A program made the position numbers and the translations under genes. The notes beneath the pieces are model-generated. The model worked only from the letters and a program-made list of their open reading frames with translations, had not been told where the DNA came from and did not search any database. 41,309 nucleotides of DNA, taken from the NCBI GenBank assembly GCA_016933455.1, contig JAFGAZ010000011.1, positions 1-41,309 of the forward strand, in the 5' to 3' direction. Below, piece after piece: positions 1 through 41,309 of the stretch. Each line of letters opens with the position of its first letter. The first letter of the stretch is position 1. The stretch comes from Candidatus Aenigmatarchaeota archaeon. GTDB lineage: Archaea > Aenigmatarchaeota > Aenigmatarchaeia > Aenigmatarchaeales > Aenigmatarchaeaceae.

Positions 1-2456
1 CCATTGTTTATCCAAGAAAGTGTTCTGATTTCGTTTGAAGTTGAGGAAGATTCTACTACAGAATCTCCAACATCAATATTGGGTCCTACCATCTTGTGGA
101 CAAAGTAAGGATACCAAGGCTTTTTATCGTCAGTGTTTACCATACCAAAGCCAAAACCGCCGGTGCTTTCCTTTTCTCTAGAGTTTTTGCTGCTGCCGTA
201 ATTGAAATAAACACGATAAGATATGTCGTTTTCAACCATGCTCTTTATTGACAAGGCGTTGTAAACTGCGCCGGCCATTTTCTGTATTCTTGGGTCCGTC
301 CCGCTTCCGAAAGCATAGTTAAGGTTGTCCTCAGTTTTTAGTACCTCCAGTTCCAGACCCCTTTTTTGTTTGTATAGCTGCCTTGATTTTGTTACACCGT
401 AATTTACAGAATCTTCTCCTATGTATTTTGTTTCTGCAAGATTGAATATTTTAGAATCGCTATCACTGTAGCTTCCTGTGGCATAGCCATGATAGCTAAT
501 AAAGTCAAGATCCTCCCCGTTTGATATGAATTCATCCAAAAGACCCTTCATTATCGAGGCGTCGTTTCCAAGTCTTACATTTGGATTGACACTTTTCATT
601 GATTTTGCAGCAGCGTTGTATAGGTTAACCAGATTTTCTATCTTTTGTGGGTCTCCTGGCCAGTCGCCGTTGGCTGCAAAGTAATGATAGGGCTCGTTTA
701 TTATTTCATAATATTTTACCTGATTCCATGGATATCCCTTGGATTTAAAGTGCTCGACCCATTTGGCTGTGTATGCTGCCCAATGCTCTTCTTCCACAAG
801 ACCTAGATGGTAGGGAAGGTCTCCCGTAGCAGAATCTATTGGCATGTTGGATGGAACCGAAGATATTTTGTTGTTGCTGTCGACAAAACTGTAGAAACCA
901 AGAACTATTAAAGGCTCTGCGCCTATGTCATATGTTTTTTGCACAAGACTGTCTATCTCGTCCCAGTCCCAGGAAACACAGTCCTTTCTAGCAACATCCC
1001 ATACGTCACATACCTTGTGAAGTCTGTGCTCAAAGAACCTCACCATTTCAATATTAGCATCTTCTGCAAGTTCTCTAAACGATGATGATTGTATCCAATC
1101 ATAGCCATCTCCCCATTCAAGTGCAATTCCCAAAGAAAGCTTGTTTTTTGTAATTTCATTATTGGGATTTATGTCAATATCAAAGTCTGCAGACAGTTTC
1201 GGATAATTGTCTGCTGGAGGTTGATATGGTAAAGATGTTTGTATGCATTCTCCTGTATAAGAGCTTCCAAACTGCAATTTACATGATGCAACGCAGCCTT
1301 GTGCATCCCAATCGTAATCTGTTGAATAAGAAGTCTCTTCGAAATAAGCCTTTATGCTGGTGCCGTCAAACATTGCGTCAAAGTTCTGAGTCTCATAGCT
1401 GTTTTTCAAATCCACACTGGTTCCGCCCCAGCTTGCAATATATTTTATAAATTCTCCGTTCCTTGTCTCCATGGTTACTTTTTCTCCCTCAGAAAAGTAC
1501 ATTGTCATGCTGTCCGAAGTGCATTCTGTAATGCCCATGGAATTTGTTATGCAAAATTCTCCTTCTCCTTCCACTGAAAATGTGTATTTCAAAAGCAGAT
1601 CGATTGGAGAGTATAAGTTGTTCGGATCTACCTTGAATTTCAATGTCAAATAATCATATGAAATGTCATTTCCTTCTATTTCTCTTGTTCCTTCGTCCGC
1701 TTTGAGAGGCACAAGACAATATCCTTGGCTTAATAGGCAAGATTTGTCTGTTATGGTAAAGTAAACAATTCCTTCCTTTTCTTCTACTTTTATCTCAAGA
1801 CCGCTGAATCTGGAATCAGCATTGAATTTATTTCTTATCAAATATGGTGCATCGAATCTTGTGTTATAGTCTTCTTCCTCCATTATTGCCCTTCCGGCTT
1901 CTGTTATTCTGAAATAGCTTGAATCTATTTTAGAATTAAACTTTCGGTGGTCAAGATAAATTTCTGCTGATATCGTTTTGTCGTTAACTGAAAAGCTGTT
2001 TGTGCCTTCGACAAAAAAACACTTTGACCCTTTTAATGTTTGGCAATCCTGCTCTTTGTAATTTAGAATATCCAGCGTTCCCGAAAGAAGATTCACAGTC
2101 TTTGAATATTCTATTTTTCCTGTGGGAAGATTTTCTAGTATCTTTTCCTCGAGCCTGCTTTCTATCGTGTATATGCTCGGATAGTTGATGTACCAAAGAG
2201 GTATTTCTTCAGAGTCCAAACCACCGGTCATACCCATATCGTATGCTGTTTTTTTGGATATTATCTCAACGCTCTGGTCGAACGCCTTTGCCCAGAACTC
2301 TGCTTGATTTTGGGCTGACAGTGCCTGGCCTCCCTTTTGCACATTCTCCATCTCGAAAGCCGATCCGAAAAAACCTCCGAAAGACGCGACAACTACGGCT
2401 ATCACTATGAGAAGCGTTCCCAAAACCGGTATTGTAAGTCCTTTTCTATTGTACAT
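1..2456 (-). CDS. Pilin-leader-anchored clan GH-A (GH39-like) glycoside hydrolase, C-terminus truncated by window edge
   Basis: Reverse-strand reading frame open from ATG at 2456 to base 1, not in the ORF track. I translated it as MYNRKGLTIPVLGTLLIVIAVVVASFGGFFGSAF..., then a beta-rich region, then ..KVCDVWDVARKDCVSWDWDEIDSLVQKTYDIGAEPLIVLGFYSF...VKYYEIINEPYHYF...(NEP at 690-698)...LEVLKTEDNLNYAFG (candidate nucleophile Glu at 330-332). Confidence 0.85.
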   Translation of the reverse strand, partial: MYNRKGLTIPVLGTLLIVIAVVVASFGGFFGSAFEMENVQKGGQALSAQNQAEFWAKAFDQSVEIISKKTAYDMGMTGGLDSEEIPLWYINYPSIYTIESRLEEKILENLPTGKIEYSKTVNLLSGTLDILNYKEQDCQTLKGSKCFFVEGTNSFSVNDKTISAEIYLDHRKFNSKIDSSYFRITEAGRAIMEEEDYNTRFDAPYLIRNKFNADSRFSGLEIKVEEKEGIVYFTITDKSCLLSQGYCLVPLKADEGTREIEGNDISYDYLTLKFKVDPNNLYSPIDLLLKYTFSVEGEGEFCITNSMGITECTSDSMTMYFSEGEKVTMETRNGEFIKYIASWGGTSVDLKNSYETQNFDAMFDGTSIKAYFEETSYSTDYDWDAQGCVASCKLQFGSSYTGECIQTSLPYQPPADNYPKLSADFDIDINPNNEITKNKLSLGIALEWGDGYDWIQSSSFRELAEDANIEMVRFFEHRLHKVCDVWDVARKDCVSWDWDEIDSLVQKTYDIGAEPLIVLGFYSFVDSNNKISSVPSNMPIDSATGDLPYHLGLVEEEHWAAYTAKWVEHFKSKGYPWNQVKYYEIINEPYHYFAANGDWPGDPQKIENLVNLYNAAAKSMKSVNPNVRLGNDASIMKGLLDEFISNGEDLDFISYHGYATGSYSDSDSKIFNLAETKYIGEDSVNYGVTKSRQLYKQKRGLELEVLKTEDNLNYAFGSGTDPRIQKMAGAVYNALSIKSMVENDISYRVYFNYGSSKNSREKESTGGFGFGMVNTDDKKPWYPYFVHKMVGPNIDVGDSVVESSSTSNEIRTLSWINN

Positions 2457-2991
2457 AAAAATCGAGTGTTACTTTTAGAGGAAGAGGAGTCTTTTTACTT
2501 AAACTGTCAAAAACTTCGGCATCTATGTAGATTGGTACTGACAATTTCCTAACCTCTGTTATGTCGTTTTTTCTATATCCTATCAGGCTTGAGCTTCTGG
2601 CAATAACTATACCATTTCCGTCTATGTTTAGTTCTATGATGTATGCTTGATTGGGTATCCACTGGTCGAAAACATCCTTTGTGCTTTTTTCCAGGTCAAC
2701 TATTCTTATGCCGTCAACGTACAAGTTGTCTAAATTTTCGTGATATGCTGCGTAAGCTAGTATCTTCTTGAACTGCATGCCTTCATAATCTGATTCTAGG
2801 TAGGAAAGAAGCATTGTCTCGTATTTGACAGGAGGGTATGTTGCATGCATCTGCATTTCATAGTCTATTGGTTGAGATGTAGGCAACTCTGCCGTGTTTA
2901 TTATGAAAATCACAAGTCCACCGAGAAGCGAACCTATGCCTATCATTATCAATACAGCAAACAACGAAGCTAAAAGTTCTACGCCCTTCAT
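2446..2991 (-). CDS. Pilin-like membrane-anchored protein
   Basis: MKGVELLASLFAVLIMIGIGSLLGGLVIFII: short KG leader plus one hydrophobic helix; 11-bp overlap with the downstream hydrolase start. Confidence 0.8.
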   Translation of the reverse strand: MKGVELLASLFAVLIMIGIGSLLGGLVIFIINTAELPTSQPIDYEMQMHATYPPVKYETMLLSYLESDYEGMQFKKILAYAAYHENLDNLYVDGIRIVDLEKSTKDVFDQWIPNQAYIIELNIDGNGIVIARSSSLIGYRKNDITEVRKLSVPIYIDAEVFDSLSKKTPLPLKVTLDFYVQ

Positions 2992-3009
2992 TTTTTATTC
3001 ACCATTAAA

Positions 3010-4230
3010 TCATGTACACAAATATCTTGCTCTATTGCAAGTGTGTCCGTAACCAAGGCAATTTATGCAGTCTTGGTCGTTTAGACATTCTACTATTCCC
3101 ATATTGTAATTTTCAGGAGAATTCAGTACCGGCCATCCATAATTATTATTGTCTGTATAGACTCCGGCGTAAGAATTCCAATTCCACCAATCATTAGGGG
3201 ATGTCAATTGGTCATGAGCATCCATTACGGTAACGTCGCATTCAATATAATATGAAAATGAGCCCGTATAAGTTCCTTTTGCAGGAATTGATACGAACTC
3301 GCTTCTGAGGTACGAATCCCTTTCCAGACATTGGCAAGTTGAACCGGCCTCTACATAGAAGCACCAAGGCAAATTCCCTGAGTTTACAATAGTATAACTA
3401 ATTGTTATAGTGTCGCTTCTTGCGTAAATCCCTCTTGGCAGAGTAAAATCGACACTGGCGCCGACCTCTTCGCATGTACCCTGATAACAAACAGTCCTTT
3501 CCCCTGAAGGTGTTCTGTATTGACACCTATGCCATTGCAAAGGTACATTGGGATTGTTTTGGTTTGTATACTGGCAGCTGCCCAAAGTATTGGTGTGTTT
3601 TATAGAGTTGGGAGTTTCTGACGAACAAGATAAAGGACTTGGACAGTCCTTTGGACAGTTGTTGTAATTTTCACCGTCCTCGCAGGCTCCGTTTGGACAA
3701 AGAGATGTTGGTTCTGGCTCTTCGTCTTGATCATCTTCAGAAATATCATACTCGCTTCCTACAAATATCCTGACATTTACTGGTACTATATCGTTTGTTC
3801 TTTTAAGAGAAGCTGGTAAATCGGTGTAATATGTAAGGGGCTTTTCTATGCATTCACCATCATTTGTAATATCTTCACATACTTCACCATTGCCAAAGGA
3901 ATAAAGAATTTCTTCGTTCCTGCTTATCATGACATATATGCCTTTCGAGTAATCGAGGCAGTCAATATTTTCGTTTTTAACATTCTCGTATTGCTGAATC
4001 TTTTCTTCAGAAAGAAGCCCCTTTACCGGATATTCGTTTCTTTCCTCGGCTATGCAGCTAGAAAGCACTATGTTTCCGACAACCAATGTTTCTCTTTCCA
4101 TTCTGTTCTGGGTGTAAATCAAGGTATAGTCGTTTAGGGCTAGAAATATTCCAAGAAGGACTATGGCTAAGAAAGCCGTTGATATTATTTTCATGAATGT
4201 TTCGCTTAGTGCGAATATGCCGCCCTTCAT
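3010..4230 (-). CDS. Pilin-like protein with Cys-rich ectodomain and Ig/CARDB-like beta region
   Basis: MKGGIFALSETFMKIISTAFLAIVLLGIFLAL leader; CPNGACEDGENYNNCPKDC motif; C-terminal CLNDQDCINC...C. Confidence 0.8.
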   Translation of the reverse strand: MKGGIFALSETFMKIISTAFLAIVLLGIFLALNDYTLIYTQNRMERETLVVGNIVLSSCIAEERNEYPVKGLLSEEKIQQYENVKNENIDCLDYSKGIYVMISRNEEILYSFGNGEVCEDITNDGECIEKPLTYYTDLPASLKRTNDIVPVNVRIFVGSEYDISEDDQDEEPEPTSLCPNGACEDGENYNNCPKDCPSPLSCSSETPNSIKHTNTLGSCQYTNQNNPNVPLQWHRCQYRTPSGERTVCYQGTCEEVGASVDFTLPRGIYARSDTITISYTIVNSGNLPWCFYVEAGSTCQCLERDSYLRSEFVSIPAKGTYTGSFSYYIECDVTVMDAHDQLTSPNDWWNWNSYAGVYTDNNNYGWPVLNSPENYNMGIVECLNDQDCINCLGYGHTCNRARYLCT

Positions 4231-4955
4231 TAAGCTCCCTCTATTAGCAGCTTGCAGCCGCCGCCTTCGTTAAATTTTTTGATTACCAAGGTTCCACCAA
4301 CACTATCAAACTTTACTGTGCTGAGACATTCCAAAAGCCTATAACAACCAATGTCTGATGTACAAGTGTCCCCTATTCCATAATCAATATCACATTTACA
4401 ATCATTTGAGCACTGGCCTGGACAATCGTTATCAGAAGGATGTATTATTTGCTCCTCTTCATCGTTTCCGGGATCACATTCCTCACCACCGTCTAGTACG
4501 CCGTTTCCGCAAGTTCCGTATGTGCTTTTGCAAAATCCCGCATCGCAGCTCAAGCCTTCGTAGCAGTCAGAATGGTATGTGCACCTATCGCCTATCAGGC
4601 CCCGGATTTTTGTGCAAGTCTTCACTATTCTGCAGTCTGTAAGAAATGGTTGCGGGTCTACCTCAGCTATATCGTTGCTCATATTAGGATCTATACGTAT
4701 AGTAGGATACGGCTCATCATCTATTATGATGGTATGTTTTATGTCTATTGGTATTCTTGCCTCGAAATCTCCAGGTGAGTATGAGGCAACTGTCAGGACG
4801 TTTCTAATGTTTTCCTGCAGATTGTTTGGCTCGATTTTTGTTAGAAAACCAAGGAAATTGTAAGCAATGCCCCTTCCGAAAACCGTTACTAGGACTATTA
4901 GTATAACAAACATTCCTACAATAAAGAGCAAAAAGTCTTCTGTTACCCCTTTCAT
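4230..4955 (-). CDS. Pilin-like protein with Cys-rich ectodomain (CGNGxxxxGEECDPGN motif)
   Basis: MKGVTEDFLLFIVGMFVILIVLVTVFG leader; CTYHSDCYEGLSCDAGFC and CGNGVLDGGEECDPGN motifs. Confidence 0.8.
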   Translation of the reverse strand: MKGVTEDFLLFIVGMFVILIVLVTVFGRGIAYNFLGFLTKIEPNNLQENIRNVLTVASYSPGDFEARIPIDIKHTIIIDDEPYPTIRIDPNMSNDIAEVDPQPFLTDCRIVKTCTKIRGLIGDRCTYHSDCYEGLSCDAGFCKSTYGTCGNGVLDGGEECDPGNDEEEQIIHPSDNDCPGQCSNDCKCDIDYGIGDTCTSDIGCYRLLECLSTVKFDSVGGTLVIKKFNEGGGCKLLIEGA

Positions 4956-4969
4956 TCATAATCACTTTT

Positions 4970-7900
4970 TTATTCACTCAAAGGCGCAGGCCTGCAAACC
5001 TCATTGTCACATACCCATCCTTCGTCACAATCTTCTTTATCCAGGCATCTGCTTATCCACAAACATTCGCTGGCTGCTGATTGCATGCACTTATCGTTGA
5101 GTATTGCTGCCTTTCTCCATGTCTCCGCTGCAGGCGTCTTTACAGGCCATGCCAATGAAGTATCACCTATAAGCGTCATGCTGTAACACCAGTCGTCTAT
5201 GTCAAAAATCTTGGATCCTACGTTTGTCAATTTATTTTTAAAAACTTTGTCTGAAAAACCTTTCCATACGCCTTTTAGTTTGTCCATTCTGGCTGCTGAT
5301 TTTGTTATGTCCTGAAAATGTGATAAAGCCCAAGGTGATACTGAAGATAATGCATCAATGCCGTCGCATATGTCCTCTGCTGCCTGGAAGTTCCAGTAAC
5401 CCCAGCCTTCGTTTTGTCTTTTGTATGTAGAATCCCTAAAGTCCTGTGTGGCCGCAACGACTTCTACAGTCAAAAGACCCATTGTCGAGTATTTGCATGT
5501 CTGCGAGCAACCTGAAGTTGCTCCCCATCCGCCTGATCCTGCGATACAACCGGCCATGCATACTCCAAATGCTCCGTAATATGCAATCGGGTTTGGAACA
5601 TTGTTTATATTAGATGAACCCCAGATATAGTCCTCGTCTGCGTAGCAGAAGTTCGGGGTGTCGACGCTGTCAAGCTGCACCTTTTTGTTTACAAGATTCC
5701 CGATTATCGGTACATCCTCGAGGAAAGGAACAGAAGAGTCAAAAACAGTCTGCTCGCATTCTCCTACGTCGCATTTCTTTGCAACTCCTGTCTTGTCGAT
5801 GTAGACGTAAACATTTTTATCTACATCGTTTTTCCAAACCTTTGCCATGGCAAAGCATGGGCTTACTACATAGAATCTAGGGTTTTCCTCTGGTGGCGAC
5901 GCTGTCAAAAGAATGGTGTTAACTCCTGAAGGAATCCTTTCCGTTATGTCAGGATTTTGTCTCCAAAGCTTAACTTCTATTGATTCCTCGACCTTGCTGT
6001 CCAAAAGATAAGCGCTTGCCGTTTCCGTTGGGCCGTCTGCAGCTCCCCTTTGAAGCTTGCATATCGAGTTTGAAGCGCATCCACCCTCCTTTATTTCAGT
6101 TGCCTTCTTTAGCGATTGTTCGACTGTATATGCGCCTGGTATTATGTTTAGTGGTGAGTATATTGGAGCTTCTCCTATTTTGTTTAGGTCAAGTAAAAAG
6201 AATTTCTTGCCTTTCTGATAGGCAAATGATGTTACCTTGAAAGCATCAGAATCTGCTAGATGAATTACAGGAGCTGATAGATACTTTATTATATTATCAG
6301 TAGAAATGGAATCAACGCCATAGTTTTTTGTGAACTGCGCCGTTATCATGTCGTTTTTTACCTTGTTTGCCTGACTAATTACTTTGTTGACGTTTAGATT
6401 TCCCTTTACTAAACTTTCCCTGTCAAAAAGGCCTTTCAAATGCATGCTAAGTTTTGCCTGCTCAAAGACTTCTTTTGCAGTCTCTTCTGAAACCCTTAAT
6501 GTATTTCCCGATTCATCCAAAAATCCAGAAGACATTACATCCATCCACTGACCTTTTACATCATCCCAATCGGAGAAACTTTTTATTATATCGTCGTAAG
6601 CTTTGATTTTTTCAGTTTCTGTTGTAAGTTTTTTTATGTTGTCAAACTGGTCCTTTAGATTTTTTGACATTGCCCTTGATGCAATGTCACCTGTTATAGC
6701 GTCTTGATGTCTTAGAACAAATTCAGCAAGATCTTGAGAATTCCTAAGCCTGACAACACTTTCTATATATTTTATGACATCCGCATCGGATAATTCGTCA
6801 ATATTGTCGAATGATTTTCCTGTGACCTTTTTTAAATTTGAAAGTAATTTTTCTCCTGTTTCATCCTCTTTCTTGACTATGTCTATTATACCCTTTCTTA
6901 TTTCATCCTTGTTTTTGATTGCAACTTCCCTTACATTTTGGAACTTTGCAGGAAGACTTTTTGATGATATCTCATCGCCATAGTTGAATACCTTGTTAAA
7001 TCCTCCTTCTACCCTGCTTACTCCCCCTCTTAGCCTGTTATACACACTTCTTATGTTGTCTATGATATTGGTCTTAAGCCAGCTGTTTTCCCACCATGTC
7101 GTTACTTTTGTTTTTGCAGGTACCCATTTAGCCTTGACGCTAGTAACGGTGTCGTCTAGCCAGCTAAATCTAGGCTGTATTACGATGGCATCTGAAAACT
7201 TTTTGGCATTCTCCTCGCTAAGTGTAATCTTGAGATTTTCGGCAAGGCCGTTAAATTCCCTTTTTAATACTGGCTTGCCTCCTTTTGTTAGTATGTCTCC
7301 ATCAGGTCCGACTTCGTACATTCCCATCTTTCCTAGAGCATTTGTTATGTCTTTTGTGTCTTTGATGCCCTTATCTTTAATATCGTTTATAGTTCCCTTG
7401 AGTTCTTTTGAAGCATAATTGATATTGATTATATCGTCGATCTGGTCTGCTACTTCATCACCTTTCTTACCGCTAACGGAGTTTCTTAGGAAAAATTTTA
7501 TTACTCTGTTGTTTTTGATATTGTCTATTGCCTTTCTGATCTTAATCGGTGTTAAATCCAACGATACGCTTCCTATTGTTTTTATCAGACCAGTAAGACC
7601 TCCGGTTGATTTTATTGATTTTCTTACAAGGCCCCCTGCGTACGAAGCCGCCTTGAATCCGTATTTCATTGTGGCATAGTTTAGTATTGCCTGACCAGCT
7701 CCCCCGCTAAATGGTTGAGATTCTCCCCATGATATGCTTCCTTCTGGTGGGAATATCTCGTATGTTAGAATGTATGTTGGAAGCTGTGAGGAAAACCACG
7801 CAACTGATGTTTTTGCGCTGTCAACTTCGCATAGTCTTATAGGAACTGTTACGTAATAATCTCCCATCTCGTCTGGGGGCACACCCTCACCATACCATGG

Positions 7901-8074
7901 CTCTACATCGGTTTCTAGTGATGCCCTGTTTATGGCATCAACCAATTCAATCGCTGTTGTATTGGCAAGTCCATCACATTCCGAATTGCCAAATATACTA
8001 AAGAAAAGCGAGACTAGAGCTACGAATATTACCACTGATAAAACTAAAGATATTGCCATTGAAGTTGATACCAT
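4970..8074 (-). CDS. Very large membrane-anchored protein with long Lys-rich, Cys-free helical core; unknown function
   Basis: 1034-aa ORF; N-terminal hydrophobic helix MVSTSMAISLVLSVVIFVALVSLFFSIFG; C-terminal CLDKEDCDEGWVCDNEVC module. Confidence 0.8.
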   Translation of the reverse strand: MVSTSMAISLVLSVVIFVALVSLFFSIFGNSECDGLANTTAIELVDAINRASLETDVEPWYGEGVPPDEMGDYYVTVPIRLCEVDSAKTSVAWFSSQLPTYILTYEIFPPEGSISWGESQPFSGGAGQAILNYATMKYGFKAASYAGGLVRKSIKSTGGLTGLIKTIGSVSLDLTPIKIRKAIDNIKNNRVIKFFLRNSVSGKKGDEVADQIDDIININYASKELKGTINDIKDKGIKDTKDITNALGKMGMYEVGPDGDILTKGGKPVLKREFNGLAENLKITLSEENAKKFSDAIVIQPRFSWLDDTVTSVKAKWVPAKTKVTTWWENSWLKTNIIDNIRSVYNRLRGGVSRVEGGFNKVFNYGDEISSKSLPAKFQNVREVAIKNKDEIRKGIIDIVKKEDETGEKLLSNLKKVTGKSFDNIDELSDADVIKYIESVVRLRNSQDLAEFVLRHQDAITGDIASRAMSKNLKDQFDNIKKLTTETEKIKAYDDIIKSFSDWDDVKGQWMDVMSSGFLDESGNTLRVSEETAKEVFEQAKLSMHLKGLFDRESLVKGNLNVNKVISQANKVKNDMITAQFTKNYGVDSISTDNIIKYLSAPVIHLADSDAFKVTSFAYQKGKKFFLLDLNKIGEAPIYSPLNIIPGAYTVEQSLKKATEIKEGGCASNSICKLQRGAADGPTETASAYLLDSKVEESIEVKLWRQNPDITERIPSGVNTILLTASPPEENPRFYVVSPCFAMAKVWKNDVDKNVYVYIDKTGVAKKCDVGECEQTVFDSSVPFLEDVPIIGNLVNKKVQLDSVDTPNFCYADEDYIWGSSNINNVPNPIAYYGAFGVCMAGCIAGSGGWGATSGCSQTCKYSTMGLLTVEVVAATQDFRDSTYKRQNEGWGYWNFQAAEDICDGIDALSSVSPWALSHFQDITKSAARMDKLKGVWKGFSDKVFKNKLTNVGSKIFDIDDWCYSMTLIGDTSLAWPVKTPAAETWRKAAILNDKCMQSAASECLWISRCLDKEDCDEGWVCDNEVCRPAPLSE

Positions 8075-8083
8075 TAAAGCACC

Positions 8084-8386
8084 TTAACAGTTGCACAAAG
8101 TTTTTATTGAGTTAGTATTTGGTTCAAACCCTGCTCCTATTACCAAATTTTCAAGTGTTTCTGTGCCGTCTCCCCACGGAACTCTACATGTTACTGAACT
8201 TAATAGAGTATTGTCTCCACAGTCGTATCTGCTTCTGTCGTTGCAACAGTTTCTAAGTGCTGAGTCGTATTGTATGATATCAACTTGTCCTTTGGAATTA
8301 CCTATAAGCATAATAAATGCAATTAGGACCACAGCTGCTATCACTATCAACACAAGAGCGGTTGTCACCAAGCTTATTCCTTTCAT
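8084..8386 (-). CDS. Small Cys-rich pilin-like protein
   Basis: MKGISLVTTALVLIVIAAVVLIAFIMLIG leader plus short Cys-rich tail. Confidence 0.75.
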   Translation of the reverse strand: MKGISLVTTALVLIVIAAVVLIAFIMLIGNSKGQVDIIQYDSALRNCCNDRSRYDCGDNTLLSSVTCRVPWGDGTETLENLVIGAGFEPNTNSIKTLCNC

Positions 8387-8399
8387 TTTTTATCACCGT

Positions 8400-8702
8400 T
8401 TATTCTATAGGGCATCCAAGGCACAGTTTTTTGCAGCTTTCACACCAATTACCTTCGTATTCATCTTGGCAAAAGCTTTGCAATGATTTTAGATCGTCTC
8501 CAAATTCCTTTTCTATACTTCCAGCTGATTCACAAGAACAGTCATTTTTTTGCCATTCCGGACAAAGCGAAGTTATGTCATACCACCTAAGTGGCTGCTC
8601 TTGACCTTTTACTATGCCTTCATTTGATATTATTATGAAGAAAACTATCACAGCCAAAAGAACTACCAATACAAGTGTTCCTATGGAAAGTTCAAGACCC
8701 AT
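8400..8702 (-). CDS. Small Cys-rich pilin-like protein
   Basis: MGLELSIGTLVLVVLLAVIVFFIIIS helix plus Cys-rich tail (CESCKKLCLGC). Confidence 0.75.
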   Translation of the reverse strand: MGLELSIGTLVLVVLLAVIVFFIIISNEGIVKGQEQPLRWYDITSLCPEWQKNDCSCESAGSIEKEFGDDLKSLQSFCQDEYEGNWCESCKKLCLGCPIE

Positions 8703-8733
8703 GTACTTATTTTGATTAAACTGGCTATTAAAG

Positions 8734-8741
8734 TTTTATAT
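8734..8741 (+). promoter_or_regulatory. TATA-like element for the 8765 gene
   Basis: TTTATATA about 27 nt upstream of the ATG at 8765, spacing compatible with leaderless transcription. Confidence 0.4.
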
Positions 8742-8764
8742 AGTAAGCAAATTTAATAGAAATT

Positions 8765-9043
8765 ATGAAGGGAGACATGGAAAACGCCCCACAGCTCTTG
8801 ATGATGGTCATTCTTTTTGTAATTACAGGATTAATAGTGACATCTACTCTATTTTTGGAGGATGTCAGGGCTTCTTCATCAAATTATGTGGCTCCGGATA
8901 CTTCTAAATGTAGTTCAAGTTCGGATTGTTCGAGAGGAATATGTATTAGCATAAACGGCCAGCCCAGCTCTTGTGGCTGCATAGACGATGTTGATTGTGG
9001 TGGCGGAATGAATTGTGAAAATAACGAGTGTGTTGAACCATGA
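8765..9043 (+). CDS. Small Cys-rich pilin-like protein on the opposite strand
   Basis: MKGDMENAPQLLMMVILFVITGLIVTSTLF plus CSSSSDCSRGICISINGQPSSCGCIDDVDCGGGMNCENNEC. Confidence 0.75.
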   Translation: MKGDMENAPQLLMMVILFVITGLIVTSTLFLEDVRASSSNYVAPDTSKCSSSSDCSRGICISINGQPSSCGCIDDVDCGGGMNCENNECVEP

Positions 9044-9183
9044 AAGGTTATATGAAATTGCTCTATATCGTGATAATAACAACTGCTGTATTTCTTTTGA
9101 TACTTTTGATTTGGAACGCTGCTAGGGTCGGGATGATAGAAGAAATGATGTCGGGTATCAATAATGCAATAGCATTTCCCTAG
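9040..9183 (+). CDS. 47-aa single-helix pilin-like peptide
   Basis: Translated by hand: MKGYMKLLYIVIITTAVFLLILLIWNAARVGMIEEMMSGINNAIAFP; ATGA overlap with the upstream gene; absent from the ORF track because of its size. Confidence 0.65.
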   Translation: MKGYMKLLYIVIITTAVFLLILLIWNAARVGMIEEMMSGINNAIAFP

Positions 9184-11834
9184 GCTTCGACTTCAGAAAC
9201 ACAAGCATAAAGTCTTCCGTATCCTGGCTTGTCCGCGAAATGCGTTGCATCTGGGTTCCAAAGATAACCATTCAATAACTCTGTTTTTTTTCCGTCATAA
9301 CAGAAACACTCGTTTGTTTCGTGGTCGCAGTTGGCAGTTCCCCAGTCGTTTTCACAAGATGTAGTAACAGATATCCTCATTTGATTGTTATATGTTCCGC
9401 TTGCCGGAACATTATAATATTCGTGGCATGTTCCTAGAATCATCAAGTCTTTGTTTGTTTTGCTCGTAGTCATGTACGTGTTTCCATAGACTATCTCTTT
9501 ATCATACCATTTGTAGTTGTCAAATATTTCCTTTGGACTTCCCGAACAATAGGATGATGAGCCGCTTCCCTGACAAAGTGTTGAAGTCGGGTCGTTGCAT
9601 GTCTCTTTTTCCGAATCCGTGTTGTATGTTATAGTGCAAGCTCCGGTAGGCCTTTCGATGCCGTCTCTGACATCTCCTGTGCATCCTATCAAAAATCCAT
9701 AGCCGCTTACTTTTTTGTCATACCATGGAGATCCTGTATGGAATATGTCGTCTGGCACGGGAGGATCTCTTTCCGTATTGTCTGTATAGAAAGATGCCAA
9801 AGTCTGCCTTGTTCCAGAGGAGCAAGAACATGAACCATCGGGATTACAAACAGAGCTTCCCCAGTTAAATTTACAATAATCTCTGTTTTCCCAATTGTCT
9901 ACAGGATAGACTTCCATGCATGTTCCCAAAAGTCCCTCATATTCTCCCTGATTGTCCGGTTCTGCTCCTGTTCCAGAGCTGCAGAATGTTACTGTGGGAT
10001 AAAGAGGCTCTATTCCGGTGCTTGCAGGATTGTACTTGAAGGCTATTCTCATCTTTAGCTTTCCGCTGCACTCGCCTCCTTGACAGTTTCCTACAAGGTA
10101 TCTGCCGTTGTTTTGCATCAGGTTCTCAACAGATCCGCTCCAGCAGTCGTTATTATAATAAACCATGCCCGTATAGTCTTTCCAATCTCCCATGTATATT
10201 CCATCATTGTTGGTCCTATCGAGCCATTCAAGAGAGCTTACACCGCTTGCATAAGGAAACATCGTCTGTTCCCATATTCTCATACCTGATTTTATGGCAG
10301 AATTTATCTCGTCTGTTGTGTATACATCCTCTCCAAGATCTATTTCGAAATAGTTGAATAGTGCTATCTTGTCGTTTCCAAAGTCGTAGAATTTATGTAT
10401 TAAAAGCGGATTAAAGTCTATAAGAAAGTCGCTAATGTCAAGGATGCTTTCTCCTTCATATTCGGCAAAAGAGTCCTGAGAACAAACGTATATGTCAAAC
10501 TTGCATTTTTTCATAAAGTCTGTGTCTAGTCTTCCAAGTTGGAGCTTTATATTACCCCTTTTGTTACTGTCGCCTCCGGCAGGCATTGAAGAATCATAGA
10601 AAACCTTTATTGCAGAATCCGAATCTCCTGACTGTTTTTGCAAAGAGGAGCTTACATCGTTCCCTTGTATCCACCAGGGCTTGTCTTCCATATATAACTC
10701 AGGATTTGTTTCAAAGTTGCATTTGCTGTATCTTAAATCGTGAGACCATATGTAGTTAGTTTGGGGTGTGGTGGAATATACTGTACCCTTTATATCAAAA
10801 CCAAAAGGTTCAAATTCTATTCTTTTCAACGCATTTTTTGTATTATCATTAGCAACAGCGTTTTTCCATTCTTCAGATGGTTCGAAATCACCGCTCCATA
10901 AACCATCTGTTTCGAAATATACGGAACCTATTTCATACATGTTTCCTACAGTACCTGCCTTTATCTTGTATTCGTTTCCCGCCTGCCCTATAAAGGAAAC
11001 TTGTATTCTGTATTTTGAAACTAATTGATTGTTCTGTTCCTCGAACGGTGACAAAACCAAATCCGTCTCTAATCTTCTTGCCATTGGTGAAGTAAAACCG
11101 TCTATATGTACAGAATTAGTTGAATGCTTCATGTAATAATTTTCGGGTCTTGTGATACCATAGTAAGAAATGTCATTTGGATCAAATTCACAAAGCTCTC
11201 TTGTGATATCGTTTCCTATGTTAACCATTATAGTCTCCTCTTGACAAGAGTTCAAAACTTGCCTGAGCGTTGACATTGACATCATTGTTCCGTCATTGTG
11301 GGATATCTCCTCAAGGAAGCAGCCTGTTGCTTTTTTGTAGCTATAATCGCCGTAGCTTTTCAGGATGCAGCTCTTTAGGCTTTTGCAAAGAGCATACTCG
11401 CTTTTGTCATAGCATAGAGTGCATTCCCCAGTGGACGCATCGCAGCCATAGCATTCCTCGAACTGGCCCGTCTTTCCTCCACACGTTGAACACGAATCGC
11501 AAGAAAGTGTCTCATAGCCGTCGCTAAATGACACTGTGTGGCAAGAAGATGAGCATTGTTGGCATTCGTAAACATAGTCATAGTCGGTAAGTTCGTCTGT
11601 TACACTGTCTGTTCCAGAGCCCTTCAATAAATACATGCCCTCATAGCTTAGTTCATAACCATCATATTCCTCGACCTTTGTGAATTCGTCTTCTTGGAAG
11701 ACATCCCCCAAGTTTTCAGGTTCAAGAGATATCAGACTTACCATATCAAAGCCGAAAACTGTGGGTATTACGAAAAATATTATTGCCATTGCTACTATTA
11801 GTGACAATATTATGATGACCAGTTGACTTGGCAT
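9180..11834 (-). CDS. Large pilin-anchored Cys-rich protein with C-terminal tandem repeats
   Basis: 884 aa; MPSQLVIIILSLIVAMAIIFFVIPTVFG helix; shares modules with the 11879, 16711 and 18776 proteins. Confidence 0.8.
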   Translation of the reverse strand: MPSQLVIIILSLIVAMAIIFFVIPTVFGFDMVSLISLEPENLGDVFQEDEFTKVEEYDGYELSYEGMYLLKGSGTDSVTDELTDYDYVYECQQCSSSCHTVSFSDGYETLSCDSCSTCGGKTGQFEECYGCDASTGECTLCYDKSEYALCKSLKSCILKSYGDYSYKKATGCFLEEISHNDGTMMSMSTLRQVLNSCQEETIMVNIGNDITRELCEFDPNDISYYGITRPENYYMKHSTNSVHIDGFTSPMARRLETDLVLSPFEEQNNQLVSKYRIQVSFIGQAGNEYKIKAGTVGNMYEIGSVYFETDGLWSGDFEPSEEWKNAVANDNTKNALKRIEFEPFGFDIKGTVYSTTPQTNYIWSHDLRYSKCNFETNPELYMEDKPWWIQGNDVSSSLQKQSGDSDSAIKVFYDSSMPAGGDSNKRGNIKLQLGRLDTDFMKKCKFDIYVCSQDSFAEYEGESILDISDFLIDFNPLLIHKFYDFGNDKIALFNYFEIDLGEDVYTTDEINSAIKSGMRIWEQTMFPYASGVSSLEWLDRTNNDGIYMGDWKDYTGMVYYNNDCWSGSVENLMQNNGRYLVGNCQGGECSGKLKMRIAFKYNPASTGIEPLYPTVTFCSSGTGAEPDNQGEYEGLLGTCMEVYPVDNWENRDYCKFNWGSSVCNPDGSCSCSSGTRQTLASFYTDNTERDPPVPDDIFHTGSPWYDKKVSGYGFLIGCTGDVRDGIERPTGACTITYNTDSEKETCNDPTSTLCQGSGSSSYCSGSPKEIFDNYKWYDKEIVYGNTYMTTSKTNKDLMILGTCHEYYNVPASGTYNNQMRISVTTSCENDWGTANCDHETNECFCYDGKKTELLNGYLWNPDATHFADKPGYGRLYACVSEVEA

Positions 11835-11878
11835 AATTAACCTTTATTTACCTTTAATATAAAATTTTATTTTTCATT

Positions 11879-14800
11879 CTAGCATGAAAAGTATACAGTA
11901 AAACTTTCATCGTTTTGCGCATCAGGAAAATTAAACGATTCTTGATCAACGTACTCTCCGCTGGATAGCTGGAAAACTCCGAATTCACAGCCATACTCGT
12001 ATAGCGCTCTTGATGATATTGTAACCGAGCTTCCTATAGGAACTTGGAAGCTTTCTTGATAGTTTGTGCATTGACCGTCTAGGCATATCATTCCCAGACC
12101 CTCCCCGACGTTTATTGTATAAGTGACAGAGTTTTCGCTCAAGTCCTCTACAAAATACGAATATATCTCTCCTGTGCCCGGGAAATATTCTGTTGTGAAA
12201 GGCACCGGATTTCCGTCAAAGTATATTCCCAAATCTTCGTTACCAAAGTGATCAAAATCATAACCCTGCGAAGCAACAGCCATAAGCTCTATAGGAAGGC
12301 TCTCTGGAAGAGTTATGTCGAGTATGTTATCTATTTTGATATCGGGATCGAATCTTGGCGATGAAAGACGAATGGAGCCCGAACCGCTCCCGATGCCTAT
12401 TTTGTAGCTTAATGCTCTTGTGAAATTAGCGTAAATTTCTCCGCTTTCTCTAACAAAGAATTCCGGTTCTTTTTCAATATAGTATTCTGATGTCATTTCC
12501 GGGTAATCTTCGCTTTCTCCTTCTAACTTAAGTAATATGTATCCTGAATCAGGATTGTTTGTTATAGTCACATAATCGCAGAATTTTAGCCCTATTTGTT
12601 CTGATGTGGAATGTGTGCATTTATCTTCATCGCCTATAACACATATATTTCCTCTTGTAGAATCATCGAATTCCCTAACTCCTATTGTCCATATCACGGG
12701 CTCGGCTATCTTTTTCTGGGTTTCCTCAATAAACTGTATTACTGTCTCTGCGTCTTCTTTTTGTTTTTCTAGTTCTAATATCTTGTTTTCAATATATGAC
12801 CTTGAAAATTCTTCCACAGTGCCTCCGTTACGTGTGCAAATGTTATAATATTCGGGTCCGCTAAAAAGACCTACTGTTGGAAGGCTACATCTTCCAACAA
12901 CATAGCCGGTTTTGTCTACGTCTTCTAGAAGAGCCTGATAATCTATTATATATTGGTCTATGGAAGACGAAGATCTTTTTGCAGCTCTTAAAATATCATT
13001 GCCATCTTCGTCGTGCACTTCTGTATCCCCGTTTATCAGAGAGAATACATTCACCTCGATTTCATTGTTGCCATATGATATAAATCCAGAGTTTAGTTCC
13101 TGGTACTGGCAAACCTCGAATGGGTTTGGCGGAGCATCGCTCATCGATTCAGGCTCGATTATTATAACCGGACTGACAAAGATAGTTTTTTCCATACCTT
13201 CTATGTTTGACGTGTACATGTAAAACGTTAGCTCGATGTTGAAAGTCCCCGAATAGAACTTTTTCTGGGGATTATAGTATATGTATCTATAATCAGGAAT
13301 AAACGAGAGTGTGTCTGTTGAGTAATATGTTCCCTTTAAAGACCAGGGCATCTTGTCGTTTATGACGATGTTTGAGTTTTCAAAACAATCTTCAAAATCC
13401 ATATAAAGTCCGCTTGATTTGCAGAAAAAGTCCATTGAATTGTTGAATTCTCTGTTAAAAATCAAATAATCCCTTATGCCTGCAACCATGGCATTTGATA
13501 TGTGCTCCACATCCACAGACCTTTCAACATTCAATTCAAACGGTTTGTACTTTACAGCGGAAACATTAATTTTGTATAGCTTTCCATCCACATCATATCT
13601 AAGATGCCATCTTCTGTAATCATCAAATGTGTCCGACTGGGATTCATTAAAATATGCAAAGAAGTTGTAAATGTTAAGTATGGTATCTTCATCGCTATCA
13701 GCTATTGCCTCTTGGCCACATACATATATGTCGTAAGAACATGTGTTATCGCCTTGCTCGTTTGCATTAACGTTGTCGATTATTATCTTAAAGTTGGCAG
13801 ACCTTTGACCTGCGACCTTTTTGGTTGTTGTCGATGCGAAAAGTATGGGGTTGTTGTAGTAAAACACCTGATTTTCTGACAAAGAAGAATCCGGCACTGT
13901 GTTAAAACCGCATCCATGATACAAAATTCCTAGATTTTCTCCTGTCACAGAGTCTGAGGTAAAAGTGTCGTACAGATTATAAGAAGGAACATAGTCCTGC
14001 TCATTTCCCTCGTAAATTTTTATTATAAAGTTGGAATTATCGTATGTGCATACCTTCTGTTCAATTTCATATGTCGAAGTTTTTGCATTCACGTCTTCGT
14101 ATAGGCAGCTAGTTATGGTGTTGGCGAGATCGTTGCCAAATGAAATGCCGTTTGATATCTGCAGAGGTATCATATCCTCCAAAACACAGGGGTTTCCGTC
14201 ATAATTCTTTATGCATTCCTTTACCCTTTCGCATATGTCCTTGTCGTTTTGTATTTCGCATTGAGTGTTTCCAGGCGAATAAGAGCATGTTTCACATATC
14301 TTTTTGTTTTTCTCATCTTGTGAATGACCACAACCCCAGCAAGAAAAGCATTCTCTTGAATTCTTATCACACTGATAGCAGCCATCACAGTTTAGATTAT
14401 TTTCATACTCTACCACATCGGCGATGTTGCAAAAACCGCAATTAGAGCAGCTGTTCGAAGTATCAAATTCGGCGTTCTCGCAACCCGAGCAATCGCCACA
14501 ATCGTTTAGGTTGACGTAATTCCCATTTTCCGCCGTTTCGCAGCTAATGCACATTTCACAAGAATTACCATCACAGTCGATGCATTCTTGGCAGTTTTTG
14601 GCATTTACAATTTCAAACGTTTTTCTGCAGTTTTGGCAATCATAACCTCCTGTACAAAGTTCAAAACCTGAGCCCGAAAGTTCTGATAGATAATCATTTC
14701 TTTGAGAAAGAGTTGCCGTATAAGGATTGAGTATTAGATACCTGTTGTCTATAATAACGCTGTCGACTTGAGATGATATGCAAATGCCATCCGAGCAGAA

Positions 14801-14983
14801 GAAGCCATCGTTGCACCAGTCGTTTCCGCAGCATTCCTGGCCTCCTCTTCCGCATCCTGAAAAAGACGAAGTTATGTAATTAGATATGTCGGCATTCACG
14901 GTATCCGTTAGGAGCATTATTCCGAAAAAAGCCATAAACAATGCAACAACCAGAAAAACTAACGTGTATCTATAGCCTTTCAT
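11879..14983 (-). CDS. Large pilin-anchored protein with CxxCxxC array and beta-repeat C-terminus
   Basis: 1034 aa; MKGYRYTLVFLVVALFMAFFGIMLLT leader; repeated CxxCxxC; SYDIYVCGQEAIA module; C-terminal InlB-like repeats. Confidence 0.8.
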   Translation of the reverse strand: MKGYRYTLVFLVVALFMAFFGIMLLTDTVNADISNYITSSFSGCGRGGQECCGNDWCNDGFFCSDGICISSQVDSVIIDNRYLILNPYTATLSQRNDYLSELSGSGFELCTGGYDCQNCRKTFEIVNAKNCQECIDCDGNSCEMCISCETAENGNYVNLNDCGDCSGCENAEFDTSNSCSNCGFCNIADVVEYENNLNCDGCYQCDKNSRECFSCWGCGHSQDEKNKKICETCSYSPGNTQCEIQNDKDICERVKECIKNYDGNPCVLEDMIPLQISNGISFGNDLANTITSCLYEDVNAKTSTYEIEQKVCTYDNSNFIIKIYEGNEQDYVPSYNLYDTFTSDSVTGENLGILYHGCGFNTVPDSSLSENQVFYYNNPILFASTTTKKVAGQRSANFKIIIDNVNANEQGDNTCSYDIYVCGQEAIADSDEDTILNIYNFFAYFNESQSDTFDDYRRWHLRYDVDGKLYKINVSAVKYKPFELNVERSVDVEHISNAMVAGIRDYLIFNREFNNSMDFFCKSSGLYMDFEDCFENSNIVINDKMPWSLKGTYYSTDTLSFIPDYRYIYYNPQKKFYSGTFNIELTFYMYTSNIEGMEKTIFVSPVIIIEPESMSDAPPNPFEVCQYQELNSGFISYGNNEIEVNVFSLINGDTEVHDEDGNDILRAAKRSSSSIDQYIIDYQALLEDVDKTGYVVGRCSLPTVGLFSGPEYYNICTRNGGTVEEFSRSYIENKILELEKQKEDAETVIQFIEETQKKIAEPVIWTIGVREFDDSTRGNICVIGDEDKCTHSTSEQIGLKFCDYVTITNNPDSGYILLKLEGESEDYPEMTSEYYIEKEPEFFVRESGEIYANFTRALSYKIGIGSGSGSIRLSSPRFDPDIKIDNILDITLPESLPIELMAVASQGYDFDHFGNEDLGIYFDGNPVPFTTEYFPGTGEIYSYFVEDLSENSVTYTINVGEGLGMICLDGQCTNYQESFQVPIGSSVTISSRALYEYGCEFGVFQLSSGEYVDQESFNFPDAQNDESFTVYFSC
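14285..14656 (-). repeat. CxxCxxC-type Cys repeat array within the 11879..14983 protein
   Basis: NCQECIDC, SCEMCISC, DCGDCSGC, SCSNCGFC, NCDGCYQC, ECFSCWGC read directly in the translation. Confidence 0.75.
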
Positions 14984-15019
14984 ATTTTCATTTTAGATTC
15001 CTGCAATATAAAACTAAGT

Positions 15020-15226
15020 TTAGAGCGGTATTGAGCCGCAATTAAGGTAAGGTACAAGATTTGAACCTGAAAAAGGAAGCCACCAGACCATGGAGCAAAG
15101 AAGAGAGCTAAATAGATTGCCCCCAGTCATTATGTCCAATATTATTATCATGACTACTATTGCCATGGCTCCTATTATTATGAAAATTATCTTGCTGTAT
15201 GTTTCCTCTTCCATTCCTGTTTCCAT
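15020..15226 (-). CDS. 68-aa pilin-like small membrane protein
   Basis: METGMEEETYSKIIFIIIGAMAIVVMIIILDIMTGG...; in line with the operon. Confidence 0.65.
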   Translation of the reverse strand: METGMEEETYSKIIFIIIGAMAIVVMIIILDIMTGGNLFSSLLCSMVWWLPFSGSNLVPYLNCGSIPL

Positions 15227-15234
15227 TTAATCAC

Positions 15235-15438
15235 CTAAAAGGGCACCATTGTGTCACATATCGCTGTTAGAGGACTTATTTTGTTTCCCAGTATATCTAT
15301 TGTCCACAATGTTTTTGCAAGTATCTTGCATCCCAAATTGGGGCTTTTGCCTGTGGCAGTTTTTACTAAAAACGATATTGATAGTGTAAAAACCATCAAA
15401 CAAACGATAATTATTATGACAATCAAGTATAGCTCCAT
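15235..15438 (-). CDS. 67-aa pilin-like small membrane protein
   Basis: MELYLIVIIIIVCLMVFTLSISFLVKTATG...; in line with the operon. Confidence 0.65.
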   Translation of the reverse strand: MELYLIVIIIIVCLMVFTLSISFLVKTATGKSPNLGCKILAKTLWTIDILGNKISPLTAICDTMVPF

Positions 15439-15445
15439 TTTATCA

Positions 15446-15619
15446 CTACTTTCCTAGTATGGTCATAATTGCCCCTAAAATCACTGTTGGTATGGTCTTA
15501 TCCCCCAAAAGACCGCTTGTTAGCTTTGTGCTAAAAAGTATGAGCATTATTATCCCTACAAAAATTAACACCAAGATGAACTTTATTGGTATCTCGTATA
15601 GTTTTTCCGACATTTTCAT
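15446..15619 (-). CDS. 57-aa small membrane protein
   Basis: Translated by hand: MKMSEKLYEIPIKFILVLIFVGIIMLILFSTKLTSGLLGDKTIPTVILGAIMTILGK; start overlaps the stop of the upstream gene. Confidence 0.65.
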   Translation of the reverse strand: MKMSEKLYEIPIKFILVLIFVGIIMLILFSTKLTSGLLGDKTIPTVILGAIMTILGK

Positions 15620-16095
15620 ACCTCTACTAGTCTACAGCAAGTTTCCCCCATAATTCTTATTGTTTGGGGTTTACAAATATTTTTCTCTCTGTCTGCACAT
15701 ATGCTTCCTTCTTTGCATCTTAAGACTGTTTCACCGTTAGTGCATACAACGCCACTATAGTCTTCTTCTGCTTTGTATTCTTCCTGCTCTTTGTGAGTGG
15801 CTGTTGGGCAGCAAAGACTTTTGTCCTCATCAAAGCATATGTCTTGTTTGGACGAATCGGGCAAAAGCGAAATTCTTTTGTCTAACTTGCAATACAGGGG
15901 ATTTCCGTTCCCGTCAAGACCACAATCCAATCCGTCATAATCCGAGCGCGCCCTATATTGAGCAGGTTCGCATTCCTTAACCATAACTTCAGTTAGACCT
16001 CCCATTATGGCTACGATCGCTATAATTATTGTTGCAGTCATTAGCATACCCATAATAATTGTGAAAGCTGTTTTAAGTTCCATGTCATCTACCAC
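15616..16095 (-). CDS. Pilin-like protein with internally duplicated Cys-rich domain
   Basis: MELKTAFTIIMGMLMTATIIIAIVAI helix (the ATG 12 nt downstream of the ORF start may be the true start); two matching Cys half-domains. Confidence 0.75.
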   Translation of the reverse strand: MVDDMELKTAFTIIMGMLMTATIIIAIVAIMGGLTEVMVKECEPAQYRARSDYDGLDCGLDGNGNPLYCKLDKRISLLPDSSKQDICFDEDKSLCCPTATHKEQEEYKAEEDYSGVVCTNGETVLRCKEGSICADREKNICKPQTIRIMGETCCRLVEV

Positions 16096-16684
16096 ACAAG
16101 GATATCAGAGTTTTTATTACTCCTGAACCTTTTTTGTACCATATAACACTTATCTTTAGCTTATCGTTAAATTGATTGTTTGAACCGCCGTTTACGTATA
16201 TTAGGCACGAATTAGACGGTTCCGAGTCGTAAAAACAGTTATCATAATTTAGATTCCTATATATGACATCACAATAAACAGAATTATCTGTGCCTATTTT
16301 GTATGTTGGGCTGGAAAAGCTGTTTATTCCTTCCTTTATTCCATCTATTATTTCACTGTCATAAATGTTATATCCTTTGTCTAGGTCCAAAACAAAGCTG
16401 TTGTAGATAATTTTGTATCTTTGCATTTCGTTCAAAAAATCAGGATTCAAATTCTCAAAAAGCTCGTGTAAAATTTCTTTTGGCTTACTAGAGCCATCGA
16501 CGTTTAGATATACTCGGGACACACCTTGGTCCTTTTCCTCCTCGTATTGAGTGTTTGTTTCCAATTGCTTCTGGTTTTCTTCGATAAGTTTTTCTATTTG
16601 AGGCATAAAATAAAAGGAGAATAGCAGAAGCGCGAGTACTATAATCATTCCCACAATTATTGGAAACATTCCTGGCAGTTCCAT
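16085..16684 (-). CDS. Pilin-like protein with C-terminal module shared with larger paralogs
   Basis: MELPGMFPIIVGMIIVLALLLFSFYFM helix; DKLKISVIWYKK...LISLC resembles SGKLGIKVAIRK...SFC in the 635-aa protein. Confidence 0.75.
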   Translation of the reverse strand: MELPGMFPIIVGMIIVLALLLFSFYFMPQIEKLIEENQKQLETNTQYEEEKDQGVSRVYLNVDGSSKPKEILHELFENLNPDFLNEMQRYKIIYNSFVLDLDKGYNIYDSEIIDGIKEGINSFSSPTYKIGTDNSVYCDVIYRNLNYDNCFYDSEPSNSCLIYVNGGSNNQFNDKLKISVIWYKKGSGVIKTLISLCGR

Positions 16685-16710
16685 GCTATAAAATTATTTA
16701 ATTTGGTATT

Positions 16711-18618
16711 TTAAGCTTCGCAAAAAGACATGATGCCTGAAATGTAGTTTATGTCTTCCAATTTCCCATCGCTATTGATATCTCCGGGTTTTATGTCCTT
16801 TCTTATCGCGACCTTTATTCCCAATTTACCGCTGCATATGTTATCGTCGCCACAATAGAATCTTATTGACCTTGTTCTGTCCCACTCTGAACCGGAGTTT
16901 ATTATTTCGTTGTATTCTGACCTCCAGCATTCCTGATCCATCAAAACGCCATTTGTGGGCTTAAATACTGCGTCTATGAATGACCCATCACTATCCGCGG
17001 TCAATGTAAAGCTTTCCGAGTCTATCGTTTCCCTTCCCCTATATTCGAACCTGTCAAAGTAGAAACCTTCATCTGGAACCGCAAAGACATCTACTTGCTG
17101 GTTTTCTGCCAACTCCAAAGTTAAGCTGTCACTAACTATAGCTAGTGGTGCGGGGATAGAATTCATGTAAATATGTCTTCTCACTGTCACACTTCCGGAT
17201 CCCTGAGCCACTCCAAAAGTATATTTCAGCATGTCGTCCTCTTCTCCCTCAAAATAAACTTTCATGAAACCGTCTGCGTCCTCTATCTCCTTTGAAAAAT
17301 CTTGATTAATAGTTCCGAGGTTTGTTTCTGTCCTAACCAAATCCCCATTGAACTCGAAGGTTGCATAGTCTCCGACATCTAGTTTTGCGACAATGCTGCT
17401 TGTGGTGCATTGGTCGGGCTTTTCTTCAACCTTGACACAAACTTCTCCCGAACCTTGGATTATTGCGATGTCAATTATTACTTTATCGTCTCTTGTGTAT
17501 ACATCTGATATTTTCTGAACATCCCAATGAGGATGTGCGAACGTGTAACCCTTTGTTTTTACGTTGAAATAAAGGCCTTCCTTTATTGCGTTGATTATTG
17601 TTTCTACGTCATAATCTTGGTCTAGATCGATTTCATGATAATTCCAATAGTATACCTCTTTTGAATATCCCGGCATAGTGCTTGCCTTTTCAGAAAAGTC
17701 TTGGATGTAATATGGAAGCTCAAAGGGATTTATGTCAAGCTTTCTAAATATATTGAATATTCCTATCGAACTCTGGTCATCATTTTCTGCCAATGCCGGC
17801 CTTGGGCACATGTAAACGTTGAATTTACAAATACCGTTTACCGATTCCGCACTTCCGACATACATGTTTAGCATCCCCTCTTTACTGTATGCGTTATAGA
17901 AAGCATTCTCGTTTGTTATAGATGACAGCGCATTTAATAGCTGCCATCCGGAGAGATATCTACTTCTACTTCCGTCCCAAAAATGAGAATAATCACCGTT
18001 TTCTAGTTCCATATGGTCTGTGGAATAAAGAACGTTTATTTTTCTAGACTCTGGATTTATTTCCACTATACGCCCTATAACACCTTTGTCAGAAAAGAAT
18101 GGCAGAATATTGTTCGAGTTATAGACATATCTGCAGTCGTCAAAGTAAAGATAAGAAGTATCGCTAATACCCCCATAATCCTCAATACCAACTATTTCGT
18201 TTTCTTCTATTGGCTCGAATCTACAAACTACCTGGTTGAGACCTTCTGCAATCTCTATTTCTATGTCTTCTTCTGCGCAGTCGCCAATAAATGGAAAATC
18301 CATATTATCTTGTGGATTTTGTTTGTATGATATTCTGTCTATTCTGTAAGGCTTTCCTGTTATAATGGCGTTCTTTATGGCTGTCTTTAGGTTTTCGCAT
18401 TCGTCGTAATCCGAAAATGAAATTGCATTTTCATCAAACAGATATGAATCGTATTTGAAGCTGTCTTCCAAGTCAAGTGGATTTGTGTCTACAATCTCAG
18501 TGTTTATTGTTTCTGTTGTCGAAGATTTGCTTAGAATGTTTATCATTATCATGATAAACGCGACCATGGCGATGATTGATATTAATATTATGATTGTCTC
18601 GTTTAGGCTTGCTTTCAT
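16711..18618 (-). CDS. Large pilin-anchored protein with beta repeats and C-terminal dockerin-like motif
   Basis: 635 aa; MKASLNETIIILISIIAMVAFIMIMINIL helix; CKFNVYMCPRPALAE module; ends KPGDINSDGKLEDINYISGIMSFCEA. Confidence 0.8.
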   Translation of the reverse strand: MKASLNETIIILISIIAMVAFIMIMINILSKSSTTETINTEIVDTNPLDLEDSFKYDSYLFDENAISFSDYDECENLKTAIKNAIITGKPYRIDRISYKQNPQDNMDFPFIGDCAEEDIEIEIAEGLNQVVCRFEPIEENEIVGIEDYGGISDTSYLYFDDCRYVYNSNNILPFFSDKGVIGRIVEINPESRKINVLYSTDHMELENGDYSHFWDGSRSRYLSGWQLLNALSSITNENAFYNAYSKEGMLNMYVGSAESVNGICKFNVYMCPRPALAENDDQSSIGIFNIFRKLDINPFELPYYIQDFSEKASTMPGYSKEVYYWNYHEIDLDQDYDVETIINAIKEGLYFNVKTKGYTFAHPHWDVQKISDVYTRDDKVIIDIAIIQGSGEVCVKVEEKPDQCTTSSIVAKLDVGDYATFEFNGDLVRTETNLGTINQDFSKEIEDADGFMKVYFEGEEDDMLKYTFGVAQGSGSVTVRRHIYMNSIPAPLAIVSDSLTLELAENQQVDVFAVPDEGFYFDRFEYRGRETIDSESFTLTADSDGSFIDAVFKPTNGVLMDQECWRSEYNEIINSGSEWDRTRSIRFYCGDDNICSGKLGIKVAIRKDIKPGDINSDGKLEDINYISGIMSFCEA

Positions 18619-18648
18619 AAATTCTAATTTAGAATCCCGATATAAATA

Positions 18649-18774
18649 TCAAGCAGGTAGATAACTCATTATATCAACCGAGAAAAGTCTGGGGAATATC
18701 AAAAAGAACAGTAAAACACCCATCAATATGAGAAATATTGTTATTATCATGTCTTTTTTTAGCATACCTTTCAT
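18649..18774 (-). CDS. 41-aa single-helix pilin-like peptide
   Basis: Translated by hand: MKGMLKKDMIITIFLILMGVLLFFLIFPRLFSVDIMSYLPA; start abuts the stop of the upstream gene. Confidence 0.65.
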   Translation of the reverse strand: MKGMLKKDMIITIFLILMGVLLFFLIFPRLFSVDIMSYLPA

Positions 18775-18775
18775 A

Positions 18776-20284
18776 TCATTCACTACATATTGTTATGGGA
18801 TCCATTACTAAAATAGTCCTTGGTTCGAAATTCTCTTTAAGGTCGTATTTATCAATTACTTCTTCAAGTATACTTGTTTCTATCGTTTCAGTTAATGTGT
18901 AAAACGTCATGGGTTTTTTTGTGATAAATATCTTTTTTAATCCCAATACTATTTTTATTCTTTCACCAACCGTCGTTTTGTCGAATTGGAACTTGTGGCT
19001 AAGAGATGGAGAAAATGCAAAACTTTCTAAATCGTTATCAAAAATTTGTGTTCTTTCTCCTATGTTACTTGTTTCATAATAATCATTCCAGCATTCAGAA
19101 TCAAATGATAATGTGTTTGTGCCTATGTCAGTGCTTTTGATTGGAGAATAACTGAAATATGCCTTTTCTATTGTGGGCCAATATTCTGATCTGAAATAAC
19201 TTGTTTTTTTGTTATTATCTATGTTAATTCTATTCCATTCCCACATGCCTGCATCGATTGAATCTATTATTGAAAATTCCGGATGAGGAAGTGAACTTGA
19301 GAAATCGAATTCAAAGTAGTGAGGGTTATAACCGTATATGTTATAACCGTTGGGTACCGAAGGTCTTGAGCCACATACCAAATCTCCAACAAAATCACTG
19401 AGAATAGCTCTGCAAAGAGCCCATATCTTTATATCTGCTTCTTGGTCTTTCGGCTCACCATTCCATACAATATTTTCATTGTAATAGAGATTGCTTTCAT
19501 CAAGGTTCCTGACCTTTTTGAAAACCTCAACAGCAGTCTCATCAAGAGATGTTGCTATGGCGTTTTGTCCGCAGACATAGAGGCTATAGGAACAAGAAGC
19601 GTCATAGTCTTTTTTTATGCTGACATTTGTTACAAGAATTCTAACCGTTCCTCCGTTTTCAAATTTGTAACCTTCGCTTGTTCCACGTCCACTAAAAAGA
19701 TAATTTACAGAATTTACATCATCCAAAACATTTAGCGAACCTAGTTCTTTTGGAAGATAACAGCCATGAATGTCTGGTTGATAATCATCTAGTCTTATGT
19801 CGTCTTCTCTTAGTTCGTTGTATTTTATGGTCGGACTGAATTTACATATTTTTCTTTCCACGTTACTTTCTGTTTTACCGTATATTTTTTCATTGACGTT
19901 TCTTGAAGGACATCTGCTTATTGCGTTTAGTAAATCGTTTATTTTAAACTCTGATCCTGCTACAACACTATATTTTATCAGGCAGAATTCCCCTCCTTTT
20001 ATGTTTGTTTCTATACATCTTCTAAGGTCCTCGCAAAAAGGAGAATCATAACCAGAATAGTAATCTGTATGTTCTTGAATATCCAAAACATCTGGGTCGT
20101 TTGGATCAACTATAAGGTCGTTTATGTCAAATACATAAGGTTTGTAAACATTGTATCTTGAAAGCACATCCGTTGTTTTATCCTCGAATGATTCGTTTGC
20201 TAGCTGTATCATTGAAATCAAAACTAGCATCCCTATGATAGAAATTATAACGGCCTGTGTTATGCTAATAAGGATTCCTTTCAT
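18776..20284 (-). CDS. Large pilin-anchored protein, paralog of the 635-, 884- and 1034-aa proteins
   Basis: 502 aa; MKGILISITQAVIISIIGMLVLISMI leader; CEDLRRCI...ICKF...CSYSLYVCGQNAIA module. Confidence 0.8.
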   Translation of the reverse strand: MKGILISITQAVIISIIGMLVLISMIQLANESFEDKTTDVLSRYNVYKPYVFDINDLIVDPNDPDVLDIQEHTDYYSGYDSPFCEDLRRCIETNIKGGEFCLIKYSVVAGSEFKINDLLNAISRCPSRNVNEKIYGKTESNVERKICKFSPTIKYNELREDDIRLDDYQPDIHGCYLPKELGSLNVLDDVNSVNYLFSGRGTSEGYKFENGGTVRILVTNVSIKKDYDASCSYSLYVCGQNAIATSLDETAVEVFKKVRNLDESNLYYNENIVWNGEPKDQEADIKIWALCRAILSDFVGDLVCGSRPSVPNGYNIYGYNPHYFEFDFSSSLPHPEFSIIDSIDAGMWEWNRINIDNNKKTSYFRSEYWPTIEKAYFSYSPIKSTDIGTNTLSFDSECWNDYYETSNIGERTQIFDNDLESFAFSPSLSHKFQFDKTTVGERIKIVLGLKKIFITKKPMTFYTLTETIETSILEEVIDKYDLKENFEPRTILVMDPITICSE

Positions 20285-20314
20285 AATAGAGAAATTATTA
20301 AAATCTACTTATAT

Positions 20315-22393
20315 TTATGTCGGGATTGCCAATAGCGCTTCTATTGGTCCTCCAAACATTGCATATGTCAAAAACCAGCTGAGTATGTATATCGTTATGG
20401 CAATCATTGTTATCATCCAAATATTTTGTCTAACGCCCACAGGGTCGTCGCCATACATAACGCCATTTAGGAATATTGAAAGCAAAACGGCAGTTTCAAC
20501 CATATATATGCCAATAACTAGTTGGAACATAGAAGGAGTTATTGGCAAAGAACCCCCGCTTCCCATTGCCCAAGGCAATAGCATGACTGTTTGATATGTG
20601 TTCATATCGCCTGAGGCAGCTGTGAGGTTCCCCATCGCTGACCCCAGATTAGTGAGTATTCTAAGAATTATGACAGCCATGGTAAGTGTAACTCCTGAAA
20701 CCAGCGGGGCTAGAAACATGGCCAAGAACTTCATGCTTGTTACGGTTTCCCCTAATATTTCATTTATCTCTTCTTTCACTTCATGCACATCTTTTAGATA
20801 TCTAGATATAGTTACCATGGAATTGGCTGCCGTATTGATGCTTTTCTTTGACGATTGCATTAGGGTTTGCATTATAGATTGTATTAGGTTTGATGGATAG
20901 TACCAAAGAGCTCCGACTTTCTTGTCAAACAAAGCCTGATCAAAGGTATAACCGAATTTCTTCATGTTAAGGCTTATTATGTCAAAGAATTTTGATATCC
21001 TCATCTCCTTTAGATTGGCTCTTGCCTTTTCAATAGCAAGTTCAAGCGGAAGCCCTCCTGAAACCGCGTTCCCTAGCTGGAAAAGAGCTGTTGCGAACTC
21101 GTCTTCTATTGTTTCGATATCCTTTCTTATCTTTATCTTCTGGTAGCTGTCCAAAAACGCATAAGTTACAACAGAAAACGTTATACCTAATATTATCAAT
21201 AGAGAGTAGTTAACAGAGTTATATACAACAGGGTCTCCAATTCCCACAAAACCCAATATTATGAACGGTATTGCAATTGCTAAAGATATTGGAAGTATAG
21301 GTATCATCTTGCTTCCGACCTCAAATTTTCCCATCAAAGGAACATTTTTGGCCTTTGATATGTCAGGGGGTGAGAATGTGGGAGGTTTTGACGAAAGCAA
21401 ATAGCTGACCACAAAATATAGACCTATGGGAAGCATTACGTCGTAGCCAAAGAATACAAAAGACGGTTTTACTGTGTCTGATATGAATATCATTATGACA
21501 GGAAACAGTATAAGCCCCATTACAGGCAATAGAACTCCCATGGCGTATATTAGCATCATGGGCATTCTAAGATCTGCTGCATAATGCCTTGCCCTTTCTC
21601 TTGTGCCATTAAGTATGACGTTTATTGTTTCTTCATATACAGTTTCTCTTCTTTTTTCTTCAACAAGAGAACCTCTAAGCAGGTTCAAAGCCTCTGAGAA
21701 TTCCCTGTTTTTGTCCTTCCATCTGTTGATATAGTCTATGAGGGCAAAATCCGCAGAAGGATATTTTCCAGTTTCAATGTCCCAAAGCAGTTTTCTCAAA
21801 TCCCATGCTAGAGGGCCGTTTAGGTACTGTGAGGCGAACTTTACAGCTCCTTCAAGATTTGGAGAAGCTCTCATGTATATTACCATGTAAAGAATTGCCA
21901 AAACGCTGTCAGACGACATTTTCATTCTCATGGATTTTGCCTGATACTCTGGATAATTGTAAAAATAGTAGAAAACACCTGCAACTGCTAAAAGACCGAA
22001 TATTCCAAAAATCATTCCGATTCCCAATGCTATAGAGAGTGTTACTGCTATCAAAGAAACAACTGTTGAAAGAAATGCCAAAGAATATACGCCTTTAGGG
22101 GTGGCGTTAATATAAGCAGCATGTATAGAATTTTCAATAGTTGTAGCAGTATTTTGATTTGGTTTTATCGGGAATATTTTTTCAGCAAAAAAACATGCTT
22201 TTTCATATAAAGTTTCTGGTTTTTGTTTTATTTCTTCCATAAAGCTTTTGTATTCTGATGTGTATGGAACTAATTCCCTTTCTTGTTCAGGCATTTGTAT
22301 ATTGTTTGCTTTAAGGGCTTTTTGCATTTGCTCTTTCTTTAGTTTTCTTGCTCTTTCAAGAGCTTCATCTCTTTTGTTCTTTTTTTCAAACAT
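20315..22393 (-). CDS. Type II/IV secretion system platform protein (FlaJ/TadC-like, apparently two T2SSF-type halves)
   Basis: 692 aa; polytopic; PNLEGAVKFAS...LAWDLRKLLWDIETGKY and a second half ...ALFQLGNAVSGGLPLELAIEKA...; abuts the ATPase gene. Confidence 0.85.
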   Translation of the reverse strand: MFEKKNKRDEALERARKLKKEQMQKALKANNIQMPEQERELVPYTSEYKSFMEEIKQKPETLYEKACFFAEKIFPIKPNQNTATTIENSIHAAYINATPKGVYSLAFLSTVVSLIAVTLSIALGIGMIFGIFGLLAVAGVFYYFYNYPEYQAKSMRMKMSSDSVLAILYMVIYMRASPNLEGAVKFASQYLNGPLAWDLRKLLWDIETGKYPSADFALIDYINRWKDKNREFSEALNLLRGSLVEEKRRETVYEETINVILNGTRERARHYAADLRMPMMLIYAMGVLLPVMGLILFPVIMIFISDTVKPSFVFFGYDVMLPIGLYFVVSYLLSSKPPTFSPPDISKAKNVPLMGKFEVGSKMIPILPISLAIAIPFIILGFVGIGDPVVYNSVNYSLLIILGITFSVVTYAFLDSYQKIKIRKDIETIEDEFATALFQLGNAVSGGLPLELAIEKARANLKEMRISKFFDIISLNMKKFGYTFDQALFDKKVGALWYYPSNLIQSIMQTLMQSSKKSINTAANSMVTISRYLKDVHEVKEEINEILGETVTSMKFLAMFLAPLVSGVTLTMAVIILRILTNLGSAMGNLTAASGDMNTYQTVMLLPWAMGSGGSLPITPSMFQLVIGIYMVETAVLLSIFLNGVMYGDDPVGVRQNIWMITMIAITIYILSWFLTYAMFGGPIEALLAIPT

Positions 22394-24625
22394 TCATATA
22401 CCCGCGTAAGCCTTGAACCACTCAAGCCAATCTTTGAAAACTTCATCGCTGTTTATGTGCCCAAATTCCTTTCTGGATTTTTCGCACAAAGTATGAAACA
22501 TCTGGTTGACCTTGACCGTAGTTTCAGCTTCGAGCAGTTCAAGCTTGTTGTTTTTTTCTGCAATGCTGACAATCGTTTCCAGAATTCTTGCACGAAGCTT
22601 GATGTTGTCCCAGATATAGTCCCATCTGCCAGCCCAGCCAGGTACATTGGAAGCTACCTGGTTTAGGATCACTGATTCGCCGTTGAGAAGAGTATCAGTC
22701 GGCTTTAGCTTGTCGGCAGACGAGTCGTATTCCATAAGGTTCACAAAGCCGCCCTCATCATCCGGGTCTTTCTTCCAGTGCTTTCTGACCTCTGTTATTT
22801 CTGTCACTCTTCTAAAGGTCCTAAGGCCGTCGGAAGTTTTCAACTTGTTACACACAACAATAAAGTCAACTGCCTTGAAGCTGGTGGCAGGAACGCCCAA
22901 GTCGTTTATTATCCTGTCAAAAACTCCGTAGGCAGAGTCTCCGTGCACAGTTCCGGCAACAATGTTGGCCATGGCTCCTATTCTCATGGCTTCGAATAAT
23001 GCTTTGGCTTCTGTTGAACGGATTTCTCCAATAAATAGGCATGAATCCCCCAAACGCAAAGATGTTCTTATGACTTCCTCTGCTGGCAATTCCAGTTCAA
23101 CACGGGTTATAACTGACCTTGACTTTAGTCTTTCTATGTTATAGCCAAGAGCCCTAACCTGCTCAACAGGAAGTTCCAGGGTGTCCTCTGATGTGACTAT
23201 TCTATAGTACGGCAGAACCTGAAGCATCATGCTTCCAAGCAATGATGATTTTCCAGCTCCCCTTGTTCCTGCCACAAGTACTGTTCTTCCGTATGATGTC
23301 ACAAACCACAAAAGCCCTCCAAATAATGGATCGAAATATCCTTCTTTTATGAAGAGGGGAAAAGTCCAGGGCTTGAACCTGTGCCTTCTTAGGGCAAAGC
23401 CAAGACCGTCGGGTGATAGCCTTGGGTTTATGGCTGCAACTCTGGCAACACCTCCTGGTATTATGAACTCAGAGTCCAGTACAGGGTTTGCCTCGTCCAG
23501 GGGCCTTCCAGACATTAATTTGAAACGAGTTGCCCACCTGTCCCCATCCTCTCTTGTAGGAACCAGGTTGGTTTCGCATTCCTCATAATCTTGATGGTAA
23601 ACGTAGACAGGAATATTTCCCATAGGCGAGTTGATGTAAACGTCTTGTATCTTGTCGTCTTTTAGCAGAACTTCCAGTATGCCAAGGCCCGCAGTGTATC
23701 TTGTTAGTATGCTTGCCAACTTTTCCATTTGCCCCGGTTCGAAATTCTTGCCAGCCTCTTCTGCCAGATCCCTTAGCAAATCCAAGGAAAGGGTGTGGAA
23801 AATTTCCCTCATTCTTGCCTGTTCTGTTATTTCCAATTCCTTGGGTCTTCTTTCCTCAAGAATTCTTCTAGCTGCGTCAAGAATGTTGTATTCGTCCTCG
23901 TTTAGCTTGAACTCTGGGGGAACTGCGTGGTAGATGTATCTGACCTTGCCTGGAACCTTGAAAATTTCAACATCAGTATCGCCCACCTTGTATCTTGCCA
24001 CTGTTTCGCCTGGCGGCGGCTGGGCCATGAATTTTGTGTACATAAAGTTCGGCCTTATGGTGGGCTTGAAGAATCTTCTGTACAAGGACCTGTCCCCTAT
24101 GTGATAGCCTGAGATATAGGGCTTGGATTTGTCTATAAGCTCGGCGTTGTCAAGCATGTCCTTTAGAGGCAAAAGGCAGTTTTCAAGATAGTGCTTTATG
24201 CAGTCAACATACTCGTCAGAAACCATCTTTGTCTTAAGGTGCCTAATTTCCCTTATCAGATTGACATATGCTCCTATCGGGTCTCCCCTTAGCTGAGAAG
24301 TCACAAGGTCACGTATCCAGCCGTACCACTGTGCCAAATACTTTGAGCACTGGTTAACAGCTATGTTTCTAACAGAGAGCAGCTTCCTTTCCTTTACTGC
24401 CACTGTGATTATATTGGCAATTTCCTTTAGCATTCTTGTCTGGTCATAGTCGTACTCGTATTCCCTGGTCTCTGCCAAAACAACTGACACGATTCTTTTC
24501 TCTTCTATTAGCTTTTCTATGACACGCGCCATCACAACGTCAGAATCCTCTACAGTAAACCCGAAAACCGACCCCAAACAGTTCATTCTTAGAACGCCGT
24601 CTTTTACATCTGTCTCAAAAACCAC
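22394..24625 (-). CDS. Type II/IV secretion ATPase (FlaI/TadA/VirB11-like) with extended N-terminus
   Basis: Walker A VAGTRGAGKSS, Walker B-like CLFIGEIRS, GTVHGDSAYGVFDRI; GTG start with upstream AGGTG. Confidence 0.92.
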   Translation of the reverse strand: MVFETDVKDGVLRMNCLGSVFGFTVEDSDVVMARVIEKLIEEKRIVSVVLAETREYEYDYDQTRMLKEIANIITVAVKERKLLSVRNIAVNQCSKYLAQWYGWIRDLVTSQLRGDPIGAYVNLIREIRHLKTKMVSDEYVDCIKHYLENCLLPLKDMLDNAELIDKSKPYISGYHIGDRSLYRRFFKPTIRPNFMYTKFMAQPPPGETVARYKVGDTDVEIFKVPGKVRYIYHAVPPEFKLNEDEYNILDAARRILEERRPKELEITEQARMREIFHTLSLDLLRDLAEEAGKNFEPGQMEKLASILTRYTAGLGILEVLLKDDKIQDVYINSPMGNIPVYVYHQDYEECETNLVPTREDGDRWATRFKLMSGRPLDEANPVLDSEFIIPGGVARVAAINPRLSPDGLGFALRRHRFKPWTFPLFIKEGYFDPLFGGLLWFVTSYGRTVLVAGTRGAGKSSLLGSMMLQVLPYYRIVTSEDTLELPVEQVRALGYNIERLKSRSVITRVELELPAEEVIRTSLRLGDSCLFIGEIRSTEAKALFEAMRIGAMANIVAGTVHGDSAYGVFDRIINDLGVPATSFKAVDFIVVCNKLKTSDGLRTFRRVTEITEVRKHWKKDPDDEGGFVNLMEYDSSADKLKPTDTLLNGESVILNQVASNVPGWAGRWDYIWDNIKLRARILETIVSIAEKNNKLELLEAETTVKVNQMFHTLCEKSRKEFGHINSDEVFKDWLEWFKAYAGI

Positions 24626-24659
24626 TATAGCACCTAACTTTAATATGAAAATTCAATAA

Positions 24660-24669
24660 TTATATATAA
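24660..24669. promoter_or_regulatory. Palindromic TATA-like element between divergent genes
   Basis: TTATATATAA, a perfect 10-bp palindrome ~36 nt from the + ATG (24700) and ~39 nt from the - GTG (24625). Confidence 0.5.
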
Positions 24670-24699
24670 ATGGCGATTTTAAAATAATAATGTGATATA

Positions 24700-25074
24700 A
24701 TGGCAGAAAGAAATATCCAGGCTATTCTCAACGAACTTGTGCGAAGGGCCAACGAATCCACCAGAAGGTTAAGGGACCTTGAGGAAAGGTCTTCGCTTGT
24801 GGAGGGGCGTTCTTCCACTCTTCAGGATGCCATGCTCAAGATGAACGATGAGAAAAGGGTCTTTAACGAGGAAATTAACGAGCGATTGATTGATATTGAA
24901 AATAATATATTGAGGATAGACAATGAATTATTAAGGATGAACAAGAACATGGAGAAGATGGCCAAGCGAACCGAATTGCACGAATTGGAGAACATGATAG
25001 ACATATTTAACCCACTAAAGACAAACTTTGTAACAAAGGAAGACGTTAAAAGGATTATTAGGGATTTGAGATAG
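24700..25074 (+). CDS. Coiled-coil protein
   Basis: Charged heptad-like sequence throughout; GTGAT upstream of ATG; abuts the next gene. Confidence 0.75.
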   Translation: MAERNIQAILNELVRRANESTRRLRDLEERSSLVEGRSSTLQDAMLKMNDEKRVFNEEINERLIDIENNILRIDNELLRMNKNMEKMAKRTELHELENMIDIFNPLKTNFVTKEDVKRIIRDLR

Positions 25075-25803
25075 ATGTTTTTACTGCCCAAGAAAAAGCA
25101 CACCGAAGTAAAGAAGGTCTACATTCCTGTGGACCTTGTATTGAACTGCGCTTCTCAAGGGCTTTCTGAAAAGGAGATAAAAAACAGGTTGCAGAGCCAG
25201 GGCTTTTCTAGCGATGTCATTGACAGAGCTTTGAAAATTGCTGTCAAGGAGAGCGTTAATTCTGAAATGCCCCAGGTGCATGCACCTGCTCCGCCTTCAA
25301 TGCAGATGCCAGAGCCCATGGGAATGGATGTGCAAAGGCATCCCCAGCCATTGGGATACCCGCCCGAGAGGCTGGTTTCTCCAAACGAGCCAAGGCAGAT
25401 ACCTGCCCAGCAAGCAGCCCAGCCCTTTACCTTTGAGCCAACAGAAGTCAAGCAGGCAGAGAGCCCGATGGGAGAAATTACCATTGAGGAGATAATCGAG
25501 GGCATTGTCGAGGAGAAATGGCAGGAATTTGAGGAAAGGCTACTTGACTATGAGAGAAGGGACATGATGCTTCAGTCCCAGTTGGACGATTTAAGGAAGA
25601 GAATGAAGGATATTGAAGGTTCTATACACGAAAGGGAAAAGGGCCTAACTTCCAAGCTTGACGAATTCGGCGGCTCTGTTGAGCACATCGAGGGAAGGAT
25701 AGGTTCGATTGAAAAGGTGTTCAAGGATTTCTTGCCAGAGCTAACGCAAAACATCAAGAACATGTCCGAGCTTGTTGATAAGGTAAAAAACGACAGAAAC
25801 TAG
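25075..25803 (+). CDS. Coiled-coil protein with N-terminal UBA-like helical segment and linker; possible archaellum ArlC/D/E-like accessory
   Basis: CASQGLSEKEIKNRLQSQGFSSDVIDRAL; Pro/Gln-rich linker; EEIIEGIVEEKWQEFEERL...LDDLRKRMKDIEGSIHEREKG. Confidence 0.75.
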   Translation: MFLLPKKKHTEVKKVYIPVDLVLNCASQGLSEKEIKNRLQSQGFSSDVIDRALKIAVKESVNSEMPQVHAPAPPSMQMPEPMGMDVQRHPQPLGYPPERLVSPNEPRQIPAQQAAQPFTFEPTEVKQAESPMGEITIEEIIEGIVEEKWQEFEERLLDYERRDMMLQSQLDDLRKRMKDIEGSIHEREKGLTSKLDEFGGSVEHIEGRIGSIEKVFKDFLPELTQNIKNMSELVDKVKNDRN

Positions 25804-25883
25804 TTTGAAATATTCTTTCGAGTTGTTTTGAAAAGATAAAGAAAAAACAAAATGTCACTGAAATCACTAGTCTTTTGGATGTA

Positions 25884-26423
25884 TTACTTACTGTCTTTCA
25901 ACATCCACAAGACTGCTGCACCGACAATGACCAATATCCATGGCACAGTTCCTATTGAAGGTAAGGACGTTAGTCCTATCAACTGTGCTCCGCCAGAGAA
26001 CCAAAACAACACTGCGGTTAGTCCTACTATTACCAAACCAATTGTTGTTCCATGTACTTGAAGTATGTTGTATGTTCCCTTTATATTGCCCTTTTCGTCT
26101 TTATCTGCGAAAACAGGACCTACAGCATATGTCATAGATATTGCAACCAATGCTCCTATGATCAATACTATTAGACCTGTGGACATTGTTGCTATCGTTG
26201 TTATCAAAGCTGCTGGTGCTGCCATTATGACGAAAAATCCTATTGCCATTGATATCAGCGCAGATGCTTTCTTGTCTATTATTTTCAAAGTTGTCATTGT
26301 TGCGTAAGTTACTGCGAATGCTAATACCCACAATAGTATTTCTGGCAATCCGAAACCGCTTGTTAAAGCACAAGCAGTTCCTGGTTGGCAAACCATGTTT
26401 ATTAAGTTAGTCATTTTTTTCAC
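25884..26423 (-). CDS. Multipass membrane protein (tandem paralog 3)
   Basis: LPEILLWVLAFAVTYATMTTLKIIDKKASALISMAIGFFVIMAAPA...SLPSIGTVPWILVIVGAAVLWMLKDSK; AGGTGA upstream. Confidence 0.8.
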   Translation of the reverse strand: MKKMTNLINMVCQPGTACALTSGFGLPEILLWVLAFAVTYATMTTLKIIDKKASALISMAIGFFVIMAAPAALITTIATMSTGLIVLIIGALVAISMTYAVGPVFADKDEKGNIKGTYNILQVHGTTIGLVIVGLTAVLFWFSGGAQLIGLTSLPSIGTVPWILVIVGAAVLWMLKDSK

Positions 26424-26440
26424 CTATTTTTTTGTCAAAA

Positions 26441-26995
26441 CTATTTGCTCTCCTTTACAAGTATCCAAATAGTTGCGACCATGATTACGAGGAAAAACAC
26501 TATTGCTAACAGAGGGTCTGAAAGCGAAAGTGCGAATGATGGGAGGTTGAGTATGCTAAGACCTCCAAGTCCTATGAATATGAGGATGAATAGCACTACA
26601 AGACTTCCTCCGAAAAACTTTGTGTTTTTGGAAAGTATTTCTTTTGTTCCTGTCAATTCCAATACTATCAATGTAAGTATAACGCCAAATGCGACCACTA
26701 TAGATGCTGTTGTTAGGCTGCTTACAAAGTTGGCTGCCTGTGTTCCCGCGGCTGCGACCAAAACCATGAAAGCTGCTACAATGGATATAACGCCTCTTAC
26801 TGAGACTGCCTTTGGTATGCTAAGGTGTGAAAGCACACCGTATACTACTGCCAATGTCAAAAGCCAAAGCAAGACTAGTTGAAAGCCGGCTGCTCTAAGG
26901 CCCAAAATCATATTTTCTATAGGATTTGCGGCAAATACTGGTGTTGCTGCAAGCAGCATGCCGACCAAAATTGATATGATTTTTTTATGTTCCAT
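26441..26995 (-). CDS. Multipass membrane protein (tandem paralog 2)
   Basis: FQLVLLWLLTLAVVYGVLSHLSIPKAVSVRGVISIVAAFMVLVAAAG...NLPSFALSLSDPLLAIVFFLVIMVATIWILVKESK. Confidence 0.8.
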   Translation of the reverse strand: MEHKKIISILVGMLLAATPVFAANPIENMILGLRAAGFQLVLLWLLTLAVVYGVLSHLSIPKAVSVRGVISIVAAFMVLVAAAGTQAANFVSSLTTASIVVAFGVILTLIVLELTGTKEILSKNTKFFGGSLVVLFILIFIGLGGLSILNLPSFALSLSDPLLAIVFFLVIMVATIWILVKESK

Positions 26996-27008
26996 ATTTA
27001 CTACCTTA

Positions 27009-27024
27009 TAGTAATATATTACTA
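27009..27024. promoter_or_regulatory. 16-bp perfect palindrome upstream of the 26441..26995 gene
   Basis: TAGTAATATATTACTA equals its own reverse complement. Confidence 0.4.
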
Positions 27025-27048
27025 AGAACTTACATATAAAGCTATCGT

Positions 27049-27528
27049 TTAACTTTTCTGGGGTTTTCCAGAACCGATCTTATACGCCGACCAGAATATT
27101 GTTATAATCAAGGCCATTGAAACCAAAATAATTAGATTTTCCCCGTTTCCTATGAACGGAACGTTTGGGAAAGAATTTGCATAAACAAAACTCAAAGAAA
27201 GCAGAACAAATAGTATTGCGCCGTATACTACAAGAGAATCTTCGAAAGAATTGGCTCCGCCTATTATCATTATTCTGAAAACAAAAATTACAAAAAACAT
27301 TGCTATGAAAAATAACGCTATTAGACCGAAATTCGCCCACAAGAACCCTATAAAACCTGGGAAAGAAAGGGCAAAAAATGATAAAGAAAAGGATATTATA
27401 AAATTCACAGCTTTGTTTCTAAATATCCTGGAAAAATCTAGCACACCGAATACGACTGCTAGAGAGAAAATAAACGGGACTAGATAATATGTTGTCTGTA
27501 ATGCGGAAAAATCAAATATTAGGCTCAA
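27049..27528 (-). CDS. Multipass membrane protein (tandem paralog 1)
   Basis: TYYLVPFIFSLAVVFGVLDFSRIFRNKAVNFIISFSLSFFALSFPG; similar layout to the two downstream genes. Confidence 0.78.
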   Translation of the reverse strand: MSLIFDFSALQTTYYLVPFIFSLAVVFGVLDFSRIFRNKAVNFIISFSLSFFALSFPGFIGFLWANFGLIALFFIAMFFVIFVFRIMIIGGANSFEDSLVVYGAILFVLLSLSFVYANSFPNVPFIGNGENLIILVSMALIITIFWSAYKIGSGKPQKS

Positions 27529-27532
27529 TGAA

Positions 27533-28102
27533 TCACTTGTCTAATTTTTTAATCTCCCTTTTTAGCTCAAACTCCCTACCTCTAAGCCTGTTATAGACTT
27601 CTGCAGCACCTGGATTGTGGTCAATACTATTTTTGTATTGTTTCATTTCATTTCTAACATGTTTTAGCTCTTCTTCTAGCAATTCTATCTCCTTTTCTCT
27701 TCCCGCATTTCTTCCCATTGTATATGCCAATTTGCCTGCAGAACCTGCCAAATTTTTTGCCGTGTAAGGGTGGATTATCCTGGTTATGAAAAACAGGAAA
27801 ATGGCTATGACTAGAGATATCCAGAACCATGTTTGAAAAAGCGGTATTAGAAAACTGCCATACCATCCTTGTGTAACTATGAAAATGTATGTTACTGTAA
27901 TTATAAGATATCTGAGGCCCTTGTGTTCATGTGCTATTACCTGACCGAAACCCAATAGAAAAAGGAAAAGTATCGCGTGTGGTAAAAGAATGAGGTTTAT
28001 TATTTGGTCTGATATGGAATTATAATTGTTAATTAGACTTGGGCTGATTTTTAATAACTCGACAAATAATAAATTGAATAAATCCACACTAGCTATTGAC
28101 AT
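27533..28102 (-). CDS. Membrane protein with C-terminal coiled coil
   Basis: Several TM segments, then GREKEIELLEEELKHVRNEMKQYK...RGREFELKREIKKLDK. Confidence 0.75.
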   Translation of the reverse strand: MSIASVDLFNLLFVELLKISPSLINNYNSISDQIINLILLPHAILFLFLLGFGQVIAHEHKGLRYLIITVTYIFIVTQGWYGSFLIPLFQTWFWISLVIAIFLFFITRIIHPYTAKNLAGSAGKLAYTMGRNAGREKEIELLEEELKHVRNEMKQYKNSIDHNPGAAEVYNRLRGREFELKREIKKLDK

Positions 28103-28156
28103 AAAAATTCTATAAACTATTTGAAATATAAATCAAACAGTTTGAATGATTTGTTT

Positions 28157-28179
28157 ATTCTAGTTTTTTTGTCTAGAAT
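28157..28179. repeat. Inverted repeat ATTCTAG-N9-CTAGAAT
   Basis: 7-bp perfect arms around a TTTTTTTGT loop in the intergenic region. Confidence 0.4.
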
Positions 28180-28217
28180 GCGATAAATCCGACATCTTAG
28201 TATATACTAGTTTTTCT

Positions 28218-29105
28218 TCAAAATCTATGTTTTTGAGAATTTCTTCCATTATTGTTCTTTGATGCTGAGTATTTATCGCTGAAATTTACATTAGGTCCTG
28301 TATTAGCAACAGCCCTACTTTTGAATTTATACAATTCTATGTCAGCTGATTTCAAAGAGCTTCTAATTTGTTCCATATATTTTCTAAACTCAGTTTGTGT
28401 CTGTATATTGCTTAATTTTGTCATTTCCAGATCTTTCATGTGACTTTTTTGCGCTTCCACTTTTTCATAACCTTTATTAGAGAAATCACAATAAACGAAA
28501 TTGTCACTATTCTTCTTGTAATAAAATCCGTCTGTTATGCCTTTGGCAAAAGACGATTTGCTTCTTTTTGTTGTTGCTTTTGTTGGTTTCAAAGGTTTTT
28601 TTTGTTCAGTAATTTTTTCGGTAGGTTTTATTTTTACGCCATTTCTTTTTGCTTCTTCGTAATCTTCATATTCTTTCATAAGTTCGAAACCAATTGGATA
28701 TTTTTGCTTTATACCGTTTATAATTCCTTTAGCATTATCTTTTGCATCAGAAAGTCCGTTTCTGTACCTATAAACAGGATTAATAATTAAAGTCAAATAA
28801 TCAAACAAGGCGGCAACAGAATCCTTTCTATCATCCATGTATTCATACCAACGAGCAGGGACATTTTGTTGTGCAATATTTTTTCTTTGAGTTACATAAT
28901 CTTCGCTCTGAAGAGATTTCAAAATATTATCAAAATCGCCTTTAGTATCTACTTTGATTATTCTTTCAGGTAGTTTATCCATCTTCCAAAGAGCTTGTGC
29001 AAGACCATTCGGATATCCGTCTAATCTAACACCGTCTATTGTATTTTCATATTCTTTTCTCTTTTCCCAATTTTGCCCTGTTTCTACTTGAATAACCTGA
29101 GACAT
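28218..29105 (-). CDS. Hypothetical soluble protein
   Basis: 295-aa ORF with upstream GTGAT; no recognised family. Confidence 0.7.
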   Translation of the reverse strand: MSQVIQVETGQNWEKRKEYENTIDGVRLDGYPNGLAQALWKMDKLPERIIKVDTKGDFDNILKSLQSEDYVTQRKNIAQQNVPARWYEYMDDRKDSVAALFDYLTLIINPVYRYRNGLSDAKDNAKGIINGIKQKYPIGFELMKEYEDYEEAKRNGVKIKPTEKITEQKKPLKPTKATTKRSKSSFAKGITDGFYYKKNSDNFVYCDFSNKGYEKVEAQKSHMKDLEMTKLSNIQTQTEFRKYMEQIRSSLKSADIELYKFKSRAVANTGPNVNFSDKYSASKNNNGRNSQKHRF

Positions 29106-29161
29106 ACTATCACTATTATTAACTACCTAATAGTAATTATTTCATCTAGAATATAAAGCTA

Positions 29162-29398
29162 TCATCTTATAGTAAAGACTTCCAGTTCCTCACAAAGCTC
29201 AAGAATGGCCCATGCCCAGACTATGGCTTCGTAGCTCTTCAAATCATTGCCTATTTCAAGAAAGTGCTTGGAGTCCGCAATGTATGCATTCATGTTGGTT
29301 AGCATTTCCTGGCCTTTTTCATCCTTAACTTCAATCCTTCCAACCATAGGCTCTATCTTTTCTGTCATTTCTTTTATCTCTTTTAGCATCAAATTCAT
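29162..29398 (-). CDS. DUF357 family protein
   Basis: NMNAYIADSKHFLEIGNDLKSYEAIVWAWAILELCEEL pattern; overlaps the dphB start. Confidence 0.7.
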   Translation of the reverse strand: MNLMLKEIKEMTEKIEPMVGRIEVKDEKGQEMLTNMNAYIADSKHFLEIGNDLKSYEAIVWAWAILELCEELEVFTIR

Positions 29399-30114
29399 CT
29401 AAGCATCTCCAAAAAGTCCTTTTCGCTAAAATGCAGCTTTCCTGGTATTATTATGACTGCAGGAAGCTCTATTTGCTTGTTTATCAGGTTCCTAACACTG
29501 TCAAAGAAAAGGCTAGAATCCCCTCCAGCCCTTGAGAAGACCACCAAATCGTCTGTTTCCTTGACGAGTTTTGCTTTCTTTAGCATTTTCAAAGCATCTG
29601 GAATGGTCAGATTGACGTTTACTTCCCTGTCAATGTCCAATAAAAGCAAAGTGTGCAAATCCTGCTTCTTATTGCCTTTTATGGTCTTTTTGACGTTCTC
29701 AAGCTTGCCAGACATTGCTATTGTGGCAGTTTTTCCGAACTTGTAGAGCTGAAGGCCGGTTTCGCCTATTGCAGAGAATATGGAAGCATTATGGATTATT
29801 TTAAAGGGAATCTTTCTTCTTTTGGCATCATAAACAAGGTTTATGTGGGTTGTTGCTGAAAGCGGGTCTCCTGGAACAAACACAGCAACATCCTTTTCCT
29901 TGGCTTCTTCAATTATGAAATCAGACTTTTCCTCCAAATCCTTTCTTTTCAAAGGAGTGACTGTTTTTCCAAGCACCTCTTCTAGGCCCTTTAAAGATCC
30001 ATTCCAAACATTTGTATAGAGCTCAACGTAGCAGTCGCATTTCTTGGCTATTTCAACTGCTTTTAGTGATAAATCCATCTCATCATTGAGCCCAAGGCCT
30101 ATCAGATACAGCAT
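29395..30114 (-). CDS. dphB: Diphthine synthase
   Basis: MLYLIGLGLNDE..., VFVPGDPLSATTHINLVYDAKRRKIPFKIIHNASIFSAIGETGLQLYKFGKT. Confidence 0.9.
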   Translation of the reverse strand: MLYLIGLGLNDEMDLSLKAVEIAKKCDCYVELYTNVWNGSLKGLEEVLGKTVTPLKRKDLEEKSDFIIEEAKEKDVAVFVPGDPLSATTHINLVYDAKRRKIPFKIIHNASIFSAIGETGLQLYKFGKTATIAMSGKLENVKKTIKGNKKQDLHTLLLLDIDREVNVNLTIPDALKMLKKAKLVKETDDLVVFSRAGGDSSLFFDSVRNLINKQIELPAVIIIPGKLHFSEKDFLEMLR

Positions 30115-30147
30115 ATTTTTAATGTGGTCTCATGAAATATATAAAAC

Positions 30148-30906
30148 ATGAGAATTGCCTATGAGATTGTCGGAAGCAGGGAAAAGTCAGTTGCCATAAT
30201 AGGCTCTGATGTTAAAAATCCCAAAAAAGCTGCAGAAGAAATAATGCAAAGACATAAAGCGGTTTTGTCGGTTCTCCAGAAAACAGACAAAAGACAAGGC
30301 AAGTTCAGGCTTCATCCCTCAAGACTAATCAAGGGCAAAAGGGACACTGAGGTTGTTCACAAGGAGAACGGCTACCTAATCAAGGTCGATCCGAGAAAAA
30401 GCTACTTTTCTCCAAGGGAAGCAACAGAAAGGCAAAGAATCGTTGAAAAGGTTAAAGGAGATGAGAACGTCTTGGTCATGTTCTCGGGCGTTGCGCCGTT
30501 TGCAATAGCCATTGCCAAAAAGCATCCCCATACCAAGATAACCTGCGTTGAGATGAACCTTGAGGCTGTAAAGTACGCTGTGAAAAGCGTGCACCTAAAC
30601 AGGCTAACCAATGTCAAGAACATATGCTGGGATGTGAGAAAGTCAAGGAATTTGGGCATTTTTGACAGGATAATAATGCCTTTGCCGGAAACTGCTATTG
30701 AATTTATTGATGTGGCAGTCCTTCATTCCAAGAAGGGAACCATAATTCATCTTTACGGGTTTTCCAAGGGCTTTGCTGAACTTGAGAAAAAGGTCAAGGA
30801 GAAAGCCAAGATATACAATTTCAAATACAAGATAGTTGGCAGGCAAAAAGTGCTTCCATTCTCTCCTGGGGTTTCCAAGAACAGGCTTGATATCAAGGTT
30901 TTGTAA
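30148..30906 (+). CDS. tRNA (guanine-N1)-methyltransferase Trm5-like
   Basis: FRLHPSRLIKGKRDTEVVHKENGYLIKVDPRKSYFSPREATER...VLVMFSGVAPFAIAIAKK...MPLPETAIEFI. Confidence 0.82.
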   Translation: MRIAYEIVGSREKSVAIIGSDVKNPKKAAEEIMQRHKAVLSVLQKTDKRQGKFRLHPSRLIKGKRDTEVVHKENGYLIKVDPRKSYFSPREATERQRIVEKVKGDENVLVMFSGVAPFAIAIAKKHPHTKITCVEMNLEAVKYAVKSVHLNRLTNVKNICWDVRKSRNLGIFDRIIMPLPETAIEFIDVAVLHSKKGTIIHLYGFSKGFAELEKKVKEKAKIYNFKYKIVGRQKVLPFSPGVSKNRLDIKVL

Positions 30907-31726
30907 TTTTCAAGTCGAAAACATAGTGGCAAGTGTTCGGGGAATATGACTTTATCTTCACAATTTTTAGGAACTTTATTTTCACATTGTGTTTTCCTGC
31001 TATTTTTTCTAACTTTTCCTTGACAGTTTCAGGATCTTTGGCATTTCTGTGAAAATGAATTGTGCAGTTTTTCCTGGCCATTCTAAATGCATGCGGCAGG
31101 AACTTTTCCGTGTCAAAGATATAGCCCATAACTATCCTGTTAGCAGTGTTTTCCAATAGTTTGGACATTTTGCGACAGTCGCCTTCTAGTATCTCGACCT
31201 TGCCTTCCACATTGTTTAGGAAAGTATTCTTTCTTAAAAACTCTACTGCCTTTGGGTTTATGTCTATTGCGTATATCTTCCTTGGTTTGCAGTGCTTTGC
31301 CATGAAAATCGTCCAGTAGCCAATTCCTGCGAACATGTCGACTATTGTTTCTTTCGGTTTTGCAAGCTCTGCCATTCTCTTTCTTTCGTTTTTGTTGCCT
31401 TTGGACCACATCGACTGGGAGACATCTATTAGGAACTGGCAGCCGTGCTCTTTGTGTACAGTTAAAGTGTTTTTTTCTCCTGCTATTATCTCAAGTTCAG
31501 GCTTTCTTGTTATAGGCCCAAGCCTTTTGAAACGGCAAACTGTCTTGATGTGCGGGAAAATCTTGATTATTGCCTTTCCAATAAGCTTTCTTTGCCTTAC
31601 CAGCTTGCTGTCCAGTTTCACTATCAGAATGTCTCCTATTATCTGATAGCCTCCTGGAAGAAGTCCAAGCTTCTCTTCTGGCATCTTGCCTGCAAGCTCC
31701 TTTTGAAGAATGTTGCTAAAAGCCAT
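30893..31726 (-). CDS. Class I SAM-dependent methyltransferase, Taw2/Trm5 family
   Basis: LPGGYQIIGDILIVKLDSKL...FLIDVSQSMWSKGNKNERKRMAEL...VDMFAGIGYWTIFMAKH...AIDINPKAVEFLRKN. Confidence 0.82.
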   Translation of the reverse strand: MAFSNILQKELAGKMPEEKLGLLPGGYQIIGDILIVKLDSKLVRQRKLIGKAIIKIFPHIKTVCRFKRLGPITRKPELEIIAGEKNTLTVHKEHGCQFLIDVSQSMWSKGNKNERKRMAELAKPKETIVDMFAGIGYWTIFMAKHCKPRKIYAIDINPKAVEFLRKNTFLNNVEGKVEILEGDCRKMSKLLENTANRIVMGYIFDTEKFLPHAFRMARKNCTIHFHRNAKDPETVKEKLEKIAGKHNVKIKFLKIVKIKSYSPNTCHYVFDLKITKP

Positions 31727-31744
31727 AATATTCCTTGGTCTTAT

Positions 31745-31765
31745 GTTGTTAAAAAAAAGAAAGGA
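31745..31765 (-). terminator. Possible pyrimidine/T-tract terminator downstream of the 31797..32174 gene
   Basis: Minus-strand CCCCCTCCTTTCTTTTTTTTAACAAC shortly after the stop codon. Confidence 0.35.
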
Positions 31766-31796
31766 GGGGGTGTTTTTCTAAAAAGATAATATGTCA

Positions 31797-32174
31797 CTAG
31801 AACTTTGTAGAAGCTGAAGTCCAAAGTGCCTTTAGGGCAATTAAGACTGCTGCTGGTACTACTAGCACACCTATGTAGTTCACTATTGCCATCATGTAGC
31901 TACCTATGTACATGACGTTCTCGAATGCCGCTCCTGCGCCGCCTGCTGCCATTAAGGCAACAACAGACAAAAGGAACATGTTGACGTCTGACTTGTCAAT
32001 ACTTCCGACGCCAAGTGCACCGAGCAAACCAATGATGAAACCCATCACTGCTAAAACACCCGTTACCATTGCCGAATCGATACTAGGAACCAATCCGGAT
32101 ACAACTGATATCAAAATACCTAGTACAAAAAGCCATCCACTTGCTTTGACCCATCCTGTTTGCTTTTTGGCCAT
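31797..32174 (-). CDS. Small multipass membrane protein, unknown function
   Basis: Several TM segments; AGGTGA upstream of ATG. Confidence 0.75.
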   Translation of the reverse strand: MAKKQTGWVKASGWLFVLGILISVVSGLVPSIDSAMVTGVLAVMGFIIGLLGALGVGSIDKSDVNMFLLSVVALMAAGGAGAAFENVMYIGSYMMAIVNYIGVLVVPAAVLIALKALWTSASTKF

Positions 32175-32246
32175 AATTTCACCTATAATTCCTATTCGAA
32201 AGCCGCTTATTAAACATAACTTCGTCAGATGCAGAACTGGAAAATT

Positions 32247-32792
32247 TTAAATACCCTCTGAAAAGACAATTGCTTGGAATTTGTAGAGCTTTGATGACGA
32301 ATCCTTCCATGCATCCCCGTGAAGACCCGCCTTGTAGCACAGATTTTCAAGATACTCTTCCAAATTCCATTTCTGCTCTATTGGAACCTGGGGTAAGAAA
32401 AGGCCGCTGAACATGCTGCTCCTGATTATCAAACCGTCCTTGCCTAATTCTATTTCCTTTTCATAGTCTTCTGGTTTTGTTTCTATTAGCTTGGGTTCTG
32501 TCAGAATGGAAACCTCGATTCTAATGTCTTTTAGCTCCTCTTTTCTTAGGGGCTCAAATCTCGGGTCCTGGCAAACAAGCCGCGAAGCATCGACTATGTT
32601 TTCCACCATTGTCTTTTCCGGATAAGGAAAGCCTATGCACCCCCTTAGTTCGCCTTTTTTGAACAAAGTTACAAAAACGCCCCTTTTCTCATCCGCTTCC
32701 TTGGGCCTTTCTTTTGGAATTTCGATTCTTTTTCCTGTTTTTGCGAATTCTTCCACAGCCCTTCTTGCTAGTTTTAGAACAAATTCTTTCAT
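32247..32792 (-). CDS. AMMECR1 family protein
   Basis: GVFVTLFKKGELRGCIGFPYPEKT...ASRLVCQDPRFEPLRKEELKDIRIEVSILTEP...LENLCYKAGLHGDAWKD. Confidence 0.92.
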   Translation of the reverse strand: MKEFVLKLARRAVEEFAKTGKRIEIPKERPKEADEKRGVFVTLFKKGELRGCIGFPYPEKTMVENIVDASRLVCQDPRFEPLRKEELKDIRIEVSILTEPKLIETKPEDYEKEIELGKDGLIIRSSMFSGLFLPQVPIEQKWNLEEYLENLCYKAGLHGDAWKDSSSKLYKFQAIVFSEGI

Positions 32793-35437
32793 TTTAAAAC
32801 CTTTGGTTTTTTCATAAATATTTCCGGCATTGCTATTATTCCAAAGGAAGAAAATGCTAATACCTTTATCCAGTCACTTGCTGTTAGTGCTGTTGTGTGG
32901 AATATGTTTTGTAAGAAAGGAACATAGATTATCATAAGCTGTAAAACAACTGATATTATTACTGCCAGGAAAAGTTTCTTGTTTTTTAGGGGATTGTTTC
33001 TAAGTATGCCCTTTTTGTCGGACCTGCAGTTGAAAACAAAAAACATTTCAAATAATATTGTTGTGGTCAGTGCTACCGTTTGTGCTTTTATAGGTATTCC
33101 TGTTTCTTGGAAAACAGTAAAGAATGCAAAAAAGGTTGTTACAAAGTGCAGTATAGAAACAGCTAATATAAATGGAAGAAGACCGTTTACTATACCTTTT
33201 TTTGGGTTTCTCGGGTTTTCCTTCATTATGTTCTTGTCCTTTGGGTCAACGCTTAGCGCCAGGGCAGGTATGCCGTCTGTTATGAGGTTAATCCACAATA
33301 TCTGTATGGGCACAAACGGAAGAACTGCTGCTCCTGTCAAAGGATCGCTAAAGCCTACAATTATTGCTGCTGTTATTGTTATGAGCTCGGCAAAGTTGGC
33401 TGCCAAAAGAAACTTTACAAATTTTCTTATGTTGTCGTAAATTCCCCTGCCTTCCTCTACTGCTGAAACTATAGTTGAAAAGTTGTCGTCCATCAAGACC
33501 ATGTCGGACGACTCCTTGGCAACGTCTGTTCCCTTTATGCCCATTGCAACGCCGATGTCAGCCTTTTTTAGGGCTGGAGCGTCGTTTACCCCGTCGCCTG
33601 TCATGGCAACAACATGGCCCGCTTTTTTCAAAGCATCCACAATCTTTATTTTGTGATTCGGCGACACCCTGGCAAATATGGTAACTTCCCTGACAATGTC
33701 GTTTAGTTGTTTGTTATCTAGCTTGTCTAGGTCCTCGCCTCTTAGGACCTTTCCGTTGAGCCCGACTTCTGCTGCAACAGCCTTTGCTGTGAGCTCGTGG
33801 TCTCCTGTTATCATCTTGATTTTTATTCCCGCCTTTTTGCAGAGCATTATGGCTTTTTTGGTCTCCTTTCTTGGCGGGTCTATCATTGCAACAAGACCTG
33901 CAAAGGTCATGTCCCTTTCCGCGGATTCCAAAGAATATTTCTTGCTAAGCTTCTTGTAGGAAAAGCCCAATACCCTCATGCCCTTTTCCGCAAAATCCTT
34001 GACAGTTTCCAAAGTTTTGTCTATCTCTTTTCTTGTTAACTTCCTATTTGCATGAAGCTTGGAGCATGACTTGAGAATAACTTCAGGGGCGCCTTTTGTG
34101 AAAGCGTATATTTCCCCGTCAACGTTGTGTATTGTGGTCATCTTCTTTCTTTCCGATGAAAAGGGTATCTCGTCTAGTTTCTTATAGTCCTCCTTAAGGC
34201 CCGCCTTGTTGGCCAGAACCTTTAGCGCTCCTTCTGTTGGGTCCCCTATTATGGAGCAGTTCTCCTGCCTTCTGATTAAAGAATTGTTGCACATGGAGCC
34301 TATCTTGATTATCATGTCAAGCGCGCCGTATTTTTTCGGGTCTATCTTTTTCTTGTCAAGCAGAAATTCTCCCTTAGGGTTAAAGCCTATTCCAGAAACA
34401 TCCACTGTTTTGCCAGAGCTCCACATCTTTTTGACTGTCATCTCGTTTGTTGTCATGGTTCCTGTCTTGTCAGCGCATATAACAGTTGTTGAGCCAAGAG
34501 CTTCCACAGCAGCCAGTTTTTTTACCACCGCGTTTTTCTTTAGCATTCTTTGCGTTCCTATTGCCAGTGTCAGGGTTATCACAGCCGGCAGGCCCTCTGG
34601 AACAGCGGCAATTGAAAGGCTAAGCGCTGTTAAAAACATGTCGAATATGTCTAACGATCTTGCAAGCCCTATAATGAATATGAACACTGCTTCTATCAAA
34701 ACCACAATGCTCAAAGTCTTGCCAAGATGCTGCAGTTTTTTCTGCAAAGGCGTTTGCTCCTCTCTTTCCTGCACCATTCCAGCTATTTTTCCCATTACGG
34801 TTTCCATTCCCGTTGAGACCACAATGCCAACTCCCCTTCCGTAGTTGACCAAAGTTCCCATGAACGCCATGTTCTCCCTTTCTGACAGAGGAACATCGGT
34901 TAGCTTTTTTGTGTTTTTGGTTGCTGGCACTGACTCCCCTGTTAGCATGGATTCGTCTATTTTCATGTTGATGGCTTCAATCAAGCGCAGGTCAGCTGGC
35001 ACCCTGTTGCCCGAATCAAGAATAACAATATCTCCCGGAACAAGGTGCTCAACATCTATTTCTATTTTTTGGCCGTCTCTTAAGACCAGCGCCTTTGTAA
35101 CTATCATTTTCCTTAGAGCTTCTATTGCCTTTTCTGCCTTGTGCTCTTGGTAGAAACCAAGGAATGCGTTTAGAACAAGAATTGCACCAATGACCATGGC
35201 ATCGGTTCTAAGGCCCATTAAAAGCGATATGAATGTTGCAAAAATCAGAAGTATTACAAGAAAGCTTTTGAACTGCTCAAGAAATATTATTATCGAGGTT
35301 CTTTTCTCCTTGTTTTTCAGCTTGTTTTCTCCGTACTCTTTAAGCCTTTGGTGCACTTGGGAGTTTTTCAGGCCGTTCTCATGCGTTTTCAAGTCCTTCT
35401 TTACCTGCTCGCATGTCATGGCGTGCCATTTTTTCAT
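32789..35437 (-). CDS. Cation-transporting P-type ATPase, Ca2+-type (PMR1/SERCA-like)
   Basis: DKTGTMTTNEM phosphorylation motif, TGES, PEGLP (TM4), NLITDGIPALAL (TM6), TGDGVNDAPALKKADIGVAMG. Confidence 0.93.
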   Translation of the reverse strand: MKKWHAMTCEQVKKDLKTHENGLKNSQVHQRLKEYGENKLKNKEKRTSIIIFLEQFKSFLVILLIFATFISLLMGLRTDAMVIGAILVLNAFLGFYQEHKAEKAIEALRKMIVTKALVLRDGQKIEIDVEHLVPGDIVILDSGNRVPADLRLIEAINMKIDESMLTGESVPATKNTKKLTDVPLSERENMAFMGTLVNYGRGVGIVVSTGMETVMGKIAGMVQEREEQTPLQKKLQHLGKTLSIVVLIEAVFIFIIGLARSLDIFDMFLTALSLSIAAVPEGLPAVITLTLAIGTQRMLKKNAVVKKLAAVEALGSTTVICADKTGTMTTNEMTVKKMWSSGKTVDVSGIGFNPKGEFLLDKKKIDPKKYGALDMIIKIGSMCNNSLIRRQENCSIIGDPTEGALKVLANKAGLKEDYKKLDEIPFSSERKKMTTIHNVDGEIYAFTKGAPEVILKSCSKLHANRKLTRKEIDKTLETVKDFAEKGMRVLGFSYKKLSKKYSLESAERDMTFAGLVAMIDPPRKETKKAIMLCKKAGIKIKMITGDHELTAKAVAAEVGLNGKVLRGEDLDKLDNKQLNDIVREVTIFARVSPNHKIKIVDALKKAGHVVAMTGDGVNDAPALKKADIGVAMGIKGTDVAKESSDMVLMDDNFSTIVSAVEEGRGIYDNIRKFVKFLLAANFAELITITAAIIVGFSDPLTGAAVLPFVPIQILWINLITDGIPALALSVDPKDKNIMKENPRNPKKGIVNGLLPFILAVSILHFVTTFFAFFTVFQETGIPIKAQTVALTTTILFEMFFVFNCRSDKKGILRNNPLKNKKLFLAVIISVVLQLMIIYVPFLQNIFHTTALTASDWIKVLAFSSFGIIAMPEIFMKKPKVLK

Positions 35438-35512
35438 ATTATTTTGTTGATTTCGCTGTTTTAAAGTTTAGCCATAGAAAAGCATATAAGACAGAATAAA
35501 GAAAATGAGAGT

Positions 35513-35830
35513 ATGGCCAAAGACAGGGAAAGACTGCATCACAAGACATACAAGCATGTGAAAAAGCACAGGAAAAAGTATACCAGATTTGTCATGTTCT
35601 TTATTGTGCTTTTCCTATTTAGGGTCATGGAGGACTATTACCTTCTTAGCTCCTTTAACATAGAGCTTGAAATCGACTTGTTCATCTTTCTAAGCTTCAT
35701 ACTGGGAGCTATAGTGTTCACACTCATCTCAGAAATAACAGAGATAATGATAGAAAAGGAAGAAGCCCAAAAGCTTCTTAGGTACCTTTCCAAAAAGGAA
35801 AAGTCGTTTGAAAGGAAAATGAACAGGTAG
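35513..35830 (+). CDS. Small two-helix membrane protein, unknown
   Basis: 105 aa; basic N-terminus, two hydrophobic segments, charged C-terminus. Confidence 0.65.
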   Translation: MAKDRERLHHKTYKHVKKHRKKYTRFVMFFIVLFLFRVMEDYYLLSSFNIELEIDLFIFLSFILGAIVFTLISEITEIMIEKEEAQKLLRYLSKKEKSFERKMNR

Positions 35831-35860
35831 AAATATAACATAGTTTTGCAAGATATTCTT

Positions 35861-36799
35861 ATGCTATTTACTGACCTTTTGTTTTTCATGCTTTCGTGCG
35901 CAGGCCTTGCAGTAAGCGGACACTTTGTTGTAAAGAGCCTGATAAAAGTTGCCAGGTTTTATCATCTAAGAGAATTCGTGGTGGGCTTTGTTTTAATGGC
36001 TGTCATGACATCCATGCCGGAGTTGTTTGTGGGCATAATGTCTGCTCTTAGCGGTTTTTCCGGCATATCCTTGGGCGATATTCTGGGCGCCAATATTGTT
36101 AATCTGACAATTGTTGTTGGCATAACGTCGCTTTTGGGAAAAAGAATAAAGATAGAAAGCGAGATAGAAAAAAGGGACGTGTTCTACACCGCCCTTATAG
36201 CAATGCTGCCCATATTCCTCTTTATTGACAACGGTCTTTCTAGGTTCGATGGCATCTTGCTTGTGGGATCTTTTTTCCTATACCTGTTTAGGCTAATTTC
36301 GCAAAGGTCGCATTTCCGCAAGATAATGGCTGACCATATTTCTAGAAAAATGATGGAAAAGGAGGTTGTCCTTTTCGTTTTCAGCCTCTTTGTCTTGCTT
36401 TTGAGCGCAAGATTCGTTGTGGAGTTTGCAATACCCCTTGTGTCGGAGCTTAGTCTGTCTCCCTTGCTAATAGGCCTAACCATTGTCTCAATAGGCACGA
36501 CATTGCCAGAACTTTTTTTCAATACGAATTCTGTTCTAAAGGGGCATTATGGCATGGCAATGGGCGACCTTCTTGGAAGCGTTGTAGCGAACTCGTCTCT
36601 GGTTTTGGGTATTGTTTGCATAATATCTCCAATAGAAGCTTCCATAATTTCCTTTACCATAGCGTCAGGTTTCTTGGCGCTTGTTTTGACGCTTTTTATT
36701 ATTTTCTCTAAAACAGAAAGAGAGATAACCTGGAAAGAGGGCGTTGTTCTTTTGATGCTGTATTTTGTTTTCGTTATAACAAGCCTTATTTTCAGGTGA
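35861..36799 (+). CDS. Sodium/calcium exchanger (CaCA) family transporter
   Basis: Two alpha-repeat motifs: MPELFVGIMSALSGFSGISLGDILGANIVNLTIV and TTLPELFFNTNSVLKGHYGMAMGDLLGSVVANSSLVLG. ORF track starts at a TTG (35846); ATG at 35861 preferred. Confidence 0.9.
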   Translation: MLFTDLLFFMLSCAGLAVSGHFVVKSLIKVARFYHLREFVVGFVLMAVMTSMPELFVGIMSALSGFSGISLGDILGANIVNLTIVVGITSLLGKRIKIESEIEKRDVFYTALIAMLPIFLFIDNGLSRFDGILLVGSFFLYLFRLISQRSHFRKIMADHISRKMMEKEVVLFVFSLFVLLLSARFVVEFAIPLVSELSLSPLLIGLTIVSIGTTLPELFFNTNSVLKGHYGMAMGDLLGSVVANSSLVLGIVCIISPIEASIISFTIASGFLALVLTLFIIFSKTEREITWKEGVVLLMLYFVFVITSLIFR

Positions 36800-37722
36800 T
36801 AGTTAACAATAAGAGGCGGGTTTGGCAAAATAAGTTTATGTTGCAGGTTTTTTTCGCTGCATTAATATCCCTGCTCGGGCTCTCGTTTTCCGTTCATTCG
36901 TTTTTTTACGAGAAAAAGAACTTTATTCTGATAATATCGCTGATGATTTTTTCCATCACTTCTTTGTTCTACTGGTACATCTCGGTTTTTGTGCTCATAC
37001 TTTTTGCTTTCTACAAACACTATGATTTTGGCGAGTTTGCCAGCCTTAACATGTTTTCCGCTGTTTTGCTGTCTTGGTTTTTCCTAAATCTGTTTCAGAC
37101 AAAAATAGCAATCCCGTTTTTTCTAATAGCGATGCTGTGCCTTGTCTTGATGTCTATACTTTCCATATTCGGCATATTCGAAAATCGGCTGAAAAGATAT
37201 CTCATGGTTTCCAATTTCATACAGATACTTTTTGTTGTGTTGGATTTGTCTGTTACAATGATTAAAGGCGAGATGGGAATTCTTAGCGTCATACAGATAT
37301 TCAACTACACCTTCACTGGTTTGCTGTTCTTCCTAACGCTTTGGATATTTGGCAGAAAGAAGACTTTCATCCACGAGCTCGAGGGCTCTTATTTCCAAAG
37401 CAGGTCAAATGATATCTTTGCCACCATCGCGTGCCTTTCTTTGGCAGGCCTTCCTGCTTTCAATATGTTTGTTTCGGAATGGTTCTTGTTTACTGGCAGT
37501 TTTATTTTAACTCCCATCATAACAATACTTGGAATCTTTATTGCGCTTTTGCTTTTCATAATGTATTACAAGATAGTTTACGTTCTGCTTGTGGGAGAGG
37601 GCAGGCAAAAGAGCATACCCGAGCCCATTACGGTCGTGAACGGTCTGCTTGCTATTACTTGCGTTATTTTGGGAATACTTCCGAGCTTACAAATTGAGCT
37701 TTTGAGTTTGGTGCTTGCATGA
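36796..37722 (+). CDS. Short antiporter-like membrane subunit of group-4 hydrogenase (NuoL/M/N, MbhH/EchA-like)
   Basis: LKRYLMVSNFIQ and ACLSLAGLPAFNMFVSEWFLF motifs; only 308 aa; GTG start overlapping the upstream stop (ATG at 36838 is an alternative). Confidence 0.78.
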   Translation: MIVNNKRRVWQNKFMLQVFFAALISLLGLSFSVHSFFYEKKNFILIISLMIFSITSLFYWYISVFVLILFAFYKHYDFGEFASLNMFSAVLLSWFFLNLFQTKIAIPFFLIAMLCLVLMSILSIFGIFENRLKRYLMVSNFIQILFVVLDLSVTMIKGEMGILSVIQIFNYTFTGLLFFLTLWIFGRKKTFIHELEGSYFQSRSNDIFATIACLSLAGLPAFNMFVSEWFLFTGSFILTPIITILGIFIALLLFIMYYKIVYVLLVGEGRQKSIPEPITVVNGLLAITCVILGILPSLQIELLSLVLA

Positions 37723-37880
37723 AGAAGAAAAACAAGATCGACATTTACATGGGCGGAGAAAGAGACCCCGCGAAGATAATCATACCAAAGGACCTTGGCA
37801 AGTTCTTTGACAAGAAAAGAATAATTTTGGTTTTTGTCATACTATTGTCAATGCTGCTAATTGCAGGTGTTAGCATATGA
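37719..37880 (+). CDS. 53-aa single-helix membrane subunit within the hydrogenase operon
   Basis: Translated by hand: MKKKNKIDIYMGGERDPAKIIIPKDLGKFFDKKRIILVFVILLSMLLIAGVSI; overlaps both neighbours by 4 nt; missing from ORF track. Confidence 0.75.
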   Translation: MKKKNKIDIYMGGERDPAKIIIPKDLGKFFDKKRIILVFVILLSMLLIAGVSI

Positions 37881-38314
37881 AGATGTTAAAAAAGTCCCCG
37901 TGGGTTAGCAACTATGACGCCGGGGGTTGCAACGGCTGCATACTCGAGATATTTGCCCTGATAACTCCAAGATACGACATTGAAAGGTTCGGGTGCCAGC
38001 TAAAAGAAAGCGCAAGGCATGCTGACATTTTGCTGGTTAGCGGCATTGTAAACAACCAAAGCAAGGAAAGGCTAAAGACCATATACGACCAGATGGCAGG
38101 GGACAAGAAGGTTATAGCAATAGGTTCGTGCGCAATATCCGGCGGGCCTTTCAAGGACTGCTACAATTTCGCAGGGCCGGTTGACAAGATAATACCAGTT
38201 GACATGTACATACCGGGCTGCCCCCCAAGGCCGGAAGCCATAATGGATGGCATACTAAAGCTGCTAGGTTTTAAAGATGATGAAGGTAAGAAGCAAGATA
38301 AAAAAAGGGCTTAG
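37877..38314 (+). CDS. [NiFe] hydrogenase small subunit (NuoB/MbhJ-like)
   Basis: DAGGCNGCILEIFALITPRYDIERFG...IGSCAISGGPF...VDMYIPGCPPRPEAIMDGI. Confidence 0.92.
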   Translation: MKMLKKSPWVSNYDAGGCNGCILEIFALITPRYDIERFGCQLKESARHADILLVSGIVNNQSKERLKTIYDQMAGDKKVIAIGSCAISGGPFKDCYNFAGPVDKIIPVDMYIPGCPPRPEAIMDGILKLLGFKDDEGKKQDKKRA

Positions 38315-38579
38315 GCTAATAGCCATAGTCTGCAGACAAGACGACGGCTTTAGCATTGACTATCATTTCGATAGCAAGGGAGTTATCAGCACTGTCAGTG
38401 TCAAGGTTCCAAATGACGACAGGCAGGTCGAGAGCATAACAGAAGACTATCCTAGCGCCGATTATTATGAAAGGGAGATACATGACTTTTTCGGTGTCGA
38501 GTTCGTGGGCAATATCAACCTTCATCTCAAGCTGTTCCTTCCAGACAACTACAAAGGAGAGCCGCCAATGCTAAAGTGA
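38277..38579 (+). CDS. NuoC-like hydrogenase subunit (MbhK-like)
   Basis: ITEDYPSADYYEREIHDFFGVEFVGNINL matches the NuoC signature; a second ATG at 38280 is an alternative start. Confidence 0.88.
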   Translation: MMKVRSKIKKGLRLIAIVCRQDDGFSIDYHFDSKGVISTVSVKVPNDDRQVESITEDYPSADYYEREIHDFFGVEFVGNINLHLKLFLPDNYKGEPPMLK

Positions 38580-39754
38580 TGAAAATGCACGAGATAACAC
38601 ACGACTATACCCTGCCAATAGGTCCGCAGCACCCAACGCTCAAGGAGCCCATGTGCCTAAGAATCAGTCTTGACGGCAACACAATAAAGGATGTCAAGAT
38701 AAGGATGGGCTACACGCACAAGGGAATAGAAAAGTTGATGGAGGGGAAAAATCCCGACTCTGCCTTGTACACATCCCAGAGGATATGCGGCATATGCTCG
38801 TCTGCGCATGAGAATGCCTATTGCATGACAGTTGAGGGAATTCTAAAATACGATCCTGAAGAAAGAGTGAAGCTGATTCGGGCCCTTATGATGGAGCTTG
38901 AAAGATTGCACAGCCATATTTTATGGCTAGGTGTCATTGCCCATGAGATAGGGTATGAGACCATGTTCATGTATTTCTGGAGGGAAAGAGAGAAGATAAT
39001 AGATGTTTTCGAGAAAATAACAGGCGGAAGGGTGCACCACAATTTCAACAAGATAAAGACCGTTCGCTTTGATTTGGAAGAGGGCAACAAGAAATTCATT
39101 ATTGATAGGATAGACAGCGTTGAGAAAAGCATTGCAAACTACATGAAGGATCTAACAACAGACAGGGTGATAGCTTCAAGGCTTAGGGGCGTTGGCATAA
39201 TAACAAAGGCTGATGCCAAAAGATACAGCCTTGTCGGTCCTTGCGCAAGGGCCAGCGGGGTTAGGTGCGACATAAGAAAGTTCGACCCTCCGTTTGGCAT
39301 ATACAGGAAACTTGATTTCAAGGAGATCATAACTGACAACGGCGATTCTTTCGACAGGACATATGTCAGGGTTGCCGAGGTTTTGGAGTCTTGCAAATTG
39401 GTAAGGCAGATTCTTAACATGCTACCAAGCCAGCAGATACCAAAGTTTGTTATAACCAATGTTCCTGACGGCGAGGGTCTTGGTAGGGTCGAGGCGCCAA
39501 GGGGGGAACTTTTCTACTATATGAAATTCAAGGACGGCAAGATAGAAAGAGTAAAGATGAGAACCCCGACCTTTGCTTACCTTAAGATCGCAGAAAAAAT
39601 ACTTTTGGAAAGAAAGATAGGAGACATACCCGTTATAATGGGTTCTTTGGACCCCTGCTTTAGCTGCCTTGAGAGGGTGCTTGTCGCAAAAGACGGCAAG
39701 GTGGAATCCAACTGCGAATCAGAGTTTAGGAGGAAGTACGTATGTACGAGATAG
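38576..39754 (+). CDS. [NiFe] hydrogenase large subunit, group 4 (NuoD/MbhL-like)
   Basis: GIEKLMEGK...QRICGICSSAHE near the N-terminus and DPCFSCLER near the C-terminus: both CxxC metal-ligand pairs intact. Confidence 0.94.
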   Translation: MMKMHEITHDYTLPIGPQHPTLKEPMCLRISLDGNTIKDVKIRMGYTHKGIEKLMEGKNPDSALYTSQRICGICSSAHENAYCMTVEGILKYDPEERVKLIRALMMELERLHSHILWLGVIAHEIGYETMFMYFWREREKIIDVFEKITGGRVHHNFNKIKTVRFDLEEGNKKFIIDRIDSVEKSIANYMKDLTTDRVIASRLRGVGIITKADAKRYSLVGPCARASGVRCDIRKFDPPFGIYRKLDFKEIITDNGDSFDRTYVRVAEVLESCKLVRQILNMLPSQQIPKFVITNVPDGEGLGRVEAPRGELFYYMKFKDGKIERVKMRTPTFAYLKIAEKILLERKIGDIPVIMGSLDPCFSCLERVLVAKDGKVESNCESEFRRKYVCTR

Positions 39755-40590
39755 TCTTCTTTTTTCTTGTGCCTTTCATTGCATTGTTTTACGAGGGCAT
39801 TCTAAGAAAGCTAAACGCCAAGTTCCAAAACAGGGCAGGCCCACCGATCGTCCAGCCCTTTTATGACATAATCAAGCTTTTCGAGAAAAAGCTCCTGAAA
39901 ACCCAGAACGATCCTTTTTTCAGGCATGCCCCGCTTCTTTATTTTGTTTCTGTATTTGCTTTGTTTTTGTTTGTCCCGTTTTCATTACTTAGCTTTAGCT
40001 ACGATTTCATACTCTTGCTTTATTTGACAATTCTTGCCAGCTCATTTTACGTTCTTGCAGGCCTTTCGTCGGACAATCCGTTTTCCATTATAGGCTCGAT
40101 GAGGGAGATGATTCTCATGGTAGTTTACGAGATAACGCTTGTCATAACTGTCGTGACCTTCATGCTTCATGCTAATGTGATTTCTTTTTCTGCTTTGCAA
40201 AGCAGCATGGTGATATTTGCTCTGCCCATATCCTCGATATGCTTAGGCCTTATCTCCATGCTCGAGGTGCATGTGACGCCTTTTGACACCACAGAAGCCC
40301 CGACAGAGATAATGGGCGGGAGCAGGACAGAATACAGCGGCAAGAACCTGGCTTTGATGAATCTTGCCATGTCAATGAAGAGGCTTTTCTTCATCTTCTT
40401 TTTGCCGATGCTTCTTTTTGGCAACAGCCTTGTCATGCTTTTTGTTTCAAGCATCTTGTTTTTGTTTCTCTACGGCTTGGCGCAGGCCACAACTTCCAGG
40501 TTCAGGGTTGACCAGGCTTTCAAGTTCTACCTGGTTGTCATGATATTCGCATTGGTTGAATTTGTTCTGGTCATGAGGGGAATTATATGA
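39742..40590 (+). CDS. NuoH-like membrane subunit (MbhM-like)
   Basis: GPPIVQPFYDIIKLFEKK...VTPFDTTEAPTEIMGGSRTEYSG. Confidence 0.92.
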   Translation: MYEIVFFFLVPFIALFYEGILRKLNAKFQNRAGPPIVQPFYDIIKLFEKKLLKTQNDPFFRHAPLLYFVSVFALFLFVPFSLLSFSYDFILLLYLTILASSFYVLAGLSSDNPFSIIGSMREMILMVVYEITLVITVVTFMLHANVISFSALQSSMVIFALPISSICLGLISMLEVHVTPFDTTEAPTEIMGGSRTEYSGKNLALMNLAMSMKRLFFIFFLPMLLFGNSLVMLFVSSILFLFLYGLAQATTSRFRVDQAFKFYLVVMIFALVEFVLVMRGII

Positions 40591-40925
40591 GCATACTAAT
40601 CGAGGCTCTGAAAAGCCTTTTCAAAAAGCCGTTTACTAGAATGTATCCAAAGGAAAAGCTAAAGCCCTGCAAGCGCTTTAGGGGAAGAATCAACTACTAC
40701 CCTGAAAGGTGTATAGGGTGCAGGATGTGCGAGAGGTACTGCCCTGTCGGGGCTGTCAAATTCAAGGAAAAGGGGAAAATAGATTTTGACCTTGGGATAT
40801 GCGTTTTGTGCGGCATGTGCCAGGATGTTTGCCCTACCAAGCCGAAAGCAATAAACATTAGGAACGATTTCGAGTTTTCGTCCAGCGACAAAAAGAAGCT
40901 TGTGAATCTCACAAAGAAACAATGA
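40587..40925 (+). CDS. NuoI-like 4Fe-4S ferredoxin subunit (MbhN-like)
   Basis: Two cluster motifs: CIGCRMCERYCP and CVLCGMCQDVCP. Confidence 0.92.
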   Translation: MSILIEALKSLFKKPFTRMYPKEKLKPCKRFRGRINYYPERCIGCRMCERYCPVGAVKFKEKGKIDFDLGICVLCGMCQDVCPTKPKAINIRNDFEFSSSDKKKLVNLTKKQ

Positions 40926-41309
40926 TTTCATCCACTTTTTTTACTATATTGTCCATCTTCTCTTCAAGCTCATCTGATATGCCCTCTCCGAAATCCACGC
41001 TTTTTGGCCTTATCCCGATGACTGTTATTTTCGCTTCAGGATAGAATTTTTTCAGCAGCGCAATCGGCATGCTGTGGGTCGAAGTCAGTCTGTCTTCTAC
41101 TTCCTCTAGTTTGAATGCTTTGACTTCGCCGACATTTCCTTCAAACTGCACAGCGTCTAGCAGAATTATGTTGTCAAAGCCTGAAATCTTGCCTATGAAA
41201 TTCTCCGGATTGGTATCTCCCCTCATTTTCTTGGCATCGGATTTTAGCATGCCTATGACAATATTGCCTATGTCGTCGTCTTTTTTCATAGAGTTGCCCA
41301 TGCTCAGAA
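40909..41309 (-). CDS. Hydrogenase maturation protease (HycI-like), N-terminus truncated by window edge
   Basis: GNSMKKDDDIGN, LLDAVQFEGNVGEV, TSTHSMPIALLKKFYP, IGIRPKSVDFGEGISDELEEKM; frame remains open to base 41309. Confidence 0.85.
   Translation of the reverse strand, partial: LSMGNSMKKDDDIGNIVIGMLKSDAKKMRGDTNPENFIGKISGFDNIILLDAVQFEGNVGEVKAFKLEEVEDRLTSTHSMPIALLKKFYPEAKITVIGIRPKSVDFGEGISDELEEKMDNIVKKVDEIIVSL

What the first reader, a model, noticed from the sequence alone, without database searches (positions are those of the whole stretch)
1..2456. Clan-A (GH39-like) glycoside hydrolase fused to a prepilin-type leader
Seen: an unlisted reverse ORF begins MYNRKG|LTIPVLGTLLIVIAVVVASFGG. 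It carries YYEIINEPYHYF and, about 121 residues later, LKTEDNLNYAFG. Known: clan GH-A enzymes have an acid/base Glu in an NEP motif and a second catalytic Glu; from memory the GH39 beta-xylosidase pair E160/E277 has a similar spacing. Inference: a pilus-tethered glycosidase could degrade host or environmental polysaccharide.
Basis: partly seen in the sequence, partly recalled or inferred. Interest (0 to 1): 0.88.

Follow-up and report, generated by a model that had tools for sequence, protein, structure and literature searches.

The report
Archaeal pilin carrying a sugar-cutting enzyme
A tiny-genome archaeon appears to have joined a sugar-cutting (GH39-type) enzyme to a pilus protein whose relatives in neighbouring lineages carry other attachments or none, which suggests that these surface filaments have an exchangeable working end.

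Summary
One uninterrupted reverse ORF (window 2456→3, 818 aa in hand, cut by the contig end) joins a class III (prepilin-type) leader to a divergent clan GH-A catalytic domain. Pfam assigns GH39 above its cut-off (32.8 vs 26 bits). The structure model has the barrel order, with E588 just after strand 4 and E709 in strand 7, and both are invariant in 48 aligned GH39 domains. The gene is the last of a conserved archaeal type IV pilus-like locus (T2SSE ATPase, T2SSF platform, about 13 prepilin-like proteins). Residues 1–276 are a conserved pilin-like core that in related genera is the whole protein (341–351 aa) at the same locus position. On that core other genomes carry CARDB+DUF4215, PKD or an unassigned extension; only this genome of 160 in its phylum carries GH39 there. 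Codon usage and GC are native, and the spacer resembles a repeat in another pilus-locus protein, so a chimera is unlikely. Best reading: a modular minor pilin presenting a glycosidase, a bacterial design principle (Raynaud 2021) seen here in an archaeon with an enzymatic module. Filament incorporation, substrate and activity are inferred. GH39 substrate-loop residues are missing, so the substrate is open.

The parts
3..2456 (-). Modular pilin-like protein with GH39 domain, 818 aa in hand, 3' end beyond the contig end
   Evidence: Single open frame; contig end
2439..2456 (-). Class III leader peptide MYNRKG (residues 1-6), predicted cut after G6
   Evidence: K5, G6 and P10 invariant in homologues; hydrophobic stretch follows directly
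1629..2456 (-). Conserved pilin-like core, residues 1-276
   Evidence: Homologous to whole 341-351 aa proteins of relatives at the same locus position
1326..1592 (-). InlB-B-repeat-like beta module, residues ~289-377
   Evidence: BLASTP 2e-5, 27% over 79 aa to the pilus-locus protein 16711-18618, which has a weak (below cut-off) Flg_new_2 hit
1203..1325 (-). Cys-containing linker, residues ~378-418
   Evidence: Low confidence in the model; no family
3..1202 (-). GH39-like (beta/alpha)8 catalytic domain, residues 419-818, E588 and E709
   Evidence: PF01229 above cut-off; AF2 model pTM 0.73; Foldseek top 10 all GH39
2446..2991 (-). Prepilin-like protein (181 aa), overlaps the start of the GH39 gene
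   Evidence: Syntenic in relatives
3010..4230 (-). Prepilin-like protein (406 aa); residues 1-158 conserved, ~250 aa C-terminal addition
   Evidence: Matches relatives of 143-157 aa only over its N-terminal part
4230..4955 (-). Prepilin-like protein (241 aa) with Cys-rich C-terminal part
   Evidence: Matches relatives over residues 1-103 at most
4970..8074 (-). Large pilus-locus protein (1034 aa)
   Evidence: Syntenic in nearly all relatives checked
20315..22393 (-). Pilus platform protein (T2SSF)
   Evidence: PF00482 31.9 bits, cut-off 25.2; 53% identity to G011 copy
22394..24625 (-). Pilus assembly ATPase (T2SSE; FlaI/TadA/BasE-like)
   Evidence: PF00437 49.8 bits, cut-off 24.9; NCBIfam relatives below cut-off

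Best explanation
The protein is a modular minor pilin of an archaeal type IV pilus-like machine. Its leader is cut by the genome's type IV leader peptidase. Its hydrophobic helix and conserved core let it assemble with the other prepilin-like subunits of the locus, probably at the filament tip. An InlB-like spacer then holds out a GH39-type barrel that cuts a beta-linked glycan by the two-glutamate mechanism (E588 acid/base, E709 nucleophile). The likely benefit is local opening of a glycan layer on a partner cell or surface at the contact point. Shown here: continuous fusion, predicted fold and conserved catalytic pair, conserved locus, exchangeable C-terminal modules, peptidase present in the genome. 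Inferred: filament incorporation, tip position, enzymatic activity, substrate and biological role.
For: One frame. GH39 above Pfam cut-off. Catalytic Glu, Asn587, His656 and Tyr658 invariant in 48 sequences. Barrel model and Foldseek top hits all GH39. Core alone is the whole protein in relatives at the same place in a syntenic pilus locus. Other modules on the same core: CARDB+DUF4215 in G004, PKD_4 in G007, all above cut-off. Prepilin peptidase PF01478 at 46.8 bits. Native codon usage and GC. Module similar to another protein of the same locus. Modular pilins with grafted binding and predicted peptidase modules are documented in bacteria (PMC8179133, PMC9934059).
Against: No direct evidence that the protein enters a filament; it could stay as a membrane-anchored ectoenzyme. 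The GH domain is only 20-28% identical to anything found, and the model is of moderate confidence (mean pLDDT 64.7). The model's alignment consists of GH39 relatives, which biases it toward that fold. The substrate-side F-E-E loop and TEW tryptophan of the aligned GH39 enzymes are replaced. The 3' end is missing. The fusion is seen in one genome only.
Confidence: 0.65

Rival explanations
1. A membrane-anchored ectoenzyme: the prepilin-type helix acts only as an anchor, so the enzyme sits at the cell surface without entering a filament and feeds the cell sugars.
For: The N-terminal helix alone could anchor it. Class III leaders also occur on archaeal surface proteins that are not filament subunits (own knowledge; reviews listed cover the bindosome).
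Against: The core is a conserved part of a pilus locus with fixed gene order, and its non-enzymatic homologues hold the same place without GH39.
Confidence: 0.2
2. A non-catalytic, lectin-like use of the GH39 barrel: the domain binds a glycan for adhesion, like the spacer and binding modules on the homologous cores.
For: The other modules on this core (CARDB, PKD) are non-enzymatic. Many GH39 substrate-pocket residues are changed, including F-E-E to G-S-S and the TEW tryptophan to D710.
Against: Both catalytic glutamates and the strand-6 His and Tyr are retained, which a binding-only domain would not need.
Confidence: 0.1
3. Assembly or gene artefact: a chimeric contig end joins an unrelated GH gene to a pilin gene.
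For: The GH domain lies at the contig end, and GH39 is absent from the relatives' copies.
Against: In-frame fusion across an added module that resembles another protein of the same locus; native codon usage and GC across the junction; no close kin of the GH in sampled bacteria to serve as contaminant source.
Confidence: 0.05

Closest known systems
Modular type IV pilins (e.g. Streptococcus sanguinis PilB with vWA, PilC with a lectin module; Raynaud 2021, PMC8179133; PMC9934059)
   Same: Class III leader plus pilin moiety with an extra functional domain added at the C terminus; the module varies while the pilin part is kept
   Different: Archaeal; the core is larger and not matched by any Pfam model; the module is a predicted GH39 glycosidase. 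The text passages read name binding modules and predicted peptidases (S74, M26), not glycosidases; the paper's supplementary list was not read
GH39 beta-xylosidases (Caulobacter CcXynB2, PDB 4ekj/4m29; Thermoanaerobacterium XynB, 1px8)
   Same: (beta/alpha)8 barrel, acid/base Glu in NEP after strand 4, nucleophile Glu at strand 7, His and Tyr at strand 6
   Different: Only 20-28% identity to aligned GH39 proteins; TEW to TED and loop F-E-E to G-S-S; fused to a pilin-like anchor instead of being a free enzyme
Tad/Kil pili with interchangeable minor-pilin tips (PMC12075869)
   Same: Several minor pilins beside one ATPase/platform set, with variable exposed domains on a conserved carrier
   Different: Bacterial predation system; no glycosidase module described in the passages read; no sequence relation tested to these pilins
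Archaeal archaellum FlaI / bindosome BasE assembly systems
   Same: The ATPase of the locus is in the same superfamily (NCBIfam 126.8 bits to FlaI, 57.7 to BasE)
   Different: Scores are far below those families' cut-offs; no archaellum or sugar-binding subunits identified here

Membership tests
Glycoside hydrolase family 39 (Pfam PF01229) | Profile score above the curated cut-off | tested here: met
   32.8 bits whole protein, 35.2 bits domain; cut-off 26
Glycoside hydrolase family 39 (Pfam PF01229) | Clan GH-A barrel with acid/base Glu after strand 4 and nucleophile Glu at strand 7 | tested here: met
   E588 after strand 582-585, E709 in strand 704-711 of a predicted model; both invariant
Glycoside hydrolase family 39 (Pfam PF01229) | Substrate-pocket residues of the beta-xylosidase-type members (TEW; D-x-F-E-E loop) | tested here: not met
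   TED; N-x-G-S-S (residues 752, 754-756). Lowers 'beta-xylosidase', not 'GH39-like'
Glycoside hydrolase family 39 (Pfam PF01229) | Retaining hydrolysis of a glycoside | not testable with these tools
   Needs enzyme assay
Modular type IV pilin | Class III leader followed directly by a hydrophobic helix | tested here: met
   RKG|LTIPVLGTLLIVIAVVV; K5 and G6 invariant in homologues; helix 9-41 in a low-confidence model
Modular type IV pilin | Encoded with a type IV filament machine, and a prepilin peptidase in the genome | tested here: met
   T2SSE and T2SSF in the locus; Peptidase_A24 at G000:C20
Modular type IV pilin | Extra domain not specific to pilus biology, absent from non-modular homologues | tested here: met
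   Homologues end where the core ends; CARDB/DUF4215 or PKD elsewhere
Modular type IV pilin | Pilin fold of the N-terminal moiety | tested here: inconclusive
   Core modelled from a single sequence, pLDDT mostly 25-50
Modular type IV pilin | Incorporated into a filament | not testable with these tools
   Needs microscopy or proteomics

The most novel reading that the evidence does not exclude
In this archaeal lineage the last large minor pilin of the locus is a tip carrier with an exchangeable C-terminal module. In this species it presents an active glycosidase that opens a partner cell's glycan coat during contact, giving a filament-borne enzymatic tool for episymbiosis.
Probability: 0.25. 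Interest if true: 0.8.

Novelty: new variant of a known kind. Interest (0 to 1): 0.57.

Why it matters
How small symbiotic archaea recognise and attach to or enter hosts is open, and no enzymatic pilus subunit for them turned up in the literature searches made here. A conserved pilin core with swappable modules gives a concrete gene to examine across genomes. The GH39 version makes a direct test possible: which glycan it cuts would point to the partner surface or the environment it works on.

Tried and rejected
Chimera or foreign insert: rejected on codon usage, GC and the shared InlB-like module. Recent transfer from sampled bacterial GH39: not supported, since the window domain sits on a very long branch (9.6 changes per column) with no close kin, and its placement is unreliable. 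Shared ancestry with the other GH39-like proteins of the class (G145, G099, G093, G096): not grouped with them. GH44: below cut-off (13.5 vs 25.1 bits). A single-protein scan of genome contigs found nothing. Full-length structure prediction gave a poor N-terminal half. Search for the missing 3' end: no Alba gene in the assembly, and the small pilins that follow in relatives gave only weak matches outside C19, so the gene could not be completed.

Full report
OBSERVATION. The reverse ORF 2456→3 is open over 818 codons and runs off the end of the contig; the window is the whole contig C19 of a 694 kb, 21-contig, 89% complete genome. The quoted motifs are present, at E588 (NEP) and E709 (KTEDN), 121 residues apart. 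Diphthine synthase (TIGR00522, 216.9 bits, above cut-off) marks the genome as archaeal. A DPANN affiliation is an inference from genome size and gene content; no name was obtained.

ENZYME DOMAIN. Pfam gives Glyco_hydro_39 at 4.3e-8, above its cut-off. PDB sequence search finds only GH39 β-xylosidases, at about 1e-6, with both Glu aligned to the known catalytic pair. A pattern scan of GTDB genomes returned 80 bacterial GH39 loci, 20-28% identical over the aligned segments; the patterns came from a GH39 alignment, so this sample leans towards GH39. In the 48-row alignment E584, N587, E588, H656, Y658 and E709 are invariant, but the F-E-E loop is G-S-S and TEW is TED. An AlphaFold2 model built on that alignment (mean pLDDT 64.7, pTM 0.73) has the barrel order β1 440-444, β2 469-474, β3 514-519, β4 582-585, β5 628-632, β6 652-658, β7 704-711, β8 743-746. 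Foldseek against the PDB lists ten GH39 entries first (best E 5.9e-15). The alignment is made of GH39 sequences, so this is supporting rather than independent evidence. A tree puts the domain on a very long branch with no close relative.

PILIN PART AND LOCUS. The minus-strand genes from 24625 down form one locus: T2SSE ATPase, T2SSF platform, then about 13 proteins with N-terminal hydrophobic helices, many beginning MKG. Genomes of the same family and order carry the same locus in the same order, ending in a homologue of the present protein followed by small MKG(V/M)ELPIN pilins and, in several, an Alba-like gene. Homologues G003, G011 and G001 are 349-351 aa (G014, 341 aa) and stop where residue 276 of the window protein lies (YDYLTLKF aligned with YDYLKLKF). 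A core profile finds homologues in 18 of 160 genomes of the phylum, strong ones only in the same family and order.

EXCHANGEABLE C-TERMINUS. On the same core G004 has CARDB plus DUF4215 and G007 has PKD_4, all above Pfam cut-offs; G002 has about 95 extra residues without a family. The window protein has an InlB-like module, a Cys linker and GH39. The InlB-like module matches a repeat in the 635-aa protein of the same locus (2e-5). The neighbours p406 and p241 also carry C-terminal additions missing in relatives. No other genome of the phylum has GH39 on this core. PF01229 reaches its cut-off in only three of 160 genomes, the window's included, and the other two are separate proteins.

IS THE FUSION REAL? 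Codon usage (GC3 0.38 in both core and GH segment) and GC are uniform across the junction. The gene overlaps its upstream neighbour by 11 bp, much as in relatives. The Alba gene that follows in relatives is missing from the assembly and the small pilins gave no clear match outside C19, in keeping with a gap right after this gene.

MECHANISM. A type IV leader peptidase is present. In bacteria, modular pilins with grafted binding domains and predicted peptidases are widespread (264 architectures) and are probably tip-exposed (PMC8179133; PMC9934059). Interchangeable tips on Tad-like pili are known from Myxococcus (PMC12075869). By analogy this protein presents a glycosidase on a filament. Tip position, activity and target are inferred. 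In Saccharibacteria, type IV pili are reported to drive episymbiosis (PMC12206443, title and abstract start only), which makes a role in contact with a partner plausible but untested here.

VERDICT. The added value is the evidence for a conserved carrier with exchangeable modules. It is a new variant of a known kind: an archaeal modular pilin with a predicted GH39 enzyme.

Noticed in passing
window 3010-4955: Two neighbouring prepilin-like proteins (406 and 241 aa) also carry C-terminal additions absent from relatives; the 241-aa one has a Cys-rich stretch resembling DUF4215-type repeats by eye, with no Pfam hit.
   Followed up: partly
window 36796-40925: Membrane-bound group 4 [NiFe] hydrogenase or Nuo-like gene set (antiporter-like subunit, NuoB-, NuoD-, NuoH- and NuoI-like) on the plus strand.
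   Followed up: partly
L128:874-2877: A related genome of the class (G145) encodes a LamG-GH39 protein (both above Pfam cut-off) whose C-terminal tail looks like FN3 plus a type I dockerin by eye, unusual for a small archaeal genome.
   Followed up: partly
L014:7501-8565 and L130:895-2286: Lipoprotein-like stand-alone clan GH-A enzymes in the same class (G096, G093), not pilin-fused.
   Followed up: partly
L012:16481-17290 and L121:731-1666: ORFs resembling LAGLIDADG homing endonucleases or inteins (by eye) beside the pilus locus end in G001 and G007, next to or within the Alba-like gene.
   Followed up: no
L013:1601-2080: In G005 the core homologue is only 159 aa, perhaps truncated or frameshifted.
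   Followed up: no
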